This document shows positions 1-64,000 of a DNA stretch of 64,000 nucleotides, one piece after another. The position numbers and the translations under genes are program-made. Every line of letters starts with the position of its first letter. Position 1 is the stretch's first letter. Origin of the DNA: Anadara kagoshimensis (Eukaryota; Mollusca; Bivalvia; Arcoida; Arcidae); NCBI GenBank assembly GCA_021292105.1, contig CM037865.1, positions 25,999,027 to 26,063,026 of the forward strand, given 5' to 3'. The notes beneath the pieces were generated by a model, which was not told the origin of the DNA, did no database searches, and saw nothing but the letters and a program-made list of their open reading frames with translations.

Positions 1-45
1 CACTTTTACTGGTTCCCTTGGGTGGCTTTTACAGGTTTAACTGTA
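1..45. mobile_element. Right end of a family A inverted-repeat element (MITE)
   Basis: The segment holds TTTTACTGGTTCCCTTGGG, then GGTGGCTTTT and a terminal ACAGGTTTAACTGTA. This matches the right half of the family A copies at 33867-34047 and 56868-56941. The left half lies outside the window. Confidence 0.6.
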
Positions 46-139
46 CCATAATTTTAAGAAATACTGTCTGGGCATTCCTCTTGTTTTTCCAAAAATTTTA
101 CATTAAATGATACTTCACCATGCTTTGCATTCACAAGGT

Positions 140-222
140 GGTTCGATTGAATGGGGTTTTATGTCCTGTTCAATAATATTTCACTTATACCGAGATGTGG
201 CCAGCTATAAGTGCATGCTCAA
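140..222 (-). mobile_element. SINE-1 3' tail fragment
   Basis: Read on the minus strand this is the SINE-1 tail: TATAGCTGG, then CTCGGTATAAGTGAAATAT and the GACATAAAACCCCATTCAATC end. Head and body are missing. Confidence 0.6.
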
Positions 223-412
223 GAAAAGCTGTGTTTATATGGATATATGTTTCGAGAACTCTGGCGAGTTTTCTTCAAAACACGTTTGGTGATTATGACA
301 GTACATTTCTTCCAGCAACAATTATTTTATTTCAATCACCTTGATCATGTCATACAGAATGTATGTATCTGGGTAACCAGTTTTGGGGATTAAACCTGCA
401 GTTTTGTTCATA

Positions 413-598
413 ATGCTGTAAACATGGTTATTTTTTACATGGTGGAAATTTTCGTGAATAGGAGAAAATTGAAAAAATTTGCCCCTCAAGAAGCAAGATT
501 GGATGAAATTGTGAAAATAACTCCATCACGAAATACCAACAAAATGATTTCGTGAAAATTACTACTTTTGAAAAATTAATAAACATGTTTACAGTATC
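413..598. mobile_element. Family B inverted-repeat element (MITE)
   Basis: The left end CTGTAAACATGGTTATTTT faces a right end AAACATGTTTACAGTAT, its inverted copy. The arms also pair around GAAATTTTCGTG and CACGAAAT. The same family makes up part of each monomer of the array at 2391-18010 and recurs at 35789-36012 and 39283-39509. A TA next to each end suggests a Tc1/mariner-type target, which is inference. Confidence 0.6.
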
Positions 599-620
599 TG
601 AATACTATACCAACATCTAA

Positions 621-842
621 CCACTGCAGTAGCTCAGTTGGTAGAGTGGGTTCAAATCCCCGGCTGGGTCTTTCAGATGGGAACTTAAAATAAACCAGGT
701 CCCTTGTCACGGCAGGTTTAGCATGCTAAAGAACCCTGCTGTATAATGCCATCAGGCATTTTTGCACCTTTGCCTATAGCTGGCGACATCTCAATATAAG
801 TGAAATATTCTTGACTGGAACGTTAAACACCAATTCTCAACT
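621..842 (+). mobile_element. SINE-1, tRNA-derived, with an internally deleted head
   Basis: A tRNA-like A box (TAGCTCAGTTGGTAGAG) is followed directly by a B box (GGTTCAAATCC). The anticodon arm that should separate them is gone. Next come the SINE-1 body, including AGCATGCTAAAGAACCCTGC, and the tail ATAAGTGAAATATTCTTGAC ending in GTTAAACACCAATTC. It is a SINE copy and not a functional tRNA gene. Confidence 0.75.
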
Positions 843-2390
843 CAACTACACCGACATCCATAGATAACTATACCGTACATTTATAATTATTATAATCATC
901 AAAGTTTTTTAAGTTTCTTCTAGATAAACACTCTTTTTATAATTTCTATCGAGATTTCAGTCTCTAACAATATGACAAGTTATAAACCATGTATAATAAT
1001 TTATAGATGTCAGTGTATAAATTTATAAAACTACAACAAGTCTGTATCACATTGTAAAATTATTTATTTAACATAACAAATGTTAACAAAATTACATCTC
1101 CAATGCATCACCACATGAACACAAATTTTACACATAATTAATCAATTAAGTAAACAATTGTCTATAAAAATAACATTTATCCATGCTCAATCATTATCGA
1201 TGCTGCCATCCAGGAAAAACCAGAAAACCCTGGAAACCTGTATCCGAAGATATAGCAGGCAACGATTCATGAGAAGTGTTCGGACCTACACTTTTGATAC
1301 TATAATATAAAAGTAACAAATAAATAAAAAGATATAAATGCAATAATTCCTAGATTTTCAGCACACTTGGATGAAAATCTAGGAGTAATACAAATATATT
1401 TTTTCACAAGGTACCACCTTAAGTCTTATAGTTTGTTCTTGGTAATCGGCTTTATTCCTACTTGTTTTTCAATAATTCATACTGGCATTTCAGCCTTAAG
1501 AATCCTAGGCATAACATCTTTTCAACTAACACTGGTGCATCAACGTATATAAAAAGATCAAAAATCAATTTAGTATGCTATCAATGAAGGTAAAACTACC
1601 CTTTACAAGTAATGACAATGTTATAAAAACGTGAAAAAAGGTTAAATGCACGATTAGTAGTCGTTAATAGGGAATTACTTGTCATTACTTGTTCATTAAT
1701 AACAAATATACAAAGTGTATATGCCAAATATTTATTTGTGATACATCAATGACTACTGGTCAGTTAAAAGACATTATACCCAAATTTCCAAATCTGATCT
1801 AGCAATGTCAAAATCAAACTGATAAAAGGATGACAATTTGATATTGATGTCAAAAAAACATAGGATTGCAGGAGAGGAACCAAAAACAAAATGTGACATT
1901 TAGAGAAGATACTAGCATACATTATATACAGTATTTGCAAGTTTTTTTTCCCACAAATTCTTTTTCATATTTATTTGTCGTTATTTATTTCTGTGGTCAC
2001 TATTTACACATCTGTAGATATCAAAAAGTTTAATGTCTAGATTAATTCCTTGTCTTTAGACCTGTGGTACAGGAAATCCATGGATCAATTGTGGAGTTGT
2101 AATCTTTTTCCTAATAATAAAACAAATGAAGATGATGTCCATTATTTTCATAACAGCAATCTGAGCATAAAAAAACAAATATCACATTTGACATTCCATA
2201 AGCAAAAGGACCATTAGAACAATCCAATTGTTAAACAGAAAACAACATTACAATTTTAAATATAGACTATTATGAAGTTAAAATATATACATCTTATTTC
2301 ATTATTAGATTGTTATTACCCAGTAGTGTAATAAACTTTTCCTAATTCAGGTATGTTCTACAGGACTTTCAATCAGTTTTGGTTCCATTC
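843..2390. other. AT-rich non-coding stretch left of the array
   Basis: No gene is seen. Open frames are short and show no domain. Bases 1530-1660 and about 1735-1760 resemble 18528-18672 and 18822-18845 on the other side of the tandem array, in the same orientation. Confidence 0.5.
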
Positions 2391-2400
2391 AATCTCTAAT

Positions 2401-2484
2401 ACAGTCAAACCTGTCTATAAAGGTCACATAAGGGAACCAGCAAGAGTGGTCTTTATGGGCAGGTAGCCCTTACAGGTTTAATCG
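2401..2484. mobile_element. Family A MITE embedded in monomer 1
   Basis: The left arm ACAGTCAAACCTGTCTATAA is partly complementary to the right arm GGCAGGTAGCCCTTACAGG. One copy sits at the start of every monomer. Diverged copies lie outside the array at 31753-31914, 33867-34047 and 56868-56941, so the family was mobile independently of the array. Confidence 0.65.
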
Positions 2485-2667
2485 ATTGGTTTCTGTTCTC
2501 GGATACATAGGCTATTGCCACTATGTTTTAAGCCACAAATTGTTATGTCCCAGTAAGGATATTTTTCTTAATACAGAAGCAGTCAGGTCTGAAACAGTAC
2601 AGGAACCATTTAAGAATAAACACAGGTTTAATCTAAGAAAGCAAATCGAATCTGTCAAGATTAATAA

Positions 2668-2884
2668 CATGTATACTGTAACGTGAAAATTTTTCTGTGG
2701 TCAAAATTTTTGCTAATTTTGCAATTGAAATAAAAAGCAAGAAATGTACCACCTCCTGAGAATTAAGTCAAGTCAATTTTCATATGCTTTGTATCGCAAT
2801 GGGCAAAATCACCTAAATAACCCCTTTGCGAAATGCCAATAACCAAGATTTCACCAAAATAACCATGTTTACAGTATTGCATTT
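2668..2884. mobile_element. Family B element embedded in monomer 1
   Basis: The left end is TATACTGTAACGTG (TATACTGTAAACGTGG in later monomers). The right end is AATAACCATGTTTACAGTAT. The inverted ends match the stand-alone copy at 413-598. One copy is present per monomer. Confidence 0.6.
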
Positions 2885-3102
2885 ATACCTATCCTGGTTA
2901 TCCAATAAAATGGTTTTTCCTTGGTCGTCCTGTTCATCTGCCTGGTTACATCCTCTAGATCCTGAAGAGCTGGCCTACTACTAGAAATCACAACCACAGA
3001 CATTAGTTGCAATCAAAAACAAATGATTTATTATGATATAAGTGAAGAAATCCTTTGACTGGGAGAGCATTTTTGCTCTGCTAAAGTTGGTCACCATAAA
3101 AA

Positions 3103-3660
3103 GGTGGCGACGGCAAGACACTTCTGAATGCATAAGGCTGTGTCCAACTCTATCGCCAACATTCGGTGGCGATGGTGGGACACCCCTGAATGCATAAGAA
3201 TGTGTCGAACCTTGTCACCACAATATGGTGACATTGTTCTACATCTAGTGCCTGTGATGGGGTGGCGACGGTTTGACACCTCTGAATGCATAAGGCTGTG
3301 CCCAACGCTATCGCCACAATCTGGTGGCGATGGTGGGACACCCCTGAATGCATAAGACTGTGTCAAACCTTGTCACTGAAAATTCATGGCATGGTTGCAC
3401 ATTTTGTCCCCATCACAGGGTGGCGACGGTCTGACACCTCTGAATGCATAAGGCTGTGCCCAATGCTATCGCCACAAGATGGTGGCGATGCTGGAACACC
3501 CCTGAATGCATAAGACTGTATCAAACCTTGTCGCCATAATCAGACACCCCTGAATGCATAAGGCTGTGCCGACAGATGTCACCACAATCTAGTTGTGATA
3601 GATTGTGGTGATGGTCGAACACCCCTGAATGCATGAGGGTGCCCAAATAGTGTTGCCACT
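3103..3660. repeat. Block of eight hairpin units in monomer 1, with a 158-bp super-period
   Basis: GAATGCATAAG (GAATGCATGAG in the last unit) begins at 3126, 3188, 3284, 3346, 3442, 3504, 3552 and 3627. The spacing is 62, 96, 62, 96, 62, 48, 75, so the first six units are three copies of a 158-base dimer. Each unit has a left arm such as GGTGGCGACGGTTTGACAC and a right arm such as GTGTCAAACCTTGTCGCC that can pair, placing GAATGCATAAG in the loop. The block recurs in every monomer. Confidence 0.85.
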
Positions 3661-6600
3661 TTCAAGCGAACCATGAAGAAACACGACTGCTTCATTCTCT
3701 ATGGATTGATATGGTTACTTTCCCCAGGTGGATCCATCTGTTGTCTTCATCTGTGCTGGTCCAGGTTCATCTGTAGTCCTAATCCATTGGCATCTGGTTC
3801 ATCTGTAATCCTCTTGGTGTGGTGCCCATGGGGTCCATTGTCCAGGTTCCTATGTAAAAAGAAAAGGAAGTTAAAATCTAATACAGTCAAACCTGTCTAT
3901 AAAGGTCACATAAGGGAACCAGTAAGAGTGGTCTTTATGGGCAGGTAGCCCTTACAGGTTTAATCGATTGCTTTCTGTTCTCAGATACATAGGCTATTGC
4001 CACTATGTTTTAAGCCACAAATTGATATGTCCCAGTAAGGATATTTTTCTTAATACAGAAGCAGTCAGGTCTGAAACAGTACAGGAACCATTTAAGAATA
4101 AACACAGGTTTAATCTAAGAAAGCAAAATCGAATCTGTCAAGATTAATAACATGTATACTGTAAACGTGGAAATTTTTCTGTGGTCAAAATTTTTGCTAA
4201 TTTTGCAAATTGAAATAAAAAGCAAGAAATGTACCACCTCCTGAGAATTAAGTCAAGTCAATTTTCATATGCTTTGTATCGCAATGGGCAAAATCACCTA
4301 AATAACCCCTTTGCGAAATGCCAATAACCAAGATTTCACCAAAATAACCATGTTTACAGTATTGCATTTATACCTATCCTGGTTATCCAATAAAATGGTT
4401 TTTCCTTGGTCGTCCTGTTCATCTGCCTGGTTACATCCTCTAGATCCCGAAGAGCTGGCCTACTACTAGAAATCACAACCACAGACATTAGATGCAATCA
4501 AAAACAAATGATTTATTATGATATAAGTGAAGAAATCCTTTGACTGGGAGAGCATTTTTGCTCTGCTAAAGTTGGTCACCATAAAAGGTGGCGACGGTAA
4601 GACACTTCTGAATGCATAAGGCTGTGTCCAACTCTATCGCCAACATTCGGTGGCGATGGGGGACACCCCTGAATGCATAAGAATGTGTCGAACCTTGTCA
4701 CCACAATATGGTGACATTGTTCTACATCTAGTGCCTGTGATGGGTGGCGACGGTTGACACCTCTGAATGCATAAGGCTGTGCCAACCTATCGCCACAATC
4801 TGTGGCGATGGTGGGACACCCCTGAATGCATAAGACTGTGTCAAACCTTGTCACTGAAAATTCATGGCATGGTTGCACATTTTGTCCCCATCACAGGGTG
4901 GCGACGGTCTGACACCTCTGAATGCATAAGGCTGTGCCCAATGCTATCGCCACAAGATGGTGGCGATGCTGACACCCCTGAATGCATAAGACTGTATCAA
5001 ACCTTGTCGCCATAATCAGACACCCCTGAATGCATAAGGCTGTGCCGACAGATGTCACCACAATCTAGTTGTGATAGATTGTGGTGATGGTCGAACACCC
5101 CTGAATGCATGAGGGTGTGCCCAAATAGTGTTGCCACTTTCAAGCGAACCATGAAGAAACACGACTGCTTCATTCTCTATGGATTGATATGGTTACTTTC
5201 CCCAGGTGGATCCATCTGTTGTCTTCATCTGTGCTGGTCCAGGTTCATCTGTAGTCCTAATCCATTGGCATCTGGTTCATCTGTAATCCTCTTGGTGTGG
5301 TGCCCATGGGGTCCATTGTCCAGGTTCCTATGTAAAAAGAAAAGGAAGTTAAAATCTAATACAGTCAAACCTGTCTATAAAGGTCACATAAGGGAACCAG
5401 TAAGAGTGGTCTTTATGGGCAGGTAGCCCTTACAGGTTTAATCGATTGCTTTCTGTTCTCAGATACATAGGCTATTGCCACTATGTTTTAAGCCACAAAT
5501 TGATATGTCCCAGTAAGGATATTTTTCTTAATACAGAAGCAGTCAGGTCTGAAACAGTACAGAACCATTTAAGAATAAACACAGGTTTAATCTAAGAAAG
5601 CAAATCGAATCTGTCAAGATTAAAATGTATACTGTAAACGTGGAAATTTTTCTGTGGTCAAAATTTTTGCTAATTTTGCAAATTGAAATAAAAAGCAAGA
5701 AATGTACCACCTCCTGAGAATTAAGTCAAGTCAATTTTCATATGCTTTGTATCGCAATGGGCAAAATCACCTAAATAACCCCTTTGCGAAATGCCAATAA
5801 CCAAGATTTCACCAAAATAACCATGTTTACAGTATTGCATTTATACCTATCTGGTTATCCAATAAAATGGTTTTTCCTGGTCGTCCTGTTCATCTGCCTG
5901 GTTACATCCTCTAGATCCCGAAGAGCTGGCCTACTACTAGAAATCACAACCACAGACATTAGATGCAATCAAAAACAAATGATTTATTATGATATAAGTG
6001 AAGAAATCCTTTGACTGGGAGAGCATTTTTGCTCTGCTAAAGTTGGTCACCATAAAAAGGTGGCGACGGTAAGACACTTCTGAATGCATAAGGCTGTGTC
6101 CAACTCTATCGCCAACATTCGGTGGCGATGGTGGGACACCCCTGAATGCATAAGAATGTGTCGAACCTTGTCACCACAATATGGTGACATTGTTCTACAT
6201 CTAGTGCCTGTGATGGGGTGGCGACGGTTTGACACCTCTGAATGCATAAGGCTGTGCCCAACCCTATCGCCACAATCTGGTGGCGATGGTGGGACACCCC
6301 TGAATGCATAAGACTGTGTCAAACCTTGTCACTGAAAATTCATGGCATGGTTGCACATTTTGTCCCCATCACAGGGTGGCGACGGTCTGACACCTCTGAA
6401 TGCATAAGGCTGTGCCCAATGCTATCGCCACAAGATGGTGGCGATGCTGGAACACCCCTGAATGCATAAGACTGTATCAAACCTTGTCGCCATAATCAGA
6501 CACCCCTGAATGCATAAGGCTGTGCCGACAGATGTCACCACAATCTAGTTGTGATAGATTGTGGTGATGGTCGAACACCCCTGAATGCATGAGGGTGTGC

Positions 6601-8199
6601 CCAAATAGTGTTGCCACTTTCAAGCGAACCATGAAGAAACACGACTGCTTCATTCTCTATGGATTGATATGGTTACTTTCCCCAGGTGGATCCATCTGTT
6701 GTCTTCATCTGTGCTGGTCCAGGTTCATCTGTAGTCCTAATCCATTGGCATCTGGTTCATCTGTAATCCTCTTGGTGTGGTGCCCATGGGGTCCATTGTC
6801 CAGGTTCCTATGTAAAAAGAAAAGGAAGTTAAAATCTAATACAGTCAAACCTGTCTATAAAGGTCACATAAGGGAACCAGTAAGAGTGGTCTTTATGGGC
6901 AGGTAGCCCTTACAGGTTTAATCGATTGCTTTCTGTTCTCAGATACATAGGCTATTGCCACTATGTTTTAAGCCACAAATTGATATGTCCCAGTAAGGAT
7001 ATTTTTCTTAATACAGAAGCAGTCAGGTCTGAAACAGTACAGGAACCATTTAAGAATAAACACAAAGCAAAATCGAATCTGTCAAGATTAATAACATGTA
7101 TACTGTAAACGTGGAAATTTTTCTGTGGTCAAAATTTTTGCTAATTTTGCAAATTGAAATAAAAAGCAAGAAATGTACCACCTCCTGAGAATTAAGTCAA
7201 GTCAATTTTCATATGCTTTGTATCGCAATGGGCAAAATCACCTAAATAACCCCTTTGCGAAATGCCAATAACCAAGATTTCACCAAAATAACCATGTTTA
7301 CAGTATTGCATTTATACCTATCCTGGTTATCCAATAAAATGGTTTTTCCTTGGTCGTCCTGTTCATCTGCCTGGTTACATCCTCTAGATCCCGAAGAGCT
7401 GGCCTACTACTAGAAATCACAACCACAGACATTAGATGCAATCAAAAACAAATGATTTATTATGATATAAGTGAAGAAATCCTTTGACTGGGAGAGCATT
7501 TTTGCTCTGCTAAAGTTGGTCACCATAAAAAGGTGGCGACGGTAAGACACTTCTGAATGCATAAGGCTGTGTCCAACTCTATCGCCAACATTCGTAGGCG
7601 ATGGTGGGACACCCCTGAATGCATAAGAATGTGTCGAACCTTGTCACCACAATATGGTGACATTGTTCTACATCTAGTGCCTGTGATGGGGTGGCGACGG
7701 TTTGACACCTCTGAATGCATAAGGCTGTGCCCAACGCTATCGCCACAATCTGGTGGCGATGGTGGGACACCCCTGAATGCATAAGACTGTGTCAAACCTT
7801 GTCACTGAAAATTCATGGCATGGTTGCACATTTTGTCCCCATCACAGGGTGGCGACGGTCTGACACCTCTGAATGCATAAGGCTGTGCCCAATGCTATCG
7901 CCACAAGATGGTGGCGATGCTGGAACACCCCTGAATGCATAAGACTGTATCAAACCTTGTCGCCATAATCAGACACCCCTGAATGCATAAGGCTGTGCCG
8001 ACAGATGTCACCACAATCTAGTTGTGATAGATTGTGGTGATGGTCGAACACCCCTGAATGCATGAGGGTGTGCCCAAATAGTGTTGCCACTTTCAAGCGA
8101 ACCATGAAGAAACACGACTGCTTCATTCTCTATGGATTGATATGGTTACTTTCCCCAGGTGGATCCATCTGTTGTCTTCATCTGTGCTGGTCCAGGTTC

Positions 8200-11100
8200 A
8201 TCTGTAGTCCTAATCCATTGGCATCTGGTTCATCTGTAATCCTCTTGGTGTGGTGCCATGGGTCCATTGTCCAGGTTCCTATGTAAAAAGAAAAGGAAGT
8301 TAAAATCTAATACAGTCAAACCTGTCTATAAAGGTCACATAGGGAACCAGTAAGAGTGGTCTTTATGGGCAGGTAGCCTTACAGGTTTAATCGATTGCTT
8401 TCTGTTCTCAGATACATAGGCTATTGCCACTATGTTTTAAGCCACAAATTGATATGTCCCAGTAAGGATATTTTTCTTAATACAGAAGCAGTCAGGTCTG
8501 AAAGTACAGGAACCATTTAAGAATAACACAGGTTTAATCTAAGAAAGCAAAATCGAATCTGTCAAGATTAATAACATGTATACTGTAACGTGGAAATTTT
8601 TCTGTGGTCAAAATTTTGCTAATTTTGCAAATTGAAATAAAAAGCAAGAAATGTACCACCTCCTGAGAATTAAGTCAAGTCAATTTCATATGCTTTGTAT
8701 CGCAATGGGCAAAATCACCTAAATAACCCCTTTGCGAAATGCCAATAACCAAGATTTCACCAAAATAACCATGTTTACAGTATTGCATTTATACCTATCC
8801 TGGTTATCCAATAAAATGGTTTTCCTTGGTCGTCCTGTTCATCTGCCTGGTTACATCCTCTAGATCCCGAAGAGCTGGCCTACTACTAGAAATCACAACC
8901 ACAGACATTAGATGCAATCACAAAACAAATGATTTATTATGATATAAGTGAGAAATCCTTTGACTGGGAGAGCATTTTTGCTCGCTAAGTTGGTCACCAT
9001 AAAAAGGTGGCGACGGTAAGACACTTCTGAATGCATAAGGCTGTGCCAACTCTATCCCAACATTCGTGGCGATGGTGGACACCCTGAATGCATAAGAATG
9101 TGTCGAACCTTGTCACCAAATATGGTGACATTGTTCTACACTAGTGCCTGTGATGGGGTGGCGACGGTTTGACCCTCTGAATGCATAAGGCTGTGCCCAA
9201 CCCTATCGCCACAATCTGTGGCGATGGTGGGACACCCCTGAATGCATAAGACTGTGTCAAACTTGTCACTGAAAATTCATGGCATGGTTGCACATTTTGT
9301 CCCCATCACAGGGTGGCGACGGTCTGACACCTCTGAATGCATAAGGCTGTGCCCAATGCTACCCACAAGATGGTGGCGATGCTGGTACACCCCTGAATGC
9401 ATAAGACTGTATCAAACCTTGTCGCCATAATCAGACCCCCCTGAATGCATAAGGCTGTGCCGACAGATTCACCACAATCTAGTTGTGATAGATTGTGGTG
9501 ATGGTCGAACCAACCCCTGAATGCATGAGGGTGTGCCCAATAGTGTTGCCACTTTCAAGCGAACCATGAAGAACACGACGCTTCATTCTCTATGGATTGA
9601 TAGTGGTTACTTTCCCCGGTGTGGATACTCCATCTGTTGTCTTCATCTGTGCTGGTCCGGTTATCTGTATCCTAATCCATATGGCATCTGGTTCATCTGT
9701 AATCCTCTTGGTGGGCCCATGGGGTCCATTGTCCAGGTTCCATGTAAAAGAAAAGGAAGTTAAAATCTAATACAGTCAAACCTGTCTCTAAAGGTCACAT
9801 AAGGGAACCAGTAAGAGTGGTCTTTATGGGCAGGTAGCCCTACAGGTTTAATCGATGCTTTCTGTTCTCAGATACATTGGCTATTGCCACTATGTTTTAA
9901 GCCACAAATTGATGTCCCAAGGATATTTTCTTAATACAGAAGCAGTCAGGTCTGAAACAGTACAGGAACCATTTAGAGAATAAACACAGGTTTAATCTAA
10001 GAAAGCAAAATCGAATCTGTCAATTAATAACATGTATACTGTAACGTTGAAATTTTCTGTGGTCAAATTTTTTGCTAATTTTCAAATTGAAAAAAAAGCA
10101 AGAAATGTACACCTCCTGAGAATTAGTCAAGTCAATTTTCATTGCTTTGTATCGCAATGGGCAAATCACCTAAATAACCCCTTTGCGAAAATGCCAATAA
10201 CAAGATTTCACCCAAAATAACCATGTTTACAGTATTGCATTTATACTATCCTGTTATCCAATAAAATGGTTTTTCCTTGGTCGTCCTGTTCATCTGCTGG
10301 TTACATCCTCTAGATCCGAAGAGCTGGCCTACTACTAGAAATCACAACCACAGACATAGATGCAATCAAAAACAAATGATTTATTATGATATAAGTGAAG
10401 AAATCCTTTGACTGGGAGAGCATTTTTGCTCTGCTAAAGTTGGTCACCATAAAAAGGTGGCGGACGGTAAGACACTTCTGAAATGCATAAGGCTGTGCCA
10501 ACGCTATCGCCAACATTCGTGGCGATGGTGGACACCCCTGAATGCATAAGAATGTGTCGAACCTTGTCACCACAATATGGTGACATTGTTTTCTACATCT
10601 AGTGCCTGTGATGGGTGGCGACGGTTTTGACACCTCTGAATGCATAAGGCTGTGCCCACCTAATCGCCACAATCTGGTGGCGATGGTGGGACACCCCTGA
10701 ATGCATAAGACTGTGTCAAACCTTGTCACTAAAATTCATGCATGGTTGCACATTTTGTCCCATCACAGGGTGGCGACGTCTGACACCTCCTGAATGCATA
10801 AGGCTGTGCCCAATGCTATCCGCCACAAGATGGTGGCGATGCTGGAACACCCCTGAATGCATAAGACTGTATCAAACCTTGTCGCCATAATCAGGGACAA
10901 CCCTGAATGCATAAGGCTGTGCCGACAGATGCACCACAATCTAGTTGTGATAGATTGTGTGATGGTCGAACACCCCTGAATGCATGAGGTTGTGCCCAAA
11001 TAGTGTTGCCACTTTCAAGCGAACCATGAAGAAACACGACTGCTTCATTCTCTATGGATTGATATGGTTACTTTCCCCAGGTTGATCCATTTTCTGTTGT

Positions 11101-12400
11101 CTTCATCTGTGCTGGTCCAGGTTCATCTGTAGTCCTAATCCATTGGCATCTGGTTCATCTGTAATCCTCTTGTGTGGTGCCCATGGGGTCCATTGTCCAG
11201 GTTCCTATGTAAAAAGAAAAGGAAGTTAAAATCTAATACAGTCAAACCTGTCTATAAAGGTCACATAAGGGAACCAGTAAGAGTGGTCTTTATGGGCAGG
11301 TAGCCCTTACAGGTTTAATCGATTGCTTTCTGTTCTCAGATACATTGGCTATTGCCACTATGTTTTAAGCCACAAATTGATATGTCCCAGTAAGGATATT
11401 TTTCTTAATACAGAAGCAGTCAGGTCTGAAACAGTACAGGAACCATTTAAGAATAAACACAGGTTTAATCTAAGAAAGCAAAATCGAATCTGTCAAGATT
11501 ATAACATGTATACTGTAAACTTGGAATTTTTCTGTGGTCAAATTTTGCTAATTTTGCAAATTGAAATAAAAAGCAAGAAATGTACCACCTCCTGAGAATT
11601 AAGTCAAGTCAATTTTCATATGCTTTGTATCGCAATGGGCAAAATCACCTAAATAACCCCTTTGCGAAATGCCAATAACCAAGATTTCACCAAAATAACC
11701 ATGTTTACAGTATTGCATTATACCTATCCTGGTTATCCAATAAATGGTTTTTCCTTGGTCGTCTGTTCATCTGCCTGGTCATCCTCTAGATCCCGAGAGC
11801 TGGCCTACTACTAGAAATCACAACCACGACATTAGATGCATCAAAAACAAATGATTTATTATGATATAGTGAAGAAATCCTTTGACTGGGAGAGCATTTT
11901 TGCTCTGCTAAAGTTGGTCACCAAAAAAGGTGGCGACGGTAAGACCTTCTGACTGCATAAGGCTGTGTCCAACTCTATCGCCAACATTCGTCGATGGTGG
12001 GACACCCTGAATGCATAAGAATGTGTCGAACCTTGTCCCACAATATGGTGACATTGTTCTAATCTAGTGCCTGTGATGGTGGCGACGGTTTGACACCTCT
12101 GAATGCATAAGGCTGTGCCCAACCCTATCGCCACAATCTGGTGGCGATGGTGGGACACCCCTGAATGCATAAGACTGTGTCAAACCTTGTCACTGAAAAT
12201 TCATGGCATGGTTGCACATTTTGTCCCCACAGGGTGGCGACGGTCTGACACCTCTGAATGCATAAGGCTGTGCCCAATGCTATCGCCACAAGATGGTGGG
12301 ATGCTGGAACACCCTGAATGCATAAGACTGTATCAAACCTTGTCGCCATAATCAGACACCCCTGAATGCATAAGGCTGGTGCCGACAGATGTCACCACAA
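8200..12400. repeat. Indel-rich part of the array
   Basis: The monomers here carry many single-base losses and gains that are absent from the flanking ones. Examples are GAAGAACACGACGCTTC at about 9567, TTCTGAAATGCATAAGG at about 10475 and CACCTCCTGAATGCATA at about 10785. Monomers before 8200 and after 12800 are nearly clean. This fits poor consensus quality inside a long repeat at least as well as true decay. Confidence 0.7.
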
Positions 12401-15400
12401 TCTAGTTGTGATAGATTGTGGTGATGGTCGAACACCCCTGAATGCATGAGGGTGTGCCCAAATAGTGTTGCCACTTTCAAGCGAACCATGAAGAACCGAC
12501 TGCTTCATTCTCTATGGATTGATATGGTTACTTTCCCCAGGTGGATCCATCTGTTTGTCTTCATCTGTGCTGGTCCAGGTTCATCTGTAGTCCTAATCCA
12601 TTGGCATCTGGTTCATCTGTAATCCTCTTGGTGTGGTGCCCATGGGGTCCATTGTCCAGGTTCCTATGTAAAAGAAAAGGAAGTTAAAATCTAATACAGT
12701 CAAACCTGTCTATAAAGGTCACATAAGGGAACCAGTAAGAGTGGTCTTTATGGGCAGGTAGCCCTTACAGGTTTAATCGATTGTTTCTGTTCTCGGATAC
12801 ATAGGCTATTGCCACTATTTTTAAGCCACAAATTGATATGTCCCAGTAAGGATATTTTTCTTAATACAGAAGCAGTCAGGTCTGAAACAGTACAGGAACC
12901 ATTTAAGAATAAACACAGGTTTAATCTAAGAAAGCAAAATCGAATCTGTCAAGATTAATAACATGTATACTGTAAACGTGGAAATTTTTCTGTGGTCAAA
13001 ATTTTTGCTAATTTTGCAAATTGAAATAAAAAGCAAGAAATGTACCACCTCCTGAGAATTAAGTCAAGTCAATTTTCATATGCTTTGTATCGCAATGGGC
13101 AAAATCACCTAAATAACCCCTTTGCGAAATGCCAATAACCAAGATTTCACCAAAATAACCATGTTTACAGTATTGCATTTATACCTATCCTGGTTATCCA
13201 ATAAAATGGTTTTTCCTTGGTCGTCCTGTTCATCTGCCTGGTTACATCCTCTAGATCCCGAAGAGCTGGCCTACTACTAGAAATCACAACCACAGACATT
13301 AGATGCAATCAAAAACAAATGATTTATTATGATATAAGTGAAGAAATCCTTTGACTGGGAGAGCATTTTTGCTCTGCTAAAGTTGGTCACCATAAAAAGG
13401 TGGCGACGGTAAGACACTTCTGAATGCATAAGGCTGTGTCCAACTCTATCGCCAACATTCGGTGGCGATGGTGGGACACCCCTGAATGCATAAGAATGTG
13501 TCGAACCTTGTCACCACAATATGGTGACATTGTTCTACATCTAGTGCCTGTGATGGGGTGGCGACGGTTTGACACCTCTGAATGCATAAGGCTGTGCCCA
13601 ACCTATCGCCACAATCTGGTGGCGATGGTGGGACACCCCTGAATGCATAAGACTGTGTCAAACCTTGTCACAAATTCATGGCATGGTTGCACATTTTGTC
13701 CCCATCACAGGGTGGCGACGGTCTGACACCTCTGAATGCATAAGGCTGTGCCCAATGCTATCGCCACAAGATGGTGGCGATGCTGGAACACCCCTGAATG
13801 CATAAGACTGTATCAAACCTTGTCGCCATAATCAGACACCCCTGAATGCATAAGGCTGTGCCGACAGATGTCACCACAATCTAGTTGTGATAGATTGTGG
13901 TGATGGTCGAACACCCCTGAATGCATGAGGGTGTGCCCAAATAGTGTTGCCACTTTCAAGCGAACCATGAAGAAACACGACTGCTTCATTCTCTATGGAT
14001 TGATATGGTTACTTTCCCCAGGTGGATCCATCTGTTGTCTTCATCTGTGCTGGTCCAGGTTCATCTGTAGTCCCAATCCATTGGCATCTGGTTCATCTGT
14101 AATCCTCTTGGTGTGGTACCCATGGGGTCCATTGTCTAGGTTCCTATGTAAAAAGAAAAGGAAGTTAAAATCTAATACAGTCAAACCTGTCTATAAAGGT
14201 CACATAAGGGAACCAGTAAGAGTGGTCTTTATGGGCAGGTAGCCCTTACAGGTTTAATCGATTGCTTTCTGTTCTCAGATACATAGGCTATTGCCACTAT
14301 GTTTTAAGCCACAAATTGATATGTCCCAGTAAGGATATTTTTCTTAATACAGAAGCAGTCAGGTCTGAAACAGTACAGGAACCATTTAAGAATAAACACA
14401 GGTTTAATCTAAGAAAGCAAAATCGAATCTGTCAAGATTAATAACATGTATACTGTAAACGTGGAAATTTTTCTGTGGTCAAAATTTTTGCTAATTTTGC
14501 AAATTGAAATAAAAAGCAAGAAAAGTACCACCTCCTGAGAATTACGTCAAGTCAATTTTCATATGCTTTGTATCACAATGGACAAAATCACCCAAATAAC
14601 CCCTTTGCGAAATGCCAATAACCAAGATTTCACCAAAATAACCATGTTTACAGTATTGCATTTATACCTATCCTGGTTATCCAATAAAATGGTTTTTCCT
14701 TGGTCGTCCTGTTCATCTGCCTGGTTACATCCTCTAGATCCTGAAGAGCTGGCCTACTACTAGAAATCACAACAACAGACATTAGTTGCAATCAAAAACA
14801 AATGATTTATTATGATACAAGTGAAGAAATCCTTTGACTGGGAGAGCATTTTTGCTCTGCTAAAGTTGGTCACCATAAAAAGGTGGCGACGGTAAGACAC
14901 TTCTGAATGCATAAGGCTGTGCCCAACGCTATCGCCAACATTCGGTGGCGATGGTGGGACACCCCTGAATGCATAAGAATGTGTCGAACCTTGTCACCAC
15001 AATATGGTGACATTGTTCTACATCTAGTGCCTGTGATGGGGTGGCGACGGTTCGACACCTCTGAATGCATAAGGCTGTGCCCAACCCTATCGCCACAATC
15101 TGGTGGCGATGGTGGGACACCCCTGAATGCATAAGACTGTGTCAAACCTTGTCACTACAAATTCATGGCATGGTTTCACATTTTGTCCCCATCACAGGGT
15201 GGCGACGGTCTGACACCTCTGAATGCATAAGGCTGTGCCCACTGCTACCGCCACAAGATGGTGGCGGTGCTGGTACACCCCTGAATGCATAAGACTGTAT
15301 CAAACCTAGTCGCCATAATCAGACACCCCTGAATGCATAAGGCTGTGCCGACAGATGTCACCACAATCTAGTTGTGATAGATTGTGGTGATGGTCGAACA

Positions 15401-15479
15401 CCCCTGAATGCATGAGGGTGTGCCCAAATAGTGTTGCCACTTTCAAGCGAACCATGAAGAAACACGACGGCTTCATTCT

Positions 15480-17060
15480 CTATGGATTGATATGGTTACT
15501 TTCCCCATGGTGGCCACATGGATACTTTGTCCAGGTGGGTCCATCTGTTGTCTTCATCTGAGCTGGTCCAGGTTCATCTGTAGTCCTAATCCATTGGCAT
15601 CTGGTTCATCTGTAATCCTCTTGGTGTGGTGCCCATGGGGTCCATTGTCCAGGTTCCTATGTAAAAAGAAAAGGAAGTTAAAATCTAATACAGTCAAACC
15701 TGTCTATAAAGGTCACATAAGGGAACCAGTAAGAGTGGTCTTTATGGGCAGGTAGCCCTTACAGGTTTAATCGATTGGTTTCTGTTCTCGGATACATTGG
15801 CTATTGCCACTATATTTTAAGCCACAAATTGTTATGTAGCAGCAAGGATATCTTTCTTAATACAGAAGCAGTCAGGTCTGAAACAGTACAGGAACCATTT
15901 AAGAATAAACACAGGTTTAATCTAAGAAAGCAAAATCGAATCTGTCAAAATTAATAACATGTATACTGTAAACTTGGAAATTTTTGTGTGGTCAAAATTT
16001 TTGCTAATTTTGCAAATTGAAAAAAAAAGCAAGAAAAGTACCACCTCCTGAGAATTACGTCAAGTCAATTTTCATATGCTTTGTATCACAAGACAAAATC
16101 ACCCAAATAACCCCTTTGCGAAATGCCAATAACCAAGATTTCACCAAAATAACCATGTTTACAGTATTGCATTTATACCTATCCTGGTTATCCAATAAAA
16201 TGGTTTTTCCTTAGTCGTCCTGTTCATCTGTCTGGTTACATCCTCTAGATCCTGAAGAGCTGGCCTACTACTAGAAATCACAACAACAGACATTAGTTGC
16301 AATCAAAAACAATGATTTATTATGATACAAGTGAAGAAATCCTTTGACTGGGAGAGCATTTTTGCTCTGCTAAAGTTGGTCACCATAAAAAGGTGGCGAC
16401 GGTAAGACACTTCTGAATGCATAAGGCTGTGCCCAACGCTATCGCCAACATTCGGTGGCGATGGTGGGACACCCCTGAATGCATAAGAATGTGTCGAACC
16501 TTGTCACCACAATATGGTGACATTGTTCTACATCTAGTGCCTGTGATGGGGTGGCGACGGTTCGACACCTCTGAATGCATAAGGCTGTGCCCAACCCTAT
16601 CGCCACAATCTGGTGGCGATGGTGGGACACCCCTGAATGCATAAGACTGTGTCAAACCTTGTCACTACAAATTCATGGCATGGTTTCACATTTTGTCCCC
16701 ATCACAGGGTGGCGACGGTCCGACACCTCTGAATGCATAAGGCTGTGCCCACTGCTACCGCCACAAGATGGTGGCGATGCTGGTACACCCCTGAATGCAT
16801 AAGACTGTATCAAACCTTGTCGCCATAATCAGACACCCCTGAATGCATAAGGCTGTGCCGACAGATGTCACCACAATCTAGTTGTGATAGATTGTGGTGA
16901 TGGTCGAACACCCCTGAATGCATGAGGGTGTGCCCAAATAGTGTTGCCACTTTCAAGCGAACCATGAAGAAACACGACGGCTTCATTCTCTATGGATTGA
17001 TATGGTTACTTTCCCATGGTGGCCACATGGATACTTTGTCCAGGTGGGTCCATCTGTTGT
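15480..17060. repeat. Longer monomer variant at the right side of the array
   Basis: At about 15505-15540 and 17013-17047 the spacer has an extra ~33 bases including GGCCACATGGATACTTTGTC. Monomers to the left lack it. This explains the 1513- and 1509-base intervals. Confidence 0.8.
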
Positions 17061-18097
17061 CTTCATCTGTGCTGGTCCAGGTTCATCTGTAGTCCTAATC
17101 CATTGGCATCTGGTTCATCTGTAATCCTCTTGGTGTGGTGCCCATGGGGTCCATTGTCCAGGTTCCTATGTAAAAAGAAAAGGAAGTTAAAATCTAATAC
17201 AGTCAAACCTGTCTATAAAGGTCACATAAGGGAACGAGTAAGAGTGGTCTTTATGGGCAGGTAGCCCTTACAGGTTTAATCGATTGGTTTCTGTTCTCGG
17301 ATACATTGGCTATTGCCACTATATTGTAAGCCACAAATTGTTATGTACCAGCAAGGATATCTTTCTTAATACAGAAGCAGTCAGGTCTGAAACAGTACAG
17401 GAACCATTTAAGAATAAACACAGGTTTAATCTAAGAAAGCAAAATCGAATCTGTCAAAATTAATAACATGTATACTGTAAACTTGGAAATTTTGTGTGGT
17501 CAAAATTTTGCTAATTTTGCAAATTGAAAAAAAAAGCAAGAAAAGTACCACCTCCTGAGAATTACGTCAAGTCAATTTTCATATGCTTTGTATCACAAGA
17601 CAAAATCACCCAAATAACCGCTTTGCTAAATGCCAATAACCAAGATTTCACCAAAATAACCATGTTTACAGTATTGCATTTATACCTATCCTGGTTATCC
17701 AATAAAATGGTTTTTCCTTGGTCGTCCTGTTCATCTGCCTGGTTACATCCTCTAGATCCTGGAGAGCTGGTTATCCACACTGGCCTACTACTAGAAATCA
17801 CGATCATTATTTGCAATCAAAAACAAATGATTTATCATGATATAAGTGGAGAAATCCTTGACTGGGAGAGCATGTCTGCTCTGCTAAAGTTGGTCACCAT
17901 AAAAAGGTGGCGACGGTAAGACACTTCTGAATGCATAAGGTTGTGCCCAACGCAATCGCCAACATTCGGTGGCGATGGTGGAACACACCTGAATGCATAA
18001 GAATGTGTCAAGTTTCAAGGTCTTTGAAGGCAACATGCAGATTCTTTTACTCTCTGATGAAGATGATGATAATGATGATGCAAGTCGACTGCTTGTA

Positions 18098-18155
18098 TTT
18101 GATTGAATACAATTTTAAGTCCAAATCAAGAATATTTCACTTATATTAAGATATA
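18098..18155 (-). mobile_element. SINE-1 tail fragment
   Basis: The plus strand reads AAGAATATTTCACTTATATT after TGATTGAATAC. This is the reverse of the SINE-1 3' end. It sits just past the right end of the tandem array. Confidence 0.55.
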
Positions 18156-18527
18156 CGAGTTATATACATTTCTGAATGCAGAGTGGTTGGCAAAATAATG
18201 TAAATTTGGTCCCAATACAAACTCTAAGTGCCCAAACATTTGATCATGTATAAAAACAGGGCACACATACATATTCCTAAATTATTTCACTTATTTAGCT
18301 TTTGTTATAGTTACATGTATTTGTTTAAATTCATGCACTATGAGTGGCTAATGATTGTACAGGTTAGGATTCATCAATTAGGCTGGTCTCAAGGTGTGTA
18401 CTGCTAGTCTTTTCCTCGTCTCATGTAAATTACAATTTCAATGCAGTATTTTATCTTTTCAACAGTTTGATCTTACCACTGATGAAGAATTGAATTCGGA
18501 AACCTTGACTGTGTCTTTACAATTAAC

Positions 18528-18850
18528 CCAGGTACATTGATGTATATAAAGACCAAAACTAATTTAGTATGTTTCTCGATGAGGGCAACAATACCCCTTT
18601 ACAAATAATGACATGAATATTATGGGATATAAAAAAGTGAAATAAAAAGTGCACAAATGCAGGATTAGCATCTAGACTGTTTAGTGAATATGTTATGTGG
18701 AACTGTTGAATTTTTATAAAATCATGCATAAAAATTTAAAAGTAACACATGACAGGTAAGTAATGGACTGTTTGCCATTATTTGATCACCGATCACATTT
18801 TCTCTCTCCAAAAATTTAATTTTGCAATACATCAATGATCATGAGTTAAT
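18528..18850. repeat. Diverged copy of the segment left of the array
   Basis: AATTTAGTATG, CCCTTTACAA.TAATGACA, GTGAAA and GATTAG occur in the same order and orientation as at 1530-1660. A shared ATACATCAATGA lies further on, at 18828 versus about 1740. The two copies flank the array about 17 kb apart. Confidence 0.5.
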
Positions 18851-19009
18851 TTCAAAACACTGTCTTCAGATTTCTGAATCCTTTTCCTTGTCAGAAGTAT
18901 TGGGGTCTACTGAATTTAAACACCAAAAAGACCAAAAATCAGCTACAAAGAAGAAACAACATGAAAGGAGGGGTGACCAACAGCTATCTAAAACACATGT
19001 ATTGAGACC

Positions 19010-19142
19010 ATACTGATTGAATAATAATCTTTATTGAACAGCCATTTGACCCTCTTCTATATATATGGATATGGTTGCTTATCTTTTGTTACTGATCTGT
19101 TACATCTACTTCATCATTTATAGCTTCTGCTGTGGTTCACAT
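19010..19142 (-). other. Possible 3'-terminal exon of a minus-strand transcript
   Basis: On the minus strand a splice-acceptor-like TATTTGTAG ends at 19143. It is followed by about 107 bases and a canonical AATAAA (19035-19030). With phase taken from the exon at 20059-20234, only nine codons follow before a stop. A frame from 19133 would read TTAEAINDEVDVTDQ and stop near 19089. The evidence is splice and polyadenylation consensus only. Confidence 0.3.
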
Positions 19143-20058
19143 CTACAAATATAACAAGCAAATTCAGTGAATTAAGATCCTCCATCAGAAGGCTCTTTTT
19201 TCATTTACACTTACATTATAAAGCTTTCCAGATAATTTGTAAAAGCACAAAAATAAAAAATTTGGCCATGAACTTGGACTTCTGATCTAAATTTTAGGGT
19301 AATATGTCAAGAATATTTCAACACTGAAAAACATGTTATTATAAATTTAACATAAAAATGTGCATTAAGTGATTATAAGTCATTCTTAAAAATGTGTTTC
19401 TTTGTTCTCCATACCAAAAAATGCCTTATTTTTCTTTAATTTGAAAGAAGAGGTTGATGGCAACTTGGAATTTTCATTTTGAGGGCTGTCCTATTCCTTT
19501 AAGTTTTTGGAATGAATGTATCATGATTATATATATAAGCTTAATATTGCTAATTTGTGTATATAAAGGTTTACAATGTTTTAAAGATACCTGAAGGTAA
19601 AAAAAAGATAAATCACAATGAAAAATTATAATAAAACAATATATAACATTTTGAATGGTTTGAAAGATTTAACAGAAAAACTTAAAATTGCTCTTCCGAT
19701 GATATTTGCAGTATGGTATGGGACCTCATATTGAACTGGCATACACAATTTAAAACTGTGGTTAGTAGTTGCTGAGAAAAACTGTTGCAGAAATTTTCAA
19801 CTATTAACTACAAAAATCTTTGTTTCGAATGGACTGGAAGAACAGGGGTAAAACAGCAAGGGTAAAATATATAAACTTTAGTTGGCATTGGTCCACATAA
19901 TTACCTGCAACAAATGCAAGCTATTTCATTGCTATATGATATTATGGTAAAAATTACACAGGTTCAAGTTGAATTAGGACCTAGGATTCAAAGGCCTGTG
20001 CAGTTTTTATCACAAAAAACATGACAAAAAAAGTAATGACCCCTGATTCTGTACTTAC

Positions 20059-20234
20059 CATTATTGGATTTTTTATGGAAAAAAATGTAGTCAGCCATTT
20101 CTGTTGTTGTCAAATATCTTTCGGCATCTTTGCATGTGCTCATATTGGCTCAGTTTTTCCTATGTGGCCTTGGTCAATGATAAGTCATAAATGTGGTGTT
20201 TTATTTCCTTACTCCAATACTTCCAATGTAGAAA
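20059..20234 (-). other. Possible internal exon with a start codon, minus strand
   Basis: The exon is bounded by TATTTGCAG (acceptor) and ATG|GTAAGT (strong donor). An ATG at 20143-20141 opens a frame of 28 codons plus one base that runs to the donor, beginning MSTCKDAERYLTTTEMADYI. Joined straight to the exon at 19142 it would give only 37 residues, so exons may be missing or the transcript may be non-coding. I recognise no family. Confidence 0.25.
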
Positions 20235-20617
20235 CTGCAAATACATATTTAGTAAACATAAGAATCATGCAAAAATTATGAAACACCATACAAGAAAATG
20301 CATGATGATTAAAACTTCAAAGCAAAGCTTTTGATTAAGAAATATAAAATTCCAGCATTTCACAAATTTTTCAAATTCCTTGAAATTTTTAAAATCCTTC
20401 ACAATTCTGTGACTTTTCTCTAATCGAGGGAGACATGCATAAATACACTCTAATAGGCAAAACAAATTACCATAAAAATGTTTAAGAAATGTCTAAAACA
20501 AAACTAATTAAGCTATTATTAGGTCTACAGATGAGTTTTACCTATACCATACAAAGAGGGACAACTCTTACAGTACTTGTATATTAACAAAACAAGAAAT
20601 TGCAACATGTGTGTGAG

Positions 20618-20776
20618 CCTTAATTGATTGAATGGGGTTTTGCATCCCAGTCAAGAATATTTCACTTATATTGAGATGTCAAACACTATTGGTGAAGTGA
20701 TAGAAAATTTGAGATTTTCAGTGCTCCAAGGGCAATGCACAGGGAAGGGTTCTTTAAGGTGCAATGCTAGTCTGAC
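20618..20776 (-). mobile_element. SINE-1, 5'-truncated
   Basis: The plus strand has TTGATTGAATGGGGTTTT, then AGTCAAGAATATTTCACTTA and ACAGGGAAGGGTTCTTTAA. This is the reverse of the SINE-1 tail and body. The tRNA-like head is missing. Confidence 0.65.
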
Positions 20777-20869
20777 AAATCACCCCTCTAAACCCCATTT
20801 TAATTGTTGGAGGTTTGTGGTTCGACAGCTTCTATTATTGAATTCTTGAAATTCTAAGACATTAAAAAT

Positions 20870-21104
20870 TAAAAAATAATATTTCTATAACTTGGTTACA
20901 GCATTTGAATTTAAATGAAATTCAAATAAATATATTCAGTTCTTAAAGAAAGTATCTATCTTTACTTTATAAATTTAATTTTATTCATAAATATATAAAA
21001 AGACTTGGTGTCTTTAAAAAAATAATATTTCTATAACTTGGTTACAGCATTTGAATTTATATGAAATTCAAATAAATATGTTCAGTTTTTAAACAAAGTA
21101 TTGA
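20870..21104. repeat. Direct duplication of ~86 bases
   Basis: Copies at about 20870-20955 and 21015-21104 share ATTTCTATAACTTGGTTACA, GCATTTGAATTTA and ATGAAATTCAAATAAATAT with few differences. About 60 bases separate them. Confidence 0.8.
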
Positions 21105-22002
21105 CAAAGATAATATTCTTCTTTAACTGTTTAGTTTATAATAAAGCTATAATTATTTCATAATTACAAAATTATCAGAATATCTATATTCCTGACCATG
21201 TCAATAGTGTGTGGTATTAGGTTAATATTTTAATCTAGAAAACACCATAATTTACCTACTACATATGTAAGATTTAAGGGATCTCCATCCCATTTACGGA
21301 ATTAGTGTATTAATTTTTAAATGTTAGAAAAACTAATTTTTATAAATACTTTAATATATTGTATTTAGTAGTTATCATAGTTATCATTTTCTAAGTGCAG
21401 TATGAATAAATTCAGTTATTTTTGTTATTATCTATAAAGTTTTATATTTCAAATGGTTAAGAACTCGTAGTTGAAATGGTTGTTTTAATCATCATTTTTC
21501 TGAAACAGACTATAGAAATGCAATATACAGATATCACGCCTGGTCAACGGGGTTTTAAAGATAAATGTCAGCCATAACATAACGATTACGATTTTGATGA
21601 ATACTTCCCATGCACTAACATGATCTTATGCCTATCGATTCATCTACCTTATTTCTATCACGGCCAAAATGTCGTTTAAAATTCTTGATTTCAAAGATTT
21701 TTAAAAAATGATTACGAAATTATATTTTTTTTCTATCACTAAGTAACATATCTAAGTACGTTATTTAAAACTCAAAAATATGTTTAAATAAATGAAAAAA
21801 TTCTACAATTTCTCCGTCTGTCGAGCCCTACTTTAAATTAATACTTCTAAAAAGGTATACAATGACTTTTTCCAGAGAAAAAAATATCATAAAAGTCCTG
21901 CTGCAAAATATATTGGATGAACTTTATCCGGATAAAAAAATAAGCATATTATAATTGTTTCGAATGACTTTCAAGCAAGAAAAAAAGTCTCAAATGATGA
22001 CG

Positions 22003-22360
22003 TCAAAAATGGCGCCAAAATTAAAATGGGAAAAGCCAATTTTCAATCATTAAAAATTGTCTCGATAGAGTCACTTGTTATTTCAGATGTACTGTAGTTA
22101 CAAACGGCTTATTCACGGAATCCGATTTCGCGCCATACAAATTTCAAATGAATTTTAAATAAAAATATGACATCAATCCCGACTACATTGTCAAAAATGG
22201 CGCCAAATTAATGTTGGAAAAATTAATTTCACGCGAAATAAATTTTCAATCATAAAATTTCCCCGGATCGACGGCGTTCAATGTTGTTATTTCAGATCAA
22301 GGTAGTTACAAATAGATTACTCATGGAATCCGAATTCGCGCCATTTTCAAAAAAAAAAAA
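22003..22360. repeat. Two diverged ~188-bp direct repeats
   Basis: Both copies start with GTCAAAAATGGCGCCAAA (22003 and 22191). They continue through TTATTTCAGAT, GTAGTTACAAA and ACTCATGGAATCCGA (or TTCACGGAATCCGA) to CGCGCCAT. The first copy is preceded by TGATGACGTCA, a CRE-like palindrome. Confidence 0.7.
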
Positions 22361-22536
22361 ATCAAAATAAAATATCAAGAAAATACCCGGCCGACAATGA
22401 AAATACAAATTCTCTAAAATCGAATGAAACAATGATTTGATATCCGCATATTCACTTTCCATTGCAAACTAAAAATAAATCTTGACGAAGGAGGCAAAAA
22501 CCCGCAGAGTAAAAAAATGAACATGCTTGGACTTAC

Positions 22537-22640
22537 CTCTGCTTCTGTTGTGATCAAGTCCCTGGGTACCTGTGATTGTCTATATGTTAACCGCGGGAAA
22601 CTACCCCTTTGACATTGCCCGTGGCAATTTTCGTCTGCTT
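22537..22640 (-). other. Possible first exon of a minus-strand transcript
   Basis: On the minus strand GATCACAACAGAAGCAGAG meets GTAAGT, a near-perfect donor, at 22536. The exon body is richer in G and C than its surroundings and has no long frame, so it would be 5' UTR. The 5' limit is a guess. It would pair with the possible exons at 20059-20234 and 19010-19142. Confidence 0.3.
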
Positions 22641-22676
22641 TATTGTTAGAAAGGGTGAAGACGAAGTGTTGAAATT

Positions 22677-23051
22677 TTATTTTATAAAGAAAAAATATGT
22701 TTTTGGTCGTAAAAATAATGTAACATTTGACATAAAGTCAAGAAAAATATGCAACACGAATTCTGTGGTGATTTTTCGTGGAAATTTATAAACAATAAGC
22801 TGAATTTTAAACCTGTCACCCCTTTCCTGAATATGGGTTGTACCCGTGTCCATAAATGCGCATGTATTTTTCTGTGTTCGAATGATAGTGACGAACTCCA
22901 AGGGCATGTGTAGATCCCTTGTCAGAGGCCTGATTAAGCCATCCTTGTGATACAATTGTCCCTCAATTTCACATGCACACTGTGTTGTTATATTTTTAAA
23001 GATGCCCCACGAATTTTTGTCGTGAATTTTACGCGAAAAGGAATTCATCAC
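22677..23051 (-). other. Unassigned open frame of 124 codons
   Basis: This is the longest single open frame between 18 and 30 kb that is not a simple repeat. The product would be basic and mixed in composition, with no domain, signal peptide or membrane segment that I recognise. It lies just upstream, on the same strand, of the possible first exon at 22537-22640. It could be a chance frame or part of an old mobile element; AAATTCGTGG and CACGAAAAATC near its ends recall family B. Confidence 0.2.
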
Positions 23052-23417
23052 ACGTCGCTCCTTTACTATGGGTTATATAACTACTGTGTACAACAAATCC
23101 ATTCTTAAACACTTAAAAAAAAACAATAATATAAATATTAAATCCATGTACTACTTTTGAAGTTTCACGAATTTCCATTCATTTTTTTAAACTTATAAAC
23201 TACACACTTATTTATTTAGTTCTTTATTATTCTGGCACAGAAGTGACATGGAATATATATTTTATATTACGTGATAGTTCAGTCAATGAAAATCTTTGAA
23301 ACCATGATTGAAGACCACCCAACCTCATTTCCATAGACTTTATTATCAAAATCAAAAAGTCATCTCATGCTTTTCTCCATAAACCTTACCTAAATATAAG
23401 CAAATTAAAGCAGGCGT

Positions 23418-23420
<3 letters not shown>

Positions 23421-23452
<32 letters not shown>
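23421..23452. repeat. (CT)n microsatellite
   Basis: An uninterrupted run of about 16 CT units. Confidence 0.95.
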
Positions 23453-23455
<3 letters not shown>

Positions 23456-23504
23456 AACTAGCATACAAGGACCACAGAGGTCTAAAGAGCGCTTTTACTC
23501 ATTT

Positions 23505-23682
23505 AGTGATAAAGTGGCCTCATCGCTGAGCCTTGGTTCGAATACCACTCAGATCATTTTGCAGGAAAGTTTTCAAGTTCATTTGCTGAGTGTTGGTGTT
23601 TTCTCCAGCAGCTCTTGTTTCCTCCACCATCCCAGAATTGACCTCGCTCGATGTAAGTGAAAGGATTGTGATCAAGACATAA

Positions 23683-23688
<6 letters not shown>
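23505..23688 (+). mobile_element. SINE-2 copy
   Basis: A B-box-like GGTTCGAATACC is followed by the SINE-2 body TTTCCTCCACCATCCCAGAA and the tail GTAAGTGAAAGGATTGTGAT. It lies between two (CT)n tracts. Confidence 0.65.

Positions 23689-23740
<52 letters not shown>
23689..23740. repeat. (CT)n microsatellite
   Basis: A run of about 26 CT units directly follows the tail of the SINE-2 copy. Confidence 0.95.
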
Positions 23741-23745
<5 letters not shown>

Positions 23746-25594
23746 TAGTTTGAAATTTATGAATTTTTTTTTTAAATTATCATTTGTAAGTTACAACACT
23801 ACAGTAGGGATAAAACACAACTAAAATAGAGATACTAAGTATTAATAATCGTGTAGTACAAGTCAGTAACCCTTAAGTTCCCAAATCATTAGCTAGATAT
23901 TCAAGGCATCGCACCATTTTATTATCGCTTCTTCTTGCATCGCAACATTTCGTGCTTCGACTGGGGCGTGATATAAATCATTCAATTAATCAATCAATCT
24001 TTATCTTAATATTTAATAAAACGTCTTGTGTATTTAGATTTTCTATACTTAAACTTGATCTTGTCATTCAAATGTGTACACACACCGGCATTATTTACAG
24101 TTAGCTGTCACATGCATGTGTCTTTGCGACAGTTTCTTATACGGATTATGTAAGAGGTCGGGGTCGGGTCAAGAATTTTTAAAGGAGGGCCCCAGGATTG
24201 AGAATCATATCTGACATTACTAAGTGAGAGCACAAAAAGAGCTAGCCTCCAGAGGCGAGGGCTCTGGGACTGCTAGAGGTCCCATCGGGTCCAGGGACAA
24301 AGCACCCCCCCCCCCCCCCCGGAGAAACGAAAAATTACTTTTAAGCTTTCTGAGGACCTCTGGTCTCATTTCAGATGTATTTACTATATTACTATATCGT
24401 TTTGCTAAATTTGATAAATTCTAATGCGTGACCTTTGATAAATAATTTTTATTGCAATCTTAATCACAGATCTGTGAAATGTGGTGAGAATTAGGGAAAT
24501 GAATACAAAAGCTCTGTGAATCATTAACTGGACACCACATTACAAATATTTTAGGGTAATGTACACATAACTAAAATATATGTCAATGCGTCTAGGTTGC
24601 ATTTGAATTAACTTTTTTGCCACAAATTCATAGCCGAATGCAACCCGAGTGCAGATATTCAGAGCTAACCCGCTGTTTTGAAAACAAAATTAAACTGTAT
24701 TTAATTTCTTGCTACCTAGAATATATAATGTTAAACGCTAACTTATTCCTGGACCTAGATTTGTTAACCACCCGACAGTAGCGCTGTGATCCTGGTCCAC
24801 ATTCTGATGGGTTAATGGTGCTCTCTTCTCTTACGTATTCCGAAGAGTGGAGTAAAGATCAGAACGTCTGGCTTTCCAGTGTGATTTAAGCACAGTCTTA
24901 CTTCATTCAAATCAACTTAGTCATGGCGCAAGGTGTAGTTAAATAACAGGAATAACGTAATTGATAGTATTACACGCTGTGAAACTGTAAACGCAATCCG
25001 GAACAACATCCCTACAGAACTGGGTTGTTAAATTAACATTAGGGGTCACATCAACAACCCCTCTCTCTCTCTCCTTTAAAAAATCAGAAGGGGAGTTGCA
25101 ACCCGGTAAACCCCATCCTTGGACCCCTCAATGGGTTCTGACAAAGACCTGAGAAATGGGTAGCGATTGTTTTACTTCAAGCACTCAATTTAGGAGGCTA
25201 CTTTGGAAAAAGGTTGACACTTCACCTGCATAACTGGTGACATCCCGGTGTTTACAAGTGAAATATTTTTGAGTGGGGCGTAATCATTCAATCTTATATA
25301 CAAAGCAACACAAATACAATCAGTTTGAAATTAAAACATCACCTACCTTAAACTTTCTTTAAAAATACAAATACCTAGTGTAGGCCACCGTGGCTTTTTA
25401 GCTGGACGCTATAGTGGAAGTATCAAATGAAAACTAAACACTGCAAAGGATAACGAATCGATCGAATTCCGGGAGCGATTGAGCTACATATTGCGATTTT
25501 GAGCGAAATCATTAGATTAAGGTAGATTTTTGTCACCCCTCCCGCACGCTACGGTTCTAGGGTCAGTTATGTGTTTAATGTTGTTAATCGCAAG
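23741..25594. other. Non-coding stretch
   Basis: No gene is seen. It includes a 16-base C run at 24305-24320 and a short (CT)n at about 25061-25073. Open frames are short and lack recognisable domains. Confidence 0.5.
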
Positions 25595-25945
25595 AATTGA
25601 TTGATTGATTGATTAATTGAATGTGGGTTAACGTCCAAATTAAGAATATTTCAATTATATCGAGACGTCACCAGTTCTAAGGTGAAGTAGCGGAAATATG
25701 TTATTTTTGCAGTTCGCCCAAAGCAATGCCACAGTGCATGGGGGGTGTTTTTAAACGTGCCACACCTGCCGTGGACACGGGACATCGGGTTTAAGCGGGT
25801 CTCTTTTGAAGACCGTGACCGAGTGCTTGGCAAAAGATCAGTCACCACTTATTTTTCAGTCTTGGTCAGACACCGACTAGGGATAGAACCCACTACCTCC
25901 CACTTACGGTTAGACGCAAAGAGCTATATAGTAAATTTATACTGG
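25595..25945 (-). mobile_element. SINE-1, near full length
   Basis: The minus strand reads a B-box-like GGGTTCTATCCC at the head, then a body with CCCGATGTCCCGTGTCCACG and the tail ATATAATTGAAATATTCTTA. It ends in TCAATTAATCAATCAATC. This is the most complete SINE-1 in the window. Confidence 0.7.
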
Positions 25946-27689
25946 CCGGTGAAGATCAATGAAGGCTTGTCAAAGCTATATTGCTTTTTTTCAAAAGACC
26001 GAAATAATTTCCGTTGCTGTTTTGGGATTTCATAATTTTGGGCTTTAAACTATTGGGTAAAGTATTAATACAATGTATAATTAAAATTCATGAAACAATA
26101 TGTCGGAAATCAGGTCAAGTTGTATGCGCAAGTTCAGATTCCTATCTATCAAAACTAACAAAAAAACAGACGAATATCGGCTGTCGAGTTTCCGAGATGT
26201 GGATAGCTAGTGGCTGAAATGATATAGAATGCAGATGCTGAAAACCTACCAAAATATAACTACTGTATTTCCATAAATTGAGTGCACATGGTTTTCATTA
26301 TTTCTTTTAATTGAAACTGTTTCCATAAAACTGTCAATAAAATGCATTTAAAATGCACTGACCTAACCAAATTAAATTTTTAATTAAAAACATTATTGTT
26401 CAGTTCTCCTGTACATAGAGAAATTTTGCGAAAATTTTGGAAATTTGATAAGTTTATACACCAATTGGGCCTCATTCAAAGTAACATCAGGGCATTTAGG
26501 GTAAGGTAGGTCATTGTTCGGGTTTTTTTTCAGGTGGGATCATCATGAATATTTCAATTATGACATAACGTTTTTAGTTGTTTCAAGTAAGAAGGTACAG
26601 AAGAGATAATTTTGACATAGTTATATTTGTTGTTTTGTTAAAAACTTCAATAATTGTTCTATGTATAGAATTAAGTTCACTTTTTCATGAATAAAAAATA
26701 TTTTTCCAATTAGGTCAGTATGTTTTGTATTAAGTTTTGACAATTTTTTTGTAAGTTTGTTGGAAAATACGACTTTATTCTTGCATTTCCATGCGCACTG
26801 AATTTGTGCATGGAACTATAGTAACTATGTGCGGATATGACTTGTCGATTTGGCTCTAATTCACTGTACTTTATAAACTTTAATATTATAGATTTTTAAA
26901 TATGTACTATACAGACCTGTCGAAAATTTAACACTTAGCTTACGAATTAGCCGTCCACGTTGACGAGTCGACAACTCATCTCGACCCTTCGTTAGGAGTA
27001 TCTCGACAGTGTATAATTCGCATGCTTTTCGGTAAGTAGTTATCAATCCTCGGTCACACAGCATCCTAATTTCTTCTCCTTTATTAAACTTTAGACATGT
27101 CTGTACTGTATAAAGGAAACAAGGTAGTAAGATTTTTTTTGCTAAAAGTGGCCAGACTTTTTACGGTTTTACAGATAAAATTTGGCGCGAAGACACAGTT
27201 ATCTCCCTTTATACATGCCAACTTGGTCCTTTTTTTTGTTTTTTTTCCGCCGATAATTCAAGTTATAAAGGACGATAATTTAAGTGTCTTTGGTTTTTTG
27301 GTGTGCGCAAAAGCTGTAAGTTTCTGAGCTACTTATTTTTCGATAATGAGTGTTAGAAAGCTCATTGTCAAAACATGTCCGACTAATTTTATAGTTGACA
27401 AATTCAGTCGTAGAGTGTCCTTGGAAACGTAAATTTTTGGTCAGGCCTGCAATATTGTTGCTTCCTTATTTAGAATTAAATTCAAATATTATTGATTTTG
27501 AAATGATAAAATATTTTATTTTGTGAGATTTGTAAAAATGATCTTTAATGATGGATACAAAATGGCGAATCTAAAACGTATTTCACGTTCTTGATCAAAA
27601 TAATGTATTATTTGATCCAATATGATACATTTCTTTTATTTATACTTTAGTTACCACTACACTGTTGTATTTAAGCCATTCCTAACGTT
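25946..27689. other. Non-coding stretch
   Basis: No gene is seen. AGTTATCTCCCTTTATA at about 27197 is the reverse of the dispersed AAAGGGAGATAAC motif. Open frames here lack recognisable domains. Confidence 0.5.
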
Positions 27690-29030
27690 ATACACCCCAT
27701 ATATAATACGTAATGATGAAATACGTGGTAATAACACATGTGTAAGCCTTCTGATTTGCTGTTTGCTACTTGGAGCTTCAGCTGTTTCCTTTCCTCTACT
27801 AGTTTATGTCCCTTTGCTTATCCATGGTTTTTGTCCTTTTTCCTTTGCTTCAAGTATGTTGACTGATGATAATGTAACGTTTTCTTATGCCTTCCCATAT
27901 GTCCTTCACTTTTTCTAAATTATCAAGTACTTGGAATCTGCTGATTAACTCTATAGAGAATGTTCTCCTTATCTCTTGTTGTTGGGAGTTTTGTGGTGTC
28001 GTATTTCTTTCTATCTGTACTTATACTTTGTTTTTGTTTCTTTAATTTTATTCTGATCTTACTCCTTACCAGTTCCTGGTCACTGCTTGCATCAGCTCCT
28101 CTCATTATACCCCCCGCAAACTAGTTTGAGAGGGGATATATAGGAATCACCATGTCTGTCTGGCCGTCTAAAATTGTGTCCAGGCCATATCTCATCAATG
28201 CTTTGGAGGACTCTCATGAAACTTCACATGAATAATATTCATGGTCTAAAGGCATGTCATGACCATAAACCAAGGTCATATAGGAAAGGTCAAGGTCGCA
28301 GGAAAACTTTAAATGTTTGGGCGGGGGTATTTGGCTCTCAAGAGACAGTTCTTGTTGCTCTTGTATCTAGGATGGATGTTCTGTGTTGTTTTGATATAAG
28401 CACATGATCTATTTGGTTTTCTGTTTATCCATGTAATCTTGTGTCTTAATTTGTGGAGAAATATTGTTCCTGTAATTACTAAGTTATCTCACATATATCC
28501 AAAAGCTTCTCTCCATTTTCATTTCGTTCTCCTATCCCATGCTTTCACATTACACTTTCGTGATCTTTGTTGTTGCTGCTAACCTTTGCGTTGAAATCTC
28601 CAATAATGAGCAGAATGTCATATTCTGGGATGTTATTTATGGCTTTCTGTAAATGGTTTAAGATTTTACTGCTTTCATTTGTGGGGGAATATACCGTAAT
28701 TATGCTTATTTTTAGCGTTGATGTAAAGAATCTTGCATACATCAATCTTTCATTTATAGGTTTCCACTCCATTAGGGATTTCTTTGTCATATTTGTCATC
28801 ATTATTCCCACTCACTCGTGGTGTAAACTATCTTCCCTTCCTGAGTAAAGCACTATCTTCCCGCTTTGTAGTGTAACTTTTCCATGCATGGGACCATCTT
28901 ACTTTACTAAGTTCTAATATATCTAGTTGGTAACTTATCTATCTCCTGTTCTATCTGTGCAGTTTTGCTTTTTATATACATAGATCTCACATTCCAAGTT
29001 CCTATATACAAGTTTTCTTTTGGTGTGCAT
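27690..29030 (-). mobile_element. Broken non-LTR retrotransposon (LINE), endonuclease region
   Basis: Minus-strand frames carry the APE-type endonuclease landmarks in order. GTWNVRSMY is near 29000, then ITVYSPTNE and LLIIGDFNAKV lie within 28811-28545. NQIDHVLISKQHRTSI is near 28400, MRGADASSDQELV near 28090 and SRFQVLDNLEKVKDIWEG near 27920. The order fits the craniofacial-development-protein-2-like (RTE/CR1-type) endonuclease found in many animal LINEs. Frame changes, stops and a foreign insertion at 28107-28356 show it is dead. The reverse transcriptase domain is not seen. Confidence 0.75.
28107..28356. mobile_element. Short element inserted into the LINE
   Basis: The LINE reading breaks between DTRA and MRGADA exactly where this segment lies. 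It begins ATACCCCCCGCAAAC with an AAACTAGTTT palindrome. It ends with GGGGGTATTTGG and GACAGTTCTTGTT. It contains AAGGTCAAGGTCG. ATACCCCC and GGGGGTAT are inverted. It resembles a dispersed repeat I associate with bivalves and is younger than the LINE. Confidence 0.6.
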
Positions 29031-30017
29031 AGGGATCTCGGCCTTTGGACTTCCAAATGGCTTTCATCCACCTGCGTCATGTTGTCCTGTGCTTACTATT
29101 ATACTAGAGGGCTTGAACCCCTCTGTGTTTTCGGTGCATTTTGGATTTCCACAATCATAATGATTTTACTCTATCTGGTAATTAGCCACGTAGAAACCCC
29201 TTGAACTCGGAGAACCAGTGGTTTTCTGTTGGGATTTTCCCTTAACTACAGGTTGCAGTTATTTGAGGCACCGGAGACTCGCTTATCACCACTGTCACTC
29301 AACTACAATTGCATTCCCGGGGCCACCAGACGTGGAGGTAATACATGTGATTCGCTTTCTTAGAAGGTTGACATTACTTAGGGGTTTATAAGGTGAAACC
29401 TTATATTTAAAACACCCCTCGAGAACGTACCAGCATTCGTTTTGGACCACACCTTATTGTGTAAAGTTTACTTTTAGAAATTCCTTTTGCACAACAAATA
29501 TTCAAAGTGACTTTCCGACGCCTTTTTTCGCGTCTTCGTTCAATATTAAAATTTAATTTGGTCAGGGCAAGATGTCTTTTCACTTTTAAAAATTGTCTCG
29601 TGACTTATGACTTGAACTGCTATTGCGTGGTTTCTAACTAATAATTATATATTTGTTATGGGTTGGTGCTTTCAAAACTATTTATTCCACACTAATTAAT
29701 GCTAGTTCATGTATATTTTACATTATCCCCGGCGGTAAAGTGCCCATCCGAAGTCAGGTCATAATTTTATAGGTTACATCGTTGGTAGTGCAAGTCCTGA
29801 AATTCGGATAGGATTCATTAAATATGTACTAAAACTATCTGACACTTTAAATGTTAATAACTACATTTCATATCGTATACACTACTAAAGCTAATGGTAA
29901 TGGTGTTTGTGGGATCGAGGTTAGATAGTAGACGAAAAATAAAACAGAGTTGTCTCCCCTTGGCTTATTTTCATTTTGACAGGTGATCGAGGGTGGACAA
30001 CAGTCACAACTTAGACC
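29031..30017. other. Upstream region of the plus-strand gene
   Basis: No coding frame is recognised. TTCATTTTGACAG ending at 29982 could be an acceptor for a 5' UTR exon. A TAG at 30012-30014 is in frame with, and two codons before, the ATG at 30018. No TATA box or initiator could be called with confidence. Confidence 0.4.
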
Positions 30018-33000
30018 ATGCTTGTTTACCTGTTTTCAGCCATTTCAGCTGCAGTGTTGCTGAAATGGTTCTTACAACCAGATCCACGACCAAAGGCTGG
30101 AATATATTACCAGAAAAACAAATGGTTCTTTATCAAATATGCATTCTTTAGACTTATTTTGTGGCACAGAAAAAGACAAAACCAGAATATGAAGTCTGTT
30201 TCATCAGGTGAAAATGCAGGGTACGGAATGAGATCTAGGAGTTCGCCAGAAGATATGGATAAACTTCAAGAACTACCAGCCGACCAACCAAAAGTATGTC
30301 GGTAATTATATCACTAATTATATAGAGTATTATTACATAATGTATAGAAAATTGAAACAGACTATAGTTTGGCCTATTGATTAGCTCACCTGTTCAAAGG
30401 TCACCTGGGCCCTTAAGATTACCATTGTGTTAAAGGGTTTTTTTTAAAATATGTTTTTTTAGTAGATTAAAATTAAGTTTGAATAGTCATTTAAAATAGG
30501 TTACTGTAACACTTAATAAAATCAATTAAAACTTAATGAAATTTGTTTTTCATTAATGTTTAAAATTTAATTAAGACCACGGGTACCTGTGTTGTGAAAT
30601 TGCATATTCACAGATTTTCAAGTAATCATGACCAAATACATGTATTGAATTTTATCAAATTGTTTTTAAATTAACTTTAGAGATGTTGTTTTTATGAATG
30701 TTATGCCACTAAAAATATTTGAACAGTATTTAAATATTTTATTCATAAATTGGCAGTTTGAGAAAAACTATTTGGAAGTGTATCAGCATGGTCAGACACT
30801 TCTAACATACAAAACATAATTTATCAGCATGGTCAGACACTTCTAACATACAAAACATAATTTATCCTCATTTTTCAATGGTTCAACCCCAGTTGGGTCT
30901 GCCAAGACTTGAAAATAGGTAGTTACTGTTCTTCACCTGTAAGCATTCTGCATTTCTAAATGAAAGTCACGGTGCCTTCGAAAGAAAACTTAAAAACTGA
31001 TGTCATGTGCCACAGCAAGCATGGCATGTTAAAGAATCCTCCCTGCACATTGCCCTGGATACACTGCAAATGTAAAATTTCCTGCCACTTCACACCTATA
31101 GCTGGTGATGTCTAGATATAAGTGAAATATTCTTGACTGGGACGTATTTCCTATCAATCAATCTTCAGAGGTTCAAAAATTTCGAAATTACAAAAGTCTG
31201 AAGTCCAGGACCTATTGATATTACTGTTACCCATTTTTGCACGAAAAAATACTTATGGTAACATGATAAAAAAACTTTAGTTATTTTAACTCTTGATGAT
31301 TTTGGATGAATTGCTGTTCAATTGAAAGATATCTTCATAGTCAAAGGGAGATAACTTCAATTAAATAAGTGCTGAAATTGCAATCTTTACAACAACATAT
31401 ATTTTCTATATACGTGTACATGTATATTGTCATAACCTTATGATTTCAATGCGGTAAATTTTCTCTTGAGTATACTTCAAACACTTTTTTTTTTTAAAAA
31501 ATCGAAACTATGAACTGGTATTAAATGCAACGATTTAAATCTTATCACAAGTTCATCATGTATATGTACATTATAAATTTCTACCTTTTAGGCTGTAGAT
31601 GCTGTTTATTTTAATGGTGGTAACAAAGATGGACAGTATATAATGGCTGCCACAGCTCGTCGACAGAATAACATTGTACAGACTATTCTATATCTCAGGG
31701 TAAGTTATTATTTTATGTTCTAGTAAGATAGTAACTTTGTCATCTTTTAAACAGTCAATCCTGTTTATAAAGGCCAAGGGAACCAGTAAAAGTGGCCTTT
31801 GAGGGCAGGTGGCCTTCATATACAGGTTCAAATAATATGAATAAAGAACAATTGGATGGCCTTTATAAGCAGGTGTCCCTTATATAGAGGGGATTTTAAG
31901 AGGGGTGTGACTGTATTGCATTTAAAGCTACGTAAATATATATAAGCATTATTTAAGGTGAACTAGCTTGATTTGTAAATTTTTAATTCCCATTTTGCAT
32001 GGCGTTTCATGCTTTATATTCTCAAAGTCATTACAACCAGGCAAAGCTGTTTTGTTGTAAATAAACCCTAAAGAATACTTTGTCATGTCATTATACTTGT
32101 TCGAAAATAAGATAAGACACTAGCTTGCTTGCTCATTAAAAGCATCTTCAGAATGGACACAAGCTTGATTGCTCATTAGGGCTTCTTTCAGAATGGACAC
32201 AAGCTAGCTTGCTCATTAAGGCTTCTTGTAAGTATCTATTCAGGTTTGCTTCTAGACAGCTTTGACCTACAGTACATTTAAATATGGTATTAAATATTTT
32301 ACCAGTTTTCTTTTACAACACTATTATTATTACTTTATTACTTTGAATATCAATATTCATCAGTGTACATTGTATCTAAAACATGTAAACAGTGGTACAA
32401 AATGTACAGTGTTTTACAACATGTGTTATATATCATATCATACCAAGGAGAATAGTACAAGGAGAATAGTACAAGGAGAATAGTACAATATGATTAAGAT
32501 TGCTGGTTAGAACGCAGTGAAAATGATTTTCTTAAGAACATACCAATATTACAAAGTTCTTTAACATTATTGACACTTAATAATTGTAATAATTTAAACA
32601 TACTCAGCTTTTGTCTAGATGGATGTTTTGGAATACAATTCTTCATCAGTAGTGCAACTATGAAGCTAAAATGTTTTTCCAAAGATGTTGACAAGATACC
32701 TGAAGAACCAAAATATATATGAGAATTATTTTTAGAATTACTTGCGCTAAAAGATAGAAATGGAAAGAGTAACAGGTTGCTTGCTGTCAATAAAGTCCAC
32801 ATTTCATTGGTACCATATGTTGTTAATTTTTAAGATATTTGGGAATTCAAAGTATCATTTTGAAGATCACTTCAAGCTTATAACATTGCTGAGTTAATGT
32901 TGAGGAAAATCTTAGTTAAGAAATTATTGTGGAACTGCCGGGGCCAGATTTTATTAATGTTTTTTATGTTTAGCTTCCAGGTATTGGAATGTTGGAGATG

Positions 33001-33511
33001 CCATCCCTACCTGATACCAGACTAAGGGGCTCACCAGAGGGTAAATATGCTGCAGGTGGCTTGGTTATAGAGTCTGGTGAACCAATGAAAACCTGGAAAA
33101 TTAGTTACAGTGGTAAAATGAGGTATACAATTTAATTTTAGTTTTAAGGGCATATGGTACACTTAAACTTTCTTAACTTTAATACAGTAAATCCTGCAAA
33201 TAGTGACCACCTCTATATCTAGGTTTTTAATTCACCCCCAACGACTTAGTGATTTACCCTTTATTTACAAATTTAAAATTACATGTACATTTTGTTTGTA
33301 TTAGAAGCCAAATTTTTAAAATCAGTACTCATTATTTGAATGTGAAAAACACCAATACTAAAATGTTTGCACTCTCTCTCCAATACTTAAATGTTTGACA
33401 AATATTACACTCTCTCTCACTCTTTCTCTCATGTACACAAATACTAAACTGTTTGACAAATGTTGCATTCTCTCTCTCACTAATACTAAAATGTTTGACA
33501 AATATTGCTTT

Positions 33512-33579
<68 letters not shown>

Positions 33580-36500
33580 TAAAATGTTTTGACAATTATT
33601 GCATTCTCTCTTTCACCAATACTAAAATGTTTGACAAATATTGCATTCTCTCTCTATCTCTCTATTTATATTTATTTATTTACTTACAGAAATGTAACTA
33701 AAGATACAGAAGTGGATGTAGAATTCAGTTTGAATTGGTTAGCTTTTACCAAATATTTTGATTTTGACACAGATCTTCATCCTGCAGCAATGGCTGATGC
33801 CATCTGTAGAGAAAAATGGTCCAGAGAATATTTTGATAACTTGAAAAGGTATTGTTAAAATAGAATACAGTCCAACCTGCCTTAAAGGCCACCTCTATAT
33901 AAGGCCCATCTGCTTTTAAAGGCCAGTAAACCTTTATCCCAATTGCTCTTTATTTATGTTTTTGAGCCTCGATAGAAGGGCCACCTGCCCATAAAGAGCA
34001 GTTTTACTGGTTCCCTTTGGTGGCTTTTATAGACAGTTTTGACTGTACTTGGTTTTCACAATTTTAAATTGTTAGTAACCACATAACGGTATCCAAAAGT
34101 CTTTTAAAGTATTTTCTAATAAATTTCCTAAAATACCTCTATGTTACTTTACGAAATAATTTGTTAGAAATTAGTAGTCAAATGCTACCAGGAATTGAAA
34201 CAGGAAAAATGAACATGGATATTTCATCTCTTACATTATTTCAAAAATGGTTATTATGTGTCAATTCTTGAATGATTTACTTTATTTTAACATGTCATTC
34301 TTGCATACTTGTAATAACTATACAGACATTGGACATGTATGTCAGGAGGTGCTTACCTTTCCGGGTGGAAGTTCATGTGTTTTACTTACGGTAATTTGCC
34401 AGCTTTCAAAGATTTTACTTTGCTTTTGGGAGTAGGTCTTGGACATGGATTTGGTGTGTAAATTTTTAATTATGCCATTCAATTGACCCAGAGTTATGAG
34501 TGCCTGTGACTTAATTTTTATTTATGATGCATCCATCATTACATTTATACTTGTATAGTAACTGATTTAATGAATAAATGATACATATTTTCAGGGCCCA
34601 TCAAACTCATTATGAACAGTTTGGACAAATCAGTGGTAAAATAAAAATCTCTGGAGTAAGTGACCCTGTCAATCTGGATGTAGATGGAGTAAGGGACCAT
34701 TCATATGGTAAGAAAATTTTACAGAGTCTTAATAGTGCAGTGTTTCCCCTGTAAAGAGAGGTTACTTGATATAATTGTCCTTCCTGCTTTTAGTCTGCCA
34801 GACCAGATCACAGCATTCCCTCCGCCTTGGTTCGAATAGAACTTGGAATGGATTCTGGAAGAAAGTTTGTCAGGTTGCTTGAAAAATCAATGGTTTTCTC
34901 TCGACACTCTTGTTTCCTCCACTGTCTCTGAACTGACTGCCTTGTTATAAGTGAAATAATCTTGTAAAACTCCATTATTCCACTCAGTTTGCCAGAGATG
35001 GATAAATAAAATGTTCTGTTCTCGGGCCTAGGTGCCTTCACTGCCCAGGTTCAAATTCTATTTGGGTCAGATCCTAGTGCGAGAAAGTTTTTGAATTTAA
35101 TCACTGAAGGTCAGTAGTTTTCTCTAGGCATTCTGATTTTCTCCACCATCCTAGAACTGACCACCTTAGGTGAAAAGAATCTGACCTAGGTTACCTATAC
35201 TGAGACATATAACCCATTACTACACTTGTTCTCGGTTCTAAAATGTGTGAATACAGAACATTTACTGTATAAGAAGAAAAATTCGTATGGAAAAAATATT
35301 CCAGATTTTCACAGGTTACTCTTGTATCGCTAATATATCTTCTCAGAATTTTTGTTTTATGCACCCGTGGTAGACTTTCCTAAAAGTCGGAAACGTGAAA
35401 ATTTCTTACCACGAAATAATTAAGAAAGTCAAAACTGCAAAAGTTTTCTACCGCTAATGTTTCTTCTTATACAGTATATGTTAAAAAGTCTTCTAAAAAG
35501 CTAGGCCTTATACATTTTAAATGTAGTGTCATTAAAATAAGTTGTATCTAGTCTGTATTCAATTAAAAAATATTTTAGTCGTGAACCCCAATTGAATTTC
35601 ACATATTTTACATAATCAATACATCATAATGTTTGTGTGGCACATTTTGAAAAATGTTGAAGTTGCAAATTGATGGAATAACATTTTTACAGAAAGTGTG
35701 AACTGATGCTATTCAATTTGCATATACAAATGTAAGGATATTAAGTGACACACTGGCACTGGGCAACTGAAAAGAATCTGTATAAGATACTGTAAAGGTG
35801 ATTATTTCCGTGGGGTAAAAATTTTGCAATTTCTGAACTCTGTTATTTCATGTGTTGTAACTTTTGTGTAAACAATATAAGTGAGTGTATATTCTATACA
35901 TTATGATGGAAATCTGTGTGGTAGAAATTTTCGAGTGGGTAAAATTTTTGCGGTAATTTTTTTTAGCATGAAATAAGCAAAAATATTACCCAAGTGAAAA
36001 TTTCCTCATTACAGTAAGTTGTCAAGTTGTTCATGCGAATATTTTTCTATGTTTATTGTAGGCAATGTCCGAGACTGGAAGGATTTACATAGATATGCTA
36101 TACAGTACGCCACTCTGTCTGACAGAACAGCAGTATGTTTAGGAGTTATATGTATGCCAGTTACCATGTCAAGGTAGGCAGATAGTGATTTCTGTATAAA
36201 AAAGTTAAGTGTTTCCCACATGTACCACACAATATTGATATGGGAAAATGTCAGAATATGTGTACGGTATGTGATACAGTACCTCGGTGGCTAAGTGGAC
36301 TAAAGCCTGCATTTATGAATCAAAGTGCCTCTCACCACCTAGGTTCAAACCCAACTTGGGACAGTTCCTATTGTGAGATAATGTATCAGTTTATTAACTG
36401 AAGGTTGGTAGTGTTCTGTGGGCACTCCAGATTCCTCCACCATTCCAGAACTGGCCATCTTGGTTTTAGTGAAGAAATCCTGACTGAGGTGTTAAACACT

Positions 36501-39060
36501 GTTATTCTAATTCCCTCTGAGAGGCAGCGGTGGCCTAATGGATAAGACGTTAGTCTACAAATCCAGGGTCTCTCACCGCTGTGAGTTGGAGTCCCGCTCA
36601 GACCACATGTGGAAAAGTGAATTTTCCTTGCCATTGGCCTTTACTGGTTAACCTGGTATCAGTATAATGGCCTGGGAGAGTAGTATGCCTGTCTGCGGCG
36701 TACTGACTCAGTGACCTAGCACCTTAAAGTCGTCCCGAGTGCGCGCTAGTACAAGGCAGACCATACAACACACTCGCACTTCACATGTATACACAAAATT
36801 GTTCATAGATTAATCCATAGAGATTAATAAAACAGTTGTCGTCGTGAATAGCTGAAAATTGCTGATGCCACGTTAAGCAACATTCAACCAATCTAATTCA
36901 CTCTGATTAACTGTCCAATGAATATAATAGCACCAACAAAAAAGGATATCATGGAGAGGGGGTGATAAAAATCTTAACTTTGGGAAATGCATGCATTATC
37001 ATACATACATGTATATATATATTTTAACAAGTCCTTTTGATATTTTAGATTTTGTATGATATTCTTTCTCTGAGCCCCAAGTTCTGAATCGCTCTCTTAA
37101 ATGTTGTGTAAAGCTGTTACCAATCTGAATTAATGACACAAATTTAACGTAATCTCAAAATCTGTGTCTATTTTTTAGATTCAAGTGTACATGTATATAG
37201 TACGAACTATGGAATCTTAAAACCCATATCTATTTTCAGGTTATTAATAGGTTATGTACTACATCCAGATGGACAAATGGACACTGTATCTTGGTCTGAT
37301 TTTGAGCTATACAATTATGGTGAAGATGGTAACCCACCTGATGTGATGTCACTAAAATTCATTGCTGGTATGGTACACATATGTATATAATGCAACTTTC
37401 ATGGCCCAAAGTCCATTGCTTGTTCTCATTTACATGATGTATGCTCTTTCCTTCTGAAGGAAAAAACTGTAAATTATGACCAAGAATGGATGTAAATTTA
37501 TCAAACATACTTATATGGCATATTTGTGACATCATTTTCATGTCATCAGTCATCATAGATTACCTTTTAATGTGTCCTTTTAACAGAATTTAACCCCTTT
37601 GGGTCTGCCGGAAGAGACCTTAAAAACTGATAACCCATGTCATAGTAGGAATGCTAAAGAACCCGCTGTATGTTGCCCTGAGCGCATTGCAAAAGAGAAT
37701 TTATATGCAATAAAAATTTTCAATACATGTATACTCCTTTTTCACCATATTCTTTTTTTATTTTCCTCTTTTAGGTGGTAAGGATTATAACATGACTTGT
37801 AAAGTAAAGGAATCCAGAATATTTTACATAGGTGAAGGTCGAGATGCTAAGATACATGAACGATTCTGTACATATAATATAAATGGTGTGGAAGGTTGGG
37901 GCATTAGCGAGCTTGATTACAGGTATACATATCATTAATCAAAAGGTATTTTGCATATTGATATACCCATCCTATCCATCCATCTGTCTTTTCATTCATT
38001 TGTCCATTCCAGTATCTTGTTCGCTCTGTAACTTCTAATTCTACATCTATGAATGGATTTCAATCAAACTTGGCACAACATGAGATGATGTGTCACATAC
38101 CAAATTTAGGAGTGTAGGTCAAATGTCAAGGTCACAAACTCAAATCTTGTATTTGGCCCCTTGTTTGGGGTGCGTGTTTGTTTGTCAAGAGATTGCTCTA
38201 GTTTAACTTAGCATCAGCTATTTTGTAGCTATTAACGAGACATAATTTTATTCATGTTTTGGCGATTGTTTTGAGCAACTGTGCCAGATTGCCTCCCTAG
38301 GTTTAAAATCCCACTTGTCCAGATCCTTCCATTAGAAAGTTTAATAGTTGGTAGTTTTCTGTAGGTAATCTGATTTCCTCCACTGCTCCAGAACTGACTG
38401 CATCAATTCAAGTAAAAGAATATTGACTTAGGCATAAAACACTGTCACTCCATTTCGATCCTTGCAAGCTAAGTTAGATAGATGATATGTTTATGGAAAA
38501 AAATTATATTTCTCTTGAATTTTTTGAACATCTCTGTATAGTACCTAAAATACAGAGATATTACAGGAGACATTGCTTTATAGGACCAGGCCCCAGTTTC
38601 ACAATCATTCATTAGCCAAGATTTTCCTTAACTTAAATCTAGCAAAATTTCAAGTCTTTATAATTTTCAAGATATTCATTAATTTAAGGTGTCAATTTTA
38701 AGATAATTTCTAGATTAAAACTTTTGCACTAGTTTAGACAAAAATATTCACCGGTAATTCTACAAAAGAAATTATTAAAATTTGCCAAATTTAAGTTAAG
38801 GAAAATCTTAGATAAGGAATGATTGTAAAACCGACCCAGAGCCAAGTAAAATGTACAACTTAATTGTTGTATAAATGTCATATGTGGTGAATTTGCATTT
38901 TGAGATGACTTGCTGCTTACAATGATATTTAGAGTGTTAACGTTTCTGCTTGAAATTTTTGTTCTCTTTTAAAGTAACTTACAAAGTGAAAATATGTGTA
39001 AGATCGATTCAAAAGTGCTCTTTTTTTTCTAATTTCAGAAACAGAGAAGTTGAGAGTTGA
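30018..39060 (+). CDS. Membrane-anchored DUF7064/DUF7065-like protein, 404 residues, nine coding exons
   Basis: Coding exons are 30018-30293, 31592-31699, 32974-33122, 33690-33848, 34595-34707, 36062-36173, 37240-37367, 37775-37922 and 39039-39060. All have GT/AG borders, the phases agree, and the total is 1215 bases including TGA. The ATG follows an in-frame TAG. Residues 1-19 (MLVYLFSAISAAVLLKWFL) look like a membrane anchor or uncleaved signal. A second aromatic hydrophobic patch (WFFIKYAFFRLILWH) follows, then a basic and Ser-rich linker. The globular part starts at AVDAVYFNGGNKDG and holds GVRDHSYGNVRDW across exons 5-6. That motif recalls the CrtC/AttH-like fold and the N-terminal part of invertebrate proteins labelled putative phosphoenolpyruvate synthase. 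No PEP-synthase ATP-grasp or phosphohistidine domain is seen, so a synthase function should not be assumed. The enzymatic role is unknown. Exon structure is firm; the family link is from memory. Confidence 0.85.
30781..30863. repeat. Two-copy 41-bp tandem repeat in intron 1
   Basis: TATCAGCATGGTCAGACACT followed by TCTAACATACAAAACATAAT occurs twice in a row with no differences, so the duplication is recent. Confidence 0.9.
30879..31147 (+). mobile_element. SINE-1 copy in intron 1
   Basis: A B-box-like GGTTCAACCCC is followed by the body with GGCATGTTAAAGAATCC. The tail is CTATAGCTGGTGATGTC, then ATAAGTGAAATATTCTTGAC and GGGACGT. Confidence 0.75.
31753..31914. mobile_element. Family A MITE in intron 2
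   Basis: The left end ACAGTCAATCCTGTTTATAA faces the right end GGGGTGTGACTGTA. Internal GGCCTTTGAGGGCAGGTGG and GGCCTTTATAAGCAGGTGTC repeat the family core. Confidence 0.65.
32105..32225. repeat. Imperfect ~50-bp tandem repeat in intron 2
   Basis: TAGCTTGCTTGCTCATTAA, AGCTTGATTGCTCATTAGG and TAGCTTGCTCATTAAGG recur, linked by TTCAGAATGGACACAAGCT. Confidence 0.75.
32444..32488. repeat. 15-bp minisatellite, three copies
   Basis: AAGGAGAATAGTACA is repeated three times in a row. Confidence 0.9.
32893..32948. mobile_element. Half of a family C MITE just upstream of exon 3
   Basis: GAGGAAAATCTTAGTTAAG, then AAATTATTGTGGAACTGCCG, matches the right arm of the family C copy at 38590-38838. Only 25 bases separate it from exon 3, so it borders the branch-point and polypyrimidine region. 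Confidence 0.5.
33349..33668. repeat. Minisatellite mixed with (CT)n and (CA)n, intron 3
   Basis: AATACTAAAATGTTTGACAA followed by ATATTGCATTCTCTCTCT recurs about six times with small changes. A long (CT)n at about 33513-33557 and a (CA)n at about 33558-33579 lie inside. It ends about 22 bases before exon 4. The open frames here come from the simple repeats. Confidence 0.85.
33867..34047. mobile_element. Family A MITE in intron 4
   Basis: The left end ACAGTCCAACCTGCCTTAAA faces the right end TATAGACAGTTTTGACTGTA. GGCCACCT and GGTGGCTTTTA lie in inverted positions inside. Confidence 0.7.
34075..34203. repeat. Dispersed repeat D, copy 1
   Basis: CTTTTAAAGTATTTTCTAAT, GAAATTAGTAGTCAAATGC and TACCAGGAATTGAAACA match 60745-60900 in order. 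The inverse appears at 43690-43800. Confidence 0.5.
34795..34985 (+). mobile_element. SINE-2 copy in intron 5
   Basis: The B-box-like TTGGTTCGAATAGAAC precedes the body CTTGTTTCCTCCACTGTCTC, TGAACTGACTGCCTTG and a tail GTGAAATAATCTTG. Confidence 0.65.
35020..35225 (+). mobile_element. SINE-2 copy in intron 5
   Basis: CCCAGGTTCAAATTCTATTTG forms the B-box region in part, followed by TTTTCTCCACCATCCTAGAA, CTGACCACCTTAGGTG and the tail CTGAGACATATAACCCA. It lies head to tail behind the copy at 34795-34985. Confidence 0.65.
35263..35476. mobile_element. MITE with perfect 17-bp inverted ends, intron 5
   Basis: TACTGTATAAGAAGAAA (35263-35279) and TTTCTTCTTATACAGTA (35460-35476) are exact inverses. 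TA at each outer end fits TA target duplication of a Tc1/mariner-type element with ends CTGTATAAGAAGAAA. The length is 214 bases. Confidence 0.8.
35789..36012. mobile_element. Family B MITE in intron 5
   Basis: The left TACTGTAAAGGTGATTATTTC faces, in part, the right GTGAAAATTTCCTCATTACAG. The inner GGTAAAAATTTTGC and GCAAAAATATTACC pair. It ends 50 bases before exon 6. Confidence 0.6.
36277..36515 (+). mobile_element. SINE-2 copy with tRNA-like head, intron 6
   Basis: The A-box-like CCTCGGTGGCTAAGTGGACT and B-box-like TAGGTTCAAACCCAAC lie 52 bases apart, recalling a Ser/Leu-type tRNA. The body has TTCCTCCACCATTCCAGAAC. The tail is TAGTGAAGAAATCCTGACTG and GTGTTAAACACTGTTATTC. Confidence 0.75.
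36523..36895 (+). mobile_element. SINE-3 with tRNA-Arg-like head, intron 6
   Basis: GGTGGCCTAATGGATAAGAC is close to the A box of eukaryotic tRNA-Arg. GAGTTGGAGTCCCGCTC is the B box. The body includes GCGTACTGACTCAGTGACCT and GTCCCGAGTGCGCGC. The 3' end reads GCCACGTTAAGCAACATTCA. It lacks an intact acceptor stem and is not a working tRNA gene. Confidence 0.8.
37588..37690 (+). mobile_element. SINE-1 fragment in intron 7
   Basis: TTGGGTCTGCCGGAAGAGAC, then GCTAAAGAACCCGCTG and TTGCCCTGAGCGCATTGC, match the SINE-1 body. Head and tail are absent. Confidence 0.55.
38260..38455 (+). mobile_element. SINE-2 copy in intron 8
   Basis: CCTAGGTTTAAAATCCCACT (degenerate B box) is followed by ATTTCCTCCACTGCTCCAGA, ACTGACTGCATC and the tail AATATTGACTTAGGCATAAA. 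Confidence 0.6.
38590..38838. mobile_element. Family C MITE with ~50-bp inverted ends, intron 8
   Basis: TTTCACAATCATTCATTAGC and AAGATTTTCCTTAACTTAAA on the left are matched in inverse by TTAAGTTAAGGAAAATCTTA and GGAATGATTGTAAAACC on the right. Confidence 0.75.
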
Positions 39061-39640
39061 CCAGAAGAGTAGTTAGGATTTTTTTAAAGTGACCACCATG
39101 TACCTAACATGTGAACAAATTATATACATACTGAAATATTTATTTTTATATATTATACATTATTTACATAAACAGTGAATTTTTACAGATATGTTACACA
39201 CACCTAGTCACAAATGTAGCTGCACACATTGTTAGCCTGCACTTGACAGTGGGTTTTCCCAAACTTTGGGCATAAAAAATGATACTGTAAATTGTGAAAT
39301 TTTTGCACAAGTTAATAATCACAAAAATTGTCATTTCAAGATATGTGTTGTCGGATGATGGTCGGTATAATTGCAAGTTATTATATAATTATTCATCTCT
39401 AAATACATCAACATAAAATATTCACCAAAGATTTAATACTTGCATCTTGCTACTCTTGAAAATTTACCCGAAAGTGAAATGTGGACAAAAATTCTTGGAT
39501 TTTACGGTAGTTTGCACACAAATAAAGGGGTATCATCTAGTCATTTTAGAAAGTGATCATTGACCATTAATTGTGATACAAACCTTTTTCTTTAGTTTTC
39601 CTTATATACAACAAAGCTTTAATATGATTGATGGTTGGTT
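39061..39640 (+). terminator. 3' UTR and candidate poly(A) signal of the plus-strand gene
   Basis: The UTR follows the TGA at 39058-39060. The best AATAAA is at 39521-39526, about 460 bases downstream. A family B-like MITE at 39283-39509 would then lie inside the UTR. No other strong signal was seen before it. Confidence 0.4.
39283..39509. mobile_element. Family B-like MITE
   Basis: The left TACTGTAAATTGTGAAATTT faces the right GGACAAAAATTCTTGGATTT and TACGGTA, imperfect inverses of each other. Confidence 0.5.
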
Positions 39641-39800
39641 GGTTGGTCTAAGTCAGGAATATTTCACTTAAATAGGGATGTTGCCTACAATTGTTGAGGT
39701 TGAAGAAATTTTTGCTTTTGCAGTGTGCACTGTGGGGTGGGGGGTGGGGTGTTTTAGTGTGACATGCCTAATGGACAAGAGTGTTCAAACAAGTTCCATC
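39625..39800 (-). mobile_element. SINE-1, 5'-truncated
   Basis: The plus strand reads TATGATTGATGGTTGG, then AAGTCAGGAATATTTCACTT and GTGACATGCCTAATGGACAA, the reverse of the SINE-1 tail and body. Confidence 0.6.
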
Positions 39801-39924
39801 CAGAGGACCTGTGACCTATAAAAGTCAATCGCTTGATGAATGAATAGTCACAATTTATATTAATGTGTTCCTTTGACCCAACACAGGTTCAAACCCCACA
39901 ACCTTCCAAATTATGAGTTGAGTA

Positions 39925-40215
39925 ATGGTGTTTAAAAGTCCAAGTCAAGAATTTTTCACTTATATCAAGACATCGCCAGCTATAGGCAAAGGTGAAGAAA
40001 TTTTGCCTATGTGTTGCGCTGATGGCATTATATTGCAAGATTTTTTATCATGCCACATCTACCGTGACATGGGACCTTGTTTATTTTAAGTTCCCATGCA
40101 AAAGATCTGTGACTTTCACAATGCTGAGCGCTTGGCGAAAAAACAGTCATTATCTACTTTCAAGTCTTGGGTCAGACTTGGTCAGGGTTCCAAATTATGA
40201 AGTGAGGCTTTAAAT
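39925..40215 (-). mobile_element. SINE-1, near full length
   Basis: The plus strand reads AAGTCAAGAATTTTTCACTT, CGCCAGCTATAGGCAAAGG, ATGCCACATCTACCGTGACA and GCTGAGCGCTTGGC. This is the reverse of the tail, the promoter-proximal body and the region next to the head. Confidence 0.7.
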
Positions 40216-40357
40216 ATGCATAGAAATAATAAATAACATGACAAAACAATAAGTATTAACAAATTTTAATTTTTTTTCATTCATAAATGTATTTATTGTG
40301 AAATAAATGCACTTAAGTGCACCAAATTGTACAAGCATATGGTATTTATTTATCTCA

Positions 40358-40383
40358 ATATAATAATAATAATAATAATAATA
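40358..40383. repeat. (AAT)n microsatellite
   Basis: About eight AAT units in a row. Confidence 0.85.
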
Positions 40384-40857
40384 TTTGTCACATGCATGAT
40401 GTATTCATTTTATATACAAAATCAGCTTTAAATACACAAGCACCAACAAAAAAATCAAACAGTTGATCTATTCCTCGCCATTCAACAAATACACACCTCA
40501 TCAGTTAAACATTCAAGCTACAATTTATTAATAACACTTATATCACAAGTCTATAATAAAATACTTCAAAATACTCTAACAGTATTCAACAAATATAGTA
40601 ACTGTGCAGAAAGTGAAGATAATTTTTAAAATTTTTTCTTGTATATTCTTTATAAAATATAAAGATATTTTCAACACCACTTAAACATGTTAAATGTATA
40701 AAATTTGTTATTTTTCCCAAAAAATTTCTCAGATTTATTTCTCAATCAATTTGCATTAAAATGAAATGTTAACTGTCATCAGTGAGAATTATAATTCTAA
40801 AATTAGAATTTAATGATGTTTAAGAAAATTTAAAGGTTGTGAACTGGGTTAAAAAAA

Positions 40858-41040
40858 ATTCTTTGTTTATTTCATTTTTATTCCAAAATAACACGGAGAA
40901 CAAAAAAAGTTCAAATAATAACTTGATCAGTCCAAGCTTGGTTAAAAGAAAATTCTTTGTAAACTTGGTTGAAAGAAAATTCTTTGTTTCTTCAATTTTT
41001 ATTCCAAAATAACACAGTGAACAAAAAAGTTCAAATAAAA
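40858..41040. repeat. Two-copy ~121-bp direct repeat
   Basis: TTTTTATTCCAAAATAACAC followed by AAAAAGTTCAAATAA occurs at about 40876 and 40997. AAAGAAAATTCTTTG also recurs between them. Confidence 0.8.
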
Positions 41041-41602
41041 ATTTAGAAAACTTGTCTAAAGCAGACATGCAATGATTAAAAAGTGTCAAAAAGTGTGTTG
41101 AGAAATAAATTCAGAATAAAGTTATGTTTATAAATAATAAACAGGAACATTTTTAAAAATTAAGTTCACTTTTAGCACATTCTAGTTTTTCTGCAAATAC
41201 AAATATCTCCAAATCTCCACAGCCATGATCTAAATTATTTACTTTTTTATTGAATATTTATAAGTTATATCATTTTCAGCAAAATTTTTATCAAGTGAAT
41301 TTTATGATCAAGAAATGTTTGCCCAGATACCGGTATCTGGGCAATGTTCAACATGACCTTTCTTAAATGGCAATTAATTTCTTGCCATGAAATATGCACA
41401 CGTTAACAATAGAGTACTGACTTAAATACAGTTTCAAAATTAAAAAATAACTAAATTTCAAATGGCAAAAAAGTATGAGCATAAAACTTTCTTAAGTTTT
41501 TTTTAATGGTTTAAATTATATTTTCAAATGCATTTAATCCTCTATACTATGTATCATGATAAATATTTCTTCTTGCCGGTATTCTAAAATTGGAATCATT
41601 TG

Positions 41603-41795
41603 AATTCAATATTGGACAGGGCAGCTAGATTTCATATTTGAACTTTATATCAGACAGGGCAGCATTTGTGAAGACATGCTCTGTACCTCTAAACTTCACC
41701 CAATTCAATATTGGGCAGGGCAGCTAGATTTCATACTTGAATTTTATATTAAGACGTTTGTGAAGACATGCTCTGTACCTCTAAACTTCACCCAA
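41603..41795. repeat. Two-copy ~100-bp direct repeat
   Basis: CAGGGCAGCTAGATTTCATA and GACATGCTCTGTACCTCTAA each occur twice in the same order. Confidence 0.85.
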
Positions 41796-42284
41796 AACTA
41801 TCACAGCTTTGCATAATATTACAATTAAAATCTGTTTTCTCTTACACAGAAGAGACTAAAAACATGGCAGGATGAAATCAAGTAATTTGCATAACAAGTT
41901 ATACATAGAGATACAACTTAGACAGGAATTACTCAGATTAAAGAAGATCTTTTATTAGTCACAAAGGGAGACAACCATCACATCTTACAAAAGTAATTTT
42001 TGCAGTATAAAGTTTTAAATGAGAATTGCTTGTATTAGCAAAATAAAAGAAAAGTACTGACTTTACTAGCAACAAAGGGAGAAAACCCATCACACTTTTT
42101 TTTCAATCTTGCTAAAGTTTAAACTACAATATTTAGCAAAAACATCATAAAATCTTCTAAACACTTTGATTGGAGTCAACTATTTGTCAGTCGGGAGCGA
42201 TTTAAAATTTTCAATAAAAAAAAACTTGATATATCAATATGGGACTTATTAATTGTGCATTTTCAACACCAAATAATTATTTCC

Positions 42285-42425
42285 ATAAATTTGCAAATAG
42301 AATAGTTCAAAGTCCAGCTTAAAACTGGAAATAAATTTGCAAACAGCTGGAATAGTTTAAAGTCCAGTTAAAAACTGAAAATAAACTTGCCAATAGAATA
42401 GTTTAAAGTCCAGCTTAAAACTATC
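42285..42425. repeat. Three-copy ~62-bp tandem repeat
   Basis: AATAGTTTAAAGTCCAGCTT and AAAACTGAAAATAAACTTGC-type segments follow one another three times with small changes. Confidence 0.85.
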
Positions 42426-42970
42426 TGCGTATAATACAGAGACCAGCTCCGAGAAAAAAAACAAGATGGCTAGGTGAGAACAAAGATGTGTAGAAGAAAA
42501 TCAAAGGTAAAAAAGGTTCAGATTTAAATATTATAAATTTATAAGAACCATAGCATGACTACAAAAAACACCCAAACTCGTAAAAAACGGAAGTATATGG
42601 AATACAGTATAAAATACTAGCAAAAGTTGAACATACAAATATTTGCTGTTGTCAATTGCCAACAAAAGCTATAAAAACAAATATTTTTTCTAGAATATAA
42701 TAAATATGACACTTAAATTGATGGAACTTGCATTAAAATAAGGTTACTGCTATTCCATATAGACATGTTATGTTTTTTCTATGCAAATGTCACATTACAT
42801 AAAACTTTTATTTGGTTTTGTGATTCATGTAGGGAGTTACCATCATGGCACAGCTATTATTAATATAAATTAGTTATAACAGTTACACCTCAATGTATAT
42901 CTGGGTCCAGTTACATATAGCGTTATTAAATTAAATTAATCTTAAAACCACAATAATTAGTGTCGCACAG

Positions 42971-43177
42971 AATGGGGTTCGCCGCTGTACCACTTGGTCA
43001 ATACCTCTTAACCTTTGTGTGGAACATTTTGGAAAACGTCAACGTCAACGTCACAAATTCCTGGAATAACGTCATTTTTACTGTGAAACGTCATACTGTG
43101 CGATTCCATGTCCATTTGAAACAAGCGTTTCGCAGACGCGTTAGAAGGTACCACGTGGTACAGCGGCAAACCCCATT
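42971..43177. mobile_element. MITE with 23-bp inverted ends, 207 bases
   Basis: AATGGGGTTCGCCGCTGTAC plus CAC at 42971-42993 is the inverse of 43155-43177 except for one base. CGTCAACGTCAACGTCAC and other CGTCA pieces lie inside. An open frame spanning the element is a by-product. The superfamily is not clear, and no clean target duplication was found. Confidence 0.85.
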
Positions 43178-43689
43178 ACAACTTAAATTATAAAGCTTAA
43201 CTCAGCTTTGTACAACGGGTTGGTTTTTTGTGGTTTTTTGTTTTAGGTTTCTCTTTTTTATCTTTATTTTTTAAATTTTTTTGGGGGGCAATTGAGGGAG
43301 AGACAATAGTTTTGGTGTCAGTTTGTGATCTGCCATGAAAATTCAATTATTCCTTTCTAGGTTGATTTGACCCCAATATTCACCTTTGATGCAGTCAAAC
43401 ACATTCCTTATTGATATTGGCATGGTAACAATAGAAAGATGATAATTTAAGAAACTTGTATGATACAAATACAGATTGCAAGTATCATCATGTGACCTGA
43501 ATGAATTTGAGCTTCTGGGTACAGGAACAATGTGTGTGATTAGACACCATGTAAATAATGCTATGCAAAAACAATTTTATGCCAGCAATGACAACTCTTG
43601 TTATTTGTCCTTAAATTGCAAAAAACATTTTCAGGTAAAAAATCAAAGAATTTAACCAAGACTTATGGACTATATGTCCATGGTGATTA

Positions 43690-43800
43690 AATTTACTCTG
43701 TAGCCAAAATCGCCACTGGCTAATTATTTCTGAGAAATTCTTTCAAAAGAAACCCATTACAAATATAGAAAATCTGGCTAGAAATAATTTTAAATTGTGG
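43690..43800. repeat. Dispersed repeat D, inverted copy
   Basis: TGTAGCCAAAATCGCCACTG, GGCTAATTATTTCTGAGAAA and TTCTTTCAAAAG are the reverse of the block at 60745-60900. Confidence 0.45.
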
Positions 43801-46800
43801 AAAAAACCTAGAGTATACTGATAATAACCCCCACCCCATCCTGTTAAAGTTTCAAGCACTTAACAAGTCAGTAAATATATTTTTATTGGATATGGAACTA
43901 AAAGTTGTAGGAAAAATTCCCATAAAAAATATTCTTTAAAAATGTTCTTTTCCTGAACAGCCACAAGTGCTTTCCAAAAATTTGATCACATAAATTTTTA
44001 CAATTTTTTTTTACCAAAAACAGATCTACACAAATTAAGTAACAAAATTTTGGTTTTCTGTATTGACACACCTACAGAACAAACTGATTTTTTAAAGTCA
44101 GTGAAACCAATATAGCATCTTCACTGCACTACGTCATACAAAAATCCCAACATTTTACATATTAATTATCAAGTTACGTTAATTAGTTAATTGCACTTTC
44201 TCTACATATTTTATATTTAATGATTAAGACCAGCACACATACAAACCAAACAAGCACACACAAAAATGAGTATTCACAATAATGTTGCTGGCTAATTCAC
44301 GACGGGAGACTGGTTGACAGTACTCGTTGAAATGGCCAACTTTGGTTGTGAAGTCCAAAAATTTTGTATTATTATTTAGGCACACCTTCAAACTCAAAAG
44401 TAGAAAATTCAATATTTTAATTCTTTTAATATTTATTTTTTAAGCTGATAAATCATGCACAACTTGACTAGGCCATTCAAAAAAGCACACCCAAACAATC
44501 GCCCATCATGAATTAGCCTTAAATGAACTGGTTAAAACTATCAGAATTTGTTTCACATACAAGTGTTGACTTTAAAATGAACTTTACTTCAGACAACTGG
44601 TTATATTATAGAACTGGTTAACAAGAGTTATAAAAAACTATTTTTTCACCAATGCATAGCACATACAAGTATGTAGGTAGTCTATCAGGTTTTTTTTTGG
44701 TTAAAATTAACAAAATTTTCAAATTCAATTTTAATTCAAGTGGCAGAAATTATTTATGCTCAAGAATTTATATATAAGTAGGCCAAAATGAATGATTTCC
44801 AAACATTTGCAAAACATTGACGATTTAAAGAGCTTGACTTCTACATAAATACACCTAGCAAGTATGTAACGAGTTATTTCTAAATGTGACCTTTCAAAGA
44901 TTATGAAAGATTTTATAAAGATGTACATGTGTAAATTATTCTTAGATTTTTCAGAGATTTTATATAGAACTTATAAATAAGAATCCGTAAATTATTATTT
45001 CTATCTAATTTTCAGTTTTTCAGGAAAAACAGATGATCTCAAACATTGTCAATCCTTACACATTGCAACACAATACAAAATTCACATAGTGACATTCAAC
45101 CTACATTTTGCTGAAATCAAATTTTAACCCTATGCAATAAGCATGGATTTACTAGATGACCAAACACAGAAACCATCAGTGTAAATGAGGCAGTGTCTAC
45201 ATCTTGTAGAGTCTTGTCAAAGTTCTTAGAACATGGAGTAATTTACTATGTATATTCTATGGCAAACTGGGCAAGACTGGCTTAATAAAAACTAATATTC
45301 ATGATGACATGGACCTCCAGTGAAAAGTTCTATGAACCTCGACACGTTATAGTTTTGAAAATTACAGCAATTGTTTCAAAATCTACAAGCACACAAGTAT
45401 TCAGGGTTTCATACAGGAGGAAATCTCACAATTTCTGTCCAAAACTTCATCTTTTAGAATTGGCATCAAAAGTAAGAAACTAGCATCAAAAGGGTGCCAT
45501 CCAATAGGAGTTCTGGCAATACATAATTTCTGGTTTTCAAGAAAAATCTGTTAGTATCAAGAGAGATTAGCTATGTTCCTATATATATTAACAGTTTAAC
45601 TGCTTTGAAACAATGAATTCATAATTAATCATTAATCAGATATAAAATGCATATCTAAAAATACAATGTTATTTAAATAATTTGGAGAGACCAAATTGTC
45701 AAGACAACGAGGTAGTTCAGTCAGCAACTGAGTTAACTATGGTCTATGGTCAGAACTCACTCTTGTCAGCTAAAGAAAACAAAGATGGTTGCAGACATGC
45801 TCCAAAACCTAACCTGCCCAACCGACGTTGCATTGATGGATGAACTAGCGCATTTTACTGAAGTACACATGAACCAGCTAACTAGAGAGAGTTCTATCAC
45901 TAACTATAGTAACCATGGTTTGCTGATCAAACTACCCTCATCAGTATCAAGTTAAATCATGATTTCAGATTTTATATTATTTTTTAAATTTCTTTATATA
46001 TATAAACTCTTTAACAACCTTTAATAACAACATAATAAAATCTTCAAATTCTTAAAATAGTTTTTTTTAGTGAGCTGTTTATATAAAAACCATCAGTAAC
46101 TGAACACTAAAACAGTTCTAAAACAGACAGTCTAAATCACATTTAAATGATCACGTTCTCTCATCTGAACAAGGTGCAGTATTATGTCATCACACTCCCA
46201 CATACACACACAACTTTAAAGTCTTTAACAGTCTGGCTTGGTAAGGTCATGTACCATGTAAATGAGGTGAAGGACCTGGAAAACAGGAAAAAACAAAACT
46301 ACATGATGATGGCAAGATAAATGCAAATAAATAAAATAATAACTTAAAATAAACAAATCATAATGCAGATAAGGAACAAAACAAAATATAAACAAGAAAC
46401 AGAAAATCTTGGATACTGTAAATCAGAGAAATGTACAGTGAGGATTTATTCATTTATTTATTTTTTTTGGTGCTTTTTGATATCTGGTCTTCCTGCTAAA
46501 ATAAACTGTACTATAATTTTTTGTCATTTGATCTTTCTGCCAAAATATACATTGTAATTGTGCTATAATTAAGTAAAAATAACTCAGAGTGCACACAAAA
46601 AGTTGGTGCACTACGGTAATATAAAACTATGTTTTTTCCATCTGTGAAGTAAAATCACTATAATACGTATGGTATAATATATATTAGGATTAATATGATT
46701 ACATGTTTAATGCATTATATAGAATTGGTTTTCAAACTCCAAACTGCACTAACAGTTCTATATATACTAGTATTCAGATTCTTTAACACAGCTTATTGCT

Positions 46801-47034
46801 TAAGGTTTCATGCTGACAAAGAACAAAAGTCAAAATATGAATGAAAATCATTATATCATCCAAATTTACAGAAATATTTTTTTTAACTTCAAGAAATATC
46901 CAAGATTTTCCTTATGATAAACATTTGACCATCTAAAATAATAAATGATAATATGCAATAAGAAAAGAAAATTCAAAGCAAATAACTAATGCTATGCTAG
47001 TAAACAACTAAAACAAGATTCTAAAAGGAGAGGA

Positions 47035-47240
47035 GTAATGTTTTTGTTTTACACCCCAGTTAAGATTCTTTCACCGAGTCTGTCAGTTCTGAGATGATTG
47101 AAGAAACTGTAGTACCTGGAGAACACCACCAACCTTAGGTAAGCGAACTGACAAAACTTTTCACACTAGAATCTGGCTGAGTGGGATCCAAAGGTGGCGA
47201 GAAATTCTGTGAGCACAGAGTTTTGATATTTGGTCACCAA
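47035..47240 (-). mobile_element. SINE-2 copy, reversed
   Basis: The plus strand reads TACACCCCAGTTAAGATTCT, TGTCAGTTCTGAGATG, TACCTGGAGAACACC and AATCTGGCTGAGTGGGATCC, the reverse of SINE-2 tail, body and head. Confidence 0.6.
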
Positions 47241-49499
47241 GGTCTCACAAATAAAAGGCAATATTATCCAGAATGATGTTGCAATAATGCCTAATCTTTT
47301 CCCGATAGCTTCTATATTATATTCTTTAGTATACCAATCAATTTACTGTTACATTACTGTAAAGTAAATGTTATGGCAAAATATTAATTGTTTTGAGGCA
47401 AAAATTAACTATTTCATGTTACTGAATTATTTAATACCCAGAAATATGCTGAGTAATATTTCATTCTTGCATTTCCTCCCTTCCTGCAAATATTTAATGA
47501 CAAGAGCTATCAGATGCCCAAAGCTTGTCTTCACATCTAGTTTATCAAAAAAAAAAAAAAAATCACTAAAACTTTAATGTGTAGTGAATTTTTGACATAG
47601 TGGAGTAATCTGAAGGACTGGCTTACAAATAATTATTCACAAACTATGCTCAAGATTCCAGTATGATAGAATAAGTCAATTTTCTTGCCAGACCATTTCA
47701 AGATTCAAATGAAAATATTGTTTTCAATATTTAATGGAACACATATGGAATAATTTCAGACCATAAATGACAGTCACAAATACAAACTTACACATACAAC
47801 ATAAATAGTGTACATGTGTTTGTGTATCTGTGCAATTAAACCAACCTCATGCAAATAAAAGTCTAACTTAGCACCACAATGGACAGTTGCTGTTTGGTCA
47901 CATAAACTAGCAATTTAACTACCTGTATATAAAGCCGATATCTCAATTTGAGATACAAGTATATGCATCATAAAACTTAATGTAAGTCTACTGCAAGATG
48001 TCAAGTGATAATGATTGTATATTATATATATTATATATATGTGTATTTATTACAACCAAAAGATGGTTTAAAGTTATTATGACTTGGTTATGACTTACAT
48101 TTAATACATATGGCTGACCCAACGGTACTTGTGATGGGACATTTTAAAGGGGAGCTTCACCCCTCTATTTTTGGCTGAAAAAATCCCTATATTTTGTTGT
48201 CAGCAATTGTTAAATGATAACTCATACTTATCATTGCCACCAAGTCAGTCAGAATTTGGCATTTTAAAAGGGCCTGGTGGTAAGATGTGGAAGAAACAGA
48301 CTTTGGTACTGTGAGGTGGATAAATTATCGAGAGGATTATAGAGAAAATATAAAGTATATAGACTTTGGGACTTTAAAACAATGTGAGGTTACAAAGTTG
48401 TCAAGAGGCATTATAACTGGGTTTAACTGATTTCCAGAGTCTGTGGTCATCTATTTTTTTTTGCTTCATTAGTATAACCAGTCAGAATATATTGTTAAAC
48501 TACGGTAATTAAAACTAAATAATAAACAAAGCATGCTGGATGCAATACATAAATAAACTAATTCCGTTAAGCCAAGCATATAAACAAAATCTTTGACATC
48601 ACCAAAAGTTTTAGATTTTGCATACAGGGAGGGTAAGTTATTTAACCTGTGTTACGCAAACACAAACCAATATTAATTAGTACATGTATTTTTAAGGATA
48701 TAAAGAACTGAAACCCAGTTTAATTTAAACTTTAAGCTAAGTTGTTGAGTACCAATAAAAAAAAAACATATATAATAAGATGCTATTTCTTCTCTAGGGT
48801 ATAATTTGTTTTTGAAAAATAAAATAAAATGAGGTTACTAGCTAGGCATGACTTATCTGCCAAGTTTTTACAATTTTTCTAAAAAAATTCAAAGTCAATG
48901 AAAAAAGACATTCAATTGAATGATCCAAAAGAATTTCTGTAAAAGGAAAATTTCTGAAAAAGGAAAATAAATCTAACATCTAACATGATAGCAGCATAGC
49001 TTGTCTTGTAAAGAAAGCAAAACAAGATTTTTCACATGTACTTTAATCAACAACTGTTTAGAATACTGAATGCTGACTTTCATGCTAACTCCAGCACTCA
49101 TATTGCAGGTTTCAAACCTGTCTGTCTGCAGCTCAGTAAGCTATCAAATGCCCAAAACTAAAATTAAATGTTACATTTAGTCAGTGCTTCAGTAGCAGAC
49201 ACATAATCTCAAACTCTGTCATGCAAAAAAAAAATTGACTAATATACTAATGTATAAATAGACAAATCCAAGATCTCCTGAACTCAAAAAAAAAATTTGA
49301 TAAAAGTGATTGTTCTTTTTAAGGGCATTAAAACAACACCTCACCCTCTCCCTCCATTTAGTTACAAACCATATTTTTTCCTTTCAAAATTTGGACAAAA
49401 ATTCAACATAATTAATTGAATTTTTTTTTTTTTTAATCTTCAGATAGTTAACATAACTTGTGATGATGTCAAAGATATGCCTTTTTACGACTGACATCA

Positions 49500-52400
49500 T
49501 TAAGCACAAGCAGTTGTACCTTCAATGGGCATTCGTGTTTCAGGGTCTCGGTCAATGTATGTCCAGTCAGAGAAATTATCTTCAGCTTGTTCTGGAAGAC
49601 AAATTGATTTATACAAATATCTATACTAACTCAACAGCCAATGACACATCTACTTCACTCAAAATTGTTCCAGTGATGCTTAAATAAACACCTGTTAAAT
49701 AGTTTTTAAGAGAAGTGGTGGACAAAACCTTGTGGAAGAAATGGAGTAAATATTATATTCCCCTCCCTCTTTGTTTGGAAAACATGCATGTAATTAAACA
49801 GGAATGAGGTGATGGTAAGAATCCATGTATTTAGTGAATTAAGTGATTCTCATTCATTACTTTTTCTGTACTCAATTCAGAAGGGACACATCTTTTAGTC
49901 CACGGTGAGTTTTGTATAAATTCAGTTCCATCTCTTTCTTGTTTATATATATTTTTTAAAATAATACTGGTGTTTTTGCATTATGTTGTGCAGACCCAAT
50001 TTCTGAAAACATAGCCCATTTTTCAAGGTCTAGGCCAGTTTGTCACCACCTAATAAATTAGTGGATTGAACCAATTTTCAGTTTGTGATCATTAAATTTA
50101 TTTCAACTGCTGTAAATGTATTTAATCGGTATAACAGTCGATACTAAATAGGAGAGAGGGTAAATGAGGTTTAATGCTCTAAATATGTATATTGTCACTA
50201 ACAATTTATATCTAGGGCAAAAATTAAGGACTCCAAAGCCATTTATTGAGCCAGTCTCTAAAGTGCAAGGGGAAATTAACTCATGTACATCCTGGGGAAC
50301 ACGACAACCTAAAGTATGTTTGGGAAAATTATATTTTTCAAGATAAAAACCCAATTTTAGCTGAAAAACACTCAGCTATAGCATAATGATGTTTTCAATA
50401 ATTTAATTTTGAGAAGATTTGATTCTATTATGATAGGACCTGTTATAAACATGTATGACAATTTATAATATTTATTTAAAACCCTATATCATGAATAACC
50501 TGTAGATGCATACATCTGTAAAATGTGTAGCATGACAATGACCAAGAATCTGTTATCAAAATCTAATGGTATAATTTTTTTTCACATGACCTAAACAAGA
50601 GGCCCATGGGCCTTAACGCTCACCTGAGGAAGAGTACATATCTTATGCAGAGGTTCAATGGCCTATGACATTAATAAAAGAGAATATCAAAATTTTCAGC
50701 AGTGAGGGCCAATAATATGCAAGTATTTTTGCAAGTTAATTATAATAATTATCATATAAGTATGCTATATATAACATATTTAAAGTCTAGCTACAATATA
50801 TTATTTATAAACAGCTAAAACATCTGTATATTAAAATGTGCATTAGGCCAATACCTACAATATTCCAATATACATGCCTATACAGAGTTTATAGTTTTTG
50901 AGATAACTAACCATTTAAGTATTTGTTTGCATCTATGACCTTGACCTTTGAACCTATGACCTTCATTCATATATCAAAATGATTGTTGTGCAAATGCCTA
51001 CAATATTCCAATATACATGCCTATACAAAAAGTTTATAGTTTTTAAGATAATTAACCATTTAAGTATTCATTTGCATCTATGACTTTGACCTTTGAACCT
51101 ATGACCTTTATTCATATATCAAAATGATCGATAGGCCAATACCTACAATATTCTAATATACATGCCTATACAAAAAGTTTATAGTTTCTGAGATAATTAA
51201 CCATTTAAGTATTAGTTTGCATCTATGACCTTGACCTTTAAACCTATGAACTTCATTCATATATCAAAATGATCGTTGTGCAAATGCCTACAATATTCTA
51301 ATATACATGCCTATACAAAAAGTTTATAGTTTTTGAGATAATTAGCCATTTAAATATTCGTTTGCAGCTATGACCTTGACCTTTGAACCTATGACCTTCA
51401 ATCATATATCAAAATGATCGTTAGGCCAATACCTACAATATTCCAATATACATGCCTATACAAAAAGTTTATAGTTTTTGAGATAATTAACCATTTAAGT
51501 ATTCGTTCAATTCTATGACCTTGACCTTTAAACCTATGACCTTCATTCATATATCAAAATGATCATTAGGCCAATGCCTACAATATTCTAATATACATGC
51601 CTATACAAAAGTTTATAGTTTTTGAGATAATTAACCATTTAAGTATTTGTTCGCGTCTTTGACCTTGACTTTTGAACCTATGACCTTCATTCATATATCA
51701 AAATGATCGTTAGGCCAATACCTACAATACTCCAATATACATGCCTATACAAAAGTTTATAGTTTTTGAGATAATTGACCATTTCAGTACTTGTTTACAT
51801 CTGTGACCTTGACCTTTGAACCATGACCTTCATTCATATATCGAAATGTCCATTGTGCCATTACCTACAATATTCTAATATATATGCTTATACAAAAAAT
51901 TCATAGTTTTGCAGATAATTAACTATTTTGGTATTCTTGGACATCTGTGACCTTGACCTTTGAACCCATGGACCTGATCTATGTATCAAAATGATCGTCA
52001 TGTCAATACCTACAAATAAATGAAAATCCTACGCCATTATCACAAGAAATGTTAAAAAAATAGCATTTTTTATCAAAGGTCAAAAACTGGGACATGACCT
52101 TGACCTTCGACCTTGACATCAATTGGAAGAAAATTGCAAGACAAGATCAACAGCAAAAACTCCATACAATTATCTTCAGCCGTTATGAAGTTATAACAAT
52201 AAATGTCTCATTTTAAAAACTATGTAATTTTACGCAAAAAACGCGTAACCTATTTTTCGTCTAATTTTCATGAAAAACACAATTTTGATGTTCCCAGGTA
52301 TGCTGAATCCAAATATCCAATCAAAATTTTCCTGCACCTTTTGGTTTCAGAGAAGAAGATTTTTTTGTCTTTTTGCTATTTTTAGTAACAGCGGCCATCT

Positions 52401-55400
52401 TGTTGGGCGTGGCCAAACCCCGAACACAATTTTGAAAGGCTGTTACCTAGGCATGATAATCACCAAGTTTCATCAAATATGGCCCAGTAGTTTTGGAGGA
52501 GAAGATTAAAATGTAAAGTTTACACACGACGGACGACGGACGGTGATAGATTGCAATAGCTCATCTGAGCCTTTGGCTCAGGTGAGCTAAATATGGCATA
52601 CAAAGTGGGGAAAAAAGATTTATGTCTAATCACAATAAAATAATGTTAACATCACAGCTTTTAATTGACAAAAGACTCTTGCTGATCATAAATACTTGAA
52701 AAACATGTGTGATCAAATCTACTCTGCTGAAAAAACTTGAAGAAAAAAATCAACTGATCACAGCTTAATGACAGACGGAAATGATCGATTCAATTGGATG
52801 AGATTTTGTAATCCATGTTGAGCAAACCTGTAGAATTCAAATTTACAAAAATATTCAGCAGGAAAAAACTAACATTTTGGCAATCTTGCTTGTTAAGAAA
52901 TTTCTTTGCAAATATTATAAACACTATCACATATTCAATGTAGAGAAACCTCTCCCTATTTCAGTCATATTTATTACGGGCTACCATGCAAAATTGTTAA
53001 GCCATGAAAGTTATAGCATCACATATATCAAAATTAATTAATTCAGCAGTCAAACTTCATTTCTTTATGCTGCCTACAACTTTTCCAAAATGTATAGTAT
53101 ATCTATGCTTATATAATAAATATCCGATTTAAAAAGCAGAGTTATCCAAACAATGTTACTTAAACACACATTATCATGCTCATCAAAAGTAATGTATTTC
53201 TTTTATCACAGGAATTCTAAGTTTCTAAGAAAAACCAGTAAACAGTAAAACCTCACTATAATGCTCCTTAATAACTTTGTCACTTCTCTATACACTGTAT
53301 TTTGATGTCCCTTAGTCTAATTCTTTTTCCAATTTTCTATATATATCTCAATTTAATTTCAATAAGTTTATTTAGCAGCTAAAGAAAGGCAAATCTATTT
53401 TCTTTATTTTTAGACTTGAACTTTTCTTCGATAATCTGCTATCTTGCTCATCTCCACAGAATTCTGAAGACCCTGAGTCAATTTCCTTTATCCTTTTTTT
53501 CATAAGTCTAACTAAATTTATTATCTACCTCATTATTATATCAAAATCTGAATTAACAAATGGTTGCATTAAATGGAGGTTTTACTGTATGACAATATAT
53601 GCTTAAGTTATATATTTTGCAGATCTCAAGTCTAAATTTGGCCGATTTCTATCTGATTTGACGAAATACAAGTTTTATCGAACACATATGATACAGGATT
53701 TTGTATCACCAGTGTTGTGATACAACATTGGCGGTAAAGAACATGTGCACTTCTCATTGTGACATCATTGGGACATCTCCGATTTGTCAAATGTAAACAA
53801 TAACGTCATTACTACAGAACATGTCATAACATAGTTCAGTGGTTTTCTGTGGTAAAACGTATTTTTTTCACATTTATTATTTTAAATAACCTAATCTGAA
53901 ATGTTAGATAAAAATATCATATACACAGTGTGTATGTACAACCCTTTGTATCAGGTCTTGTCCTTTTTTCGTATCTGTATTACTACTCGCGACTCGTAGT
54001 GATACGACTACGAAAAAAGGACTCCACCTGATACTGAGGGTTGTACATACACACTGTGTATATAATATGTATAAATTTCTTTGAGTACAATAGTCTATTA
54101 CATATGATTAGTTTGGTATGGTCAAAATTTGAGAACTTAAAATAATTGTTGTCATGACAATTAAACATTAAGGATTTGCAAAACTTTTTATTAACATGAA
54201 AATTGAAATATTCAAATCCCATGAGTACAATAATCTATTGCGTATGATAAGTCTGGTATGCTAAATATTTGAGAAATTAAAACAAATGATTCATGGCGAG
54301 TGAAAATTGAGGATTTGCAAAACTTTTTATTAACATGAAATATTCAAACCCTATGAGTGCGAGTATGAAATATTAATGGGTGAGAGAAAAAAACATGTAA
54401 CTCAAGTCTTAAACATTCATTCAATGAAAAAATACACATTATCTCTTAAATTTATTTTAAAAATATTATCTTTAATCTCATCATACATTTGTTACATACA
54501 ATCAAACATGAAACTGGAATGAAATCAAAATTCTAACAATACAACTAACCAATGAAATGTTATATCATAAAATTTGTGGTTTTTGTTTTCAGTTTTGAAA
54601 ATATTTTGAAATCACAGACACAGAATTTCTAAAGCTTTATGAAACCAAAATATACAAATACATATATGAATTGATAAGAAAAGTTTTTCATCATATCCTT
54701 AATTTTTTTAACTGCCTTTAATGCTACATAACTCAACATCTTACCAAACAAAAATCCACACAAAAATTCAAAGTATATACTTTTAATTGACATACAGATC
54801 TTTTCTCCTACATACTAGTAATCATATTGCCTGTCATGCCTCTGCTTGTTTTTTCTCCCTACTTTGAATAGGACTGTTCATTATCAGTAGACAGAAAAAT
54901 TCAACTTTATGGAATTTTATAAAAATTATTTTGATGGAGTCATTCTTTTTTATAAAATTTTATGCATCTTGTAAAAGGTATTCTTGAAATTGGGCTATGA
55001 AAAATGACTGTAAATTTTCAATAAATGTACCTTTTTCCTCAAAATAACTGCACAATATTTTCTAGTAAAACACTCTTACAAAACTACCAAAGGATAGCCA
55101 AACATTGGCTAAAACCATCAATCTTACTTATAAAATACATGTACTTGAAACTATCACATTTAGATATAAAAATCTAATGCATATCAAGTAGGCATTTAAA
55201 CACTGGTTTGCTTTGAAAGGGAAGTTACCCGATATTACACACAAAGGCTCGGAATTTCAAAGTTATCCCAGCAGCTAAGAATTCTCATTTCCTAAATAAC
55301 ATTTAAGCATCAAGTTTTTCCTAAACTCAAAAATATCTTTAAGTCACCCAGCACAGACCTTTTAAAACAAAGAGATCTAAACCACTGATTTTATAGTACA

Positions 55401-58400
55401 TATGTTCCTTTCCTATCATAGATTGGACATTTGAGCTCATATTATTTTTAACAATTACATAGTTCTACAGATTACAGCTATAGTAACAATGCTAACCCAA
55501 TCTTAACACTAATTTTGGTATATTTCATTGTTAACCCATTCTTAACACTAATTTTGGTATATTTCATTGTTAACCCATTCTTAACACTAATTTTGGTATA
55601 TTTCATTGTTAACCCATTCTTAACACTAATTTTGGTATATTTCATTGTTAACCCATTCTTAACACTAATTTTGGTATATTTCATTGTTAACCCAATCTTA
55701 ACACTAATTTTGGTATATTTCATTGTTAACCCATTCTTAACACTAATTTTGGTATATTTCATTGTTAACCCATTCTTAACACTAATTTTGGTATATTTCA
55801 TTGTTAACCCAATCTTAACACTAATTTTGGTATATTTCATTGTTAACCCATTCTTAACACTAATTTTGGTATATTTCATTGTTAACCCATTCTTAACACT
55901 AATTTTGGTATATTTCATCTAACCCTCTACTCTGGTCATTTGTCATGACAATAACAGAGGCTGGAGTGTGAGTGACAAACTTTACCTGTCTGTGGTTGTT
56001 GTGCATTCATTCTCGGCATCTCACAGCATTCACACTTATTCAAAGCTGGATGGTTTAAGAATGTGCAGGCGGAACAATTCCACTGTTCACCATCGCCGTC
56101 TGAATCCCCTGACCCACTGGCTGCTGGCTGTGGGGGTGGGGGAGGAGGCACATGGTGGATTCTTGGTGGGATAGGTGGTGGAGCTACAAAAATAATGAGA
56201 AAATTATAAATTACATGATTAATACTCAATAAGCTTACTAGTTGACCTAAATCGAAAATTTGCTGTATCAAATATAGATAATACCAAAGTAAGCAAAACA
56301 AAATTTACAAATCTAAAACATGATTACATTATTTTGACCCTACTAAAATATGTTCACCTGTACTATTTCAAATTAGGTCAAGGTCACAAGACAATGTTAG
56401 TTTTAGCTTTCACTAAGAAGATGCCATGATAAGACATAATAGTTATAATCTTTCACTTAAGTTTCTCTTTAGTACCATCATAAATGATATATAAAGTATG
56501 GATATATATGATAAGAAGGATTTTCCGTCATTCTTTTGAGCAATTAATGTATGCAAATTAAAAACATTCATTATTCATATTTAGTTGGTTGCTAGTACAT
56601 TCGTCTATAATGTAGCAGATGACATTGCAAATCACTGTCCATTACACTGGTACTGTGCAAAAAAGTATTCATATTTAGAAAATGTGCCCACTTAATCTAT
56701 CAACACAACAGTAATCAGGTTCAAGATAATTTTTTTTCATGCTACTTGCCAAGAAATAAGGTGTCACATCCTCGACCTAAAGTAAGTGTATCTTGCCACT
56801 AGAAAAAGATGTTATTTTGAGATTTCTTCATAGTAATTGTACAGGTTCAGAGTATATAGAACCTGCTGACCTGTATATAAGGACCACCTGTACCTTTTAC
56901 TGGTTCCCTTAGGTGGCCTTTATGGACAGGTTTGATTGTACTTTAAGATTTTTCATGGTAACAATACTTACTATCTCTAGTAGGTGTTTGTACAGGTTGA
57001 GAGTATATAGAACCCCGTTGACCTGTATTCATATTTTTATAAAAATTCTGTTGTTCTAATGGATCTAATACTCCTAAAGGTGCTGTAAGTATAAAGACAA
57101 GAAAAAATAAATTAAGATCAATGTCACGCTGAAATTTTCTCTCATTCTGATTTGAAAGAAATCAAAAACTTCTACTGATATCATTTAAACTTGTATCAGT
57201 GTTTTTCATAGGGGCTTTTGCGACCAAGTGCCAGGTTATTGATTACAGTGTATAGATAGATTAGAAAGATAGTTTGCTTTTTATAAGCCAGTGTTTTTTT
57301 CACCTAGGTATTCTAGTTTCCCCCACAATCTTTGAACTGACTAACTTGATAAGAGGTGAAAGAATCTTGGCCAGTGCATAAAACACTATTACCCCATTGT
57401 TTTTTCTCATGAATTTGTACACAAAAATGTACATGTATTTTGCAGCATCAAATTTCACAATATCTAACCATTTTAATGTAATTATCTGCCTATCACTGGG
57501 TATATAAGAATTCTATTTCTTTGCACACAATTTTCAGAATTTAAAATATTCACAATTCATAAATATAAACATTTTGTATATCACATATATTGTGAAGATT
57601 AAACTGCTAATGTGTACTTTGAATCATGTGTGTATGAACTGCCTTTTTGGCCAAACTTTTAGTATTTGCATGCTGCAGAACACTATTGCAGGAAACCTGA
57701 CAAGAGAGTTTAATGTCTCAGTCTAGATTTTTCACTTAAATAGAAATCCAGAAAACCATGCAGACTGACAAACCTTCTAACACTAGGATCTCCAAGTGGG
57801 ATTTAATCGTAGGCAGTGATCAGACATATCATGGTCCATAAATCACTAATTTAGGCCTCTCAGCCAGGAAAGTACCAAACTGAAAAGGCTTTTTAATTTT
57901 TTATCCATTTCAAATAAAGTTGAGAAATGAAGATTTACTCTTTAGTCAAATTCATTAAGTTATACAGAGGTAGTCACACTGGTAATTTACAGAAGTGACC
58001 ACCTCCATATAAATGAAAAATCTTGTCTGAGGCAAGACACCATTACTTCACTCATAATATGACTGATAAAAAGCATTAATGAAGCTTTAATTTCCAAACT
58101 GCTTTAACTGATACGCTCAATTAATCTACTTGATAATTCCAACTGTGTTTTCTTGAATACCACAGATAACTCCTTATCTGATGCAGATTTTCCCTCTTTC
58201 TTTCCAATTTGAAAAAATGAATACTGGTAATCCAAAATTTTACAGGCAAACATGATGCCATTTATACTTCAAAATTATCGAAACTTCACATATAACTATA
58301 AAATAAATTTACTTTGTCCATTATTAAACATATCTATTTCTCTAGTAAACATCTGTATATCTGTTTGAAGTCGTAAATTTTTTTCTCGAAGTTTGGAGAC

Positions 58401-61400
58401 ATCCTCAACCTGTTGAAACAAAGATAAAATAACTTTGATTAATATGATATGTATAGATTATTCTAAAATGAAGAAGACAGATTGTCTTAGACAAGTAAGT
58501 CAGTTTTATACAGAGAATGACACAAAAACATTAGATTTACGACAAAAGAAAATTCAAATATCACAACAGATTTCCTCTCCAACAATATTTCTTAGTAATA
58601 TATGTTTACAGAAATTACAAGCGTTTTTAATCAAAGGGAGACAACCCCGAAAATAAGGTATTACATTACCCAAAATCCAACTTGTCTGCATATTTTGTTC
58701 CCGACGTTGATTATCAAATGTCAAGAAACCCATTTAAGATGATAATTTTAGTGGTTGAAATAAATGTATAACTGTCATTGGGTGGACAATAACACAGCAT
58801 AATACATATACAATGTACATGTATATACCTCCAATTTTTTAAAATTTATTTTTCTTTTTTGGAAGAGGTAAATAAAACTGATTTTTGACTGTAAAAACAA
58901 ACAATTACAATTCAGATGATTAGTGAATACATACAGAAGGAAATCTATTGGAACTTCTTTTCTGTCTGTCGAGCATGTTCTTCTCCATCTGTATTACTTC
59001 TGCTCGTAACTTTGATAATTTGCGTAATTCTGATTCTAAATCAGTTTTTAATTTACACATCCTCTCTTTTTGAAAAGTTAATAATGCTGAAAATAAACAA
59101 TGAAAAGAAATACGGTAATATTCAAATAGATAAAAGAAAAAAGTATCATGGTTGAATTCAATTAAAGCTGGTGACATGTTTATATAAGGTTGGTTGTTTA
59201 GTTGACTGTTGTATTATGTAGCATCAGCAATTTTTCGGCTATTTGAGATAATTTTTTTCTTATTAACCTGTAATGTTTGAGTTTTGTACAATATTTCTAA
59301 AATGATTTGTACTAATGTGCGCTTATGGTGACTCTTAGAGTGTTTAGTATATTCATTGCAATGTTGCAGGTAAATATTGCAGACCACTCAGCTCGTTATA
59401 CAGATACAGAGGCCAAAACAAAGACAACCCCAATATCACAATTCACATGTGGGTGCTGTGGCTGTCTTATCCATATAAGTAGAATATGGGTTGACTGGGA
59501 GGTTGTGATGGCTGAGTGGACTAAAATGCAGGCTTAGATCATGATACCTCTCAAAGTATAGGTTCAAATCCTAAACAGGACAGATCTTACCATCTTAATA
59601 TGAGAAAGTTTGTTAGTTCGATTTAAGTTGTAGTATGTCAGTTGATTTCCCCAAGCATGCCAGTTTTTTCACCATCTCAGAACTGACAGCATCCATCCAT
59701 ATATAGTGAAAAAATCTTGTCTGGGTGTGATTTACTGTGTAAAACACATTACTTGACTCTTTAAGGGAAAAATCAAGTATATCTAACTTAAAATTGGATT
59801 GTATTCCAAAACGGCTGTCTAGTGCTGTAAAATTAAAACTGGTATAATATGTAATTTTATCATTCTCTTTCTTTTTTCATGTTTTTTTGAATTTAGATAC
59901 TGTTTGTTGGGTAGAAACTGTAACAGTAAACAATCTCCAGATAGAACTAGGGTTCAAAGGGAGTTATATTAGAAGGGGCTCTCTGGCCCCTATTAGGGAT
60001 GGGTATTGAGAAGAAAAACATATTGCAATACAATGCAATATTTCAGAAAATATAGCCATATATTGCCAAGTTACTAAATGCTTAAAAACAATGAATGAGA
60101 GACATCGGAACAAGACTTTGAAATAGTCAAACCAGCATCCAAGTGTGGGTGATAACCGTGAATGTGTGAAGTCAGATTACTTGTGGCCCCAGAATAGTTA
60201 ACATTTGCATTACAGACAGTGCTCATTGCTATATTTCATTTATAGTCCCTGCAATTGCTCTAAATTTAAAATGCTTCTACATTTCCGCCTTTGCCCGTTT
60301 GTTTTTTTAAAGTTTGACTTCATCGCCTGCCATTACCAATTATATGGTATAAACAAAGTGACTGTTTCTCAGACGCGCTTTATTCTGTGTCAACATATAT
60401 ATATGGTTGACAAACACTTAGGAGATAAGGATGATATTGTAGCTTGTTGAATGGTGTAGTGGTCATGAAGCGTAATCTACTGTTATTTTTCATTTTCACA
60501 GTATACAGGTTTATAATCTTGCGGACCGGTATATTGTATTGGTCCTGTCATACAGCAATATACCGGTATACCGGTAATACTGCACATCCCTAGCCCTATA
60601 ATATATAATCAACATTGAAAATTTGATTCATGTATCAATTAGTTCAAACTTGAGTCCAGGCTACCAGTGTGAAAACTGGAAATCTATACACTGTCTATTG
60701 ACAATTTAGACAGAATGATTTAGATACGTTTAGGTTTCGATAAATTTAAAATAATTAGTAGCCAAATTTCCAAAATTTGTGAAAATATAGTCCTTTTTAA
60801 AGTATTTTTCCACATATTTGCTAAAATAGGTTACTTTTTGAAAGAATTCCTAAGAAATTAGTAGCCAATGGCGATTTCGGCTACCAGGAATAGAAACATA
60901 GATACATGAATTATTATCTTAATTCCAATTCCAAATATAGGAATTAATGTTTTAAGCATCTTTGATGCAACTTGTTTAATGTCAAATTTTGGGAACATCC
61001 ATCATGAAGTCAGAAAAATATACTAAATACATTGCACTAGAAAATTACAAAGTATATCAGTATCTTATCAGTTTTATGGTAAATCGGAATTGAAAGTATA
61101 TCAAGACAAGTATATGAAAATACAGGTTCATAGAAATCGTAGACAGCCTGAATCTCAAAATGTCAATGTTCTCTATAAAAGCATAACAGAGATTCAGAGA
61201 ATTTACAGAATGTTACAGGTTCAGTGGAAAAGTTACAAATCTTAGGCCTCTGGATTGGATTTATGATTTAACACCAAAATTATGAAATAATTGCATTCAA
61301 TTTTCAGAGTTTTACCGGATGCGCAATTCCGTGTCCTATGCACACATATTTGCCATTTGGACTCTCCAAAATTTATGTGCATCCAGTTGGACACATGAAA

Positions 61401-63420
61401 ATTGTACATTAGTTATCGTCGATGTGAACATATGGTTGAACATGATTATTAACACATAATAACATTGTGTCAGCTAAACAAGCTGGTTCTTTTGGCTGAA
61501 ATGAAACATATAAATCAAAGAAGACTATAAAGTCTTCAAGGCTTTTTTGTTATCATTGAAACATGGACACTTGAAATGTATGTCTGGACCCTCATTTCTT
61601 TTTACCCTGAATCTCTCGGACCCCCAAATTTAAAAATGACTGTAAATCCTTGAATGAGGATGAACCTGTGGTATATAACATTATGGTCAATAGGTAATCA
61701 ATCAACAAATTAACTGATTACCAGTAATTCAATATTTCTATTTTGCCAAAATATTTAACTAAATATTAAATATTTACTAATATGATTATGTGACTACCTT
61801 TTTAAATTTTCTATCCATACCTTGAGTATAAGCAGCTTCCTCTTGTAAACTACCAGATCTCCTTCTCTGTACTTCTCTTTGAGAAGACTCGGAACTCAAA
61901 CTACTGTGACTAGATGCTGGAGACACTAATGGCGGAAAAGTGGCATGGGACAAGTGCCGAGGCTCAATTTCTGGATTTCCAATTATTTTACTTTTATGTT
62001 CATTTTCAATACTAGGTGTCCTTGAAGGCACAGGCGGATGCCCCGGTACCCGACATGTGTTGGGCACTTGGGGGTAATGTATAAACACTTGTCCATTATC
62101 ACCTTGACTAGGTCCACCACCGGCACTTTGTAACTTAGTCACATAAGAGTTTGATGGTGGATTAACGGCACCACCTATACTACTACTTGGAAAAATATTA
62201 CCACTACTGCTTGCACCTTGTGGTTCACTCGGAACATATTTATCTGGTCCATAACTTTCCAATTTTACGAATAACGGTTTATTAAAATTTTGACTTGGTT
62301 GCTGTGACGTTGCATTAGGATTTCCAGGTGAGGTCACCTGAGGATTCAAATATGAATTTGATTGTTGTGATAAAAATGGTTCACTTTGAGACATATGCAT
62401 ATTTATTGGAAAACCTTGATTTCCCGGGGAATAAATTGGAGTTCTATCACCAGGAGTGTCCAGTTTGGCAGCAGAAGTAGTGTTCCTTATATATATAGTT
62501 GCTTGTGAAGAATGGTTTGGCCTATTGAACTGATTCTGTTGTGTAGTTGGATAATTAGGTTGGGTAGGAGAATACTGGTTTTGGAAACTGATTGTGTTAC
62601 TATGTCCCTGTGGACTGGTGTCTTGCTGTGTATGTCTCATACCACCACCTGAAAATCTATCTAAACTAAACATTCCATGGTCGTTTCCATAAGACTGATT
62701 TATATAATTTCCATGGGGACCAATATTATATGAACCTGTATTGTAATTAACTGGTGAATTAGATCGCCAAGACGATGGTGCAGGGTAAGAATGTTGGTGT
62801 TGTAACTGCGGCGAGACCTGCTGCTGTGAGGGATACTGATCATGGCCGCTATAACCACCAGGCCGCGGACTGACCTGGATTTTATAAACATATTGTCCTT
62901 GTTGATTTACAGAAGGCGAGATCTGCCCCTGAGGGGTCCGACTTCCCTCAGGTGTTTGCACATGAAAGACTTGTATCTGTCTCAGTCCTTTAGTAGGATT
63001 ATTCCCGGATAACGGAACGTTTCCCGCTGCTGGATAATTTGATACATGTGGACTATTTCCTACATTATAAGCATCACAGTGAATATTTGGAATATTTCCA
63101 GTATTTCTTCCGCTCACGAAAAACGGATTTAAATCTCTGGGTTCCACAGGAGCTGTTTGAGGCCTAGCCTCTGAATGACTTGTAAATGACATTCCCCCGG
63201 TATTTGTGTTTACTGGGGGCCACGAAGAAACACTTGAAGCACTACAGTTACTTGTACTACTGACTCCACTAGACCCTGAATCACTCCTCTGTCGAGTCTC
63301 TGCATGTCCGATATTAAAGGTTTGCATATGAGAAGTCACAGTGTCCATGTTTCCACCAAATAAAAATTTTGGACTTTCGCTGGATAAAACTTCAATACAT
63401 TTGTCTCTATCATTATTATG
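49500..63420 (-). CDS. TAB2/TAB3-like: TAB2/TAB3-like TAK1-binding adaptor, six exons, 5' partial
   Basis: Exons (minus strand): 63420-61821, 59086-58935, 58409-58313, 57082-56972, 56183-55986, 49591-49500. All borders are GT/AG and the phases agree, giving 749 residues and TAA. The first codons, [20 protein letters not shown], match the end of a CUE domain; its start is beyond the right edge. A Ser/Gln/Pro-rich linker of about 500 residues follows. The exon ending YTQ joins [10 protein letters not shown], starting a coiled coil that runs over the next two exons. Then come a NFYKNM segment, a PPPPPPQP run and an NZF finger, WNCSACTF...KCECCEMPR. In known family members the NZF binds K63-linked polyubiquitin and the C-terminal coiled coil binds TAK1. 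This links TRAF6 to TAK1 for NF-kB and JNK signalling in innate immunity. The last exon adds about 38 residues after the finger, unlike vertebrate TAB2/TAB3, which end close to it. Which vertebrate paralogue it corresponds to cannot be said. Confidence 0.92.
49920..50045. repeat. Dispersed repeat E, copy 1
   Basis: AAATTCAGTTCCATCTCTTT, GACCCAATTTCTGAAAACAT and CCATTTTTCAAGGTCTAGGC match 63858-63985 in order and orientation. Both copies lie in introns of the TAB2/3-like gene. Confidence 0.6.
50216..50313 (+). other. Candidate plus-strand exon inside a TAB2/3-like intron
   Basis: TTTATATCTAG (acceptor) and AAA|GTATGT (donor) bound 98 bases. They encode 32 open codons beginning [20 protein letters not shown] and ending [11 protein letters not shown]. 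The composition is coding-like and richer in G and C than its surroundings. No neighbouring exon was found on the plus strand, so it may be a gene remnant, a captured exon or chance. Confidence 0.3.
50594..52590 (+). mobile_element. Helitron-like non-autonomous element
   Basis: The right end has a perfect 7-bp hairpin CTGAGCC-TTT-GGCTCAG (52565-52581), then GTGAG and CTAA. This fits the hairpin plus CTRR terminus of Helitrons. The left end has GGCCCATGGGCC and GCTCACCTGAG, the latter the inverse of CTCAGGTGAGC at the right end. About 1.2 kb in the middle is a tandem repeat. No Rep or helicase frame is present. Central tandem repeats and subterminal inverted repeats recall Helentron-type elements of bivalves; the exact class is uncertain. 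Confidence 0.65.
50845..52010. repeat. ~145-bp tandem repeat, about eight copies, inside the Helitron-like element
   Basis: CCAATACCTACAATATTCCA followed by ATATACATGCCTATACAAAA recurs near 50848, 50991, 51136, 51281, 51427, 51571, 51714, 51856 and 51992, the last partial. Most copies carry TGACCTTGACCTTTGAACC. The final copies are the most diverged. Confidence 0.9.
53242..53588. mobile_element. Tigger/pogo-like MITE, 347 bases
   Basis: ACAGTAAAACCTC at the left and GAGGTTTTACTGT at the right are exact inverses apart from the spacing to the next bases. CAGTAAAACCTC-type ends recall pogo/Tigger elements. No transposase frame is seen. Confidence 0.55.
53919..54064. mobile_element. Foldback hairpin element with ~60-bp arms
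   Basis: ATATACACAGTGTGTATGTA, CAACCC.TGTATCAGGT and TCCTTTTTTCGTA on the left are met in inverse by TACGAAAAAAGGA, ACCTGATACTGAGGGTTG and TACATACACACTGTGTATAT on the right. The loop is about 25 bases, including CTACTCGCGACTCGTAG. Confidence 0.8.
54083..54360. repeat. Two-copy ~139-bp direct repeat beside the foldback element
   Basis: TGAGTACAATAGTCTATT, GGATTTGCAAAACTTTTTAT and TAACATGAAA recur in the same order. The start of a third copy, ATGAGTGCGAG, follows. Confidence 0.8.
55493..55918. repeat. 39-bp minisatellite, about 11 copies
   Basis: The unit contains TTAACACTAATTTTGGTATA and TTTCATTGTTAACCCA. It comes in two forms, CCCAATC (a) and CCCATTC (b), ordered a b b b b a b b a b b from left to right. 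Otherwise the copies are identical. Because 39 is a multiple of three and no stop falls in one frame, both strands have open frames of more than 130 codons. They encode pure repeats and are not taken as genes. It starts 68 bases downstream of the donor of the zinc-finger exon. Confidence 0.97.
56839..56876. repeat. Partial copy of a TAB2/3-like exon in the following intron
   Basis: TGTACAGGTTCAGAGTATAT and AGAACCTGCTGACCTGTAT match exon bases 56989-57028 with about three differences and a one-base gap, in the same orientation. Directly after it the sequence runs on as a family A element. Confidence 0.7.
56868..56941. mobile_element. Family A MITE fragment
   Basis: GACCTGTATATAAGGACCAC on the left and GGTGGCCTTTATGGACAGGT plus TTGATTGTA on the right are inverted. 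TTTTACTGGTTCCCTTAGG is shared with 1-45. Confidence 0.65.
57200..57400 (+). mobile_element. SINE-2 copy, degenerate
   Basis: TCTAGTTTCCCCCACAATCT, TTGAACTGACTAACTTG and GTGAAAGAATCTTGGCCAGT, then GCATAAAACACTATTACCCC, follow the SINE-2 body and tail. Confidence 0.55.
57700..57870 (-). mobile_element. SINE-2 copy, reversed and degenerate
   Basis: The plus strand reads TTTAATGTCTCAGTCTAGAT, TTTTCACTTAAATAGAAATC, TAACACTAGGATCTCCAAG and TGGGATTTAATC. This is the reverse of a SINE-2 tail, inner body and B box. Confidence 0.5.
59495..59765 (+). mobile_element. SINE-2 copy with tRNA-like head
   Basis: TGATGGCTGAGTGGACTAAA is A-box-like and TAGGTTCAAATCCTAAAC is the B box. Their distance recalls a Ser/Leu tRNA with a long variable arm. 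The body has TTTTTTCACCATCTCAGAAC and the tail TAGTGAAAAAATCTTGTCTG. Confidence 0.7.
59994..60592. mobile_element. hAT-like MITE, ~600 bases
   Basis: TAGGGATGGGTATTG at the left faces AATACTGCACATCCCTA at the right. Outer GCCCCTAT and GCCCTATA could be a mutated 8-bp target duplication, as expected for hAT. Near the right end ATACCGGTATACCGGTAAT is a strong palindrome. No transposase frame is seen. Confidence 0.6.
60745..60900. repeat. Dispersed repeat D, copy 3
   Basis: CCTTTTTAAAGTATTTTTCC, AGAAATTAGTAGCCAATGG and CTACCAGGAATAGAAACA match 34075-34203. Confidence 0.5.
60901..61820. other. Intron sequence of the TAB2/3-like gene
   Basis: No exon or repeat is recognised. The donor of the large exon is GTATGG at 61820-61815. 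A second possible donor, AAG|GTAGTC near 61793, is out of phase with the next exon. Confidence 0.5.
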
Positions 63421-64000
63421 CTGAAACAAAGTCAAAGAAATACATTATTACTTTCATATCACCATGGTAACTTACATATCTAAGAAACTATGATATCTAG
63501 TGTAGCATTGATAGGAAGCCATTTCAGAGTTTACCTATTTTGGAAATTAAAAGTTGAACACAAGTACATGTGGTACCGGAAAGTGAAATCTCGTCTACTT
63601 TTCTTTTTTTTAATCTTAGACGTTAGCTCTTATACCTTAACACCTCACCTGCACATATAATCCATGAACTCAGCAAAAATCTTAAATAGAAATATTTTAA
63701 CAATTAGGTAGGATCATGAACTTAAATAGTATAACATGTAGAGGCAATCCAGAACAGGTCTGTGTGACAATGACCACAAATTAAATAATTTTGTTCCATA
63801 AAAATACTGACCGTGGACCAACCCCATCCCATCATTTTAGTCTTAGTTTAGTTCTAAATAAATTCAGTTCTACTTTTTCCTTATACTGATTTTTTTTCAA
63901 ATAAAATACACCAGGTTAAATCATAACTTTGACCCAATTCTGAAAAGCATGGCCCGTTTTTCAAGGCCTAGTCTGAGTGCATAACTAGGTTGAACACTTA
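63421..64000. other. Intron at the right edge of the window
   Basis: CTTTGTTTCAG ends at 63421 and is the acceptor of the large exon. No sequence coding for the first half of the CUE domain was found here, so that exon lies beyond the window. Bases 63858-63985 are a copy of repeat E, also at 49920-50045. Confidence 0.55.

Follow-up and report, generated by a model that had tools for sequence, protein, structure and literature searches.

The sequence from 2396 to 18010 of the window (i.e., the whole 64-kb stretch of DNA that was analysed) is a head-to-tail tandem array of 15.6 kb, which very probably represents a composite, transposon-derived satellite DNA, i.e., a local and neutral array of variable copy number that most likely has no selected function. 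Its unit joins one end of a dispersed element (element A), a second element with its own terminal inverted repeats (element B) and a block of palindromic sub-repeats.

Layout of the array

The array consists of ten full units (1482, 1478, 1480, 1471, 1460, 1466, 1458, 1481, 1513, and 1509 bp, in order from 2396) and one partial unit (817 bp) that ends at 18010. The preliminary description had proposed ten intervals of 1458–1513 bases, and the measured lengths span precisely this range (1458–1513 bp), with the coordinates given there being right within a few bases. When a single unit was used as blastn query against the window, all ten full units were covered end to end, and nhmmer located A as well as B in 11/11 units, the partial unit included. 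The majority consensus unit measures 1487 bp, and unit 3, which differs from it by one substitution and seven deleted bases, was taken as the representative unit.

Unit starts, forward strand: 2396, 3878, 5356, 6836, 8307, 9767, 11233, 12691, 14172, 15685, 17194
5356..6835, forward strand: unit 3 (1480 bp)
5358..5442, forward strand: fragment of A in unit 3 (carries the 5′ terminus CAGTCAAACCTGTCTATAAAGG plus ~60 bp that follow it; a 3′ terminus was not matched)
5629..5835, forward strand: B in unit 3 (about 206 bp; 22-nt terminal inverted repeats, 86% complementary)
6059..6625, forward strand: palindrome (hairpin) block of unit 3 (567 bp, eight sub-repeats of ~57 bp)
6630..6835, forward strand: spacer 3 of unit 3

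Spacer 3 is longer by about 26 bp in two of the units, with 26 inserted bases in unit 9 and 25 in unit 10. The G+C content within the array amounts to 0.423, vs. 0.313 in the left and 0.325 in the right flank, and the CpG observed/expected ratios are near-equal (0.41 in the array, 0.43 in the left flank, and 0.44 in the right flank). The right end of the array falls inside the second sub-repeat of a palindrome block. Moreover, the 7-bp motif TCTAATA, which is partly the TA target of A itself, occurs both in the left flank and at the unit junction. With the two strands taken together, there are 11 copies of it outside the array.

The array encodes nothing recognised. None of the listed ORFs of at least 140 aa lies in it, and the two array ORFs that were scanned against Pfam matched RGM_C (E 0.0052) and Gp45_2 (E 0.13) without reaching the curated cut-offs, upon which a coding role for the array was rejected. 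ARAGORN found no tRNA genes, and exact-pattern scans of the collections viral_contigs (two patterns) and genome_contigs (one pattern) yielded no match, which says little because these are described as holding viral, bacterial, and archaeal DNA.

One end of A and an element B in every unit

Positions 1–92 of the consensus unit correspond to the 5′ end of A (i.e., TA-CAGTCAAACCTGTCTATAAAGG, then about 60 bp more), which may be a pogo- or Tc1-like element. Full-length A is 170–195 bp long, of which only the first ~85–88 bp are present in the unit, and with full-length A (31745–31926) as nhmmer query the unit matched element positions 4–88 only. The A of the unit is therefore a one-ended fragment, with only one of the two termini that a MITE would carry. 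The fixed order of A, B, hairpin block, and spacers that had been proposed was indeed found in 10/10 full units, with the amendment that A contributes only this first part and not a whole MITE.

Elsewhere in the window, nhmmer recovered A four times, with two of these copies being full length and having both ends:

31746..31925, forward strand: full-length A (both termini; TA on the right side only)
33856..34049, reverse strand: full-length A (TA on both sides; starts TA-CAGTCAAAAC, ends GTTGGACTG-TA)
56868..56941, reverse strand: 5′ fragment of A (nhmmer E 3.6e-9)
1..46, reverse strand: 5′ terminus of A, cut by the window edge (nhmmer E 0.0054)

The full-length copies carry a second, inverted terminus and show the terminal inverted repeats and target duplication of a MITE. 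When the 19-mer A terminus was searched for with at most three mismatches, 15 matches were obtained vs. 0.02 expected, 11 of them within the array and the other 4 outside it. The pattern scan also gave a terminus-like A site at 53243 (three mismatches), for which nhmmer provided no support.

Element B is situated at positions 278–485 of the consensus unit. A diverged relative of B, with weak support, was found outside the array:

411..601, forward strand: diverged B relative (both termini recognisable)

Both of its 14-bp termini match with one mismatch each, in a terminus scan that returned 27 matches vs. 5.6 expected by chance, and nhmmer related it to B with an E of 0.0033 (relative as query) or 0.17–0.2 (B of the unit as query). 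The proposal that A and B also occur singly elsewhere in the window is consequently well founded for A, with its four places, and depends for B on this one weakly supported relative. Spacer 1 (about positions 141–213 of the unit) weakly matches 38444–38374 (E 0.0098) and, more weakly, 34962–34911 (E 0.12). The stretches 38374–38444 and 34911–34962 resemble each other, and may perhaps form a third dispersed family, of which spacer 1 would hold a fragment.

The unit had been described as a mosaic of MITEs, and pieces of A and B are indeed part of it. Together, however, they account for about 20% of the unit only (85–92 plus 206 of 1487 bp), and A is one-ended. Since a link to dispersed elements exists for these two parts only, it is unproved that most of the unit is of composite origin. 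A second copy of the composite unit was not found elsewhere in the 64-kb window, and the reading of the unit as a single transposon was rejected on the basis of this search, which was confined to the window.

A block of paired palindromic sub-repeats

The palindrome block spans positions 711 to about 1285 of the unit, or about 39% of its length. In the consensus, sub-repeats 1–6 are arranged as three pairs that recur every 158 bp, and Tandem Repeats Finder reported a period of 153–158 bp in 9/10 full units, with 2.7–2.8 copies. Adjacent sub-repeats are largely reverse complements of each other: sub-repeat 1 matches the reverse complement of sub-repeat 2 at 45/54 aligned sites (score of 59 vs. 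41 for the best of 500 shuffles), and the neighbour pairs 1–2, 3–4, 5–6, and 7–8 all beat their shuffles (4/4). As to self-palindromy, 3/8 sub-repeats (i.e., 1, 2, and 3) beat the best of 500 shuffles and one ties with it. Elsewhere in the window, the block and spacers 2 and 3 had no nhmmer match at an E of 1 or better.

This repeat structure bears on the possibility that the whole unit is one non-autonomous Helentron/HINE-type element, with the 158-bp palindrome pairs as its central repeats and the array resulting from rolling-circle transposition. The period of the block lies near the 160–180-bp monomers that dominate in C. gigas according to the accessible part of that study (PMC8268682), and a hairpin of ATGAAG/CTTCAT (6-bp stem, 11-nt loop) is present at unit position 1283, after the block, where the 3′ palindrome would lie. 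Nevertheless, the unit begins at the end of A, which also occurs alone, and the only short-motif run found in it is the 9-bp CTACTACTA, which precedes the block by about 120 bp. Moreover, 0 inverted 11-mers (with at most one mismatch) were found between spacers 1 or 2 and unit positions 1241–1487 (right of the block), vs. 0–3 in resampled controls, in a test restricted to these stretches, outside A, B, and the block. This Helentron reading is improbable in our view, and was rejected on the absence of subterminal inverted repeats from the spacers tested.

The block of unit 3 folds far better than its shuffles, with a folding energy of –265 kcal/mol on the forward strand (z –12.07) and –273.4 kcal/mol on the reverse strand (z –11.97), and 0/100 shuffles being as good. 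Folded as DNA, it reached a z of –12.78 (again 0/100 shuffles as good), while lone sub-repeats fold modestly (z –0.11 to –2.71 in 12 tests). Such a fold might be taken to mean that the array comprises genes for a structured non-coding RNA (i.e., a hairpin RNA or small-RNA precursor), the palindromes of which are under selection at the RNA level. However, the fold is equally strong on both strands and as DNA, which is what a DNA palindrome would give. Among the eight sub-repeats, which vary little, 0/12 tested pairs changed on both sides, and neither did any pair in the predicted consensus fold (0/9), so that the fold does not amount to evidence for an RNA product. The predicted stems of sub-repeats 1 vs. 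3 and 2 vs. 4 are in different register, and it is the loop, not the stems, that is the least variable part. Finally, no Rfam family reached its gathering score in the window, and loose settings applied to one unit gave four matches with E values from 0.26 to 4.4. A structured RNA from the block is not shown; we consider the RNA-gene reading very improbable, and it was rejected for want of covariation and of an Rfam match at gathering score.

The eight sub-repeats have a common core ACACNNCTGAATGCATRAGNNTGT (invariant alignment columns). The 13-mer CTGAATGCATAAG has 70 exact matches in the window, all of them within the array, vs. 0.02 expected, and because both this 13-mer and the 19-mer A terminus far exceed expectation, chance is excluded for the array. 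The 13-bp core is identical in 7/8 consensus sub-repeats. When compared among eight units (1–4 and 8–11, of which unit 11 covers the first two cores only; the error-rich units 5–7 were omitted), 0/104 core columns were variable vs. 69/1383 elsewhere (p = 0.013, for a class chosen post hoc), and the spacers inside the block varied as little as the core (1/115).

Between the consensus sub-repeat pairs 1 and 2, the hairpin differs at 14/119 sites and the spacer at 17/39 (Fisher p = 4.8e-5). This contrast looks like constraint on the hairpins, but it fails to hold among the units of the array. Differing sites in the hairpins vs. the rest of the unit numbered 11/451 vs. 24/1028 for units 1 and 10, 12/451 vs. 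16/1031 for units 1 and 9, 5/101 vs. 16/702 for units 10 and 11, and 9/446 vs. 27/1029 for units 2 and 10, so that in these four unit pairs the hairpins as a whole are not clearly slower-evolving than the rest of the unit. The block could conceivably be a group of sites bound by a sequence-specific nuclear factor, in which the core around CTGAATGCATAAG would stay constant and the arms and spacers would drift, but we regard this as a doubtful proposition. If true, the satellite would serve, in the vicinity of a gene, as a platform for protein binding, be it as a chromatin organiser, a sponge, or a recombination site.

Divergence of the units and traces of exchange

Units 2, 3, 4, 7, and 8 are 1.4–6.2 substitutions per 1000 apart, and unit 1, at the left edge, is 6.8–9.6 per 1000 away from units 2–4, 7, and 8. 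Unit 11 differs from unit 10 by 26.2, from unit 9 by 37.3, and from the rest by 43.6–61.6 per 1000. In mid-array, unit 6 is 27.0–61.6 per 1000 away from all others, which is presumably due to sequence errors. Apart from this error-rich unit, the units at the right edge are the most divergent. The simplest reading is that the edges keep older sequence and that the middle was homogenised, in keeping with a published pattern in which array centres are better homogenised than the ends, as the accessible part of the source has it (PMC5615363). Nevertheless, the edge gradient is not clean, with unit 1 being close to the inner units and unit 6 far from all.

Diagnostic sites were defined as positions at which units 2, 3, 4, and 8 share one state and unit 10 has another. 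In unit 9, 10/10 of these sites have the inner state up to unit position 339, and 17/20 have the edge state from position 353 on, which places a switch inside B:

14510..14524, forward strand: switch point of unit 9 from inner- to edge-type sequence (window coordinates derived from unit positions)

Judged from these sites, unit 9 is probably a recombinant, in which a crossover or conversion tract would have ended within about 14 bp inside B. Moreover, nine substitutions separate unit 1 from the inner units, and at 5/9 of these sites it agrees with at least two right-edge units. These variant patterns (i.e., the switch in unit 9 and the sharing between unit 1 and the right edge) therefore indicate that exchange between units shaped the array.

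Sequence quality within the array

Three adjacent units stand apart by their deletions:

8307..12690, forward strand: error-rich units 5–7

Units 5, 6, and 7 show 29, 28, and 23 deletion events, respectively, mostly of one base, vs. 0–7 in the other seven full units. Their deleted bases lie in homopolymer runs in 62/100 cases vs. a background of 48%, which is a mild preference. These units are likely unpolished long-read sequence, in a region where short reads cannot be placed, and this resemblance makes the copy number unsafe, as the number of mid-array units may err either way. It could be argued more radically that the assembler expanded or collapsed a few copies, and that the assembled array is not real. 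The deletion-rich units 5–7 are what unpolished long reads would lead one to expect, but unit-specific substitutions, the extra length of spacer 3 in units 9 and 10, and the graded divergence towards the right edge are not things that an assembler invents. We therefore hold an outright assembly artefact to be scarcely credible.

Gene neighbourhood and other repeats

The repeat types suggest that the host is a mollusc, probably a bivalve. An open frame at 55939–56304 (reverse strand) matches the TAB2/TAB3 zinc finger in solved structures (best E 8e-13), with the top six of 14 matches being TAB2 or TAB3. The array is about 38 kb away from this TAB2/TAB3-like exon. Centromeric satellites bind centromeric histone and form very long arrays; the present one measures 15.6 kb as assembled and has the exon at this distance. 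In a Pfam scan of 14 proteins (with one long frame submitted twice), the zinc finger (55936–56301) was the only match beyond those of the two array ORFs, and at 22.4 bits (E 7.4e-5) it stayed below the cut-off of 27. Upstream and on the same strand, a frame of 552 codons (61789–63444, reverse strand) without Pfam match may be another exon of the TAB2/TAB3-like gene. The zinc-finger frame is adjoined by a 39-bp minisatellite (55493–55918; 10.9 copies, 98% matches) that is open for 146–156 codons on both strands.

A second satellite-like array is present at 50827–52015 (145-bp period, 8.2 copies, 88% matches), which is not among the listed blastn matches of the 1.48-kb unit. Diverged copies of a dispersed repeat family occur at about 627–850 and near 145, 18100, 20620, 25600, 31000, and 39920. 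Its stretch 627–670 is one that we take to resemble a tRNA-derived head, perhaps of a SINE, and ARAGORN finds no tRNA. Finally, the stretches 53869–54115, 38596–38831, 35257–35482, and 1327–1404 match their own reverse complement (79–254 aligned columns, 61–73% identity), and are perhaps palindromic MITEs.

Origin of the array

What distinguishes a composite satellite is found in this array: a head-to-tail, non-coding monomer (ten full units and a partial one, with no listed ORF of at least 140 aa), monomer segments that match different transposons (A at four other places; B with its own terminal inverted repeats and a weak relative), and homogenisation within the array, to which unit 6 is the exception. 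A composite that was later amplified in tandem, as the preliminary description had it, is the best reading. Its idea of nested insertions, in contrast, is not borne out by the unit, where B follows A and neither is inside the other.

In the course of events that we propose, A and B would have inserted next to a palindromic repeat, or persisted there as remnants. The initial duplication could then have arisen through pairing at a short repeat such as TCTAATA, or else at the palindromes, through breakage, fork stalling, or template switching. Unequal crossing-over or gene conversion would subsequently have lengthened and homogenised the array. That the array ends inside a palindrome block fits breakage at palindromes and proves nothing.

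Comparison with known systems

A text search with short sequence strings, which is a weak test, turned up only papers that appear unrelated and did not find the unit in print. Donax DTE is reportedly a satellite born from a MITE. The array differs from it, and from Xstir and miDNA4 of Xenopus, in that the repeat is tied to one MITE in each of those, whereas the monomer here combines two elements and a third block. The presence of MITE sequence within a tandem repeat is what it has in common with Xstir and miDNA4, as described in the available part of a review (PMC12628747). Palindrome-like monomers also have a precedent, in the form of a beetle satellite with a monomer of about 600 bp that is mentioned in the accessible portion of its source (PMC13081366).

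Helentrons carry tandem repeats in C. gigas, as reported in the available parts of two studies (PMC7492417, PMC8268682). Among these elements, Cg_HINE of Crassostrea gigas resembles the present unit by its satellite-like internal tandem repeats and perhaps by its short palindrome, as far as its description is available (PMC7492417). In contrast to Cg_HINE, no subterminal inverted repeats were found in the tested spacers of the unit, and there is no microsatellite of the type described beside the block.

The closest likeness is to satellites in oysters, where the accessible part of a satellitome study defines a ‘Multiple TEs’ class of monomers whose segments match different transposons. In C. 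angulata, satellite monomers range from 28 to 8637 bp, five satellites are marked as ‘Multiple TEs’, and direct, inverted, or palindromic motifs are proposed to aid tandemisation (PMC11136912, in the same accessible part). A review names composite monomers as a class and gives a ‘transposon graveyard’ model, in which they are born from degraded elements in heterochromatin (PMC12628747). To the extent that both sources are available, the array is like these satellites in being tandem, in joining pieces of different transposons in a monomer (some of theirs being of kilobase size), and in its palindromic motifs, a kind that is named there as a helper (PMC12628747, PMC11136912). Unlike ‘transposon graveyard’ satellites, it shares the same 64 kb with intact single copies of A, and it lies 38 kb from a gene exon, not in proven heterochromatin.

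With the parent element nearby, edge units that appear older, a mapped switch point, and an exon within 38 kb, this is a handy locus for studying the birth of a monomer, and one suited to testing whether composite satellites need heterochromatin. It leaves knowledge in kind unchanged, as the array fits the known class of composite satellites, of which it is a clean example and not a new system.
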